From the NCBI GenBank assembly GCA_021323535.1, contig JAJONO010000036.1, positions 1 to 47,990 on the forward strand: 47,990 bases of DNA, read 5' to 3'. This document shows positions 1 through 47,990 of this stretch, piece by piece. A program made the translations under genes and the position numbers. The notes beneath the pieces were generated by a model. That model worked only from the letters and a program-made list of their open reading frames with translations. It had not been told where the DNA came from and searched no databases. The stretch's first letter is position 1; the number at the start of each line of letters is the position of its first letter. Source of the stretch: Bacteroidota bacterium. GTDB taxonomy: Bacteria; Bacteroidota; Bacteroidia; B-17B0; Aurantibacillaceae.

Positions 1-1
1 G

Positions 2-3000
2 ATCGATCAGCATCAGACATCATCACAACAGCAAAATCTGCACAACATCAACGCCTATCCAATCACTCTCAACGACTATAACAATAGTAAGTTTGATCTG
101 TTGTTTGTCTGTTCAGATCAGGAAGGTCAGCTTCAGTTGTCTGTTATATATAATACAGATATATTCAGCAGTAATACGATAAGCAGAATGCTTACGCACC
201 TGGAAGAACTTACCCGTGACGCAATAAATCATTCAGAGTTAAGGCTGGATAAACTGAATTATATCAGGGAAAAAGAAAAAACCTTCCTGTTAAATTCACT
301 CGATAATCGTGACGCAGTTTATAATAAATCAGCAACAATTATATCGGAGTTCGAATCACAGGTGAAATTAACTCCGCAAAGTATCGCTGTCAGATGTAAT
401 GAGGTAAGCTTAAGTTACGAGCAGTTGAATAAAATTTCAAATCAGTTATCTGCTTACCTGCATGCTTTCTATAAACTGAAAAAAGAAGACAGGATTGCTA
501 TCCGACTCGATAGGAACGAGTGGATGATCATTGCAATTTTCGGTGTTCTGAAAAGCGGTTGTGTTTATGTGCCTTTGGATAAAACGTATCCGCAGGACCG
601 CATAGATTATATGCTCAGCGATAGCGGTAGTAAAATTGTTATAGACGAAAATGAACTTGAGAAATTCCTTTCCGAGCAGGATAAATTCAGCGGCTTAAAT
701 ACAGTCGTTGCCAGTCATCCAACCGATCTTGCATACATCATTTACACATCAGGAACAACAGGAAAACCAAAAGGCGCAATGATCGAGCACAGAAATGTTG
801 TTCGTCTTCTGAAAACCGAACCGTCTCTTTTTGATTTTTCAGAAAGCGATGTCTGGACAATGTTTCACTCGTATTGTTTCGATTTTTCAGTATGGGAAAT
901 GTATGGCGCTCTGCTATTCGGAGGTAAACTGGTTATTGTGCCCGAAAGCACAACCAAAGATCCAGCAGCGTATGTTCAACTGCTGCTGAAAGAAAAAGTA
1001 ACAGTGCTGAACCAAACGCCTTCCGCATTTTATAACATTGCAAAACAAAGTAAGGTAGATGCAACACATAAACTCAGGCTTCGTTATGTTATTTTTGGAG
1101 GCGAAGCTTTATTGCCTGCTAAACTAAAAGAGTGGCACAAGACTTATCCCGGAACAAAGCTCATAAATATGTATGGAATTACAGAAACAACTGTACATGT
1201 AACTTATAAAGAGATTGGCAATAAAGAAATTAATTCGGGCTTAAGCAACATCGGCAAACCAATACCAACATTAAGCTGTTATGTGCTTGATCATAATCAG
1301 CAGCCATTGCCAATAGGAGTTCCGGGAGAATTATATGTTGGCGGCGATGGTCTTGCCCGTGGTTATATCAATAAGGAAGATTTAACCCGCGAACGTTTTT
1401 TAATTCACCCTTATAATAAACAGGAACGCTTGTACAGGTCCGGAGATAAAGTAAGACTTCTGGAAAATGGCGAAATGGAATATCTCGGCCGCGTAGATGA
1501 TCAGGTAAAAATACGTGGATACAGGATAGAGCTGGGAGAAATAGAAAATACTCTTGTTGCCAATCCTTTAATTCAGGACGCAGTAGCAATAGTAAAATCA
1601 GATGCTGTTGGCGAAAAAAATATTGTGGCTTATGTCACGGGAAAAGAAAAACTAAACGTCAACGATCTCAGGAACTGGCTTTCTTTGCATTTACCCGCTT
1701 ATATGATTCCTTCCTATTATGTTCAGATGGAACGGCTTCCCCTGACTTCAAATGGAAAAATTGACAAGCGCTCTCTGCCTGATCCTGCGTTTTCAGGAAT
1801 GTCTACCGGTAAAAAATACATTGCTCCTTCCAATGATATTGAAAATAAACTTGCTGTGATCTGGAGTGAGATCCTGGAAATTCCTGGGGAAAGAATCAGT
1901 ACAAATGATAATTTCTTTGAGTTAGGCGGACATAGCTTAAAAGCTGTGCGACTTATGATGGCTATACAGCGCGAACTTGGAGTCAAAACCGAATTAAGAG
2001 ATATTTTTAAGTATCCCGAGATAAGCAGCCTGAGCGCTCAAATCAGCAATCATTCCACTGGAGGCACGCAGTCTATCCCTGTTCTTGATGCTCAGGAACA
2101 TTATGCGCTCAGTCCTTCACAGAAAAGATTATGGATCTTGAATCAGCTTGAAAAGAATTCGACAGCATATAACATCCCGCTGATCTTTAATTATGAGCAG
2201 ACTATCAATACCAAAACCCTTACGAAAGCATTCAACGCTCTTATCCAAAGGCATGAGATCCTCCGCACGGTTTTCGCAACTATTAATGGAGAGCCAAGAC
2301 AGAAGATCCTCGGAGCAGATGAAATACATTTTAGCATCGAACAGAAAGATTTTACAAACAGTACAGAAAAACAGAGGGATGTTCAGGCTGTGTTCGGAGA
2401 TTATGCAGCTGCAATTTTTGATCTTGCTTCGGGGCCATTATTAAAGGCAGCCTTAATAAAACTGGAGAACGATAAATATGTATTTGTGCTTGTCATGCCT
2501 CATATTATCACGGATGAAATTTCTAACCGCATATTGATGACGGAGGTTATTGATCTGTACAGGTCATATGAAGAAAACCGGCAGATTTCGTTGCCTTCGC
2601 TTCCTGTTACATACAAGGATTACGCCGCATGGCATAATAAACAGGTAAATGGCGATAATGCGCACCAGATGAAAAAATTCTGGAACGGATATTTAAATCC
2701 TCCTTTAACGCGGTTGAATATGCCTCTCGATAAACCACGACCGGCAGTTAAAAGTTTTAAAGGGGAACGTGAAGTTTTTCTGATTGGTTCTGAACTTGTA
2801 TCCAAAATAAAGGAAGCAGCTGCAGGCACCGGATCCACAATGTTCATGAATGTAATAAGCATGGTCAACATCATGCTTCATAAACATACCGGGCAAACCG
2901 ATGTTGTGATCGGAAGCCCTGTTTCCGGAAGGGATCATGATGATGTTTCGGGTATCATAGGTTTCTTTGTAAATACACTTGTATTAAGAACAAAAATGGA

Positions 3001-3466
3001 AACTCAGCATTCTTATTTTGATGTTTTAGGAAATGTAAAACAAAATGTGACTGATTGTCTGAATTATCAGCTGTACCCATTCGATAAAATCATTGAGGAT
3101 TTAAATATTAAAAACGAACAGGGAAGTAATCTTCTTTTTGATGTTTTTGTTTCGTATCACAAATCAGAACACGATTATTTAATTGATGAAAATGAATTTT
3201 CACGTGGAGAAACCTGGAAGGATTTTGTAGTAAGCCAGTTTGACCTTACTCTTGATTTCAATGATATCGGACAGCAATTAATATTAACGATAGATTATAA
3301 CACAGATATTTTTGAACGTTCAAGTGTAATACTGTTCAAAGAGCGTTTTTTCCGGCTTATTGAAAATATTGTAAATAATCCTCTTAAAAAATTATCGGAT
3401 CTTGATTACAAAACAAAAACAGAGACCGATATGGAAAAAATGGAAATTGAAGATGATTTTAACTGA
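2..3466 (+). CDS. Nonribosomal peptide synthetase, 5'-truncated by window edge: (C tail)-A(Thr)-T-C
   Basis: The frame is open to the left edge, so this is the 3' part of a larger synthetase; the TTG at 101 is not a real start. Up to about 250 is the tail of a condensation domain. An adenylation domain follows, with core motif YIIYTSGTTGKPKG at 734-775, then a carrier domain with FFELGGHSL (pantetheinylated Ser codon 1934-1936), then a second condensation domain from about 2100. Aligned by eye to GrsA, the A-domain specificity residues read DFWNIGMVHK, the well-known threonine code. The final C domain has PHIITDE (2498-2518) where HHxxxDG is expected: the second, catalytic His and the Asp remain, but the first His and the Gly are lost, so activity is uncertain. 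No A domain follows in the same chain. The next gene starts 8 bp downstream. Family and Thr call are secure; activity of the last C domain is not. Confidence 0.95.
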   Translation: MDQHQTSSQQQNLHNINAYPITLNDYNNSKFDLLFVCSDQEGQLQLSVIYNTDIFSSNTISRMLTHLEELTRDAINHSELRLDKLNYIREKEKTFLLNSLDNRDAVYNKSATIISEFESQVKLTPQSIAVRCNEVSLSYEQLNKISNQLSAYLHAFYKLKKEDRIAIRLDRNEWMIIAIFGVLKSGCVYVPLDKTYPQDRIDYMLSDSGSKIVIDENELEKFLSEQDKFSGLNTVVASHPTDLAYIIYTSGTTGKPKGAMIEHRNVVRLLKTEPSLFDFSESDVWTMFHSYCFDFSVWEMYGALLFGGKLVIVPESTTKDPAAYVQLLLKEKVTVLNQTPSAFYNIAKQSKVDATHKLRLRYVIFGGEALLPAKLKEWHKTYPGTKLINMYGITETTVHVTYKEIGNKEINSGLSNIGKPIPTLSCYVLDHNQQPLPIGVPGELYVGGDGLARGYINKEDLTRERFLIHPYNKQERLYRSGDKVRLLENGEMEYLGRVDDQVKIRGYRIELGEIENTLVANPLIQDAVAIVKSDAVGEKNIVAYVTGKEKLNVNDLRNWLSLHLPAYMIPSYYVQMERLPLTSNGKIDKRSLPDPAFSGMSTGKKYIAPSNDIENKLAVIWSEILEIPGERISTNDNFFELGGHSLKAVRLMMAIQRELGVKTELRDIFKYPEISSLSAQISNHSTGGTQSIPVLDAQEHYALSPSQKRLWILNQLEKNSTAYNIPLIFNYEQTINTKTLTKAFNALIQRHEILRTVFATINGEPRQKILGADEIHFSIEQKDFTNSTEKQRDVQAVFGDYAAAIFDLASGPLLKAALIKLENDKYVFVLVMPHIITDEISNRILMTEVIDLYRSYEENRQISLPSLPVTYKDYAAWHNKQVNGDNAHQMKKFWNGYLNPPLTRLNMPLDKPRPAVKSFKGEREVFLIGSELVSKIKEAAAGTGSTMFMNVISMVNIMLHKHTGQTDVVIGSPVSGRDHDDVSGIIGFFVNTLVLRTKMETQHSYFDVLGNVKQNVTDCLNYQLYPFDKIIEDLNIKNEQGSNLLFDVFVSYHKSEHDYLIDENEFSRGETWKDFVVSQFDLTLDFNDIGQQLILTIDYNTDIFERSSVILFKERFFRLIENIVNNPLKKLSDLDYKTKTETDMEKMEIEDDFN

Positions 3467-3474
3467 TAAGATTA

Positions 3475-5478
3475 ATGATAAATAATACAATGTTAAACGC
3501 CCAACTGGCAATCGCAGAACCTCAAAAAAAGATTCATACTCTGTGGAAAGATATTTCAGTTAAGATGAATTATCTTAATCGCCACCTGAGTGCGCTCAAT
3601 GATACTGCAGTACTGGTAGTGGCAATCAGTTCCGTTCATAATTTATACCCTGTTATTTCCTGTCTCGCAGGAAGCAAATTTAAAACGTATTTTTTCGAGA
3701 CCTCAGACGAAACAGAGTATAAAAAGATCGGATATATCGATCCCTCGCTGATCATCACGGATATCAGATCGTCTCATTTTCAGAATAGAAATGTTCTGGA
3801 TCTGAATTCGCACGATGAACAAAAGAATGTTTCCGCGGCTATTGAAAAAATTGCAGTAAATCCTGAATTCCAGGCGGTGATTTGCCCTGTGGGAAAAACA
3901 TCCATTGCAGTAAACGGAGCATTACTTGGTGAAGCGCTCGGACAGTTGGATAAAGTTTATAAACGTTCGGCGAATAGCACCATTCTTTTCTCTGAAAATA
4001 TTTCGTTTCCTGAAAAGATCCTTGATATTCTCTGGGGCGCTACAAGAAACGTTTCACTTGTGTGTGTAGCAGATCTGAAAAGCACCGGTCCTGGCAGATA
4101 TGTTTATTCAACGGATGAATTTGCCATTGACTTTGGTTTGTTTTTCTTCGGAGGGGAAACTGTTTCGGGAAATAACGGAAAATATAAGCTTCTTATGGAT
4201 GCTGCCCGTTTTGCAGATGAAAATGGTTTTTCCGCCGTGTGGACACCCGAAAGGCATTTTAATGAATTCGGTGGCCTGTTCCCAAACCCATCGGTTCTCA
4301 GCGCCTCTCTGGCAATGATCACAAAAAACGTACAGCTTCGCGCCGGAAGCATCGTATCGCCACTTCATAACGCCATCCGTATTGCCGAAGAATGGTCGCT
4401 TGTTGATAATTTGTCCAATGGCAGAGCCGGGCTTTCATTCGGATCGGGATGGCAATGCGATGATTTTGTACTGGCGCCGGATAATTATAAAGTCAGGCAC
4501 GAATTAATGCTTGAGCAGATAAAAACCGTGAAGGACCTGTGGCAGGGAAAAAAAGTGGAACAGGTGAATGGCCTTGGTAAAACAGTGGATATTGCCATTT
4601 TTCCAAAGCCGGTCAATAAACAATTGCCGGTGTGGATAACCGTCTCCGGAAAAATGGAAACATTTATTGATGCAGGAAAACTGGGTGCAAATATTCTGAC
4701 ACATCTCTTATGGCAGGACCCTTCTGAACTCATAGGGAAAATTCAGGCCTACAGGGAGTCTCTGGCGGTTAATGGTTTTGATCCTGCAAGTGGCAAGGTT
4801 ACCGTAATGGTACATACTTTCCTGGGCAATAACCTTGAAGAAGTAAAACAACTTGTAAAAGAACCATTGAAAAAATACATAAGGTCGTCGGCTTTCCTGA
4901 TCGAGAGCATGACTAAAAGCAATGTGTCTGATCAGAACAGAAATGTAGGCGGCAGGTACGGCGCTGTTGATTCTACTATATCCGAACATCAGATGGAAGA
5001 GCTTCTTGAAATAGCTTTCGAACGTTTCTTCGCGTATTCGGCATTATTGGGAACACCCGATACAGCCAGGCGTCTTGTGAAAGAAATTAAATCTTATGGC
5101 GCCGATGAGATTGCATGCCTCATAGATTTCGGGGTTCCTGACGAAAAAATTATGGAAGGCCTGGATTGCCTGGCCAGCTTTAAAGAATCCTATAGTCAGA
5201 ATTCAATAATGCGGTATAATGCAGGCTTTCTGCATTGCACGGCAGATGAGTTTGAAGCTCTTGAGAAAAACGCAGCTACAGGTAGTTATATGGATTCATT
5301 TACAGGAATTATTGTGGATACAACGCTGTTTCCCATTTCAGGAAAAATACCCGGGAACCTTTCTCAGTTAAAGTTTAATCACCTTAACAACAATAATAAA
5401 TGGCTCGAATTACCGGAAAACAATATTAAGAATACAATTATGAATAAAGTAACTGGTACAATAAGTGAAGATTTTTAA
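3475..5478 (+). CDS. Luciferase-like (FMN-dependent) monooxygenase of natural product biosynthesis, fused to an adenylation-domain remnant
   Basis: Residues from about 217 to 570 form a bacterial-luciferase-like TIM-barrel monooxygenase of the type found inside NRPS/PKS lines (IDFGLFFFGGE, TPERHFNEFGGLFPNPSVL, GRAGLSFGSGWQ). Such enzymes use reduced FMN and O2, usually on carrier-bound substrates. Residues about 30-210 look like the degenerate first part of an NRPS adenylation domain: a stretch resembling the A2 region (PVISCLAGSKFKTYF, then PSLIITD), a stretch where A3 should be but without its TSGTTG loop, and a region resembling A4 (ISFPEKILDILWGA). The A5-A10 half is absent. Known A-MOX fusions of myxothiazol and melithiazol synthetases carry the oxygenase between A4 and A5, so this looks like a detached, non-adenylating relic of that layout. 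Residues 575-667 are unassigned. The preceding NRPS ends in a C domain, the partner such a module would need. Confidence 0.88.
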   Translation: MINNTMLNAQLAIAEPQKKIHTLWKDISVKMNYLNRHLSALNDTAVLVVAISSVHNLYPVISCLAGSKFKTYFFETSDETEYKKIGYIDPSLIITDIRSSHFQNRNVLDLNSHDEQKNVSAAIEKIAVNPEFQAVICPVGKTSIAVNGALLGEALGQLDKVYKRSANSTILFSENISFPEKILDILWGATRNVSLVCVADLKSTGPGRYVYSTDEFAIDFGLFFFGGETVSGNNGKYKLLMDAARFADENGFSAVWTPERHFNEFGGLFPNPSVLSASLAMITKNVQLRAGSIVSPLHNAIRIAEEWSLVDNLSNGRAGLSFGSGWQCDDFVLAPDNYKVRHELMLEQIKTVKDLWQGKKVEQVNGLGKTVDIAIFPKPVNKQLPVWITVSGKMETFIDAGKLGANILTHLLWQDPSELIGKIQAYRESLAVNGFDPASGKVTVMVHTFLGNNLEEVKQLVKEPLKKYIRSSAFLIESMTKSNVSDQNRNVGGRYGAVDSTISEHQMEELLEIAFERFFAYSALLGTPDTARRLVKEIKSYGADEIACLIDFGVPDEKIMEGLDCLASFKESYSQNSIMRYNAGFLHCTADEFEALEKNAATGSYMDSFTGIIVDTTLFPISGKIPGNLSQLKFNHLNNNNKWLELPENNIKNTIMNKVTGTISEDF

Positions 5479-5491
5479 ACAGATTTAAGAC

Positions 5492-6748
5492 ATGAGAGCA
5501 AAAAAAATATCTATATTAGGCCTTAACCCCCCGGACAAAACAGTTGAAAAAATTAAACGAAAAGAAAAGCTGCAGCCAAAAGATCTCAAGCAGTTAGGAT
5601 ATGCTTTTGTTACAAAACTTCCGCTTAAAGAATTACAGGTTCTTGCGATGTATGTTAATAAAGGATACGTTGATATCGCACAGGCACAGGTTCTTTTCAC
5701 GAATGTGGAATTATTCAGGGATACTATCAAAACCTTCAGGCAGAAATATAAAACAGCAGAAAGTTTATTTAACGCGCTGAAACAGAAAAAAGAAATTCCT
5801 GCTTTTACGAGGTTTGCTTTTGGAATTGTCAGCTCTTATCATGAAAAAACTGTGACGCTCGCTATGGCCTCTGAAAAATTCGATATGGCTGATGCCGTAC
5901 ACTGCTGTTTTGAAGCTGATGAAATGAACCGGCGGATGAAAGCGTTCTCAACACAATCCATACCAATTAAATTCTACAATAAGGAGGACGCTCTTGCTTT
6001 AAACGATGGTGGCACCGAAATTAATTTTACCACCGGGTTTACCATACCGGTAAAAAAGAAATCATTCAAAATGACAACAGCCAACGCCTATGATCTCTGG
6101 CAAAGCGTAAGAGACGGCGGAGTTGCTGAAAAAGATACCGTGAAGTGGCTCACCTCCACCTTCAATAAAAACTCGGTGTTATTCGACATAGGGGCCTGCA
6201 CGGGTTTCTTTTCATTGTACGCTTCGTTTTTATCCGATACAGGGAGAGTGTGCGCCTTTGAACCTCACCCTTCCAACTTTGCGCAGTTAAATAAAAATAT
6301 TATGATCAACAACAGGGCAAAAAGTATTAAAGCATATCCGCTGGCTTTATCAGATTATTGCGGGTTAAGTAATTTTTATTCGTCCTTTCTTGTTGCCGGA
6401 AAAGCCGAAAATATGCTCGATGCTGAGAATGAGAATGGAAGCGGGTTTCAGCATGTTTCGGGAATTGTGGCCTATACGGTTGACGAATTTGTTAAGAATG
6501 ATCCCGGTAAAAATTTTCCAACTCATTTAAAAATCGATGTCGACGGAAATGAAATGGAAATATTAAAAGGAGCCGAAAAAACACTTGCATCACCGGAACT
6601 TAAACATATTCTGATAGAACTTCGCGACTCGCTTCTTCCGGATGTGAAAAAAATACTGGGAAGATTTGGTTTTATGTATTCCTCGGGAGCTGAAGAAAAA
6701 ACAGGTAATGGAATAACAGTTGGGAATTATGTCTTCATAAAAAAATGA
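5492..6748 (+). CDS. FkbM-family SAM-dependent methyltransferase with unassigned N-terminal domain
   Basis: The C-terminal half (about 195-418) is an FkbM-type methyltransferase. SAM-binding motif I is VLFDIGACTGFFSLYA near residue 229, followed by an acidic ribose-binding strand (VCAFEPHPSNF), the FkbM hallmark LKIDVDGNEMEILKGAE near residue 347, and ILIEL. Members commonly O-methylate hydroxyls of polyketides, peptides or sugars. The first 190 residues are charged and helical-looking and I do not recognise them; they are much longer than needed for the catalytic fold and could recruit a carrier protein. The gene starts 13 bp after the monooxygenase gene and is followed by a 72-bp AT-rich gap, the largest inside the operon. 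Substrate is not visible from sequence. Confidence 0.88.
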   Translation: MRAKKISILGLNPPDKTVEKIKRKEKLQPKDLKQLGYAFVTKLPLKELQVLAMYVNKGYVDIAQAQVLFTNVELFRDTIKTFRQKYKTAESLFNALKQKKEIPAFTRFAFGIVSSYHEKTVTLAMASEKFDMADAVHCCFEADEMNRRMKAFSTQSIPIKFYNKEDALALNDGGTEINFTTGFTIPVKKKSFKMTTANAYDLWQSVRDGGVAEKDTVKWLTSTFNKNSVLFDIGACTGFFSLYASFLSDTGRVCAFEPHPSNFAQLNKNIMINNRAKSIKAYPLALSDYCGLSNFYSSFLVAGKAENMLDAENENGSGFQHVSGIVAYTVDEFVKNDPGKNFPTHLKIDVDGNEMEILKGAEKTLASPELKHILIELRDSLLPDVKKILGRFGFMYSSGAEEKTGNGITVGNYVFIKK

Positions 6749-6820
6749 TTTTTTTTTAAATAGAAATAGTTCTATAATTATAAATTAAAAAATAAAAACA
6801 CATCAGAAAATACAGATATT

Positions 6821-8572
6821 ATGAATGTAATTGGAATTTCGGCTTACTATCACGACTCGGCCTGTTGTATCATCAGGGACGGAGAACTCATTGCCGCCGC
6901 CCAGGAAGAAAGGTTTACCCGAATAAAGCACGATCCGGCGCTTCCGGTGAATGCGTTTAAGTTTTGTTTAAAGCAGGCAGATCTTTCTATTGATAAAATA
7001 GATGCAATCGCATATTACGAAGATCCTGTAAAAAAATTATCGAGACAGCTTTGGTGTGGCGCCGATTATTTCAATGAGGCTTTTACTCATAAAATGGACC
7101 CTTCAAAACCAGAGAGAGAGATCAGGGAAATACTTGGTTTCGGCGGAAAAATAGAATTTGTTGATCACCATCTTTCACATGCTGCCAGTTCATATTACTT
7201 CTCGGGGTTTAAATCTGCCGCCTTGCTTACCATGGATGGCGTAGGAGAATGGGCCACTACAACGTATGGGATTGCTAAGGATAGAAGTATTGACCTTTTT
7301 GAAGAAGTACATTTTCCTGATTCTGTCGGTTTATTGTACAGCACCATTACCAGTTATCTTGGTTTTGGCGTTAACAGCGGAGAGTATAAAGTGATGGGAC
7401 TTGCTCCCTATGGCGAGCCATTGTATATCGACAAATTATATGAACTTATTCAGCTTAAGGAAAAAGGACAATATAAACTTAATCTCGAGTATTTTGATTT
7501 TATCCGTGGTAACACAATGTTCTCTGGAAAACTAGCTGAACTGATGGGACAACCGGTGAGGAAAAAAGAAAGTGAACTTTTAAAATTCCATCTGGATGTT
7601 GCCAAAAGCCTTCAGGTGGTGCTCGAACAGATTCTGTTGGAGAAAGCGAAATATCTGCATTCGGTTACAGGCGAAGACAACTTGTGCATGGCTGGTGGTG
7701 TTGCACTTAATTGTGTTGCCAATGGAAAATTGTTGAGGGAAGGTCCGTTTAAAAAAATGTTCGTTCAGCCGGCTTCAAATGACGCGGGAGGAGCCCTCGG
7801 CGCAGCTGCTCATGCATATGCTAAACACAGCGGAAATAATATTAAATCAGCGCCTTTAAGAAGCGTGTTCCTTGGTCCGGAATATACTAACGCTGATATC
7901 AGAAATTTACTGGATGCAACTTCATTAAACTCGGTTTCCTATGAAACTACCGAAGAAATGCAGAAAGCTACTGCGCAGCGCCTGGCAAAGGGTAAAGTTA
8001 TAGGATGGTTTCAGGGAAGAATGGAATTTGGTCCAAGGGCGCTCGGCGGCAGGTCCATTCTCGCCGATCCACGTAATCCTGAAATGCGCGATCGTATAAA
8101 TGCAATGGTCAAGAAAAGAGAAGCGTTCAGGCCTTTTGCTCCTGCAATACTCGAAGACAAAACAAAAAAATATTTTGACCTTTCGCATTCGTCCCCGTTC
8201 ATGCTCGAAACTTGTCAGGTAGTTTCCGAAGAGTCTCTCCCTGCTATTACACACGTCGATAAATCTGCAAGAGTTCAAACGGTAAATGAAAAAGATAATC
8301 CGTGTTTCGCAGGCCTGCTTGCCGAATTTGAAAAATTAACAGGATGTCCTATTCTTTTAAACACATCGTTTAATGTGAGAGGCGAGCCTATTGTATGCAC
8401 TCCTGCCGATGCTTTTCTGTGTTTTGTAAATACAGATATCGATTGCCTTGTTCTTGGTAATACAATCATTGATCGCGAAAATAATAATATGGAGGATTTG
8501 GTAAATATGGTGAAGAGTATTATCAAGCGTAAAAAAAGAACCTTGAACCACGACGTTTATACATTTATTTAA
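6821..8572 (+). CDS. O-carbamoyltransferase, NodU/CmcH/TobZ family
   Basis: Full-length (583 residues) two-domain carbamoyltransferase. The N-terminal part has the family opening MNVIGISAYYHDSACCII and VDHHLSHAASSYYFSG (conserved metal/substrate His residues), and GGVALNCVANGKL near residue 291. The C-terminal domain carries GRMEFGPRALGGRSILADPR near residue 399, the family signature. These enzymes activate carbamoyl phosphate with ATP and transfer the carbamoyl group to a hydroxyl, as in cephamycin, tobramycin and Nod-factor pathways. Within this operon the acceptor is probably a hydroxyl of the peptide-polyketide product (Thr, Ser, the ketoreduced carbon, or a beta-hydroxyl made by the CmlA-like enzyme); which one cannot be seen. 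It lies after the 72-bp AT-rich gap, where an internal promoter is possible though no clear consensus was found. Confidence 0.93.
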   Translation: MNVIGISAYYHDSACCIIRDGELIAAAQEERFTRIKHDPALPVNAFKFCLKQADLSIDKIDAIAYYEDPVKKLSRQLWCGADYFNEAFTHKMDPSKPEREIREILGFGGKIEFVDHHLSHAASSYYFSGFKSAALLTMDGVGEWATTTYGIAKDRSIDLFEEVHFPDSVGLLYSTITSYLGFGVNSGEYKVMGLAPYGEPLYIDKLYELIQLKEKGQYKLNLEYFDFIRGNTMFSGKLAELMGQPVRKKESELLKFHLDVAKSLQVVLEQILLEKAKYLHSVTGEDNLCMAGGVALNCVANGKLLREGPFKKMFVQPASNDAGGALGAAAHAYAKHSGNNIKSAPLRSVFLGPEYTNADIRNLLDATSLNSVSYETTEEMQKATAQRLAKGKVIGWFQGRMEFGPRALGGRSILADPRNPEMRDRINAMVKKREAFRPFAPAILEDKTKKYFDLSHSSPFMLETCQVVSEESLPAITHVDKSARVQTVNEKDNPCFAGLLAEFEKLTGCPILLNTSFNVRGEPIVCTPADAFLCFVNTDIDCLVLGNTIIDRENNNMEDLVNMVKSIIKRKKRTLNHDVYTFI

Positions 8573-8586
8573 TTATTAAAAACAGT

Positions 8587-10641
8587 ATGTCTGATAATTT
8601 AAAGTTAGCTTCTTTAGAGCTAGCCGGATTAATATCCGGAAAAAGCAATAATCACAACAGGATCAATGAGCTTAAATCCATTCTCACATATCATCCCGGA
8701 CAACCTTCAGGTAATGGTGTTAAGGATGACGTTGAAAGAATTGGTATTTACAAGGCAACAATGATCAACGGAGAAAAACATTTTGAACGAGATATTGAAG
8801 CCCAGCACTATTTCGGTATATGGCCAAAGGTGAATACAATACCTCCGAAAAAGAAAGGAAAGCACCGCATTGTTATGTTTGGGGAATCTGTTGCAAGAGG
8901 TCTTTTTTACGAACCATATTATGCACCTCCTGTCATCCTGGAAGAAATTCTAAAAAAATGTCATTCAGAAGATACAGAAGTTATAGATCTGGCGGTTTCA
9001 TCAGTTGGTCCTGATCAGATTCTTGATCTTTGCAAAAGAGCATTCGGGCTGGAACCTGATACTTATGTGATTTTTGCAGGAAATAACTGGAAAGGGATTG
9101 GTGTAACGGAAGAAGATTTGGACGCAATAATGGCCAGCATTGGTTCCGGCAAGATCAATTATGAAAAAATAAAACAAATCCTTGGAAACGCAGTTCAGCA
9201 TTTCGCAGATGAATTCTTCTCAAAATTAAGCGCTTTAACCAGCGGTAAAAAAATTGACCTGCTGTTTATTATTCCGGAATATAATCTAATGGATTATAAA
9301 ACATCTGTGGTTCAGAAAGATGTTTCCTTTGTTGATGTTAACACGCATGAGTGGCTGGAGGTTAAAACAAAAACAGAGAAAGCTTTTGAAGAAGGAGACC
9401 TTGAGAAAGTAAAAATGCTGTCTGAAAAACTCTTATCTCTTAATCCGCTTCACTCATTGGCTTATGAGTGGCTTGCCTATTGCAGTTTAAAAGAAGGGAA
9501 AAACGACGAGGCCCGCGAGTTCCTCGAACAGGCAAGAAACAATACCATGTTTAGCCTTAAGCGCACAACTCCGGGTATAAATAATGTTACAAGAAAAGCT
9601 ATTATAGCCTCAGCTGCAAAATACAATTTTCCAACCTTATGTTTAAAGGAAGTATTCAGCGAACATCTGAAAGGAAATCTTCCTGGGCGTGAACTTTTCC
9701 TGGATTATTGTCATTTAACAACCGAAGGAATAAAAATAAGCATGAGTAAAGCTGCAGATCGTTTGGTGCAGATCTGGACCGGAAAAAATATTTCTCCGGA
9801 AGCGTTACGCGATTATAAAATTTCGGCCGATCCCGCCATTCTCGCAGCAGCACATTTCTGCGCAGCCCTGCATAACGCGCATTGGGGCCAGGGGCATGAA
9901 ATTATCAACCACCATTGCAGGCAGGCTTTGGATAGTCATGGCGAAACAATAAAAGCAATGACTTCCTACCTTGATATGATATCAAGAAAAGCCCCATGGC
10001 TTGTTAATAAAGAAACGCATTATCTTAAGAACAGTAATTTCGGAAAGCAGATCGCAGGCGGCATCAACATAGAAATGGAATCGTTTAAGTTTAACGATAT
10101 TGTTTTCGTAGAGTCTATCCTGCAAGCAATGAAGGAAAAAGGAATTCATCTTTCGGAAAAAATTGAGGATCTAAGGCAGTCCGAATATGCTATTGGTACA
10201 TCCAAAGTAGATTTGCTTCAGACATATTATCTTCCAAGTACATTTGACTCTCTTGTGAGTTTTAATTACAGGGAAACCAGTTTTTATGTGGAAAATGGTT
10301 CAAGGTCAAATTTTCATTTTGTTACTTCAGATAAATTACCAATAGAAATTGATCTTACCTATCGCACACCGAATCCTGCTAAAGCCGACGAAAAAATAGA
10401 AGTTTATGTCAATGATGATTTATTCACGGCTTTGCCCCAGGAAAAAAACTGGAAAAGTATTTCACTTAAAATTCCGCAGAAGTATTTCAAAAAAGGAATG
10501 AATAATCTGCGGATCCACTGGCCTGTTCCATTGACCAATGATGTGGTGCATACCGAAGATAAAATGAAAGACCTGATCCTTGCCCTGACGCCAAGCTGGG
10601 GTGAGATTCATACGTTTTACTGCAGACAACTTTTAAACTGA
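8587..10641 (+). CDS. SGNH/GDSL-hydrolase-like protein with TPR-like segment and C-terminal beta domain
   Basis: The N-terminal domain has a split SGNH arrangement: block I as MFGESVARG near residues 98-106 (nucleophile Ser in G-E-S), block II SVGPDQ, block III AGNNWKG near 165, and block V DYCHLTTEG near 373 giving the Asp-x-x-His pair. The catalytic triad is therefore potentially intact. Between blocks III and V lies a TPR-like helical insertion (about 255-305; KAFEEGDLEKVKMLSEKLL, then AYEWLAYCSLKEGKNDEA). The last 130 residues look like a beta-sandwich (IEVYVNDDLFTALPQ...). No signal peptide is seen, so it is probably cytosolic. SGNH proteins act as esterases, lipases or O-acyl/acetyl-modifying enzymes; its job here is unknown. 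It sits 14 bp after the carbamoyltransferase and 14 bp before the next NRPS, so it is part of the pathway operon. Confidence 0.75.
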   Translation: MSDNLKLASLELAGLISGKSNNHNRINELKSILTYHPGQPSGNGVKDDVERIGIYKATMINGEKHFERDIEAQHYFGIWPKVNTIPPKKKGKHRIVMFGESVARGLFYEPYYAPPVILEEILKKCHSEDTEVIDLAVSSVGPDQILDLCKRAFGLEPDTYVIFAGNNWKGIGVTEEDLDAIMASIGSGKINYEKIKQILGNAVQHFADEFFSKLSALTSGKKIDLLFIIPEYNLMDYKTSVVQKDVSFVDVNTHEWLEVKTKTEKAFEEGDLEKVKMLSEKLLSLNPLHSLAYEWLAYCSLKEGKNDEAREFLEQARNNTMFSLKRTTPGINNVTRKAIIASAAKYNFPTLCLKEVFSEHLKGNLPGRELFLDYCHLTTEGIKISMSKAADRLVQIWTGKNISPEALRDYKISADPAILAAAHFCAALHNAHWGQGHEIINHHCRQALDSHGETIKAMTSYLDMISRKAPWLVNKETHYLKNSNFGKQIAGGINIEMESFKFNDIVFVESILQAMKEKGIHLSEKIEDLRQSEYAIGTSKVDLLQTYYLPSTFDSLVSFNYRETSFYVENGSRSNFHFVTSDKLPIEIDLTYRTPNPAKADEKIEVYVNDDLFTALPQEKNWKSISLKIPQKYFKKGMNNLRIHWPVPLTNDVVHTEDKMKDLILALTPSWGEIHTFYCRQLLN

Positions 10642-10655
10642 TCGTATCCCGCACA

Positions 10656-13600
10656 ATGTCAATAAAAGAAAAAATAACGGAAAATTTCTGGATTGGAAAG
10701 CTTGAAGGCTCCGAATACTATGTACTCGGTGCATCCGGTCATCCGCAGTCTTCTGAAGAGATGAATTCCCGCACACAATTTAATCTCAGTTTTCCGGCGG
10801 ATATATTTAATCCCGTTTCAGGCGTAATTAAGGAAAAACCCATTAACGAATATAAATACTTTGCCGCGACGCTCTTTGTACTGGTTTATAAGTATACACT
10901 TTTAGAACAGGTTCTTATTAATACTCCTGTCTTTGATATGGAAGGGGTAGATAATACCAACCACGTGTTTCTTAAAATAAATGTAAATAAGCAGCTCACC
11001 ATCCGTAATCTCATTAAGGAACTTCATAAAGAAATTAATGATGCGTATGTAAACCATCATTTTTTTCCGGAAGTCCTGCATGAAAAGTTAGCGCTCAGAA
11101 CCAACGTTCATGCAAAAAATTATTATAGCGTGGGAATGTCCTATCAATCGTTTTCAAAAAAAAACGACCTGACAGCATTACACGGACTATATTTCGAAAT
11201 TATAAAGAAGGACGATGAGTTCTTACTTACAATATTCTATCGCGAACAGGATTATTTACCGGAAAGTATCCGGCGTTTAGCCGGTCATTATTTTACCATT
11301 CTCAATGAAATAATAAAAGATCTGGATATGTGTGTTGGCGCCATTGAAATGATGAGCAAAGACGAAACACACGAACAGCTTTATAAATTTAATACTCCGC
11401 ACGCGGTTAATGTTCCTGCAAAAACAGTTCCGGAACTATTCGAACAGCAGGTTTTAAAAACACCCGATGCAATTGCCCTTGTTACAGAAACAGCATCGTT
11501 CAATTACCGCACTTTAAATGAGAGAGCCAATCAGCTTGCAGCTTATCTTGTAGCCGAATATAAATTACGGCCCGACGACCTTGTCGGAATTGTTTCGGGA
11601 AGAAATGAATGGATGCTGATTATTGTTCTTGCAGTTTTAAAAACAGGCGCGGCCTATGTTCCTGTTGACCCCGATTATCCACAGAAGAGAATTGATTACA
11701 TAAAGTCCGATAGCAATTGTAAAGTATGGATCGATGAAAAGGAACTTGAAAAATTTAAACAGGTAAGCGGCAACTATAGCACTGAAAATTTTCCGGGACA
11801 TTTAACTCCTCAGAATATTGCTTATGTTATTTATACCTCGGGTTCCACAGGTGTTCCAAAAGGAGTTGTGGTGGAGCATCAGAGTCTTGTTTCACGTTTG
11901 GTTGCCGAATCTGAACTTCTTAATTGTAAGGAGCCTCTTAATTCGTGCTTAATAACCAATTACGTGTTTGATGTTTCCCTGCTCGAAATTTTCCTGCCAT
12001 TGCTCAACGGCGGAAAAGTGACGTTACCGGATCACACGCTTCTTGCTTCACCCGACGAACTTCATAACTTCATTATTGCTAATAACGTGCAGGCGATACA
12101 GGGAACCCCAACATTTATAAAGCAGTTCGTTGGTGGAATTACCGGAATAAAAAACAAGAAAATTAACACCAGCATATTAACTATGTGCGTTGGCGGCGAA
12201 TCCCTATCGGCATCTTTATTAAAGGAAATAAAAGATAAGTTTCCGGGTGTTATTGTCAATAATCATTATGGTCCTACCGAAACCACAATAGATGCCATAG
12301 TTTTTGAAAATGTTACCGCAATAAAAAAAGATATTATAGGAAAACCTCTTACCGGAGCAGAAGTATATATTCTTGATAAAGACAGACAGTTATTACCGGT
12401 TGGGGCCACAGGAGAAATATACATTGGAGGAATTGGTGTGGCCAGAGGTTATCTCAACAATGAAGAATTAACCGCAGGAGCCTTTGTTCCAAATCCGTTC
12501 ATTAGCGAAAATCGTTTGTACAAAACAGGCGATATGGGTAAATGGTCGCCCGACGGTACCGTTGTTTTTGCAGGACGTAAAGACGAACAAATTAAAATAC
12601 GCGGATACCGGGTGGAACTTGGAGATATTGAAAATGCTATCCGCAACTTTTATGGGATGGCCTCGGCCTCGGTTACCGTAAAACAAAATACTGGCTATGA
12701 TAAAGTTCTTGTAGCTCATCTTCTCAGTCCTAAAAGAATTGATGTTACAGTCTTAAAGAAATATCTGAAAGAAACGCTTCCATTCTATATGATCCCTGAA
12801 CATTTTGTACAGGTTGATTCTTTTCCTGTAACTGCAGGTGGAAAAACAGACAAGCAGGCGCTCATGATTTTGTTCGAAGAAAAAATGGCTACGCTTGCTA
12901 AAATAGTTCCTCCTTCAACAACCGAAGAAAAAGAGCTTCTCAAAATGTGGGCAAATGTATTGGGCGTTGAAGAAAATGCAATAGGTGTCAAACACAGTTT
13001 CTTTGAATTAGGCGGCCACAGTCTGAAAGCAACACGATTGCTAAACCAGATTCATAAAGCAAAGGGAGTGAGGCTTGAGCTTCAGGATTTGTTTATGAAT
13101 ACAACCATTGAATTGCAGGCTAAACTATTAAAGAAACCGGGAGAAGATGATTATGCGAAAATAGAACCTGTGGAAGTGCAGGATTTTTATGAGCTGTCAT
13201 CGGCGCAATTAAGGATATGGATATTGAGCCAGTTTGAAGAAGTTAACGTAGCCTACAATATGCCCGGCGTTTATATTCTTAAAGGACCACTCGATTTCAG
13301 GGCCCTGGAGTCCGCCTTTGTGGACTTAATGCAACGGCATGAAGTGCTGCGTACAGTATTTAAAGAACACGATGGAGAAATAAAACAATTCATTTATCCA
13401 TCCGGAGATTTGTCATTTCAGCTGGGTTATCTGGATCTGCGGGAGAAAGAAAATGAGCATACCGATGTTGGGGAGCTGATTGAAATGGAAATGTCAAAAC
13501 CATTCAATCTTTCGCAGGGTCCTTTATTACGTGCCGGTATTATTCAAAAAACCAACGACGAGTTTGTTTTCTGTTTCGTAATGCATCATATTGCCGGAGA

Positions 13601-16310
13601 TGCCTGGTCCATGGGAATTTTATTCAGGGAATTGCTGGTGCTTTATAATAGTATGCTTACAGGCGCCCTCCCTGGTTTAGCGCCTTTACAAATTCAATAT
13701 AAAGATTATTCCACCTGGCAGAATAAAATATTCAGAAATGGAAATCTGAATAAAAGTAAAACATATTGGCTGAATCAGTTTTCCGGAGAGCTTACAGCTA
13801 CTCAGATCAGGGGAGATTATTCCCGTCCGCCGGTTAAAACCTATAACGGACAAATATCGGGTAAACGCATTGATAAAAGCCTTGTAGATAAATTAAAATT
13901 CATTACCGAAAGAGAATCAGCATCCTTGTTCATGGGATTGTTATCAGTTGTAAAAGTTCTTTTATTCCGTTATTCAGATCAGCAGGATATCACCTTAGGC
14001 AGTCCTGTTGCAGGTCGTGATAATACCGAGCTGGAAGATCAGTTAGGAGTTTACATTAACATGCTTCCTCTTAGAACACACCTGGAAGAAAAAAATGATT
14101 ATCTGGAGGTGTTAAGGAAGGTAAAACAGGTAACACTCGATGCGTACAAACATCAGATGTATCCTTTCAATAAGCTGGTAGAAGATCTTAACCTTAAACG
14201 CGATCCGGAAAGAAGTCCGCTTTTTGATATTGTTGTTGTTTTACAGAACGCCGATCATAACGATAAAGAAATTCATAAACAATGGGAAAATAATTTTGAT
14301 ATCAGCGTATACAATGAGGACGTTCTCAAGGTCAGTAAATTTGATCTTACTTTCGCGTTCGCTGAAATATCCGGTGAACTCGATCTAAGCATTGAGTTTA
14401 ACACCGACATCTACAGGAAAGAAAGCATTGATCGCATGATTGATAATTTTGAGCAGTTGCTGCGCTCTGTTGTTGAATTTCCTGAGGAATCTATTGCTAA
14501 ACTGGATATTATCTCGGGTGCGGAAAAGAAAAAGATATCGGCATTCAATGGAAAAAAAATAAATTATCCTTTGAACCGTACGTATGTAGATTTATTTGAA
14601 GAACACATTAACAGTTTTGCTCAGAATACAGTTATTTCTGCTAATGGAAATAACATTACCTATGCTGCACTGAATGAAAAAGCAAATAACCTCGCAAGCT
14701 ATATTCGGAAAACCTGTTTTGTAAAACCAGACGATCTTATTGCTGTGAAATTACAAAAAGGAGAGTGGCTGCTGGTCAGCCTTCTTGCCGTTCTTAAAAG
14801 CGGGGCAGGTTTTGTGCCTATCGATCCTTCGCTTCCCGAAGAGCGTGTAAATTACATTCTCAGCGACGCAAAATGTAAATGTTGTATAAACGATAAGTGG
14901 CTTGAAAATTATAAAACAACTGCGAGTAATGATGAAGTTAAAAACCCGTTGTCGCAAAATAATTCCGGTCATCTTTCCTATGTCATTTATACATCCGGTT
15001 CAACCGGAGCGCCTAAAGGCGTCATGATTGAGAATCGTTCTCTTGTAAATCTTTGCTTCTGGCACAACGAATCCTTTCATGTTAAGTCAACAGACCGTGT
15101 GGCGGTATATGCATCAATAGGGTTTGACGCTTTTGTCTGGGAAGTTTTTCCTTATCTTCTGAACGGGGCATCACTGTTTTTTGTTCCGGAAGATGTGCGC
15201 CTCAATGTGGAACTGCTCGCGGAGTATTATACAAGAAATGAAATTACGGTGGCGTTTCTTCCAACGCAGATTGGAGAACTGTTTCTGGCAAATGATGTTC
15301 CAACACTCCGATTGCTTTTATTAGGCGGAGATAAATTAAATGAATTCAGACTGAAGGAATATGCTATTGTTAATAATTACGGTCCTACCGAAAACACCGT
15401 CGTTACAACGAGCTGTGAAATAAAACAAAAAGCAACAAATATTCCGATTGGCAACGCCATAAGCAATTCGTCTGTTTATATTCTTGATACGCAGCAAAAC
15501 AAAGTGCCTGTTGGTGTTGTAGGTGAAATTTACATCAGCGGGGCAGGATTAGCGAGAGGATACCTGAATAATGAACCTTTAACGGCAGCCAGCTTTATCC
15601 AAAACCCTTTTGAAAAAGGTACCAAGCTTTATAAAACAGGTGATCTGGCCAGATGGAGATCAGATGGAAATATTGAATTTTTCGGAAGGAACGACAACCA
15701 GGTTAAGATCAGGGGGAACAGGATAGAACTTGGTGAAATTGAAAATGCATTAAGAACGATGTCGCATCTTAACCAGGTATTCGTTACAGCAAAAACAGGG
15801 GATACAGGAAATAAAAATCTTGTAGCTTATGTTATTTCCAATGATTCCATAAACGATTCGCAGATAAAAACGTATCTGGGGAAAAAACTTCCGGCATACA
15901 TGATTCCGGCCTATATTGTGCAGGTGGATAATTTTCCGCTTTCTTCAAGTGGAAAAATAGATGCAAAAGCATTGCCGCATCCCGATCATTTGACCTTACA
16001 GGAAAGAGAATATGTTGAACCGGCAACTTTACTCGAAAAACAATGGACTGATTTATGGAAAGAAGTATTGGGAGAGCGGCAGATCAGTGTTACAGATAAT
16101 TTTTTTGATATAGGAGGTAACTCCATACTCGTAATAAAATTATCGAGGCTTGCGTCAAAAGCTTTCGTTCATACTGTTCCTGTGTCGCTGTTCTTTCAGT
16201 ATCCAAACATCAGGAGCATTTCTGAATTTATGCAGAAAAAAGAAAATGCAGAAAAAAATGAGTTTGACAGAGAAGGGTTGTTAGATGACCTGGAGAAATT
16301 TAATTTTTGA
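10656..16310 (+). CDS. Nonribosomal peptide synthetase: half C-A(unassigned)-T-C-A(Leu)-T
   Basis: Residues 1-240 resemble only the second half of a condensation domain (FWIGKLEG, YKYFAATLFVLVYKYTLLEQ, NHVFLKINVNKQLTIRNLI); the HHxxxDG half is absent. Then follow A1 (about 255-735; YVIYTSGSTGVPKG), T1 (FFELGGHSLKA near 782), a full C domain with HHIAGDA near 976 (Gly replaced by Ala), A2 (1305-1790; YVIYTSGSTGAPKG) and T2 (FFDIGGNSI near 1816). A1 specificity residues read DVLQCGHIDK, which I cannot assign; six of ten match the glycine code DILQLGLIWK. A2 reads DAWFLGNVVK, an established leucine code. No epimerase domain. The Leu-loaded T2 is the last domain and the PKS gene starts 5 bp later, so Leu is presumably handed to the ketosynthase. 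The half C domain may mark a chain start or a split C domain helped by the upstream NRPS. Confidence 0.95.
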   Translation: MSIKEKITENFWIGKLEGSEYYVLGASGHPQSSEEMNSRTQFNLSFPADIFNPVSGVIKEKPINEYKYFAATLFVLVYKYTLLEQVLINTPVFDMEGVDNTNHVFLKINVNKQLTIRNLIKELHKEINDAYVNHHFFPEVLHEKLALRTNVHAKNYYSVGMSYQSFSKKNDLTALHGLYFEIIKKDDEFLLTIFYREQDYLPESIRRLAGHYFTILNEIIKDLDMCVGAIEMMSKDETHEQLYKFNTPHAVNVPAKTVPELFEQQVLKTPDAIALVTETASFNYRTLNERANQLAAYLVAEYKLRPDDLVGIVSGRNEWMLIIVLAVLKTGAAYVPVDPDYPQKRIDYIKSDSNCKVWIDEKELEKFKQVSGNYSTENFPGHLTPQNIAYVIYTSGSTGVPKGVVVEHQSLVSRLVAESELLNCKEPLNSCLITNYVFDVSLLEIFLPLLNGGKVTLPDHTLLASPDELHNFIIANNVQAIQGTPTFIKQFVGGITGIKNKKINTSILTMCVGGESLSASLLKEIKDKFPGVIVNNHYGPTETTIDAIVFENVTAIKKDIIGKPLTGAEVYILDKDRQLLPVGATGEIYIGGIGVARGYLNNEELTAGAFVPNPFISENRLYKTGDMGKWSPDGTVVFAGRKDEQIKIRGYRVELGDIENAIRNFYGMASASVTVKQNTGYDKVLVAHLLSPKRIDVTVLKKYLKETLPFYMIPEHFVQVDSFPVTAGGKTDKQALMILFEEKMATLAKIVPPSTTEEKELLKMWANVLGVEENAIGVKHSFFELGGHSLKATRLLNQIHKAKGVRLELQDLFMNTTIELQAKLLKKPGEDDYAKIEPVEVQDFYELSSAQLRIWILSQFEEVNVAYNMPGVYILKGPLDFRALESAFVDLMQRHEVLRTVFKEHDGEIKQFIYPSGDLSFQLGYLDLREKENEHTDVGELIEMEMSKPFNLSQGPLLRAGIIQKTNDEFVFCFVMHHIAGDAWSMGILFRELLVLYNSMLTGALPGLAPLQIQYKDYSTWQNKIFRNGNLNKSKTYWLNQFSGELTATQIRGDYSRPPVKTYNGQISGKRIDKSLVDKLKFITERESASLFMGLLSVVKVLLFRYSDQQDITLGSPVAGRDNTELEDQLGVYINMLPLRTHLEEKNDYLEVLRKVKQVTLDAYKHQMYPFNKLVEDLNLKRDPERSPLFDIVVVLQNADHNDKEIHKQWENNFDISVYNEDVLKVSKFDLTFAFAEISGELDLSIEFNTDIYRKESIDRMIDNFEQLLRSVVEFPEESIAKLDIISGAEKKKISAFNGKKINYPLNRTYVDLFEEHINSFAQNTVISANGNNITYAALNEKANNLASYIRKTCFVKPDDLIAVKLQKGEWLLVSLLAVLKSGAGFVPIDPSLPEERVNYILSDAKCKCCINDKWLENYKTTASNDEVKNPLSQNNSGHLSYVIYTSGSTGAPKGVMIENRSLVNLCFWHNESFHVKSTDRVAVYASIGFDAFVWEVFPYLLNGASLFFVPEDVRLNVELLAEYYTRNEITVAFLPTQIGELFLANDVPTLRLLLLGGDKLNEFRLKEYAIVNNYGPTENTVVTTSCEIKQKATNIPIGNAISNSSVYILDTQQNKVPVGVVGEIYISGAGLARGYLNNEPLTAASFIQNPFEKGTKLYKTGDLARWRSDGNIEFFGRNDNQVKIRGNRIELGEIENALRTMSHLNQVFVTAKTGDTGNKNLVAYVISNDSINDSQIKTYLGKKLPAYMIPAYIVQVDNFPLSSSGKIDAKALPHPDHLTLQEREYVEPATLLEKQWTDLWKEVLGERQISVTDNFFDIGGNSILVIKLSRLASKAFVHTVPVSLFFQYPNIRSISEFMQKKENAEKNEFDREGLLDDLEKFNF

Positions 16311-16315
16311 TACAA

Positions 16316-19300
16316 ATGTCTCAGCAAGGAAAATATAGTGGATTAGAGATTGCAATTATTGGTATGTCGGCGCAGTTTCCGGGATGTTCGGATTACCGAG
16401 AATTCTGGAAGAAGCTCCAGGAAGGTACCGAACTGATAAAGGAATTTTCAGATGAGGAACTAATAGCGTCGGGGGTCTCTCCTCATGAACTGACAAATGA
16501 GCAATTTGTAAAACGAGTGGGAGTACTTGAGAATAAACATTTTTTTGATCATAGTTTTTTTGGGTACACTCCCGAAGAAGCTTCTTTAATGGATCCTCAG
16601 GTTCGTCTTTTTCACGAACATTGTTGGAAAGCTCTCGAAGATTCGGGTTATTCGAATGCAACAGACAATAACAGGATAGGTTTATATGCAGGAGCATCCG
16701 AAAACGATAACTGGAGAATGTATGCTTATTCGCGTATGAATGGTTCATCAGTAGATCCTTTTATCGGATCACGCATATCCGATAAAAGCTTTATGAGCTC
16801 CCTTGTTTCATATAAACTGAATCTTAAAGGTCCGTCGCTGGTTGTTAACACGGGTTGTTCAACTTCGCTGGTTGCGGTTAACCTTGCGTGCAAAGCGCTT
16901 CTCACAAGGGAATGTACTATCGCTCTTGCAGGCGGAGTATGTTTAGGCAGCGGTGTAAAAAAAGGATACTACTATCAGGAAGGTGCCGTTTCATCACGCG
17001 ATGGTCATTGCAGGGCTTTTGATTCTGAGGCCAGCGGTACTTCCATTGGCGAAGGAATAGGTGTTGTTGTTATGAAACGTTTGAGTGAAGCGATAAAAGA
17101 CGGAGATCATATTTTTGCCGTGATTAAAGCTTCTTATGTAAATAACGATGGAACCGGCAAAGTTGGTTACGTTGCACCGGGCATAAATGGCCAGGCCGAT
17201 TGTATCCGCACCGCAATCAGAATGGCCGGTGTGGATCCGAACAATATCTCCTATGTTGAAGCACACGGTACCGGAACACGGCTGGGCGATCCGATAGAAA
17301 TTGAAGCGCTTAACCAGGCTTTTGCAACTGGAAACAAAAGTAAGTATTGTGCTGTAGGATCAGTTAAAACAAACATGGGTCATCTTGATGGCGCCGCCGG
17401 AATAGCAGGTCTTATAAAAACAGCCTTGTGTTTAAAGTATAAAAAAATAGTTCCGAGCCTTCATTTTAAAACTGCTAATCCTGAAATTAATTTTGAAGGC
17501 GGACCTTTTTATGTCAATACAGTTTTAAAGGAATGGGAAAAAAATAATTCTCATTCAAGGCTTGCAGGCGTTAGTTCGTTTGGCATAGGAGGAACGAATG
17601 CGCACGTTATTCTTGAGGAATCTCCGGATGAACCGGATCCCGTTGATGAAAGCCGGTATAAACTGTTTACACTTTCAGCTAAAACACCGGCTTCACTTGC
17701 AGGATACGCGAAGTCTTTCGGTGAATGGCTTGCCGCATCAAACAGTAACGGTCTCAGCGATATGTCCTACACGTTGCAGGCATGCAGAAAACATTTTAAT
17801 TACAGAAAACATTTTGTTTACGGGAACAGGGAGGAATTGATAAATGCGTTGCTGCAGATGAACAACCCCACAAAAAGCCAGGAAAAAAATGGTTCGGTTG
17901 TTTTTATGTTTTCCGGAGCGGGCTCACAATACCGCAACATGGGTAAAGAGCTTTATGATTCAGTTCCTTTCTTCAGAGAAGAAATGGACAAGGGGTTTGA
18001 ACTGCTGAAAAAAATAACAGGAGAAGATTATAAAAATATATTGTACTCACCTGTTAATTCCGATAACAGAGTTAATGAAATGCTGCATACTCAGCCTTTG
18101 ATCTTCCTGTTCGGATATAGTCTTTCGCGGTTAATGATTTCACTGAATATTCAGCCAGCCTATCTTATTGGTCATAGTATCGGTGAATATGTGGCTGCCT
18201 GCATAGCAGGTGTTTTTAGTTTTGAAGATGCCTTAAAGTTAACCGTAAGAAGAGGACAGCTCATGAACACCATGCCCCAGGGAGTAATGTTAAGCCTGTA
18301 CATGGGTGCGCAGGAAGCAGAGCGGTTCCTCAGTGAAAAAATATCGCTCGCTGCTGTAAATGGTTCCCAACAGGTTGTGTTATCAGGCGAAACCAACGCT
18401 ATGGAAGAACTGATTCTTCAGCTTCAGAGCGAAGAAATATCGTTCATTAAATTATACGCGTCTCATGCAGGACATTCTCCAACTATAGACATGATTATGG
18501 AGGAGTTCAGAAAAGAACTGGAAACGGTATCAATTCATTCTCCCCGCATACCGGTTTTTACGAATCTTACTGGTCAGTCAACTACGCATACAGATATAAC
18601 AAAAACCGATTACTGGGTAAATCAGATGCGCAACACGGTGCGCTTTTCGGAAGGAATTAAAAATATAAGCGCCATCGCCGGGAAAAAAATATGGATTGAA
18701 ATCGGGGGCGGGCATTCGCTTGCAACCCTACTGAAACAATATCATCAGCATGAAGATGTATCAGTAGTAAATATGATACGGCATCCCAAAGAAGAAGTAA
18801 GTGATGTATTTCATTTTGCAGACAGAACCGGTTTGCTTTGGTCGTATGGATTAACTATAAACTGGACGGAATATTATAATGGCAGATTGCTCAAAAAAAT
18901 TTCAATGCCTTCTTATCCGTTCGAGCAAATAAAATATCCGGCCGAGGTGGACCCGTTCAGGGATTCTTCTCTTTTTAGTGCGGGGTTTTTACCTGCAGCA
19001 CACAATAACCATTCATTAAAAGACTGGGTTTATTTTCCATCCTGGAAAAAAGTACCCAATATCATAAATTGTAAAATTGAAACAGAACGTACCTTTCTGT
19101 TCTTTTCGCTGGAGAATGAAATATCTGAACATATTAAGTCCGGCTTATCATTAACAGCAAAAAAAATCATTGAAATAAAAACAGGCGACGTATACGAGCA
19201 GCAGGACAATTTGTTTGTTGTTGATTCGGGTAAAGTTGAACACATAGAACGTTTGATCAAAGATCTGCATGCAAAGCAAATCGCAATTACTGACGTAATA

Positions 19301-20809
19301 TACTCATGGGCCATGGGAGTTAATGAATCCAGGATTGAGCTGAAGGAAAATAATCCTGCGCTAAACAGATCTTATTTTTGTTTTACAAAACTGGCTTCCG
19401 AACTTTTAAAGCGGGATGAACAGGGCCCGAAACGTTTTTATGTTCTTACCGATAGCTTATTTGAAATCACAGGAAAAGAAAACTGTACTGCCAGCCAGTC
19501 ATTGCTTCTTGGTCCGGTAAATATTATTCCGCAGGAATCTTCTTCGGTAAGTATTCATTTGGATATCGATCTTAAAGAACGGCCGGAAGAGCTGGTGCAA
19601 CAATTGCTGCAGGAATTTGGTCGCGCTGATAAAACAGAAAGGACAATTGGACTTCGTAATGGCTACAGATGGATAAGGCATTACGAAAGAAATACAGAAG
19701 ATCTGGCTAAAAGCGGTATCATCCGTGAAAAAGGAACATATCTTATCACCGGGGGCCTGGGTAATGTTGGTTTCATTTTATCGAAACATCTTTTGGAAAA
19801 CTACAACGCTAATGTTTTAATTATTGGCAGAACTATGCCCGGGAACGATTCTGAGTGTGCAACATTCAGAAAATTAAACGAATTAAAGAAGATCAGCGAA
19901 AACGTTAGCTATTACTGTGCCGATGTTTGCGACCATGATGATTTAAAAAACTGCATCAGTTCAATCGATGCTTCCGGAATGCACATAAACGGAGTAATTC
20001 ATACGGCAGCAAATGTAGATCAGAATAATTTCGAAACACTTGAAGAAATAAGTTATGCCAGGTCAATTAATGTGTTTGCGCCAAAGGTAAACGGCTTAAA
20101 AAATATTTATTCCCTGTTCGGGCAACGTCAGCTGGATTTTGTATGGCTCACATCGAGCATAGCGTCTGTGCTGGGTGGGGTTGCTTATTGCGCTTATTCT
20201 TCTGCCAATGCATACATGGATTATTTTGTATCGTCTAAAGCCCGCGAATTGACTCACTGGAAAAGTGTCAACCTGGGAGAAATGCTTTTTACCCATGAAC
20301 AGGCAAAAAGAGAAGATATGAACATGTCAAGATCTTCTTTAAAGCCATCCGAAATCTGTGAGTTATTTGAATGGAGTTTAGGAGCCGGAACAAATGTGGT
20401 TATTGAAACTGCCATCGATCTGCAGGAAAGAATTTATCAGACGTATGTATCGGATAAAAACACGATCATTTCCGGTGTTTTTGATCCGGAAAGTATTTCA
20501 GCAAGTGAGCGTCCCGGACTAAGTACCGAGTATCACGAGCCGGTAACCGAAACAGAAAAAAAACTTGTCATTCTCATCAGTAACTTTTTTGGAATAACAG
20601 GTATTGGTATTCACGATAATTTTTTTGAACTCGGAGGAGATTCACTCAAGGCAATGGTAGTTTCTAAAAGAATAAAAAAAGATTTTGGGGTAGGTATTAC
20701 GATCAAGGAATTTTTCATGAACCCTACTGTGCATAAAATCTCAATTATCATAGATGAAACCTTATTCCTGGTGCAAAAGAAGGAAAGAGCATCAAAAACG
20801 ATTATTTAG
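16316..20809 (+). CDS. Type I modular polyketide synthase: KS-AT-KR-ACP
   Basis: One complete reducing module. KS: Cys in VNTGCSTSLVA near residue 180 (usual form DTACSSS), His residues in EAHGTGTRLGDP and KTNMGHLDGAAG. AT: GHSIGEY near 619 with the nucleophile Ser; the specificity loop reads SHAGHSP, aligning with HAFH of malonyl-selective ATs with Phe replaced by Gly. After an inter-domain region that fits a structural KR subdomain, the KR has TGGLGNVG near 1144 and Ser/Tyr/Asn in SSIASVLGG and AYSSANAYMDY near 1290. ACP: FFELGGDSLKAM near 1440. No DH or ER, so the product is a beta-hydroxyacyl unit. The ATG at 16316 is preferred over an in-frame TTG at 16307 that overlaps the previous stop. 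Downstream of a Leu module, this would build a statine residue. Confidence 0.95.
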   Translation: MSQQGKYSGLEIAIIGMSAQFPGCSDYREFWKKLQEGTELIKEFSDEELIASGVSPHELTNEQFVKRVGVLENKHFFDHSFFGYTPEEASLMDPQVRLFHEHCWKALEDSGYSNATDNNRIGLYAGASENDNWRMYAYSRMNGSSVDPFIGSRISDKSFMSSLVSYKLNLKGPSLVVNTGCSTSLVAVNLACKALLTRECTIALAGGVCLGSGVKKGYYYQEGAVSSRDGHCRAFDSEASGTSIGEGIGVVVMKRLSEAIKDGDHIFAVIKASYVNNDGTGKVGYVAPGINGQADCIRTAIRMAGVDPNNISYVEAHGTGTRLGDPIEIEALNQAFATGNKSKYCAVGSVKTNMGHLDGAAGIAGLIKTALCLKYKKIVPSLHFKTANPEINFEGGPFYVNTVLKEWEKNNSHSRLAGVSSFGIGGTNAHVILEESPDEPDPVDESRYKLFTLSAKTPASLAGYAKSFGEWLAASNSNGLSDMSYTLQACRKHFNYRKHFVYGNREELINALLQMNNPTKSQEKNGSVVFMFSGAGSQYRNMGKELYDSVPFFREEMDKGFELLKKITGEDYKNILYSPVNSDNRVNEMLHTQPLIFLFGYSLSRLMISLNIQPAYLIGHSIGEYVAACIAGVFSFEDALKLTVRRGQLMNTMPQGVMLSLYMGAQEAERFLSEKISLAAVNGSQQVVLSGETNAMEELILQLQSEEISFIKLYASHAGHSPTIDMIMEEFRKELETVSIHSPRIPVFTNLTGQSTTHTDITKTDYWVNQMRNTVRFSEGIKNISAIAGKKIWIEIGGGHSLATLLKQYHQHEDVSVVNMIRHPKEEVSDVFHFADRTGLLWSYGLTINWTEYYNGRLLKKISMPSYPFEQIKYPAEVDPFRDSSLFSAGFLPAAHNNHSLKDWVYFPSWKKVPNIINCKIETERTFLFFSLENEISEHIKSGLSLTAKKIIEIKTGDVYEQQDNLFVVDSGKVEHIERLIKDLHAKQIAITDVIYSWAMGVNESRIELKENNPALNRSYFCFTKLASELLKRDEQGPKRFYVLTDSLFEITGKENCTASQSLLLGPVNIIPQESSSVSIHLDIDLKERPEELVQQLLQEFGRADKTERTIGLRNGYRWIRHYERNTEDLAKSGIIREKGTYLITGGLGNVGFILSKHLLENYNANVLIIGRTMPGNDSECATFRKLNELKKISENVSYYCADVCDHDDLKNCISSIDASGMHINGVIHTAANVDQNNFETLEEISYARSINVFAPKVNGLKNIYSLFGQRQLDFVWLTSSIASVLGGVAYCAYSSANAYMDYFVSSKARELTHWKSVNLGEMLFTHEQAKREDMNMSRSSLKPSEICELFEWSLGAGTNVVIETAIDLQERIYQTYVSDKNTIISGVFDPESISASERPGLSTEYHEPVTETEKKLVILISNFFGITGIGIHDNFFELGGDSLKAMVVSKRIKKDFGVGITIKEFFMNPTVHKISIIIDETLFLVQKKERASKTII

Positions 20810-20818
20810 GGCTGTATC

Positions 20819-23800
20819 ATGAGAGAACTATTAAGAAAGCTTAAACATAATAATATCGATATTTCCCTTCATGGAACGGACCTCGAAATCAGTTACGATG
20901 GCGAACTTCTGCCGGAGAATTTGTATAACGAGATTCGGGAAAATAAAACGGCTATTGTAGAATTTCTGAAAAACGTGAGCCATTCGGAGGCTACAAAAAA
21001 TATCCCCAATATCAGGCAGTCAGAAAATTATGTATTGTCATCATCCCAGTACAGGTTATGGGTGTTAAGCCAGATGGAAGGTGGAAGCGTTGCCTACAAT
21101 ATTCCATGGACCTCTTTGCTTGAAGGCGATCTGAATGTTACCGCGCTCGGTGCGGCTTTTAAATCGCTGATAGAACGACATGAAATTTTACGTACTGTTT
21201 TCAGAATGGATGATCTTGGCGAAGTAAAGCAGCTGATCCTCCCGGCAGATAAATGCGGATTTAAAATTGAAATGCTGGATTTCCGGTCGCTTCCGGAACA
21301 GGAACTTAAGATCGGAAAAAAAATACAGGAAGAAAGTGAAAAAGTTTTTGACCTGGAGCAGGGTCCGCTGATAAGAGTTTGCATACTTCAAAAAACAGAT
21401 CGCAGCTATGTGCTTAATAGTGTCTTTCATCATATTATCTGCGACGGATGGTCCATTTCCGTTCTCATAAAAGAACTTCTTGTGCTTTATAATTCGTTCG
21501 TGCAAAATCTTCCGGACCCTTTACAGCCTTTGAAGATTCAATACAAGGATTATGCCGCCTGGGAACAGGAACAGCTTCGAGACGATTCTTTAAATGTTCA
21601 CAGGTTATACTGGCTCAGACAATTTGAGGGAGAAATACCAACGCTTGATCTTCCGGCCGATAATTTCCGTCCTTCAATAAAAACATACAATGGCGCATTG
21701 ATAGAAGCGCACGTCAATGCCATCGATGCGCAGAAATTTAAAAAAATCACAAAAGACAAAGGTGCAACTCTCTTTATGGGATTAACGGCTGCATTAAATA
21801 CGCTATTGTACCGTTATACAGGCCAGAACGATCTCATCATAGGAAGCCCTATTGCAGGCCGGGTGCATGAAGATCTTGAAGATCAGGTAGGTTTATATGT
21901 AAACACACTTGCTTTGAGAACAAAATTATCAGGAAGCGACACGTATTTTACATTGCTGGATCATACAAAAAAAATTACCCTGGAGGCGTATGAGCATCAG
22001 ATCTATCCATTCGACAGGCTTGTGAACGAATTACAGGTAAACAGCGATCTCAGCCGCAACGCATTGTTTGATGTGATGCTTGTTCTTCAGAATGCCGGTC
22101 AGGAAACATCTGCAAAAGAGCAAAACTCGCTCACTGATATAAACGTAATCGATTATAAAGGAGCCCAGGGAGTAGTGAGTCTTTTCGATCTTCGTTTTGA
22201 TTTTTCAGAATCAGATGAAGAGTTGTATTTCATTGTGGAATACAATACAGATATTTATGAAAAAGCAACAGTACAACGTTTGTGCACCCATCTGAAACAC
22301 ATAATCAGCGAACTTGCCGGCAATCCTGAACAGCCTATCAGTAAACTTGATTTTATCAGGCAGGACGAAAAAAATGATTTATTGAATGGACTTAATCCAT
22401 TGCCCCACTTTACAAAAATCAATACCACTGTTGTGGATTTGTTTGAGCAGCAGGTGAAAACCAATGCAGAAAAAACAGCTCTTCTCTTTCGCGACAAATC
22501 TCTCACTTTTTCCGAACTTCATGAAAGGTCCAATCAGCTTGCCAATTTTCTTATTAATAAAATCAATCTGAAAAAAGAAAGCAGAGTTGGGATTATGTAT
22601 AAACGCGGACCTGGAATGATTGTGTCGATCATGGCTGTTTTAAAGGCCGGTGGAGCTTATGTACCCATGGATCCCGGTTACCCGAATGAACGTTTGTCAT
22701 ACATCATTAATGATTCTGATGTAAGCACAGTGTTGTGCGAGTATAAAGTCCTGGATATACTAAATGGTATCCGTTCAAACAATGTTTCTTTTGAGAATGT
22801 TGTGTGTACTGATTCAGATAATTTTACGGATGACCCGAAAAAAAAATCTGTGACTTTTTATGGCGAAAGCGAAATAAAAAAAATGGCTTCGGTAAATCCT
22901 GATCATAAAACAAGCATTAGTGATTTAATGTATGTCATTTATACATCCGGCTCATCCGGAAAACCAAAAGGATGTATGCTGGAATACAAAGGTGTTGTTA
23001 ACAGGTTACTATGGATGGCGGAATACTATCAGCTTCATCCCGATGTTGTTTTTCTTCAGAAAACATCATTTACGTTTGATGTTTCTGTTTGGGAAATATT
23101 CATGCCTCTTTGCTTTGGATGCCAACTGGTTATTTGCGATGAAGATGATATCGGCTCGCCGGAACGTATTGCGGGGCTTGTAAACAAACATAAGATTAAC
23201 TGGATGCATTTTGTGCCCGGAATGCTTTCTGTTTTTATTTCAGAATTTCTCGATCAGTCAGATAGCAATGTATCACTTTTAAATTCGCTTGAAAAAGTTT
23301 TTACGAGCGGAGAAGCCTTACCGGTTAAAACCGTACAGAGGTGGTACGACAAAACTCCTGTTGAACTTCATAATTTGTACGGTCCTACAGAAGCTTCTAT
23401 TGAAGTTACAAACTATAAAACCAGCAGAACCGATCATAAAATACCAATTGGCCGTCCTATCGCCAATACCAAAATATATATTCTCGACAGTAATGATCAG
23501 TTGTTGCCGCGCGGTTGCTGGGGCGAAATTGGTATAGCCGGAATAGGAGTGGCAAGAGGTTATCTGAATCAACCGCAACTTACCAGCGAAAAATTTATTG
23601 AAGACAGAATAGGAGGGATGGGAAAAATTTATAAAACCGGGGATATCGGCAGATGGCTGCCAGATGGTAATATTGAGTTCGCAGGAAGAAGAGATTCGCA
23701 GGTAAAAATAAGAGGGTTCAGAATTGAACTGGGAGAAATCGAATCTGCGTTGCTTATGTTTCCTTCTATTGAAAAGGCTATAGTTTCAAAGGTAAGTCAC

Positions 23801-26800
23801 TTGGGCGACGATATTCTCGTGGCATATCTTCAGTGCAACAGGGATGTGCCAAAATCCGAATTGAATTCATTTCTCAGAGAAAAACTTCCGGAATACATGT
23901 TACCTGCCGAATATGTTTTTCTGAAGGCATTTCCGAAAACACAAAGTGGTAAAACCGATGTTCAAACTCTCATAAAATCAAACACGATTAATTTTAGCAG
24001 TCATAGATTGTTTGAAGCGCCTGCTAATCAAACAGAAAATGAGCTGGCAGAAATATGGAAGGAAATTCTTGGTCTGGATAAAATAAGCGCAACCGATAGT
24101 TTTTTTGAACTTGGAGGCCATAGTCTTAAAGCCACGCGACTGGCCAGCCTTATATACAAGCGCATGGAGGTTAAGCTTGAACTGAAAGATATCTTTCTGA
24201 ACCGGACACTAAGGGAGCAGGCAAGCCTGATTCTGGTAACAAAAAAGATAGAATATTCTAAGATTCCTCCTGCGGTTAAACAAAATAGTTATCCTTTATC
24301 TTCATCCCAAAACCGATTGTGGGTTATTACACACATGGAAGGTACAGGAAGCGCCTACAACCTTCACGCTATGCATGAACTGGAAGGCGAAATAAATGAG
24401 AACGCCATTGCAGAAGCATTTAACAGCGTAATTGAGCGTCATGAGATCTTAAGAACTGTATTTAAAGAAAACGATGAAGGAGAAGTAAAGCAGTGGGTGT
24501 TGTCGTTAAAGGATCAGGGATTCAGTTTAATTGTCAATGATCTTACCGGCATTGATACAAGCGATGAAGCGGCAAACAAGCTAATTCATGAAGACGCTGA
24601 TGCGCCCTTTAATTTAAGGGCCGGCCCACTGATCAGAGCAAGATTGATCAGGAAAAATAAAACCAAAAGTATTCTTAGTTATACCATGCATCATATTGTA
24701 AGCGATGGATGGTCCATGTCTAATTTATTCAAAGAGCTTAAAACACTTTATAATTGTTATAGCAATAATCTTCCCGATCCTTTCGCTCCTCTAACTATTC
24801 AGTATAAAGACTATGCCGTATGGCAGCAGCAAAAACTTCATGATCCTCAAATGGAAATTCACAGGAATTACTGGAAACAGCAATTTCCTATTAATAACAC
24901 TCCTGTGCTTCAGCTTCCGGAAGATAAACCCCGTCCTCTGATAAAAACGTATAATGGCGAAGTGGTGGATCTTGTTATCGATCAACACAGAGTGAATTCA
25001 TTAAGATCACTGGCCTCAAAAGAAAACAGCACTTTGTTTATGGTGCTGTTATCCTCAGTTGTTTCATTATTGAATTATTATTGTACCGGAGAAGAAGATA
25101 TTGTCATTGGAACTCCTGTGGCCGGGCGTAAGCATGCCGACCTTGATGAACAGATTGGCTTTTACATCAATACCTTGCTGCTCAGAATAAAGGTTAACAG
25201 AGCAGAAGGTTTTTTAAATTTGTTACGCGAAACTAAAAAAACAACCTTAGATGCCTATACGCATCAGGACTTTCCTTTAGACAGGCTCCTCAGCGAACTC
25301 AACATTAACCGTGACCCCTCACGTAACCCGCTTTTTGATGTCATGATTACATTACATAATTATGATGACGCTGTTTCGCCTGGCAATTATTCCAATGAGA
25401 ATGATATTGAGATCAAGGGGTACAACGCCAATGGAAAAGTAACAAGCAAATTCGATCTCAATTTTAATTTCTCCGAAAGCAATAATCTGATCCATCTCAG
25501 CCTTATTTATAATTGTGATATTTACGAAAGAGAAACTATTGAAAGGATGAGCACGTATTTTCTTAAGCTGATAGATGAGGTGACAACTGAACCGTTAACG
25601 CCATTGTTGGAAATAAATTACCTCGCTGAAGAAGAAAAACAAAAAATTGTCAGCGGTTTCAATCAGACCAAAAAAGTTTTTCCGGAAAATAAAACGCTTA
25701 TCGATCTGTTTGAAGAACAGGTGAATCAAAATCCTTACAGGACCGCTCTTGTTTTTGAAAACAGGGAGTTTACCTATAGTCAGCTTAATACCATCGTAAA
25801 CAGGTTTGCTGCGTTCATTAAAACAAATTACGGTATAAAGCCCGATGACAGGATTGGTATTAAATTAGAGGCTGGTGAATGGATGGTAATATCCGTTCTT
25901 GCTGTTTTAAAAAGCGGAGGAGCTTATGTACCGGTTGATACGGAGTATCCGGAAGAGCGGATAAATTTCATCATGTCAGATAGCCAATGCCGGCTAATTA
26001 TTGATGACTCCCTGATAGATAAATTCAAAAGTAATTCATCCGCGTATCCTTCCGGAAATCCTGTCAAAGATTATAACTCGGGCAATCTCGCTTATGTGAT
26101 TTACACTTCCGGAACAACAGGTAATCCCAAAGGAGTTATGATCGAACACAGGAACATTGTTAACTATACTTCCTGGTTTCTGAACAAATTCAGTATAAAA
26201 CCCGATGACAGAACGCTATTGTTATCCAATATTGTATTCGACGGGGTTAAAACAAGTTTGTTTGGCGCATTGCTTGGCGGAGCAACTTTACATGTAATTG
26301 GTAAATCCATGCTTTACGACTCGCATTCATTTGCTTCATATATTGCGAAGAATAAAATAAGTTTTATCAAAATAACTCCACCTTTATTAAACCTTCTCAT
26401 CTCGGAGGACACTGATTTTAATCTCGTAACCGGCTCAGGTTTTCTGAGGCTGCTCATAATAGGAGGAGAAAAAATCAATTATAAGGACATTTTAAGAATA
26501 CATGAGCATAATAAAAAAATTAAGATCGTAAATCATTACGGACCAACCGAAACTACTGTTGGTGTTACCACACATGTGTTTGATATCATAGATAACGTTC
26601 CTATCGGAAAGCCAATTTCGAATACTCAGATCTTTATCCTTGGGCCCGAAGGAAGTGTTCTCCCTGTAGGTATTGCCGGTGAAATCTGTGTGAGCGGCGA
26701 AGGAATAGCAAGGGGGTATATAAACCGTCCGGAGCTCAGCGTTGAAAAATTTGTGCCGAATCCATACCTGCCCGGAAAGCTTATGTACAAAACAGGTGAT

Positions 26801-28093
26801 ATTGGGCGATGGAGATCTGACGGCAGTATTCTTCTTCATGGCAGAAAGGATGATCAGATAAAAATACGAGGCTACAGAATAGAACCTGGAGAAGTGGAGT
26901 GTGCTCTGATGCAATACCCGGGAATTAAAAAGACGGTTGTTTCAGATATTGCAGGTGATGATGGAGCAAAGCAACTCGCAGCTTACTTTGTTTCGGATGC
27001 TGATATTGCGGCCGATGACCTGTATCATTTTCTTAAAGGAAAAATTCCTGTGTATATGGTTCCTTCATATTACAACAGGTTGAATGAATTGCCTGTAACC
27101 ATTAATGGAAAGTTGGACAAAAAGCGATTGCCGCGTCCTGTCATTAAAAGCAAAAACATGTTCGTTCCCCCGGCTTCAGAAATGGAAATGCTTGTTCTGA
27201 ATGTCTGGAAGAAAGTCCTGCCGCTTGAATCGATAAGTACCGATGACGATTTTTTTGTGTCGGGAGGTAACAGTTTAATGGCTATGAAATTTATTACCTT
27301 GTTAAACCGTGAAGGTAAATTCAATATAGGTCTTAGGGAAATATTTAATTATCCCACCATTAAACAGCTCGCAAATTATATGTCTGTCAATCAACCCGGT
27401 AAAAATATTATTCAGCTTAATAAAAATAATCCACAGGCTCTGTCATTGTTTTTTATACCGCCCATTACAGGATCGTCAACAATTTATAAAAGCGTTGCAA
27501 CCCATCTGGAACCTGTGATGAATTGTTATGGGTTACAATACCCCGGTTTTGATAATAATATTAATTTTAGCGCAAGTATTGAAGAAATGTCAGAACACAT
27601 GCTCAGAGAAATTGTATCGGAAAGTAAACAAAACCGTGTTGTGTATCTCTTTGGATATTCAATGGGAGCAATGGTTGCTTTTGAAATTGCCCGGAAACTT
27701 GAAAAAGAAAATTATACCGTAAATTTAATACTGGCAGATAAGAGCCCTGCGGCTTCTATTGCTGATTTGTCGGCTGTAGACGAAGCAGTGCAGCACGAGC
27801 TTAAAGAATGGGGCGATATGCTCACACCCGAACGCAGAGAAAAGCTGAAATCTTTTTTAAAGAATAATATGACCATCCAGGCAAACTATAAATTGCAGGG
27901 CAGGATCAGATCAGATATATTAGCGTTAGAAGCAAAAGATAATAAGTTGAAGACAGACATGAGTAACTGGAAGAAATTTACTGATGGGAATTTCAGGCTG
28001 GAATTTCTTTCCGGTGGACATTACGACGTTTTACAAGACAGGAATTTAGCTGTGATTTCATCGCTTATAACTTCCGTAAATAAAAATAATTGA
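20819..28093 (+). CDS. Nonribosomal peptide synthetase: TubC-type docking-C-A(Ser)-T-C-A(Asp-like)-T-TE
   Basis: Residues 1-52 fit a TubC_N-type docking domain (ELLRKLKHNNIDISLHG, YDGELLPENL, then IREN/IVEFLK), expected to receive the chain from the upstream PKS ACP. C1 has HHIICDG near 204. A1 (545-1060) has residues DVWHFSLIEK, close to the serine code DVWHFSLVDK. T1 is FFELGGHSLKA near 1097. C2 has HHIVSDG near 1291. A2 (1620-2120) reads DGTKIGHVGK, resembling Asp DLTKVGHIGK except Gly at the second position, so Asp or Asn is likely. T2 is FFVSGGNSLMAM near 2144. The terminal thioesterase has GYSMG near 2279 and a late His in GGHYD. No epimerase. The TE would release the product by hydrolysis or by cyclisation onto a hydroxyl, making this the last enzyme of the line. 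Confidence 0.96.
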   Translation: MRELLRKLKHNNIDISLHGTDLEISYDGELLPENLYNEIRENKTAIVEFLKNVSHSEATKNIPNIRQSENYVLSSSQYRLWVLSQMEGGSVAYNIPWTSLLEGDLNVTALGAAFKSLIERHEILRTVFRMDDLGEVKQLILPADKCGFKIEMLDFRSLPEQELKIGKKIQEESEKVFDLEQGPLIRVCILQKTDRSYVLNSVFHHIICDGWSISVLIKELLVLYNSFVQNLPDPLQPLKIQYKDYAAWEQEQLRDDSLNVHRLYWLRQFEGEIPTLDLPADNFRPSIKTYNGALIEAHVNAIDAQKFKKITKDKGATLFMGLTAALNTLLYRYTGQNDLIIGSPIAGRVHEDLEDQVGLYVNTLALRTKLSGSDTYFTLLDHTKKITLEAYEHQIYPFDRLVNELQVNSDLSRNALFDVMLVLQNAGQETSAKEQNSLTDINVIDYKGAQGVVSLFDLRFDFSESDEELYFIVEYNTDIYEKATVQRLCTHLKHIISELAGNPEQPISKLDFIRQDEKNDLLNGLNPLPHFTKINTTVVDLFEQQVKTNAEKTALLFRDKSLTFSELHERSNQLANFLINKINLKKESRVGIMYKRGPGMIVSIMAVLKAGGAYVPMDPGYPNERLSYIINDSDVSTVLCEYKVLDILNGIRSNNVSFENVVCTDSDNFTDDPKKKSVTFYGESEIKKMASVNPDHKTSISDLMYVIYTSGSSGKPKGCMLEYKGVVNRLLWMAEYYQLHPDVVFLQKTSFTFDVSVWEIFMPLCFGCQLVICDEDDIGSPERIAGLVNKHKINWMHFVPGMLSVFISEFLDQSDSNVSLLNSLEKVFTSGEALPVKTVQRWYDKTPVELHNLYGPTEASIEVTNYKTSRTDHKIPIGRPIANTKIYILDSNDQLLPRGCWGEIGIAGIGVARGYLNQPQLTSEKFIEDRIGGMGKIYKTGDIGRWLPDGNIEFAGRRDSQVKIRGFRIELGEIESALLMFPSIEKAIVSKVSHLGDDILVAYLQCNRDVPKSELNSFLREKLPEYMLPAEYVFLKAFPKTQSGKTDVQTLIKSNTINFSSHRLFEAPANQTENELAEIWKEILGLDKISATDSFFELGGHSLKATRLASLIYKRMEVKLELKDIFLNRTLREQASLILVTKKIEYSKIPPAVKQNSYPLSSSQNRLWVITHMEGTGSAYNLHAMHELEGEINENAIAEAFNSVIERHEILRTVFKENDEGEVKQWVLSLKDQGFSLIVNDLTGIDTSDEAANKLIHEDADAPFNLRAGPLIRARLIRKNKTKSILSYTMHHIVSDGWSMSNLFKELKTLYNCYSNNLPDPFAPLTIQYKDYAVWQQQKLHDPQMEIHRNYWKQQFPINNTPVLQLPEDKPRPLIKTYNGEVVDLVIDQHRVNSLRSLASKENSTLFMVLLSSVVSLLNYYCTGEEDIVIGTPVAGRKHADLDEQIGFYINTLLLRIKVNRAEGFLNLLRETKKTTLDAYTHQDFPLDRLLSELNINRDPSRNPLFDVMITLHNYDDAVSPGNYSNENDIEIKGYNANGKVTSKFDLNFNFSESNNLIHLSLIYNCDIYERETIERMSTYFLKLIDEVTTEPLTPLLEINYLAEEEKQKIVSGFNQTKKVFPENKTLIDLFEEQVNQNPYRTALVFENREFTYSQLNTIVNRFAAFIKTNYGIKPDDRIGIKLEAGEWMVISVLAVLKSGGAYVPVDTEYPEERINFIMSDSQCRLIIDDSLIDKFKSNSSAYPSGNPVKDYNSGNLAYVIYTSGTTGNPKGVMIEHRNIVNYTSWFLNKFSIKPDDRTLLLSNIVFDGVKTSLFGALLGGATLHVIGKSMLYDSHSFASYIAKNKISFIKITPPLLNLLISEDTDFNLVTGSGFLRLLIIGGEKINYKDILRIHEHNKKIKIVNHYGPTETTVGVTTHVFDIIDNVPIGKPISNTQIFILGPEGSVLPVGIAGEICVSGEGIARGYINRPELSVEKFVPNPYLPGKLMYKTGDIGRWRSDGSILLHGRKDDQIKIRGYRIEPGEVECALMQYPGIKKTVVSDIAGDDGAKQLAAYFVSDADIAADDLYHFLKGKIPVYMVPSYYNRLNELPVTINGKLDKKRLPRPVIKSKNMFVPPASEMEMLVLNVWKKVLPLESISTDDDFFVSGGNSLMAMKFITLLNREGKFNIGLREIFNYPTIKQLANYMSVNQPGKNIIQLNKNNPQALSLFFIPPITGSSTIYKSVATHLEPVMNCYGLQYPGFDNNINFSASIEEMSEHMLREIVSESKQNRVVYLFGYSMGAMVAFEIARKLEKENYTVNLILADKSPAASIADLSAVDEAVQHELKEWGDMLTPERREKLKSFLKNNMTIQANYKLQGRIRSDILALEAKDNKLKTDMSNWKKFTDGNFRLEFLSGGHYDVLQDRNLAVISSLITSVNKNN

Positions 28094-28097
28094 ATGT

Positions 28098-29744
28098 ATG
28101 TTAGAAATATTTAAAGTATTCAGAAAAAGATCAAAGTGGTTTTTTGTTTTATTAGCCTTCCTTGGATTAATTAACAGTGTATGGAATATGAACCTGTTGT
28201 TACTTATTAATGATTCCATATCCGGAAAACATGCGTTTGCGGATTATAGCGCTCTTCTTTTTATTTTACTTCTGGTTGCATCCGTAATTACAGCCAGGGT
28301 ATTTAACGGATACATGGTAAAGCTTACCAAAAACATAATTTACGAACAGGGAATTTCTATTATCGATAAAGTGAGATTTGCAAGCTATGATAATTACCGT
28401 ATTCTCGGAACTGAAAAAGTTTATACGGCCCGCATGGATATAGAAGCCATCAGCGGATTGCCTCAAACTCTTATTACATCCTTTAATTCAGCTGTTGTAG
28501 TATTATGTTGCCTGGGTTACCTGTTCTATTTATCAGGAACAGCTACTCTTATTCTGATCGGGTTCATGGGAGCTATAGCAGCTTTTTATTTATTTCAGAA
28601 TGCTAAACTTGAAAAAAAACTGAATAAAGTAAGGGACCTTGAAAACAATTATTTTACATTTCTGAAAGATCTGCTATACGGATTTAAAGAAATTAAAATG
28701 AGTACCACAAGAAATGATAACCTGTTTTTTAAATTTCTTAAGGCCAACAGAAATGAGGAAAAGAAACTGGGCATTGAAGTGAGCATAGCTTATCTCAATA
28801 ACAGTTTCGTTGGTATTTATGGCTGGTACGTTATCATTGGCATTATTATTTTCCTTATTCCAAAAATAGGAGCGTTTACAGATTCTATTGCAGCGGCATA
28901 TACTGTGGCAATATTGTATCTCATGGGCCATGTTAATTCTCTTATGGAACTGATCCCTGTATTTACAAGGGTTAAAATAGCAATGGAACGCCTTTCTGAT
29001 TTTGATAAGGAGCTTAACGCAATTTATACGTCGGAAATACAGCATGGAAAGTCAGGCGTATTCGGGGATGATTTTAAATCGCTTGAGTTTAAAAATATAA
29101 CTTACACTTACTTCGATAAGAAAAGAAAATCTTCTTTTTCATTGGGACCGGTGGATCTGAGTATTAAAGCGGGAGAACTTATTTTTGTTACAGGAGGAAA
29201 CGGAAGCGGTAAGAGCACATTTGCAGGAATATTAACCGGCCTTTCAAAACCTAATTCCGGAGAAATATATCTTAATGGTATTCCCGTAGAGGACATGACT
29301 TACCCTGAGTACAGGAATCAGATCTCTGCCGTGTTTACCAATAATTATATTTTTGCTAAAAACTACGAAAACTTTGATCTTACAGGAAGTGAAATGTTTG
29401 AGAAAAATATTAAAATGATGGGGCTCGATGCAATAATTCCTAAAGGCACTTATGATAATATTGTACCGGAAACTCTTTCGAAAGGACAACATAAGCGCCT
29501 TTCTGTGGTAAACGCAATTATGGAAGAGCGTAGAATTATGATGCTTGACGAATGCGCTGCTGAACTTGATCCGCATTTTAAACATTATTTTTACACCGAA
29601 TTGCTCGATACTTTAAAAGGAATGGGAAAAACAGTGATCGTTATTACACATGATGATAAATATTTTGGAAAGGCCGACCGTTTTATAAAATTTGAAGATG
29701 GCAGGATTGTAATCGATAAAAAAGAAGAAGCGTATGCAAACTAA
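28098..29744 (+). CDS. Cyclic peptide/siderophore exporter, SyrD/PvdE/YojI-type ABC transporter (membrane and ATPase fused)
   Basis: 548 residues, the usual length of half-transporters of the SyrD/PvdE/YojI group that sit beside NRPS genes. The first 320 residues contain about six hydrophobic segments (for example WFFVLLAFLGLINSVW and TATLILIGFMGAIAAFYLF). The ATPase part has Walker A GGNGSGKST near 367, the ABC signature LSKGQHKRL near 459, Walker B IMMLDECAAELDP near 477 with catalytic Glu, and a switch His in VIVITHDD. It probably acts as an inner-membrane homodimer moving the finished peptide or a precursor to the periplasm. It starts 4 bp after the TE-ending NRPS gene and overlaps the next gene by 11 bp, strongly suggesting co-translation. 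Confidence 0.9.
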   Translation: MLEIFKVFRKRSKWFFVLLAFLGLINSVWNMNLLLLINDSISGKHAFADYSALLFILLLVASVITARVFNGYMVKLTKNIIYEQGISIIDKVRFASYDNYRILGTEKVYTARMDIEAISGLPQTLITSFNSAVVVLCCLGYLFYLSGTATLILIGFMGAIAAFYLFQNAKLEKKLNKVRDLENNYFTFLKDLLYGFKEIKMSTTRNDNLFFKFLKANRNEEKKLGIEVSIAYLNNSFVGIYGWYVIIGIIIFLIPKIGAFTDSIAAAYTVAILYLMGHVNSLMELIPVFTRVKIAMERLSDFDKELNAIYTSEIQHGKSGVFGDDFKSLEFKNITYTYFDKKRKSSFSLGPVDLSIKAGELIFVTGGNGSGKSTFAGILTGLSKPNSGEIYLNGIPVEDMTYPEYRNQISAVFTNNYIFAKNYENFDLTGSEMFEKNIKMMGLDAIIPKGTYDNIVPETLSKGQHKRLSVVNAIMEERRIMMLDECAAELDPHFKHYFYTELLDTLKGMGKTVIVITHDDKYFGKADRFIKFEDGRIVIDKKEEAYAN

Positions 29745-30462
29745 TGTAATTTTTTTACCCTTCGCGGGAGGAAGCAAGCATGCTTACACAGGTTTTGTAA
29801 AAGCTGCTCCAAGAGGACTCAATATAATACCGGTGGAGTTACCCGGAAGAGGCATTCGTTATAAAGACGATCTGTTAGACGACGTTCACGCCTTAACCGA
29901 AGATGTATTCGCACAGGTAAAGGACTTGATTAAAGACGGTAATTACGCTGTCTTCGGCCACAGTATGGGCACGCTGATTGGTTTCCTGCTCACAAAAAAA
30001 ATACTTGCAGCGCAAATGCCGCCTCCTATGCATTTATTTATGAGTGGCCGTGGCGGTCCCGCCGTAATTTATAACGATGGCCCGCCTGCTTATCTTTTAT
30101 CAAAAGAAAAGTTCATTGATAAAATAAGAGAATTAGGCGGAAGTCCTGAAGAAATTCTCCAAGATGAAAATATGATGAATTTTTTTGAACCTATATTAAG
30201 GGCCGATTTTAAAGCCGTAGGAACATATAGCCATCAGCCATCGGATCCGTTTGATGTCCCGGTAACAGTTATGCTGGGGATTAACGATAAAACCACTATG
30301 GAACAAGCTATGTTATGGCAAAACGAGACCACAAAACCCCTGGTTGTGAAAAAATTCCCGGGAAAACATTTTTTCCTTTTTGGTTACGAAGAAAATATAC
30401 TGCATATCATCAGCGATACAATTAACAAATTATACAATGAAAACAGAATCGTCATACCTTAA
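29734..30462 (+). CDS. Type II thioesterase (alpha/beta hydrolase)
   Basis: A 242-residue GrsT/SrfD-like thioesterase. It opens with the family pattern IFLPFAGGSKHAY, followed by PVELPGRGIR, the nucleophile elbow FGHSMGTL near residue 78, and a late catalytic His in FPGKHFFLF near residue 212. Stand-alone thioesterases of this group clear misprimed acetyl or stalled acyl groups from carrier domains of NRPS and PKS lines in the cytosol. It overlaps the exporter gene by 11 bp and the following hydroxylase gene by 26 bp, an arrangement typical of tightly coupled expression. Confidence 0.93.
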   Translation: MQTNVIFLPFAGGSKHAYTGFVKAAPRGLNIIPVELPGRGIRYKDDLLDDVHALTEDVFAQVKDLIKDGNYAVFGHSMGTLIGFLLTKKILAAQMPPPMHLFMSGRGGPAVIYNDGPPAYLLSKEKFIDKIRELGGSPEEILQDENMMNFFEPILRADFKAVGTYSHQPSDPFDVPVTVMLGINDKTTMEQAMLWQNETTKPLVVKKFPGKHFFLFGYEENILHIISDTINKLYNENRIVIP

Positions 30463-32050
30463 ACCAAACGTTGTCATGGAACCACTGTTAGACCGGTGGT
30501 ATGCCTGGCCTCATCTTATTTCACCGGCAACTTCTGCCATGAATGTAACCGGAAGACATGTAAAAATCATGAATTCTTATCTGCAATCGCCCCAGATTCA
30601 TGCGGCGGCAGTTAAAAATCCTAAGATGAAAGGCGGTCCTTTTATGGATTATCCCGAACCACGCGTAGAGAGTATAAAAAAATTAAGGGATGATACGCTT
30701 GCAAGAAAACCAAAGATCATTGAGTTCGCATCAGCTGTTAAAGAGCTTGACCAGATGCTGAAAACGAATGCGAAAGGATTTTCAATGGAAACTCTTTACG
30801 AAAAAGTCCCTGAAATTCTTAAAGGCTATGTTGAACTGGTTTATGACCTTAATAATAATCCATCATTCAGGTTTTTTGAACCGCTTCTGTATGCGAGCGA
30901 ATTTTATAATAAAGAATCGCAAAGCGTGGCGCTTTGGTTAACCAATAACGATGAAAGACCATTTTGTCTCAGTACGCCTAAACTCGACGAACCAGGAGTG
31001 CTTCATCTCAATCTCCCGTTCGATCATCCGGGCATTGATGCTTTAGGTAAAGCAAAGCGCGAACCTTGTTCGGTAGATGAGCTGGCACGTATATTAGGAG
31101 TGAGCGGAAACGAAAAAGATTTATTCAGCTCCTTTTTTACCAGCGAACCGCATCCTTCCTATGATAAATATACAGGTGACAAAGTAAGAATGCGCTACTT
31201 CGGGCACGCATGCATTCTCATAGAAACCAAAGATGTGAATATTCTGGTAGACCCTCTTATTAGTTACTATGGTTATCAGTCAAGTGTTGAGCATTTTTCA
31301 GATGCCGACCTTCCCGATGTAATTGATTATGTACTTATCACTCATAATCATCAGGATCATATTCTGTTGGAAACACTACTGCCACTCAGACACAAAATCA
31401 AAAATATCATCGTTCCAAGAACCAACAGCGGCGCTTTACAGGACCCTAATGTAAAATTAATGTTTAATGCTATAGGATTCCATAACGTAATTGAAATTGA
31501 CGAAATGGAAAAAATAAAACTTGGTAACTGTAGTATTATGGGCTTGCCTTTTACCGGCGAACATAGCGATTTAAACATAAGATCAAAAGCCTGTTTTCAT
31601 GTTGAGGTAGGAACTTTTAAATTTCTTTTCGTAGCCGATTCAAGAATTGTTGAACCTAAGCTGTATGAGCATGTATTTAAACTTACAGGGAAAGTAGATG
31701 TGCTGTTTTTAGGAATGGAATGTGATGGAGCGCCTCTTACCTGGTTATACGGCCCATTGTTAACTGAAGATTTAGCCAGAGACAAGGATCAGTCAAGACG
31801 ACTCTCGGGCTGCGACTTTAAAAAAGGAATGGACCTTATTAATATTTTTAATCCTAAAGAAGTATACGTTTATGCTATGGGACAGGAGCCATGGCTCGAA
31901 TTTATAAGCAGCATTAAATATACTTCCGAATCGCATCCTATAGTTCAGTCCAATCTTCTTGTCGAAGAATGCGTGAAAAAGAATATAGTTGCCGAACGTT
32001 TATTTGGTGAAAAAGAACTGCTTTACGAGTATATAAAAGAAATGGCCTGA
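30437..32050 (+). CDS. CmlA-like diiron beta-hydroxylase with metallo-beta-lactamase fold (predicted)
   Basis: 537 residues from ATG 30437; an in-frame TTG at 30380 lies deeper inside the thioesterase gene and is less likely. The N-terminal 235 residues are a separate domain (WYAWPHLISPATSAMNV). The C-terminal part is a metallo-beta-lactamase fold (RMRYFGHACILIE, then LITHNHQDH). The metal residues are H303, H305, D307, H308, then E375 in TGEHSD and D401 in VADSR. A typical MBL hydrolase has His where E375 lies. From memory, CmlA (chloramphenicol pathway) uses H305, H307, D309, H310, E377 and D403, identical spacing with an offset of two, and is nearly the same length. CmlA-type enzymes beta-hydroxylate amino acids bound to NRPS carrier domains using a diiron site. 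Likely targets here are carrier-bound Leu, Asp or the unassigned residue. A plain MBL hydrolase is the alternative. Confidence 0.75.
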   Translation: MKTESSYLKPNVVMEPLLDRWYAWPHLISPATSAMNVTGRHVKIMNSYLQSPQIHAAAVKNPKMKGGPFMDYPEPRVESIKKLRDDTLARKPKIIEFASAVKELDQMLKTNAKGFSMETLYEKVPEILKGYVELVYDLNNNPSFRFFEPLLYASEFYNKESQSVALWLTNNDERPFCLSTPKLDEPGVLHLNLPFDHPGIDALGKAKREPCSVDELARILGVSGNEKDLFSSFFTSEPHPSYDKYTGDKVRMRYFGHACILIETKDVNILVDPLISYYGYQSSVEHFSDADLPDVIDYVLITHNHQDHILLETLLPLRHKIKNIIVPRTNSGALQDPNVKLMFNAIGFHNVIEIDEMEKIKLGNCSIMGLPFTGEHSDLNIRSKACFHVEVGTFKFLFVADSRIVEPKLYEHVFKLTGKVDVLFLGMECDGAPLTWLYGPLLTEDLARDKDQSRRLSGCDFKKGMDLINIFNPKEVYVYAMGQEPWLEFISSIKYTSESHPIVQSNLLVEECVKKNIVAERLFGEKELLYEYIKEMA

Positions 32051-32054
32051 TTAA

Positions 32055-32894
32055 ATGAAAAGCACTTACATCCTTCTGCCGGGGACAAAAGGCGATGTAC
32101 TTATTTTTACAACCATCCTTAAATCCTTAAAGGAAAAATGTCTTCCTTCGAAGGTTATTTTGTTTTATCGTTACTCCTATCAGGCGCAGATTCTTAAGAA
32201 TAATCCTGATGTTGGAAAGTTAATTAAACTCCCGTTTTCTTTTTTTTACTTTCTCTGGCTCATAAAACCCGACCGTTTCAAAAACGTGAGCTACATAATG
32301 CCTGGGTTATTTTATAAAAAGAGAATTCCGGATGTTCAGGCTGATAGGTTTGGTTTAAAGAGTGTGGAAAAACGCCCGGGAATTTATCTTTCAGTAAATG
32401 AGATGAAAGAAGCAGAGGCGTTAAAAAAAAGACTGGGAAAATATTTAGTTGTTCATCCGTACTCTTCTTCTGCTATTGCTAACTGGTCTTCTGATAATTG
32501 GGAAGAGATAATAAAAAGTTATCCGGGATATAATTTTGTGCAGATCGGCAGTAAGAAAGACAGGCTTCTGAACGGAGTAGTAGATATGCGGACCGGGAAA
32601 AATGTCAGACAATCGTTTCTTATTGTTAAAGGAGCCGAGGGTTTTGTCGGAGTGGATTCATTTCATGCTCACGTAGCTGCGGCTTTCAATGTGCCTTCAG
32701 TAGTTCTCTATGGCCCTTCGACTCCAGAAGTATTCGGCTATGATCAGAATCTGAACGTTTACGAAAAAACACACTGTTCGCCTTGTATGGATCTGGGGAT
32801 GAAAAATTATTGTCCGTATAATACCGAATGCCTGTCTAAAATATCAGTTCAAACAGTTCGGACTGCAATCGGCAAACAAATAAAAATAAGTTAG
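32055..32894 (+). CDS. Glycosyltransferase family 9 (heptosyltransferase-like), first copy
   Basis: 279 residues, somewhat shorter than typical GT9 enzymes (about 320-350). The N-terminus has the GT-B opening ILLPGTKGDVLIFTTILKSL. The C-terminal half has VVHPYSSSAIANWSSDNW, GFVGVDSFHAHVAAAFNVP and VVLYGPSTPEVFG, the nucleotide-sugar site of ADP-heptose:LPS-type transferases. A Cys-rich tail (CSPCMDLGMKNYC, then C) matches the tail of many GT9 members. It starts 4 bp after the hydroxylase gene, so it is co-transcribed with the synthetases. It could glycosylate the peptide product or serve LPS/capsule synthesis; the sequence does not decide. It resembles the second GT9 gene, which begins at 33105. 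Confidence 0.85.
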   Translation: MKSTYILLPGTKGDVLIFTTILKSLKEKCLPSKVILFYRYSYQAQILKNNPDVGKLIKLPFSFFYFLWLIKPDRFKNVSYIMPGLFYKKRIPDVQADRFGLKSVEKRPGIYLSVNEMKEAEALKKRLGKYLVVHPYSSSAIANWSSDNWEEIIKSYPGYNFVQIGSKKDRLLNGVVDMRTGKNVRQSFLIVKGAEGFVGVDSFHAHVAAAFNVPSVVLYGPSTPEVFGYDQNLNVYEKTHCSPCMDLGMKNYCPYNTECLSKISVQTVRTAIGKQIKIS

Positions 32895-32911
32895 TTTTAT
32901 CCTGAAAGATT

Positions 32912-33115
32912 ATGAAAGCTAAAGAATCAGTAGAACACAGGTATTTGGAGTTAAAAGAAAAACTGGAGCTTATTATTGCAGAAATGGATAAAGAAATGGA
33001 CAAGGAGTATAAAAAACGCGATCTTAATCTTCTTAATTTTCTATATAAAGAAAAGCAGGTTTATTCTTTTGCAGTCAGAGAATTTAAAGATATTCTTGGA
33101 TACGATGAAAAATAA
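32912..33115 (+). CDS. Small charged protein of unknown function between two glycosyltransferase genes
   Basis: 67 residues, about half of them charged, with a probable amphipathic or coiled-coil helix (ELKEKLELIIAEMDKEMDKE) followed by an aromatic segment (LNFLYKEKQVYSFAVREF). It begins 17 bp after the first GT9 gene, and its end overlaps the ATG of the second GT9 gene by 11 bp, which suggests translational coupling and that it is real. It lacks the conserved Asn, Gln and Ser-x-Trp-Pro pattern of MbtH proteins, so it is not the usual small NRPS partner. I do not recognise it; function unknown. Confidence 0.6.
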   Translation: MKAKESVEHRYLELKEKLELIIAEMDKEMDKEYKKRDLNLLNFLYKEKQVYSFAVREFKDILGYDEK

Positions 33116-33995
33116 AATCAGGATATTAACCTGGGGGGGAGTAGGTGATGTGATGTTATTGACGCCGGCATTAATGTCATTGAAGAAAAATTATCCTGGC
33201 ATCAAAACTTATATTTATTGTATTTCTGAAACTCATTTTGATATTCTGAAGAATAATCCACATGTGGATGTGTTGAAGCGGGCAAAATTTTCTTCCGCAC
33301 CTTTAACCGGAATTGCTTATTATCTTAAACTTATACGTTCTCACGAAGCCAATTATGGACAGCTGGGCCCAGATCGTTTCTATTCCAGGAAAGCCCAGGA
33401 AATAGTGGGCGAACTGTTGGAGGTAAATGTTGAGCCCGGAAATTATCCGCCGCTTTATTTTACAGAACCGGAAGAGCTTTGGGCCAAAAATTTTCTGAAA
33501 CAATATAAAAATCCGATTATTCTCTCGGTTAATGGTAAATCCTGCGAACATAAAAACTGGTATAATGAACGCTGGACAGAAGTGGTAGAGTATTTTCAAA
33601 AAGAAAATACGTTTATTCAGATCGGACTGGCCAACGAAGTCAGTATAAAAGGGTCTGTGAATATGCTTGGAAAAACAACTATAAGAGAGGCCTGCGCCCT
33701 GATAAAGTTTTCTAAAGGCATGCTGGGGGTTGAATCTGCATTTGCTCACGCTGCAGGTATGTTTAAGGTTCCTGCTGTTATTTTATTTGGTCCTAATAAT
33801 CCCAATGTGTTTGGCCACGATACCAGTAGCAACATCTATATGAATTTGCCATGTTCGCCCTGCATGTCGTTTCTTCAGGACTCTGCTTGTCCTTATAACC
33901 GAACGTGCATGAGATCAATCACCGTAGAAATGGTTAAAGCAGCAGTGACCGAAAAAATATTGAACTCAAATCCCATCAGCAATTACCTGGTATGA
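33105..33995 (+). CDS. Glycosyltransferase family 9 (heptosyltransferase-like), second copy
   Basis: 296 residues starting at ATG 33105, where the family opening begins (IRILTWGGVGDVMLLTPALM); earlier in-frame codons from 32976 only translate the upstream small gene in another frame. It has ILSVNGKSCEHKNWYNERW, GMLGVESAFAHAAGMFKVP, VILFGPNNPNVFGHD and the Cys tail CSPCMSFLQDSACPYNRTC. It is a paralogue of the upstream GT9 gene, sharing the C-terminal Cys pattern and layout. The gene overlaps the preceding small gene by 11 bp and the following phosphopantetheinyl transferase gene by 4 bp (ATGA), tying it to the NRPS operon. Acceptor and sugar are unknown. Confidence 0.85.
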   Translation: MKNKIRILTWGGVGDVMLLTPALMSLKKNYPGIKTYIYCISETHFDILKNNPHVDVLKRAKFSSAPLTGIAYYLKLIRSHEANYGQLGPDRFYSRKAQEIVGELLEVNVEPGNYPPLYFTEPEELWAKNFLKQYKNPIILSVNGKSCEHKNWYNERWTEVVEYFQKENTFIQIGLANEVSIKGSVNMLGKTTIREACALIKFSKGMLGVESAFAHAAGMFKVPAVILFGPNNPNVFGHDTSSNIYMNLPCSPCMSFLQDSACPYNRTCMRSITVEMVKAAVTEKILNSNPISNYLV

Positions 33996-34654
33996 TAAGA
34001 ATATTATTCATTAAAAATGATTATGAGTTTTCGGGAGAGGTTGTTGAAAAACTCTGCGAAGGCTTGTTGCAAAAAGACCGGGATAAGGCTTTCAGGTTCA
34101 GGAGATGGCAGGATAAACAGGCCAGCCTGTTGGGAAAATACCTCCTGAAGTGTTATATAAATAATCAGAACCATGACCCGGCTCTCATAAAAGAAATTAA
34201 TTATAACCCGAACGGAAAACCTTTTATAAATAATGTTCCTTTCAGTTTCAATATCAGTCATTCGGGGAAATATGTTGTTTGCGCCATTGATACGCTTGGC
34301 AACGATATCGGAATAGATATTGAAGAGATAAAAAAAATTGACATTAATGATTTTAAACTCGCTTTCAGCAACGACGAAATAAATAACATAAACTCTTCAG
34401 AAAATAGCGAGGCTGAGTTTTTCAGGAGGTGGACTATAAAAGAAACAGTTTTAAAAACCTCCGGCAAAGGCATCACCTCTATTTCAGATCTGAATTCAGA
34501 CATCACCGAAAACTATATTTTACTTGACAGTGTAAAGTTTTACCTAAAAGAGATATCCATAGATGACTATTATAGTTGCCATTGTTCATCAGTATTCCCA
34601 ATACAGGATATACAAGTGCAGGAATTGCTGGACACTTGTTTTAAAGCCTGCTAA
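33992..34654 (+). CDS. 4'-phosphopantetheinyl transferase, Sfp/EntD type
   Basis: 220 residues, the normal size of Sfp-type enzymes. Motifs are present in order: FNISHSGKYVVCAI (P2), IGIDIEEI (P2/Mg2+ binding) and RRWTIKETVLKTSGKG (P3, W-x-x-K-E). It transfers phosphopantetheine from CoA to the Ser of the NRPS T domains and the PKS ACP, converting them to active holo forms. It overlaps the second GT9 gene by 4 bp and is the last gene of the biosynthetic operon; the next gene is on the opposite strand 47 bp downstream. No clear hairpin terminator was seen in that gap. Confidence 0.94.
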   Translation: MIRILFIKNDYEFSGEVVEKLCEGLLQKDRDKAFRFRRWQDKQASLLGKYLLKCYINNQNHDPALIKEINYNPNGKPFINNVPFSFNISHSGKYVVCAIDTLGNDIGIDIEEIKKIDINDFKLAFSNDEINNINSSENSEAEFFRRWTIKETVLKTSGKGITSISDLNSDITENYILLDSVKFYLKEISIDDYYSCHCSSVFPIQDIQVQELLDTCFKAC

Positions 34655-34701
34655 ATGATTTGAAAAACTTCCGTAAAAAGAAGCTGACAGGTGCGAGATA
34701 A

Positions 34702-36135
34702 TTAGTGAATGATCATGGGCTTCACCATGTCGAATTCATCATTCTTTACAGAAACAAAATAATAACCGGCGCCAAACTGTGGTAATGTAAAATTATCATT
34801 TCCGTGAACTTTGCTGTTGTAAATGATTTTGCCGCTCACGTCTGTTACAATAATATCCACGTACCGGTCTTTAAGATCAGTAAAGATCAATTGCGCAGAA
34901 GAAAAGTTGTCCGATGGGTTTGGAATGATATTGAAACCAGGATTTAAATCACCTGAATATTCTATCGCGCGCATTTGCGAATAAGTGAAATTACCATCGT
35001 AATCGGTTTGCTTAAGCCTGTAATAACTTATTCCTTTCAAAGGATGAATGTCTTTGTAAGTATAATCATTCGCTTGTTGTGAAGTACCTGCACCTTTTAT
35101 TATCCCAACAGTTTCAAAAACACTTCCGTCTTTTGTTTTTTCAATGGTAAAATAATCATTTTTATGTTCGCTGGCAGTGGACCAGTTTACAGAAACATAA
35201 TTTGTGTTCTTTGTAAGTTCGAAACGGTACATTTCAATTGGTAACGGAATGGTATTTGTAGCACTCATGCTATAGGTACAATTGGCGCCGGCATTTCCAT
35301 CAATTCCGATTAAAACAGTCTGATTCGGATTTAAGTTCGTAATGGTGGCGGTTACAGTTCCTCCGGTTCCACTCGTGCAACCAATATTGGTTAAAGAGCT
35401 GCATGCGCCGGTCCAGTAACCAATCTGAAAACCTGCGCCCCCGCCTGAACAGGTAATTCCTGCAATAGTTACAGTTACCGTACACGGAAAAGAACAATTG
35501 GATAAAGTAGTAACAGAATACCACGCGTTATTTTCTAATGATCCCGCGCAGAACTGAGCAGCTGTTGGTTCAACGTAACTACCATTGCTTCCCGCTGTCA
35601 TACAAAAATTATTAAGAGCCTGGGAAACAGGACTGATCTGTGTTGGATTGCTGCAGTAGTCATTAGCGGGAGCCATTGCTTGTGCGCACAAAGAAAACCC
35701 TCCGGTGTTGCCTGTCCATATTCTGGCAATGTAACAACTGTTAGGCTGATAAGCATTATAAATCGGAGCAGCAGTATTGAAGGTTGCACCCGAACCGTTG
35801 TTTCCTAAACACTGGGCATCCATTAATGTGGTACAATTCGCACTGTAAACGGTTACAGCAAAATTTCCAAGAGAACCGCCGTTGGTCAGATTAAAATTAA
35901 TACAGCTTACAGTGGCCCCGGTACAAAACCTTACATAAGTTACGCCACCACTTCCTCCATAACCAGAACCAGCACAGGGGGCCGATCCTGTTGTGCCATT
36001 GCTCGCAAAATTGACACAGGCATTTGAGCTGCCTATCGTACCTAAATTGTAAGGACTTGCACACGTTGCTTGTGAAAAAGAGAAATAGCTGATAACGCTA
36101 AAGAGTAAAATAAATATGTATTGTTTTAAACTCAT
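34702..36135 (-). CDS. Secreted protein with T9SS type A C-terminal sorting domain
   Basis: 477 residues. A signal peptide occupies about residues 1-21 (MSLKQYIFILLFSVISYFSF). The middle is rich in Gly, Thr, Asn and paired Cys, consistent with extracellular beta-rich domains. A region near 300 (LPIEMYRFELTKNTNYVSVNWSTASEHKN) is the linker often seen before T9SS sorting signals in Bacteroidota, and the end (FNIIPNPSDNFSSAQLIF, then GAGYYFVSVKN) is a type A sorting domain. The protein should cross the inner membrane by Sec and the outer membrane by the type IX system. Function beyond export is not visible. It lies 28 bp downstream of the small secreted gene at 36436-36164, likely in one transcript. 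Confidence 0.88.
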   Translation of the reverse strand: MSLKQYIFILLFSVISYFSFSQATCASPYNLGTIGSSNACVNFASNGTTGSAPCAGSGYGGSGGVTYVRFCTGATVSCINFNLTNGGSLGNFAVTVYSANCTTLMDAQCLGNNGSGATFNTAAPIYNAYQPNSCYIARIWTGNTGGFSLCAQAMAPANDYCSNPTQISPVSQALNNFCMTAGSNGSYVEPTAAQFCAGSLENNAWYSVTTLSNCSFPCTVTVTIAGITCSGGGAGFQIGYWTGACSSLTNIGCTSGTGGTVTATITNLNPNQTVLIGIDGNAGANCTYSMSATNTIPLPIEMYRFELTKNTNYVSVNWSTASEHKNDYFTIEKTKDGSVFETVGIIKGAGTSQQANDYTYKDIHPLKGISYYRLKQTDYDGNFTYSQMRAIEYSGDLNPGFNIIPNPSDNFSSAQLIFTDLKDRYVDIIVTDVSGKIIYNSKVHGNDNFTLPQFGAGYYFVSVKNDEFDMVKPMIIH

Positions 36136-36163
36136 TGAATGGGGGGAATGAATTGGTTAAATT

Positions 36164-36436
36164 TTAACGAGGTTGGTAATGAATGATCATACCATTACTT
36201 TCTTTGGTGTAAATTTCTTTTCCGTTAATTATAGATTTGGTAAAACCCTGCGACTCAGGGGTAGGAATGGTACCTTCAATAAAATCTGCCGATCTCTTAT
36301 TGGATTTATTTACCGAGTCGGGTTTTAAACCAACAACTTGTGGTTGTAACTGCGTTTCATTTTCTTTTTTCTTGTCGGTTTGAGCACTAGCTGTTCCCAA
36401 AAACAAAAAGCTGATTAATATAAAAAGGTTTTTCAT
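36164..36436 (-). CDS. Small secreted protein, unknown function
   Basis: 90 residues with a clear Sec signal peptide (MKNLFILISFLFLGTASAQ, cleavage after Ala-Ser-Ala). The mature part is short, hydrophilic and Lys/Asn/Gln rich, ending in KEIYTKESNGMIIHYQPR. No known domain is recognised. It precedes the T9SS cargo gene by 28 bp on the same strand and is divergent from the propeller lipoprotein gene, with about 150 bp between them. It is probably periplasmic or surface exposed. Confidence 0.7.
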   Translation of the reverse strand: MKNLFILISFLFLGTASAQTDKKKENETQLQPQVVGLKPDSVNKSNKRSADFIEGTIPTPESQGFTKSIINGKEIYTKESNGMIIHYQPR

Positions 36437-36589
36437 GGGGTGAAATCTATACTAAAGGTAGTGAATTTATATAGTATCGACGAGTAAGTTTCCAATTTTG
36501 TGAGATTTTCGGGAAAAATTAACTAAACCGCATTTAGATAGCTTTAGTTAGAGCTTTTTAGTATTTTAGTCTGAACAATACCATTTATT

Positions 36590-37576
36590 ATGAATAAGTA
36601 CTGGTTTTGTATTTTGGTTTTTATTGTCTCCTGTAAAAAGAAAGCCGATCCTCCTGTTGAGCAAGAGCCTGTTCAAACTACAGCAACATACACGGTATTT
36701 AATACCAGCAACACCGCTTTATCAAGTAACAAGATAAACGCTATAACCGCGGATAACTCGGGTTCATTATGGTTTGCAACAGCAAAAGGCCTTACAAAAT
36801 ATAACGGAACTTCATGGTTTACTTTTGATTCAGTTTCCAATTCTTTACCCAGCAGTATTTTTAATTGTGTTAAAGCAGATCATTCAGGTAATATCTGGGC
36901 CGGGACAAACAACGGACTGTTAAAATACAATAATGGTACCTGGCAGGTATTTAATACTTCTAACTCTGCAATACCAATCAATAAGATACGATCTCTTGCA
37001 ATAGATACTTTTGACAATGTATGGGTTGGGACATATAGTGGTGGCGGACTTGCTAAATACAATGGATCAACATGGCTTGTTTATACGCCTTCTAACTCAG
37101 GTCTGCCAAACAATTCGGTTGGAGCTTTGGCATTCGATAAAAATAATTTGCTGTGGATTGGAACAGCATCAGGGTTATGTTCCTTCGACGGATCGGCGGC
37201 ATGGAATTATTTTAACGTGTCCAATTCCGGATTACCTAATAACAGTGTTTACAGTATTTCTGTTGATAATGTCAACACAAAATGGATAGGAACCAACGGC
37301 GGTCTCAGCACATTTGGAACCTCGGGATGGCAAACATATAATTCTGCCAATTCGGGATTGCCAATTAATCTGGTTCGCCCGATAACTTTTTTTCAGGGCA
37401 CAACAAAATGGATAGGAACAGAAGGCGGAGGAATTGTGAGTTTTGATAACAACAATTGGAATGTGATCAATTCAAATAACAGCAACCTGCCTGATAACTT
37501 TATTACTTCCATTATAGTTGACGCGCAAGGGAAAAAATGGGTAGGCACTAACAACGGACTTGTTGTTATTCCTTAA
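36590..37576 (+). CDS. Lipoprotein with seven-bladed Reg_prop-type beta-propeller
   Basis: 328 residues. The N-terminus is a lipoprotein signal with lipobox Ile-Val-Ser-Cys (CILVFIVSCKKK), placing it in the membrane, probably facing the periplasm or cell surface. The rest is about seven repeats of roughly 40 residues, each with a core like NNSVxxIxxDxxxxxWIGTxxGL followed by a Trp-containing strand and an SNSGLPNN linker. This is the two-component-regulator propeller repeat usually found in the sensor part of hybrid histidine kinases, here without kinase or transmembrane parts. Seven repeats fit one closed propeller. Ligand unknown. It is monocistronic as far as can be seen. Confidence 0.85.
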   Translation: MNKYWFCILVFIVSCKKKADPPVEQEPVQTTATYTVFNTSNTALSSNKINAITADNSGSLWFATAKGLTKYNGTSWFTFDSVSNSLPSSIFNCVKADHSGNIWAGTNNGLLKYNNGTWQVFNTSNSAIPINKIRSLAIDTFDNVWVGTYSGGGLAKYNGSTWLVYTPSNSGLPNNSVGALAFDKNNLLWIGTASGLCSFDGSAAWNYFNVSNSGLPNNSVYSISVDNVNTKWIGTNGGLSTFGTSGWQTYNSANSGLPINLVRPITFFQGTTKWIGTEGGGIVSFDNNNWNVINSNNSNLPDNFITSIIVDAQGKKWVGTNNGLVVIP

Positions 37577-37741
37577 TACTGTCCGTTATTTCCTTCCTTT
37601 CTTTATCCGGGTTCTTTTCTTTTTTAATTCATCATTCGCAATTCGCGTTCTTAATTCGTTTCAACTTCATGATTTAAAATTTCTTTGTAACCAAATCCTT
37701 TTCCCGGCTTATAAAACGTAAACACCAACGTAAATCATAAA

Positions 37742-37771
37742 AAGATGTAAAATGAATAATGTTTACATCTT
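37742..37771. repeat. Perfect 10-bp inverted repeat
   Basis: AAGATGTAAA at 37742-37751 pairs with TTTACATCTT at 37762-37771 around a 10-base loop. It lies about 165 bp after the propeller gene and 30 bp before the first GTAGGGTA site. No T-run follows, so it is not a classical terminator; it may be a protein-binding site or an RNA hairpin. Confidence 0.4.
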
Positions 37772-37801
37772 CCTTCATCCATCTTCTATTTTCCATCGTA
37801 A

Positions 37802-37827
37802 GTAGGGTATTGCTCCCCGGCTACGTT
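37802..37827 (+). promoter_or_regulatory. Predicted ECF sigma promoter, site 1 (GTAGGGTA-N14-CGTT)
   Basis: GTAGGGTA at 37802-37809, a 14-base spacer, then CGTT at 37824-37827 (followed by TTA). The start codon of the first short peptide gene is at 37849, 47 bases after the start of the box. Box spacing fits ECF -35 and -10 elements, and the same architecture recurs five more times nearby. Confidence 0.75.
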
Positions 37828-37848
37828 TTATATACAAAGCACAAGATC

Positions 37849-37980
37849 ATGAAAAAGGAATTCTTTAAAATAGTAAGTCGCATCTTCAGCAGTAAGGTAG
37901 AGTTACGTAGCAGCGAAAAAGATGAATCATTTCGTAACCTCGATACAATTCGTTTTAACAGTTTTATCAGCGCACCTTAA
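37849..37980 (+). CDS. Short peptide 1 of the RF-x-x-FISAP family
   Basis: 43 codons, starting at an ATG in the context GATCATGAAA directly behind promoter site 1. The peptide begins MKKEFFKIVSRIFSS, a basic, amphipathic helix-like segment, has a charged middle, and ends in IRFNSFISAP. Two other small genes (38056 and 42481) share the Met-Lys opening with a hydrophobic/basic N-terminus and the RF-x-x-[FL]-[IM]-[ST]-AP ending. Each also has the same promoter 46-47 bases before its start. An upstream in-frame extension from 37759 would cross the promoter and is unlikely. Function unknown; no signal peptide with a cleavage site is evident. Confidence 0.65.
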   Translation: MKKEFFKIVSRIFSSKVELRSSEKDESFRNLDTIRFNSFISAP

Positions 37981-38009
37981 GCCCTCAACTCTCAACCTTC
38001 AACGCAAAA

Positions 38010-38035
38010 GTAGGGTAATTCCAAAATCACACGTT
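38010..38035 (+). promoter_or_regulatory. Predicted ECF sigma promoter, site 2 (GTAGGGTA-N14-CGTT)
   Basis: GTAGGGTA at 38010-38017 and CGTT at 38032-38035 with the same 14-base spacer. The second short peptide gene starts at 38056, 46 bases from the start of the box. Transcripts from here could continue into the sigma factor gene at 38284, which has no box of its own. Confidence 0.75.
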
Positions 38036-38055
38036 CTATAATTAAACCAGCAATC

Positions 38056-38175
38056 ATGAAAACCAGCATATTAAAATTAGCAAATGCACTCTTCAGAAAA
38101 GATGTAAGATCTTTTGTTGAGCAGGAACATAAAGTAGAAGTAGTACGATTTACCACATTAATGACTGCCCCATAA
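38056..38175 (+). CDS. Short peptide 2 of the RF-x-x-FISAP family
   Basis: 39 codons, ATG in the context AATCATGAAA. The peptide opens MKTSILKLANALFRKD and ends VVRFTTLMTAP, the divergent version of the shared C-terminal motif (Leu, Met and Thr replace Phe, Ile and Ser). Placed between promoter site 2 and the sigma factor gene. That the ending is kept while most of the middle differs from the other two peptides suggests selection on the C-terminus. Function unknown. Confidence 0.62.
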   Translation: MKTSILKLANALFRKDVRSFVEQEHKVEVVRFTTLMTAP

Positions 38176-38283
38176 GTCCACAATTATCCAGGAAAGAGGC
38201 TAACCTGCCCCATTCGTAGGCCAAACCCCATTTGTATAAAGGAATATTTTTCTATATTCACGGTTTAAATAACAAAACCTGCA

Positions 38284-38796
38284 ATGGATTCAGTTTGCGA
38301 CGAGGTAAATTATAAAGGTATCTTCAAGGAACATGGCAAGGCCCTCCGCAATTTTATTTATTATAAATGCGGCGATCTCGACCGGGCCAAAGATATCATG
38401 CAGGAGGCCCTTATTAAATTATGGGAAAACTGCGCTAAAGTGGAACTCGGTAAAGCCAAATCGTTCTTATACACGGTTGGCCAAAGAATACTGATAGACC
38501 AGGTGCGACACGATAAAGTTAAACTCGAATTCACTAAAAAAAGCGAAGTCAATACGGCTAACGATCCGGCTTTTGAACTCATTAAAAAAGAGTTTGAGCA
38601 AAAGCTCATGCAGGCCATTTCCGATATGCCCGAAACCCAGAGAGAAGCTTTTTTAATGAACCGTATGGATAATATGTCCTATAAAGACATTGCCGAAGCT
38701 CTTGATATTAGCGTGAAAGCTGTTGAAAAGCGTATCCATCTGGCCCTCTTGTATTTAAAGGATAAAGTAAAAGAATTAAAAACTCATAAAATATAG
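38284..38796 (+). CDS. ECF-type RNA polymerase sigma factor (FecI-like)
   Basis: 170 residues with sigma region 2 (CGDLDRAKDIMQEALIKLWEN, a -10 recognition region) and region 4 (MPETQREAFLMNRMDNMSY, then DIAEALDISVKAVEKR, the -35-binding helix-turn-helix), and no regions 1 or 3, as in ECF factors. The next gene is a FecR-type anti-sigma factor, followed by a TonB receptor with an STN domain, so the sigma factor probably responds to a ligand at the cell surface. The gene itself lacks a GTAGGGTA box in its 100-bp upstream region; it may be read from peptide promoter site 2 or from a weak housekeeping promoter. Its stop codon directly abuts the box that serves the anti-sigma gene. Confidence 0.92.
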   Translation: MDSVCDEVNYKGIFKEHGKALRNFIYYKCGDLDRAKDIMQEALIKLWENCAKVELGKAKSFLYTVGQRILIDQVRHDKVKLEFTKKSEVNTANDPAFELIKKEFEQKLMQAISDMPETQREAFLMNRMDNMSYKDIAEALDISVKAVEKRIHLALLYLKDKVKELKTHKI

Positions 38797-38822
38797 GTAG
38801 GGTTAATTCGGTCTGGCTCGTT
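38797..38822 (+). promoter_or_regulatory. Predicted ECF sigma promoter, site 3 (GTAGGGTT-N14-CGTT), before the anti-sigma gene
   Basis: GTAGGGTT at 38797-38804 begins at the first base after the sigma stop codon; CGTT is at 38819-38822, again with 14 bases between. One mismatch to the other five boxes. The anti-sigma gene starts at 38854. This would let the sigma factor raise transcription of its own inhibitor and the receptor. Confidence 0.65.
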
Positions 38823-38853
38823 TTAGTATCAAAACAACCCCCAAACCTGAAAA

Positions 38854-39780
38854 ATGAACGAAGGAGAAGAAACATTATTAGCAAGATGGTTAAGCAACGA
38901 GCTTACCGCCGAAGAAAAACGTAAGCTCGAAGAAAGCGGAGAAGCCGAAACGCTCCGCCGCATTGTAGCCAGCATGGAAACATGGACCTTACCGGACCTT
39001 GCCGAAGAAACCTATTCTGATATTAAATCGAAACTGGATTCTGAAAGCGAGGCAAAAGTAATTCCGCTTTACCAGCGCCGTTCTTTCCTGGCTATTGCCG
39101 CAAGTCTTTTATTATTGGTTGGGTTATTCTTCCTTCTCCGCCCAATGATGACTTCGCAGGCTGCTATGACCGACTTTGCATGCAACGCGGGCGAAACAAA
39201 AGAGTTAAAACTTCCTGATAATACAAACATCATTCTTTACGGAAAAAGTAAGATCTCTTACGATAAAGAAAATTTCGCGAGCGACCGCAAATTAAAACTC
39301 GAAGGAGAGGCGTATTTTGAAGTAAATACCAAAGGCGCTTTTGAAGTTGATTTTGCCAATGGAAAAGTAAATGTTCTGGGAACAAAGTTCAATGTTCTTA
39401 CTTCAAGCGAAGAAGCTTCGGTAAAATGTTTTGAAGGAAAAGTAAAAGTAGAAGTTGAAAATAATTCGGCTGTGCTTGTCCCTGGACAAGGGGCAAGAAA
39501 AACAAAAACAGGAAACTTTACCGAGTTTGAATTCAAAGCCAATATTCTTCCGGGCGCCGGAGCCTTCAGAAATATTGAAAATACGCCACTTGAAGAAGTC
39601 TGCAATACCTTGTCAGTATTTTACGATGTCAAAATTATTAATGAGAATGTGGATCTGAGCCGTAAATTCTCCGGACAAATGAATCAGCAAAACCTGGATA
39701 CGGCTTTAACTATGATTTTTGTTCCGATGGACATTACGTTTGTTCGTAATCAGAGTACGATCACAATCAAAAACAAATAA
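38854..39780 (+). CDS. FecR-type anti-sigma factor
   Basis: 308 residues. A cytoplasmic N-terminal part of about 70 residues (sigma-binding; LLARWLSNELTAEEKRKLEE) is followed by a single membrane helix (FLAIAASLLLLVGLFFLL, about 73-93). The periplasmic FecR domain has KELKLPDNTNIILYGKSKI, GEAYFEV and VNVLGTKFNV. The C-terminal part (TPLEEVCNTLSVFYDVKI onwards) is the DUF4974-like domain that meets the STN domain of the receptor. It should hold the sigma factor until the receptor signals. The gene lies 57 bp after the sigma gene, behind promoter site 3, and 26 bp before the TonB receptor gene. Confidence 0.92.
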   Translation: MNEGEETLLARWLSNELTAEEKRKLEESGEAETLRRIVASMETWTLPDLAEETYSDIKSKLDSESEAKVIPLYQRRSFLAIAASLLLLVGLFFLLRPMMTSQAAMTDFACNAGETKELKLPDNTNIILYGKSKISYDKENFASDRKLKLEGEAYFEVNTKGAFEVDFANGKVNVLGTKFNVLTSSEEASVKCFEGKVKVEVENNSAVLVPGQGARKTKTGNFTEFEFKANILPGAGAFRNIENTPLEEVCNTLSVFYDVKIINENVDLSRKFSGQMNQQNLDTALTMIFVPMDITFVRNQSTITIKNK

Positions 39781-39806
39781 TACTTTTCACTTTAGAAAAG
39801 CCCCCA

Positions 39807-42410
39807 ATGTTGCCAGCAAAAAAATATATAACGGCTATTGCCATGTTCATTTTTCCGTTCCTTGTTGTATCACAAAACGGAAAAACAAGCGATCTGTCTT
39901 CGGTAATTAGTTTCCTCAATGCAAAATACGGCGTTGTTTTGTCGTATGATGTAGAGCTTATCAAAGATGTTCCGGTAAATATTGATACAACACAATCTGA
40001 TCTTAAAAATATTCTCCACGAATTAAATTCCGAAACTGCTTTTCATTTCGAATTACTAAACAGCAAAAACGTTCTTGTAAAACCTAAATCCAGCGGACAA
40101 AATTTTATTATTTCGGGAACTGTTTTCGATAAAAAAACACAGGAACTTCTGCTTGGAACTATAATTTATCAGTCGCGCGCCAAATACGGGGTGTATGCCA
40201 ATGAAAGCGGAAATTTTCATAAAGCAATTAAATACAATGCCGATGATTCCATTGTTGTTTCAAGTATCGGATATGAAAAAGTAATTTATCCTTTAAGTTA
40301 TTTTGCAGGAGGGCAAAAAAAGATAGCGCTTCAGAGTCAGAGAATTCAGATGAACGAAGTTTCGGTTACGGCTTATCTTACCACAGGAGTATCTTACGAT
40401 GCCACCGATAACAGCATTAACATCCGCCCTAAAAATCTGAGTATTTTGCCGGGAAGCGTAAACGGAGATGTTCTTGGCGCGCTCGATGCAATGCCGGGAA
40501 TAAGCTCCACCGATGGCAAAGCAGGCAGCCTTAACATACGGGGAAGTTCGCCCGATCAGACACAGATCAACGTAGATAATATTCCGGTTTATCTCAAAGG
40601 ACATTTTTTTGGTTCAATAACTCCGGTAAATCCTAATGCGGTGGATCAGATCAAAGTGCAGAGAAGCACCATGAGCGTTGATAAAGGAGGAAGAGCAGGG
40701 GGACTCATCGATATTCATACTGCAAATAATGTAACCAATAAACTTCACGCTACAGTTTCTTCATCGGCAATGGATGGAAATGTTTACGTTCACACCCCGG
40801 TATTAAAAGATAAAATCAGTGTAGCAATTTCGGCCAGGCATTCATACCCTTTCAATAATGAAAACCCGGCGTTTACTTCTGTCTCCAATTATCTTTTTCA
40901 GAAATCAGAAATGCGCCCATTGTTTGACGGTACAAGTTCCGACAAACTTGAAAAATTCGGATTCGATTATTCAGACGCTAATGCAAAAATAAATTACAAC
41001 ATTTCCTCAAAACACAAAGGAAGTGTAAGCGCGCTCTTCATTCAGAATTACATGATGGTTGACAGAAACTCGGCAAAAAACAACACGCGTTATCTCGATG
41101 AAATAAGAATGCATAACTGGGGACTGAACACGTCGCTTCACTCATCGTGGACATCACGCTTCAATACTTTTTTATCGCTTACACACTCAATCTACAATCA
41201 GTCATTCGATGTTTTAAAACAAAATTATACAAGAGACTCGCTGATTTCAAAATCGCTTTATGAAAATGAGGCCGCGGATTCAAGAATATTATTTGAAACA
41301 GATTATAAAATCAATAACAATTTTGTTCTCAAAACCGGGTATGATGGAAGAATTCAGAATGTACATTATCTGAGAGCCAGTAACAATTACACAAACACCT
41401 CGTTCATGCAGAATTTTAAAAACGAAGGTATTGTAAATTCAATGTACACCACCTTGTCGGGAAACATCACTAAAAAATTCTTTATGAACGTAGGCTTAAG
41501 AGCTAATCACTATACTTTAACAGGCGAATATAGTTTTGAACCACGCGCGTTTCTGAATTACTCAGTGAATAATTTTTTCAGACTGAAAGCTTCCGGTGGA
41601 TATCAGAAACAATTTGTGGTGCAACTCACCGGCGTTAACATTGAAAGCGTGGGAGGATTAGATAACCAGATATGGATGCTGGCCGATGATAGGTATATTC
41701 CAGCAGTAAACAGTTTCCAGGGAACTTTTGGAGGAATGTTTGAAAAGAATTCATGGTTAATTGATCTCGAAGGTTATTACAGGGATGTAATGAATGTTAC
41801 ATCGGTTAGTCTTACCACGCCCCTTCGCGAATTTCCATTTATCTATGGAGGAATAAAAACTGCCGGTGCCGATTTATTGGTGAGAAAACAATGGAAAAGC
41901 ATTGACGCGTGGGTTAGTTATTCATACAGCGATTCACGTATGCAATTCGATAGCATTAATGGAGGAACGTCGTTTACCTCTATCTATGATCAAACACATA
42001 TTCTCGATGTTGCCGGTTCATACAGAATTGGTCAGTTTAAATTTTCAATGGGTTGGAAATACCGTACCGGCCTTGCTGCATTGCCATCGATACGTACAAG
42101 AATGTTAAGTGGGGCTCCCACAACTGTAAAGCAACCGTCTCCGCCACCACCGCCAGGCACACCTGTTCAGCCAAAGTCTGCGCCTCCTGTTGGATATACC
42201 GGACGTTTTCCAGATTATCATCAACTGGATGTTTCGGTGTATTACAATTTTCCGAAAGAGGTAAAAGGATTCAAAGGCTCAGTTGGTATTTCAGTAATGA
42301 ATTGTTACAATCAGGATAACATCATTGAGCAAAGTCCCGAAAGAAATACGGTGAGCAGTCGCCTCATGCCTCTGATGGCTCCTAACCTTTTTATCACGCT
42401 TTCTTTTTAA
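39807..42410 (+). CDS. TonB-dependent outer-membrane receptor/transducer with STN signalling domain
   Basis: 867 residues. Signal peptide (YITAIAMFIFPFLVVSQ), then an STN domain (about 30-92; LSSVISFLNAKYGVVLSYD) that contacts FecR-type anti-sigma factors. Next a carboxypeptidase-regulatory-like domain (about 105-190; ISGTVFDKKTQELLLGTI), a plug (VLGALDAMPGISSTDGKAG, LNIRGSSPDQTQINVDNIP) and a 22-strand-type barrel ending in Phe (LFITLSF). A Pro-rich loop lies near 776-795 (PSPPPPPGTPVQPKSAPP), unusual for a barrel loop. No SusD-like partner gene follows. The setting with sigma and anti-sigma genes indicates a transducer that both imports a ligand and reports it. The ligand is unknown; the regulon's His-rich and YHYH proteins weakly hint at a metal. 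Confidence 0.92.
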   Translation: MLPAKKYITAIAMFIFPFLVVSQNGKTSDLSSVISFLNAKYGVVLSYDVELIKDVPVNIDTTQSDLKNILHELNSETAFHFELLNSKNVLVKPKSSGQNFIISGTVFDKKTQELLLGTIIYQSRAKYGVYANESGNFHKAIKYNADDSIVVSSIGYEKVIYPLSYFAGGQKKIALQSQRIQMNEVSVTAYLTTGVSYDATDNSINIRPKNLSILPGSVNGDVLGALDAMPGISSTDGKAGSLNIRGSSPDQTQINVDNIPVYLKGHFFGSITPVNPNAVDQIKVQRSTMSVDKGGRAGGLIDIHTANNVTNKLHATVSSSAMDGNVYVHTPVLKDKISVAISARHSYPFNNENPAFTSVSNYLFQKSEMRPLFDGTSSDKLEKFGFDYSDANAKINYNISSKHKGSVSALFIQNYMMVDRNSAKNNTRYLDEIRMHNWGLNTSLHSSWTSRFNTFLSLTHSIYNQSFDVLKQNYTRDSLISKSLYENEAADSRILFETDYKINNNFVLKTGYDGRIQNVHYLRASNNYTNTSFMQNFKNEGIVNSMYTTLSGNITKKFFMNVGLRANHYTLTGEYSFEPRAFLNYSVNNFFRLKASGGYQKQFVVQLTGVNIESVGGLDNQIWMLADDRYIPAVNSFQGTFGGMFEKNSWLIDLEGYYRDVMNVTSVSLTTPLREFPFIYGGIKTAGADLLVRKQWKSIDAWVSYSYSDSRMQFDSINGGTSFTSIYDQTHILDVAGSYRIGQFKFSMGWKYRTGLAALPSIRTRMLSGAPTTVKQPSPPPPPGTPVQPKSAPPVGYTGRFPDYHQLDVSVYYNFPKEVKGFKGSVGISVMNCYNQDNIIEQSPERNTVSSRLMPLMAPNLFITLSF

Positions 42411-42433
42411 ATATTAAAAGTTCTTTCTTTCAG

Positions 42434-42459
42434 GTAGGGTAATCATGAACAGGTCCGTT
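42434..42459 (+). promoter_or_regulatory. Predicted ECF sigma promoter, site 4 (GTAGGGTA-N14-CGTT)
   Basis: GTAGGGTA at 42434-42441 and CGTT at 42456-42459, followed by TTA as at site 1. The third short peptide gene begins at 42481, 47 bases from the box start, the same distance as for peptide 1. Confidence 0.75.
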
Positions 42460-42480
42460 TTATTATTAAAGACCGAAATC

Positions 42481-42600
42481 ATGAAAACAATTTTTAAATT
42501 TCTAACCAGCATTTCAAAGAGAAAAGCTGTTTCGTATGATTCAACCATTGACTTTAAGGTTGATTACGCCAGGTTCAATGGATTCATCAGCGCGCCTTGA
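42481..42600 (+). CDS. Short peptide 3 of the RF-x-x-FISAP family
   Basis: 39 codons, ATG in the context AATCATGAAA. The peptide opens MKTIFKFLTSISKRKAVSY and ends YARFNGFISAP, nearly identical to the ending of peptide 1 (IRFNSFISAP) although the genes are 4.6 kb apart and otherwise diverged. It sits directly downstream of the TonB receptor gene behind its own promoter (site 4) and upstream of the YHYH gene. Function unknown; candidates include a secreted or membrane-acting peptide or a small regulator of the anti-sigma system, none shown by the sequence. Confidence 0.65.
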   Translation: MKTIFKFLTSISKRKAVSYDSTIDFKVDYARFNGFISAP

Positions 42601-42642
42601 GTGAATACTTAAACAAATAACTTCTAACGAATAATAAAAAAG

Positions 42643-42668
42643 GTAGGGTATTTTCCTTTTCAACCGTT
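42643..42668 (+). promoter_or_regulatory. Predicted ECF sigma promoter, site 5 (GTAGGGTA-N14-CGTT), before the YHYH gene
   Basis: GTAGGGTA at 42643-42650 and CGTT at 42665-42668 with the 14-base spacer. The YHYH gene starts at 42715, so the leader would be roughly 40 bases, longer than for the peptides. Confidence 0.75.
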
Positions 42669-42714
42669 TTGTAAAAAATAATCCAATCAATTATAAACTA
42701 AAACAAAGACAAAC

Positions 42715-44028
42715 ATGAGAAAAATCGTACTAATGCTATTGGCTATTGCACCTTTACTAGGCATTTCCCAGCCCGAGATTACCAGCTGGAAAATGAATAC
42801 CAATGGCCAATTGGCCAGTTTCTGGTCGCCCAGCGGTAATCCCCCCACGGTTACTTACTCTTACATGCCTACAACCGATTCTGCCGACGTGCTTAAAGTA
42901 TGTTATAGAACCGATTCGGTTTGGCTTTACTGTAAGGGTATGACCTTTAATATGGGGAAATACATGAACCCGGGAAATTGCAGCTCTAAAGTTTACATCT
43001 ATCGTATTCCGCGTATTCCAACTGTTCCTTCAACAAAAACCATTTCATCAAAAATTGGTGCCATTGGTGTACTTGTTAATGGTATCCCAATGTATGGTTT
43101 AGGTGATTCTAAGTCATGGACGGGTTCCACTAACTCCAACATGGGTGGTTTAGGAATCTGGAACGTTGAGGTTTACAAAGGAGAAGGTGTTTCTCTCGAT
43201 ACAGCCCTCTCGGCTCACCCTCAGCAACAGGGAGCGTATCATAGTCATGCGAAACCTCGTCGTCTATACCAAAATACACCAACCTCGCAGCACTCTCCGA
43301 TTGTGGGTTACGCATTTGATGGATACCCTGTGTATGGTCCTTACGGTTACAGCACCCCAACCAACTCTGCAAGCGCTGTTTCAAGAATGAAAAGTGGTTA
43401 CAGTTTAAGAAGCATCACAACAAGAACGGTGTTGCCTTATGGTGTAGCTATTACAGCGGCTCAGTATGGCCCCCCGGTAAACACAACGTACCCTATCGGA
43501 ACTTACTGCGAAGATTATGAGTGGTTAGCTGCAAATGGTGGCGACCTTGATAAATACAACGGAAGGTTTTGCGTAACGCCTGAGTATCCTTCAGGAACGT
43601 ATGCTTACTTTACTGCAATTGATGCGGCATCAACACCACAATTTCCTTACTACATCGGTATCGAATATTATGGAAAACCTGATGCTTCCTGCGCAGGATC
43701 CGGAACAACAACCGGACTTAAATTCCCTGCAACAGGAATTACCTGTAACACTGCTACAAATCTCGATGAGATTAAAAAGGAATTTTCATTCAGGATTTAC
43801 CCGAATCCATCTAACGGAAATTTCACAATTGGTTTAGAGGAAAATACAGATCTGTTCAAATCAGTTGAAGTGCTTAGTCTTATGGGACAAGTTGTTTATA
43901 ATGCAGAGTTGAGCGGATCAAAAACAAACGTTGTTTTGCCTTCAGATCTGAGTAAGGGTATTTATTTTGTTCGGGTACTTGGTAAACAATCACAGGTTTA
44001 CGCAACAGAAAAAATAACTATTGAGTAA
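42715..44028 (+). CDS. YHYH-domain protein with T9SS type A sorting domain
   Basis: 437 residues. Signal peptide (IVLMLLAIAPLLGISQ), then a YHYH-type domain around residues 100-330: GVLVNGIPMYG, a His motif GAYHSHAKPRRL in place of the naming YHYH, and SPIVGYAFDGYPVYGPYGY. The C-terminal 75 residues are a T9SS type A sorting signal (FRIYPNPSNGNFTIGL, then LSKGIYFVRVLGKQ). It should be exported and anchored at or released from the cell surface. YHYH proteins have no settled biochemical role that I know of; the His and aromatic residues suggest metal binding. It lies behind ECF promoter site 5 and is followed by a hairpin terminator at 44051-44079. Confidence 0.88.
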   Translation: MRKIVLMLLAIAPLLGISQPEITSWKMNTNGQLASFWSPSGNPPTVTYSYMPTTDSADVLKVCYRTDSVWLYCKGMTFNMGKYMNPGNCSSKVYIYRIPRIPTVPSTKTISSKIGAIGVLVNGIPMYGLGDSKSWTGSTNSNMGGLGIWNVEVYKGEGVSLDTALSAHPQQQGAYHSHAKPRRLYQNTPTSQHSPIVGYAFDGYPVYGPYGYSTPTNSASAVSRMKSGYSLRSITTRTVLPYGVAITAAQYGPPVNTTYPIGTYCEDYEWLAANGGDLDKYNGRFCVTPEYPSGTYAYFTAIDAASTPQFPYYIGIEYYGKPDASCAGSGTTTGLKFPATGITCNTATNLDEIKKEFSFRIYPNPSNGNFTIGLEENTDLFKSVEVLSLMGQVVYNAELSGSKTNVVLPSDLSKGIYFVRVLGKQSQVYATEKITIE

Positions 44029-44050
44029 ACTAACAGGATTGGATTATTGA

Positions 44051-44079
44051 AAAGACTGCTCTCAGGGGCGGTCTTTTTT
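44051..44079 (+). terminator. Rho-independent terminator after the YHYH gene
   Basis: AAAGACTGC (44051-44059) pairs with GCGGTCTTT (44068-44076), one G-T wobble, around an 8-base loop; three further T residues follow (44077-44079). It lies 23 bp after the YHYH stop codon, separating that gene from the His-rich outer-membrane gene. Confidence 0.75.
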
Positions 44080-44144
44080 ATTTATAATCACTTCGTAAAG
44101 GTGCCTTTGCGCTTAGTTTGTACTCGGCGAAGTTATCTGCTTTG

Positions 44145-44170
44145 GTAGGGTAAAAAGATATTCGAACGTT
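44145..44170 (+). promoter_or_regulatory. Predicted ECF sigma promoter, site 6 (GTAGGGTA-N14-CGTT), before the His-rich outer-membrane gene
   Basis: GTAGGGTA at 44145-44152 and CGTT at 44167-44170, spacer 14. The gene starts at 44266, giving a leader of about 90 bases, the longest of the six. Confidence 0.72.
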
Positions 44171-44265
44171 ACTAATACAAATAAACATAAACCACTAAAT
44201 TTGCGCAGCTTAAAAAACATAAATAAACTAAGTTCTTTTTCTATTTACTACAATCATAAACGATC

Positions 44266-45222
44266 ATGAAAAAACAGTTTCTTTTTATGTTGTTTGTGTT
44301 GCCAATAGCCGCTAAAGTATCGTCGCAATGTCAATGCGGAGGTGCTTCCATGATGATGTTGGGCGAAAATACCAATGGCTCGGTTTCACTGAAAAGAAAT
44401 TCATGGATGGTTGAAAGCGGAGGCGAATACCGATATTTTAATTCACCTGAGGTAGCAACACATACACATTCACATTCGGGCTCGGTCCCATCACATACAC
44501 ATACAGCGGAAGACACTGCTCAAACAAAATTAAATCATGCCTGGATGGGATCATTAAACATCCGATATGGTGTTACGGGAAGATTAACTCTTTCGGTACA
44601 ACAACCTTATGTATGGTTAACGGCCACACCAAAGGATGCGGGTGGAAGAGGAGATTTACTTTTTTTTGCGACATATAAATTTCTGGACAGGAATGATTTT
44701 TCTGCAGCCATTCTTGGAGGAGTTAAACTTCCATTAGGAACACGCTCGGATTTGGGAAATGAAAGCCAGCTTATGATAGGAACCGGCTCCTACGATCCCG
44801 TAACGGGAATCAATCTGGCGCTGTCAAAACCAAAAATAATCCTGAGGGCCACCGCGTTTTATAAATATGCGGGAACGGGCTATAATGATACGAAATACGG
44901 TAATTTCTTTAACCATACGGTGTCGTTTACCTATAAAGTAAAAGATGGTTCGGCATGTACTTCTGATTCGGTAAGAAAAATACCAATGAGCTGCTCTGTA
45001 TTTACCTCTTTAAGTGGAGAGTTATATGGGAGACAATCGACAAACGATGTTGTTTCGGCTGAAACAGGAGGATATCTTCTTCTCGCAGGGGCAGGTATCC
45101 AGTTCGGAAACAGGAAATGGAGTTTTCCATTGGGGGCATCATTTAATGTTTATCAACGTATGCATTCAGAAGAAAACAGCAATAAGCTAAGAGTGAGATT
45201 AGCAGTCATAAGGTCGTTTTGA
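44266..45222 (+). CDS. Outer-membrane beta-barrel protein with His-rich segment
   Basis: 318 residues. A signal peptide (FLFMLFVLPIAAKVSSQ) is followed by CQCGGASMMMLG, with two closely spaced Cys and several Met. Residues about 65-85 contain THTHSHSGSVPSHTHT, five His in a short loop, a likely metal-binding segment. The remainder alternates short amphipathic strands and ends in Phe (LAVIRSF), as expected for a 10-14 strand outer-membrane barrel of the transporter-like type. The combination resembles barrel proteins that meet metal ions, but no family is certain. Its start context GATCATGAAA is the same as for the short peptides, and it has ECF promoter site 6. Confidence 0.75.
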   Translation: MKKQFLFMLFVLPIAAKVSSQCQCGGASMMMLGENTNGSVSLKRNSWMVESGGEYRYFNSPEVATHTHSHSGSVPSHTHTAEDTAQTKLNHAWMGSLNIRYGVTGRLTLSVQQPYVWLTATPKDAGGRGDLLFFATYKFLDRNDFSAAILGGVKLPLGTRSDLGNESQLMIGTGSYDPVTGINLALSKPKIILRATAFYKYAGTGYNDTKYGNFFNHTVSFTYKVKDGSACTSDSVRKIPMSCSVFTSLSGELYGRQSTNDVVSAETGGYLLLAGAGIQFGNRKWSFPLGASFNVYQRMHSEENSNKLRVRLAVIRSF

Positions 45223-45339
45223 AAGTAGAAACAGCAGGAAAAAGCACGTAGTTAACGAATGAGTTTATCAGTGAAAAACAATTAACAGACAATGTAAATC
45301 TGTTAATAAAAAAAATAAAATATTTGATTTTCCCCAAGC

Positions 45340-45374
45340 AAAAAGCCCCGAAAAATTACTTTTCGGGGCTTTTT
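45340..45374. terminator. Strong bidirectional terminator hairpin
   Basis: A perfect 15-bp inverted repeat: AAAAAGCCCCGAAAA (45340-45354) and TTTTCGGGGCTTTTT (45360-45374) around the loop ATTAC. With A- and T-runs on both sides it can end transcription of the His-rich gene (118 bp upstream on plus) and of the SWIB gene (21 bp downstream of its stop on minus). Confidence 0.9.
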
Positions 45375-45394
45375 AGTTTGAATAAGAGTGATTC

Positions 45395-45769
45395 TTATTT
45401 CAGGTGTTTTGAAAGGTATTTTGCCATTTCAAACATGGATACCTGACCTTTACCGTTGAAGATAGCTTTTAACTTTGCATCAGCGTTGATCATTCTCTTG
45501 TTTTTAGAGTCTTGTAATTTGTTTGCTTTGATGTAAACCCAAAGTTTTTTAACTACCTCGGTACGTGGAATCGCTTTGTTACCAACTACTGCAGCGAGTG
45601 CGGCACTTGGAGTAAGAGCTGCCATAAAGGCTGCGTTAGGCTTACGGTTTGATTTTTTCTTCGGCGCTTTTTTAGCCGCTTTTTTTGGTGCTTTTTTCGC
45701 TACTTTTTTCTTAGCAGCTGCTTTTTTAGCAGGTTTTTTTGCTGCTTTTTTTGCTGTTTTTTTTGCCAT
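45395..45769 (-). CDS. Lys/Ala-rich histone H1-like protein with SWIB/MDM2 domain
   Basis: 124 residues. The first 43 are a low-complexity basic tail of Lys, Ala and Pro repeats (AKKTAKKAAKKPAKKAAAKK), like histone H1 tails and bacterial AlgP/Hc1-type nucleoid proteins. Residues about 50-122 are a SWIB domain (PSAALAAVVGNKAIPRTEVV, KKLWVYIKANKLQD, then INADAKLKAIFNGKGQVSMFE). Such proteins are known in Bacteroidota and Chlamydiae and probably compact or organise DNA; the exact role is not settled. Single gene with the strong terminator at 45340-45374 just downstream. The repetitive codons produce a long open frame on the opposite strand that is not a gene. Confidence 0.92.
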   Translation of the reverse strand: MAKKTAKKAAKKPAKKAAAKKKVAKKAPKKAAKKAPKKKSNRKPNAAFMAALTPSAALAAVVGNKAIPRTEVVKKLWVYIKANKLQDSKNKRMINADAKLKAIFNGKGQVSMFEMAKYLSKHLK

Positions 45770-46217
45770 TTTGTTATAGTTTTTAGAGATGATTTAATTC
45801 TTCCTGCAAATCTTCGTCAATTTTTTTTGTCAATAGTAAACCCCGTTTTTTCATTGGAAAGCTCTTTTTGAATTTTAAAAAGTAACATCAGGAGATTTAT
45901 ACATTCAGCTTTGTAATCCCTATTTTATGAGGAACGGAAAATTAATTCCTCTTTATAAGTATACTTTTTTGATCCCGATGTTATAGATATTCGCTACTTG
46001 ACGGTTATTATAATCTGAGAGAATGTTTACTGAAAATTCAATGTTTATCCTGTGGAGTTTCCAAACCGTTTTAGCAAAAACTATTCCCGAGGCGAACCTT
46101 CTACATTGAGTCAAAGTTATATTCGGTTGAGTAAATGTTCATTCATAGTTATCTAAGCTGTTGCTTTTCAGGTTTTATAAGGTTAAGTTTGATATAACCC
46201 ATTAATTTTCTGAGCCC
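45770..46217. other. Gene-free 448-bp divergent intergenic region
   Basis: AT-rich stretch between the SWIB gene (minus) and the secreted repeat protein gene (plus). It must carry promoters for both. A good Bacteroidota-type promoter is seen near its right end; nothing equally clear is seen for the SWIB gene. No tRNA, CRISPR, conserved ORF or GTAGGGTA box was noticed in it. Confidence 0.6.
46160..46191 (+). promoter_or_regulatory. Putative Bacteroidota housekeeping promoter
   Basis: TTG at 46161-46163 and TAAGTTTG at 46184-46191, a full match to the -7 consensus TAnnTTTG with a 20-base spacer. The downstream gene starts at 46218, leaving a leader of about 20 bases. Not tested; AT-rich DNA can give such matches by chance. 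Confidence 0.5.
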
Positions 46218-47990
46218 ATGAGAAAGAACCTTTATTTTTCCCTCATTGTATTATTATCGCTGCTCAGCACTAAAATTTTCTCGCAGACAATAGCATGTCC
46301 AAGTCCGTATGTTTACGAAGACGGAGGTGCATTCATACAGTATTATAATCCGGCATTGCCATTCTCAGCATCCAATCCTGCCAATACAAATATTCCCGTG
46401 TTTGGTAGCGGATTAACGCTGATGCCTAATATCAATGGAGGAAGTCCTTCTCCAACGTTTTATACAACAAGCGGCGGTAACTACTATTACTGGAACGGAT
46501 CCTCCTGGGTAAATACAGGACATTCAACAGGAAACGGATCAGCAGTGAACCTCGGTGGTTGCGGTGGAAAGATCTATAATCTCGTTGGCTCAACAGGTCA
46601 GATCTATGTATACAGTGGTACAGGCCCTGGAACATTACTAACCACTATTCCTACTTTCAATGGCGGCGGACCTTATGATATCGTTACGGATTGTAACTGT
46701 AATTTCTATCTCCTTAACGGTACCTCTCCCAATCAAAGTCTTACAATGTATAGCCCAACAGGCGCTCAAATTTGCTCTTACAGTCTTGTAAACTATCCCA
46801 ACACATCTGCTGGTGGCGGTTTCGCTATCATCGGAAATACAATTTATGTGCAGAATAATCTTGCAAGCGGGTTTTATATAGGAACACTCAACGGACCAAG
46901 TGTAACGTTTACTAACGTTCCGGGAAGCACCGGCGCCGGCGACTTTGCTTCATGCCCTACCTGTGCCAATCTTCCGGCTACAGCTTCAGCTTCAGGAACG
47001 CTCGGATGTAATACTACAACTGCAAGTGTTGTTGCAACAACTACAATGGCTCCCCCTGTGAGTTACACCTGGAGCGGACCGGGAATTGTTTCTGGTATAA
47101 ACTCCGCAACAGCAATCGTGAATCAGCCCGGGGTTTACACTGCTACGCTTTCAAAAGGGGGTTGTCCTCCAACGCAAACCATCGTAACCACAACAATTAC
47201 AAGCACGCCTACAATGGCTGTGTCAATGGCTATGTCCAACTCTTTATCGTGTACGCAGACGTCAGCAACCCTTACCGCTTCCCCTGGCCCACCTAATATC
47301 ACTTATACTTGGACGGGCCCTGGTATTACCAGCGGTGTTAATGGTCAGGCCGTTTCTGCCAACGTGGGTGGAGTTTATACTGCAACCATTCAGAATAATC
47401 TTACAGGTTGCAAAACTGTTACAACCATTACGCTTCCCTCAGGCGGCACAGCTCCTGCATTAACGGTTACTCCGAACAATGGAGGCATGTGTATTGGAAA
47501 TACAATGAATCTTAGCGCTGCGGGCGCGTCAAGTTACACATGGTCGCCCGCAACAGCGCTTAATACAACCAGTGGAGCGAATGTTGTTTCCAGTACAAGC
47601 ACAACTATCACCTATACTGTTGTTGGTACTGTCGGCGGCTGTACAGCACAGGCCACAGCTGTTGTTAATATTAATCCGTCTCCGAGCCTTGCCGTTATTC
47701 CTACCAATGCTTCGTGTGGACAGAATACAGGTTCCATTGTAATTAACAATACAAGTGGGGCAGGGCAGACCGTTGTTAGTTTCTCCCTGAATAATGGCTC
47801 AATACCATCGCAAACTGTTACCGGTCTTGGAGCAGGTACTTATACAGTGGGACTAACAAATAATTTCGGATGTAAAACTACCACAGTTGTTACCATCGGT
47901 AACACTCCAGGGGTAACGGCTTTGGGGACGACGAGTATCAATCCCACGTGCGGTAACGCTAATGGGTCGATAGGATTGGGAGTTGTAACG
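46218..47990 (+). CDS. Large secreted Ig-like/SprB-like repeat protein, 3' end beyond the window
   Basis: The frame stays open from ATG 46218 to the window edge (591 codons), so the C-terminus is missing. Signal peptide: YFSLIVLLSLLSTKIFSQ. Residues 30-250 form a Gly/Asn/Thr-rich N-terminal region (GGNYYYWNGSSWVNTG, GGPYDIVTDCNCNFYLL). From about 255 come Cys-bounded Ig/PKD-like repeats: YTWSGPGI at 47064 and YTWTGPGI at 47304 are exactly 80 residues apart, then a third with SYTWSPATAL, then two SprB-like units starting SCGQNTGSIVI and TCGNANGSIG. Such proteins are usually surface adhesins or gliding-associated proteins exported by T9SS, with a C-terminal sorting domain that here would lie outside the window. 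It follows a likely promoter at 46160-46191. Confidence 0.88.
   Translation, partial: MRKNLYFSLIVLLSLLSTKIFSQTIACPSPYVYEDGGAFIQYYNPALPFSASNPANTNIPVFGSGLTLMPNINGGSPSPTFYTTSGGNYYYWNGSSWVNTGHSTGNGSAVNLGGCGGKIYNLVGSTGQIYVYSGTGPGTLLTTIPTFNGGGPYDIVTDCNCNFYLLNGTSPNQSLTMYSPTGAQICSYSLVNYPNTSAGGGFAIIGNTIYVQNNLASGFYIGTLNGPSVTFTNVPGSTGAGDFASCPTCANLPATASASGTLGCNTTTASVVATTTMAPPVSYTWSGPGIVSGINSATAIVNQPGVYTATLSKGGCPPTQTIVTTTITSTPTMAVSMAMSNSLSCTQTSATLTASPGPPNITYTWTGPGITSGVNGQAVSANVGGVYTATIQNNLTGCKTVTTITLPSGGTAPALTVTPNNGGMCIGNTMNLSAAGASSYTWSPATALNTTSGANVVSSTSTTITYTVVGTVGGCTAQATAVVNINPSPSLAVIPTNASCGQNTGSIVINNTSGAGQTVVSFSLNNGSIPSQTVTGLGAGTYTVGLTNNFGCKTTTVVTIGNTPGVTALGTTSINPTCGNANGSIGLGVVT

Follow-up and report, generated by a model that had tools for sequence, protein, structure and literature searches.

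Micropeptides with a common C-terminal ending behind a putative FecI/FecR-type promoter box in a Bacteroidia genome

Introduction

FecI/FecR systems are common in Bacteroidota, and transporters and enzymes are the outputs generally attributed to them. Genes shorter than 50 codons are easily missed in annotation. The stretch of DNA analyzed here (47,990 nucleotides, hereafter called the window) comes from an uncultured Bacteroidia species and carries three such genes (p1, p2, and p3) around a sigma factor, anti-sigma factor, and receptor gene trio (Table 1). This arrangement raises the question of whether these open reading frames (ORFs) are true genes of the neighboring system and, if so, what their products might do.

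Table 1. Features of the peptide loci (window positions unless a contig is given)
Feature	Coordinates	Strand	Details
Box GTAGGGT-N15-CGTTTT before p1	37802..37829	+	ATG at +47
p1, 43 aa, ends RFNSFISAP	37849..37980	+	ORF in sequence
Box GTAGGGT-N15-CGTTCT before p2	38010..38037	+	ATG at +46
p2, 39 aa, ends RFTTLMTAP (the ending that diverges most)	38056..38175	+	ORF in sequence
FecI-like ECF sigma factor, downstream of p1 and p2; no box directly before it	38284..38796	+	Pfam Sigma70_r2, r4_2, above cut-off
Box before fecR	38797..38824	+	ATG at +57
FecR-like anti-sigma factor	38854..39780	+	Pfam FecR, FecR_C (PF04773, E 3.3e-17; PF16344, E 3.9e-10)
TonB-dependent receptor, presumed signal transducer	39807..42410	+	Pfam Plug, CarbopepD_reg_2; 49% identical to G001 counterpart
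Box GTAGGGT-N15-CGTTTT before p3	42434..42461	+	ATG at +47
p3, 39 aa, ends RFNGFISAP	42481..42600	+	ORF in sequence
Box before YHYH gene	42643..42670	+	ATG at +72
YHYH protein carrying a type IX secretion sorting domain	42715..44028	+	Pfam YHYH, Por_Secre_tail
Terminator-like site (13 pairs, most of 9 sites in 37500-44300)	44049..44078	+	
Inexact box GTAGGGT-N15-CGTTAC upstream of 44266 gene	44145..44172	+	
Outer-membrane-type protein with His-rich stretch	44266..45222	+	Pfam Phenol_MetA_deg; sequence
p4, fourth paralogue, MKTILRILNSMSTRKTTFTESNMDFEMDRARYNGFISAP, ends RYNGFISAP	C138:8943-9062 (other contig, same genome)		ATG +47 from box

Results

Four short genes form a peptide family

As an earlier note on this DNA had described, p1, p2, and p3 share the start context ATCATGAAA and begin 46 to 47 bases behind the first base of a box. 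A fourth paralogue, p4, lies between two tandem paralogous genes elsewhere in the genome. This gene modifies two of the note's descriptions. The RF in the shared ending holds for p1, p2, and p3 but is RY in p4, and the middles of the peptides are not wholly unrelated, given that p4 is 56% identical to p3. All four endings fit R[FY]xx[FL][IM][ST]AP. The DNA pattern for [FL][IM][ST]AP-stop matched the genome five times (p1 to p4 and one site that ends in TGG rather than a stop codon), compared to two matches for the reversed pattern and 2.4 expected from composition. In-frame upstream ATG codons would lengthen p1 to 73 residues and p3 to 51 residues, where the former ATG is upstream of the box and the latter is inside it.

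To assess constraint on the shared ending, the last nine codons were simulated for the six pairs among p1 to p4. Three pairs have far fewer amino acid differences than nucleotide differences (P<=0.0017): p1 and p3 (8 nucleotides, 1 residue), p3 and p4 (10 nucleotides, 1 residue), and p1 and p4 (9 nucleotides, 2 residues). The alanine codon of the terminal AP is GCA, GCC, GCG, or GCT among the four copies. Because 8 to 10 base differences accompany only one or two residue differences, the ending is coding and is under purifying selection in p1, p3, and p4. The earlier proposal of a selected C-terminus therefore stands for these three pairs, but the three pairs that involve p2 were not significant. 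Over their full lengths, p3 and p4 differ with a dN of 0.34 and a dS of 1.86, and the simulation detected no constraint in their N-termini (P 0.60) or middles (P 0.13). Thus, p1 to p4 constitute a coding peptide family in one genome.

Taken together, the four N-termini exceed shuffled sequences in amphipathicity, as their summed helical moment was matched by only 0.1% of window-maximized shuffles, although the signal is weak for each peptide considered singly (window-maximized P of 0.124, 0.051, 0.028, and 0.058). The peptides carry net charges of +2 to +4 and no cysteine, and no signal peptide, lipobox, or Gly-Gly leader was seen in them by eye. An AlphaFold2 model of the peptide has low confidence (mean pLDDT 67.2, pTM 0.26). 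Positive charge and joint amphipathicity are features that membrane-active antimicrobial peptides would have. However, the charge is low, no leader or immunity gene was seen by eye, and selection is evident in the C-terminus rather than in the helix, which together make an antimicrobial role very improbable.

The peptide genes share a box with a FecI/FecR-type system

The exact box GTAGGGT-N15-CGTTYT occurs 11 times in the genome, compared to 0.24 occurrences expected from the composition of the window. Ten of these boxes precede an ORF: the four peptide genes, fecR, three YHYH genes, a lipoprotein gene, and a receptor-like gene. The eleventh (contig C72) is located inside a 591-codon gene of the opposite strand, and the 61-residue ORF that follows this box was not counted. 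A looser form of the box yielded six matches compared to two for its reversed control, and TAGGGT-N15-CGTT gave 14 matches compared to nine for the control and 8.06 expected. Allowing one mismatch was uninformative genome-wide (17 matches, 15 for the reversed control). A promoter common to the putative sigma factor targets thus appears to be present, with 11 exact boxes including one before fecR. The peptides, whose genes make up four of the ten ORFs preceded by a box, thus appear to be outputs of the neighboring FecI/FecR/TonB-receptor system, and to call them main outputs of the regulon, as had been suggested, is fair as a count. The related remark that their distance to the box is the shortest holds approximately, with starts at +46 or +47 from the first base of the box versus +49 to +88 for the six other box-linked genes.

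The gene trio resembles FecI/FecR/FecA signaling in that an ECF sigma factor (regions 2 and 4), a FecR-domain anti-sigma factor, and a TonB-dependent receptor occur in that order, with a box before fecR. It differs in that four micropeptides with a common ending are among the products of the box-linked genes. We know of no described FecI/FecR/FecA-type system with box-linked micropeptides that share an ending, and none was recognized among the papers listed in literature searches. The sigma factor scores 109.9 bits against TIGR02985, below the cut-off of 126.4. The receptor has no Pfam match to an STN domain at E<=0.01, and its residues from about 30 to 95 look STN-like by eye; its structure model was unusable (mean pLDDT 28.8). 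The region from 37500 to 44300 carries nine terminator-like sites, compared to a shuffle mean of 6.3. The end of an NRPS/PKS gene cluster is found about 3 kb before p1.

One of the box-linked YHYH genes is followed by genes for MbnP and an MbnH-like enzyme, and the system is perhaps copper-linked. The copper theme draws on this one MbnP/MbnH pair in the genome.

Homologues of the peptides were not found in relatives

By sequence, the peptides match no described family, as the earlier note had supposed. Pfam returned no family for three of the four (best E 0.021 for p2), NCBIfam returned none for all four, and the best E value in PHROGs was 0.04. A profile search of the PDB returned four chains, all of them PPR-repeat proteins (best whole-sequence E 0.0013), and this value stems from repeated 10-residue matches that are each insignificant alone.

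The expectation that the endings would be conserved in relatives was not borne out, as no convincing homologue was found in 87 genomes of the order or in 395 genomes sampled from the class, a sample that includes the genome itself and some of its family. In the order search, only the genome itself matched at E<=0.02. At E<=1, 33 of the 87 genomes matched, and the best match from another genome (E 0.0265, 17.3 bits) contains an internal stop. In the class sample at E<=0.05, ten other genomes matched at 16 to 19 bits, compared to 72 to 81 bits for family members. The frames of ten of the weak matches from these searches were read assuming a forward orientation, and any on the minus strand were possibly misread. 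Two candidate stretches in viral contigs and 18 in genome contigs were not confirmed as homologues, where the pattern used for the latter, D[YRT][AI]R[FY]N[GS]FI, misses endings like that of p2. No homologue was found in plasmids using p3 as the sole query, and a longer box pattern had no match in viral contigs.

A scan of genome contigs for the receptor, using two poor patterns, returned one locus, which was taken as that of relative G001. In this relative, the box and leader are retained along with the sigma factor, FecR, and receptor genes, fecR and fecI follow the order seen in the window, and the receptor is 48-49% identical to that of the window. Its fecR is preceded by TTAGGGT-N15-CGTTAA at +47, and a 65-residue ORF also lies behind a box. 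TAGGGT-N15-CGTT matches four times in G001 compared to eight times for the control, and weight is therefore given only to the two boxes before start codons (those of fecR and the 65-residue ORF). This is the sole relative found with a box before a short ORF, and the ending of that ORF is unlike those of p1 to p4. The ORF was rejected as a homologue after its summed score was matched by 126 of 2,000 shuffles; in a profile search, it was absent from the best 12 of 2,002 sequences, all of which were shuffles. Both the receptor and the peptide ending have thus diverged in G001, where the sole close relative of the trio was found.

The same gene trio occurs in another family (locus L108), where GTAGGGT-N15-TGTTAT precedes fecR at +47 and GTAGGGT-N15-TGTTTT precedes the divergent gene. 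L108 is the only locus from other families with a near-complete box before fecR. Eight related loci carry 11 matches to GTAGGGT on both strands versus 8.1 expected, which is no enrichment of this half of the box by itself. Given this count and a second half that matches only in L108, the claim of a clade-wide promoter was withdrawn beyond L108 and G001.

Discussion

Possible functions of the peptides

Tentatively, and with somewhat less than even confidence, we favor the interpretation that the peptides are cytosolic, membrane-associated regulatory microproteins that dock via their C-terminal motif. Upon signaling by the outer-membrane receptor via FecR, the FecI-like sigma factor would act at GTAGGGT/CGTTYT promoters, and the peptides would be made while the system is on. 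Lacking an export signal visible by eye, they would remain in the cytosol and could use the N-terminal helix to associate with the inner membrane. The motif R[FY]xx[FL][IM][ST]AP would serve as a short docking site for a putative partner protein, and the variable middle would be a linker. The existence of four promoter-ORF units, one of them (p4) between two tandem paralogous genes, suggests from gene arrangement that the peptides act in trans. The partner would most likely belong to the same regulon or take part in metal (copper) handling, and feedback or activity tuning would be the likely effect, as with MntS and FbpA-C. These are small proteins of metal regulons that resemble p1 to p4 in having about 40 residues and in belonging to a metal-responsive regulon, which here is presumed. 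We know of no sequence relation between them and p1 to p4.

A search with the C-terminal profile among 23 window proteins gave its best hit in the receptor (SRFNTFLSLT, ungapped score 22.5; next protein 14.25). This score was reached by seven of 1,000 shuffled receptors and 70 of 1,000 shuffled protein sets, and the best score in the G001 receptor is 13.75; the segment is therefore only a weak lead. Mimicry of the FecR N-terminus by the peptide C-terminus was rejected (score 8.25, compared to 14.5-25 for the best 25 stretches).

The location of peptide genes on both sides of the trio, behind its own box, would also suit a signal loop, in which the last eight or nine residues are cut near the conserved arginine, exported, and sensed by the adjacent receptor, which acts through FecR and FecI to yield more peptide. 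Like endings across copies would then be repeated doses of one ligand, and co-evolution would give what is seen in G001, where the receptor has diverged (48-49%) and box-driven short ORFs end differently. Furthermore, no terminator-like site was found on the plus strand in the interval from p1 to fecI or in that from p3 to the YHYH gene. However, no export signal was seen by eye, no peptidase or exporter is the first gene behind any of the 11 boxes, contig C138 has no receptor gene by eye among ORFs of at least 100 residues, and no such system was seen among the papers listed in a literature search. We consider such a loop unlikely. A specific pheromone version, where the conserved C-terminal octa- or nonapeptide is the receptor ligand and FecR/FecI boost both the peptide genes and secreted proteins for copper handling, seems rather unlikely.

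Peptide genes that share a box with FecI/FecR/receptor and MbnP/MbnH-like genes also call to mind methanobactin gene sets (PMC3621798), in which small peptide genes occur with FecIR-like control and MbnP/MbnH-like genes. The peptides could accordingly be precursors of a ribosomally made, modified product (RiPP), for example a cysteine-free product that binds metal and is controlled by a metal-responsive sigma factor, comparable to methanobactin with MbnI/MbnR/MbnT. The genome does encode two MNIO-family (PF05114) proteins of the MbnB type, on contigs C91 and C123. Unlike methanobactin precursors, the four peptides have no Cys core, and both MNIO genes are elsewhere, adjoining their own cysteine-containing small ORFs. 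A box scan of the two MNIO regions gave one partial match (ATAGGGC) inside a gene, and no modifying enzyme was seen by eye directly beside the four peptide genes. A RiPP role is improbable.

Finally, a selected C-terminus with proline just before the stop codon is what cis-acting leader or arrest peptides might display, and p1 and p2 lie upstream of fecI while p3 lies upstream of the YHYH gene, so that ribosome stalling at AP-stop could control these genes. Against this, a separate box lies between p1 and p2 and another between p3 and the YHYH gene, folding of the four junctions is no stronger than that of shuffled sequences (z 0.87, -0.95, 0.79, and -1.19), and the region from 36500 to 44300 has no Rfam match. 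RAPP and RGPP are named as arrest motifs in PMC12992588, and arrest peptides of the RAPP type resemble p1 to p4 in their proline-containing C-terminal motif. Neither motif, as given there, ends any of the four peptides, nor was a leader structure found. Overall, an arrest function appears quite improbable.

Implications

The breadth of the finding is so far that of a sequence family in one genome of an uncultured Bacteroidia species. The promoter box offers a direct genome-wide route to such small genes, and the common ending is a motif open to testing. Should the peptides feed back on the sigma factor, anti-sigma factor, or receptor, cell-surface signaling would gain an unrecognized micropeptide arm.

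Peptide genes and their C-terminal constraint

The earlier note had described three short genes, p1 to p3, and their ORFs, lengths, endings, start contexts, and distances from a promoter box were all confirmed in the sequence. A search of the whole genome revealed a fourth copy, p4, which is 56% identical to p3. A profile built from the four peptides recovered only these four in the genome, and a DNA pattern for [FL][IM][ST]AP followed by a stop codon gave p1 to p4 plus one match lacking the stop codon (reversed control, two matches). All four peptides are free of cysteine, and an AlphaFold2 peptide model is a single long helix of low confidence.

The last nine codons of p1 and p3 differ at eight bases and one residue, those of p3 and p4 at 10 bases and one residue, and those of p1 and p4 at nine bases and two residues. 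Under random placement, so few residue changes have P ≤ 0.0017 in either direction for each pair, given a crude null (as many changes as observed, placed at random sites, half of them transitions, no tree). The selection on the C-terminus that had been proposed is thus borne out for pairs among p1, p3, and p4 and not for pairs that include p2 (5, 5, and 6 residue changes; P 0.07 to 0.82, not significant), although the changes in the p2 ending are conservative. The Ala of the ending is encoded by four different codons across the family. For p3 and p4, constraint was not detected in the first twelve codons (P 0.60) or in codons 13 to 30 (P 0.13), and the full-length values are dN 0.34 and dS 1.86. 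Judged from these codon patterns, p1 to p4 are coding, and the C-terminal end is selected in p1, p3, and p4. The N-termini are basic and amphipathic (helical moments 0.60 to 0.65); tested one by one against window-maximised shuffles, they give P of 0.124, 0.051, 0.028, and 0.058, and taken jointly P is 0.001.

Coordinates of features (window positions unless a contig or locus is named)
Feature	Location	Strand	Description
p1	37849-37980		43 aa, RFNSFISAP
p2	38056-38175		39 aa, RFTTLMTAP
p3	42481-42600		39 aa, RFNGFISAP
p4	C138:8943-9062		RYNGFISAP
fecI	38284-38796	+	
fecR	38854-39780	+	
Receptor gene	39807-42410	+	TonB-dependent
YHYH gene	42715-44028	+	
Terminator-like sites	39917; 42804		weak; within receptor and YHYH genes
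Terminator-like site	44049-44078		13 pairs, 3' of YHYH gene
NRPS/PKS cluster	101-34654		large; upstream of sigma locus
Repeat protein gene	45395-45769	-	Lys/Ala-rich
Another ECF sigma factor gene, with 216-aa ORF	C138 (L005) 3732-4899	-	Pfam regions 2 and 4
Overlapping boxes	C55 (L074) 59931-59976		divergent
MNIO (PF05114) gene and small ORFs	C123 (L098) 9292-11224		
Second MNIO-family gene, with DoxX-like and small-protein genes	C91 (L097) 6732-9143		
G001 short ORFs	C286 (L133) 700-897; 930-1022		65 aa, NSVWSSSPWL; 30 aa, ELPVWVILF
L108 (G217) box	4791	+	GTAGGGT-N15-TGTTAT
L108 (G217) box	4208	-	GTAGGGT-N15-TGTTTT

Distribution of the promoter box

The exact box, GTAGGGT-N15-CGTTYT, occurs 11 times in the 5.31-Mb genome versus 0.24 predicted from window composition. 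An ORF lies downstream of 10 of the 11: p1 to p4, fecR, three YHYH genes (window, C55, and C40), a 57-aa lipoprotein-like ORF on C62, and a receptor-like gene on C112 whose Plug match is below the cut-off. The eleventh lies within a gene of the opposite strand on C72. From the first base of the box to the ATG, the distance is 46 to 47 for the peptide genes (+47 for p4) versus 49 to 88 for the six other boxed genes. With one mismatch allowed, the 17 matches in this genome are no better than the 15 of the reversed control. On C55, an exact box before the YHYH gene overlaps a one-mismatch box (ATAGGGT) that faces a 36-aa ORF.

For comparison, we took eight loci with a FecI/FecR/receptor set; they come from seven genomes, which belong to families other than this one. 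GTAGGGT precedes Pfam-confirmed fecR in L108 (+47) and L114 (+46) and another gene adjoining the trio in L109 and L110; these genes have no such box upstream in L107, L111, and L112. Across both strands of all eight loci there are 11 occurrences versus 8.1 expected. Only L108, from another Bacteroidia family, has a fitting second half, TGTTAT before fecR and TGTTTT before a divergent gene. We therefore do not take GTAGGGT as a clade-wide promoter, on which none of the functions considered below depends, and confine the link between box and sigma factor, which presumably binds it, to the own genome, the relative G001, and L108.

Locus organization and regulon members

Genes in the window run p1, p2, fecI, fecR, receptor, p3, YHYH. 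No same-strand terminator-like sites were found from p1 to fecI or from p3 to the YHYH gene (nine sites found overall versus 6.3 in shuffles), and the genes may share a single long transcript that also has promoters within it. The upstream NRPS/PKS cluster contains no box in the window scan; among its genes, named by eye, are those for an ABC transporter and for thioesterase-like and phosphopantetheinyl-transferase-like proteins. The repeat protein resembles, by eye, bacterial histone H1-like proteins. On C138, another ECF sigma factor gene, about 4 kb from p4, lies beside a 216-aa ORF without a Pfam match.

The boxed YHYH gene of C40 is followed by a gene whose product matches MbnP (Pfam, E 1.5e-51) and one for a di-haem peroxidase (PF03150, E 2.1e-51), both below NCBIfam cut-offs (TIGR04039, 216 of 363 bits; TIGR04052, 37.5 of 140). 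A di-haem peroxidase also adjoins fecI in L107, among four neighbour proteins scanned from the eight related loci. Excerpts of PMC3621798 place MbnP/MbnH pairs near MbnI/MbnR/MbnT-like genes and state that no data at that time linked close MbnP homologues to copper. On these grounds, a copper link of the regulon is at most plausible.

Search for relatives

The expectation that the endings are kept in relatives was not upheld. Among the 87 genomes examined for the order, which amount to one family, the peptides occur in their own genome only, and a sample of 395 genomes of the class (own and some family genomes included) added nothing beyond weak scores. A close receptor counterpart (49%) is found in G001 only among the 87; the nine other genomes with receptor matches (E ≤ 1e-40) reach 26 to 28%. 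G001 has fecR and fecI in the same order, and its receptor contig stops about 130 bases before fecI, so an equivalent of p1 or p2 could exist upstream. Elsewhere in G001, an exact box and a leader resembling that of p2 (CAGCAATCATG) precede a Cys-free 65-aa ORF, which is followed by a 30-aa ORF. The similarity of the 65-aa product to p1 to p4 is not significant. We read this as a promoter and short-ORF unit that is kept in G001, with a peptide that is fast-changing or replaced.

Possible functions

Our tentative preference is that the peptides are small cytosolic regulators that would lie on the membrane and dock via the C-terminal motif. Their separate promoter-ORF units, with that of p4 sitting between two tandem paralogous genes, point to action in trans. 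Inspection by eye showed neither a Sec signal nor a Gly-Gly leader in p1 to p4, nor a modifying enzyme beside them, an absence that counts against export. The gene order, like the divergence seen in G001, would agree with a signal for the adjacent receptor, but such a signal would lack an export route, and we consider this role unlikely. For a RiPP precursor, an arrest peptide, and an antimicrobial peptide, there is in each case some contrary evidence. When 23 window proteins are compared with the C-terminal profile, the top match is to receptor residues 450-459 (SRFNTFLSLT); this score is reached by 7 of 1,000 shuffled receptors, and the G001 receptor has no matching stretch.

Elsewhere in the genome, the MNIO-family gene on C123 adjoins a tandem array of three small ORFs whose starts look, by eye, like signal peptides and whose ends are rich in Cys (CCNKCGLG, CGPCGMG, and CPACGRG), a candidate modified-peptide cluster. 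The C91 gene accompanies a DoxX-like gene and one for a small protein that contains Cys, an arrangement that by eye we take to be like bufferin operons.

In agreement with the earlier statement that no such family was known, the peptides have no match beyond chance in Pfam, NCBIfam, PHROGs, PDB, or plasmids (p3 only). No micropeptides of FecI/FecR systems were recognised in the portions of open-access literature consulted, and the relevant parts of PMC10141476 and PMC9249621 name none. The peptides are a new family within a known kind of regulon. The case is clean and testable, but the family has so far been seen in one genome.
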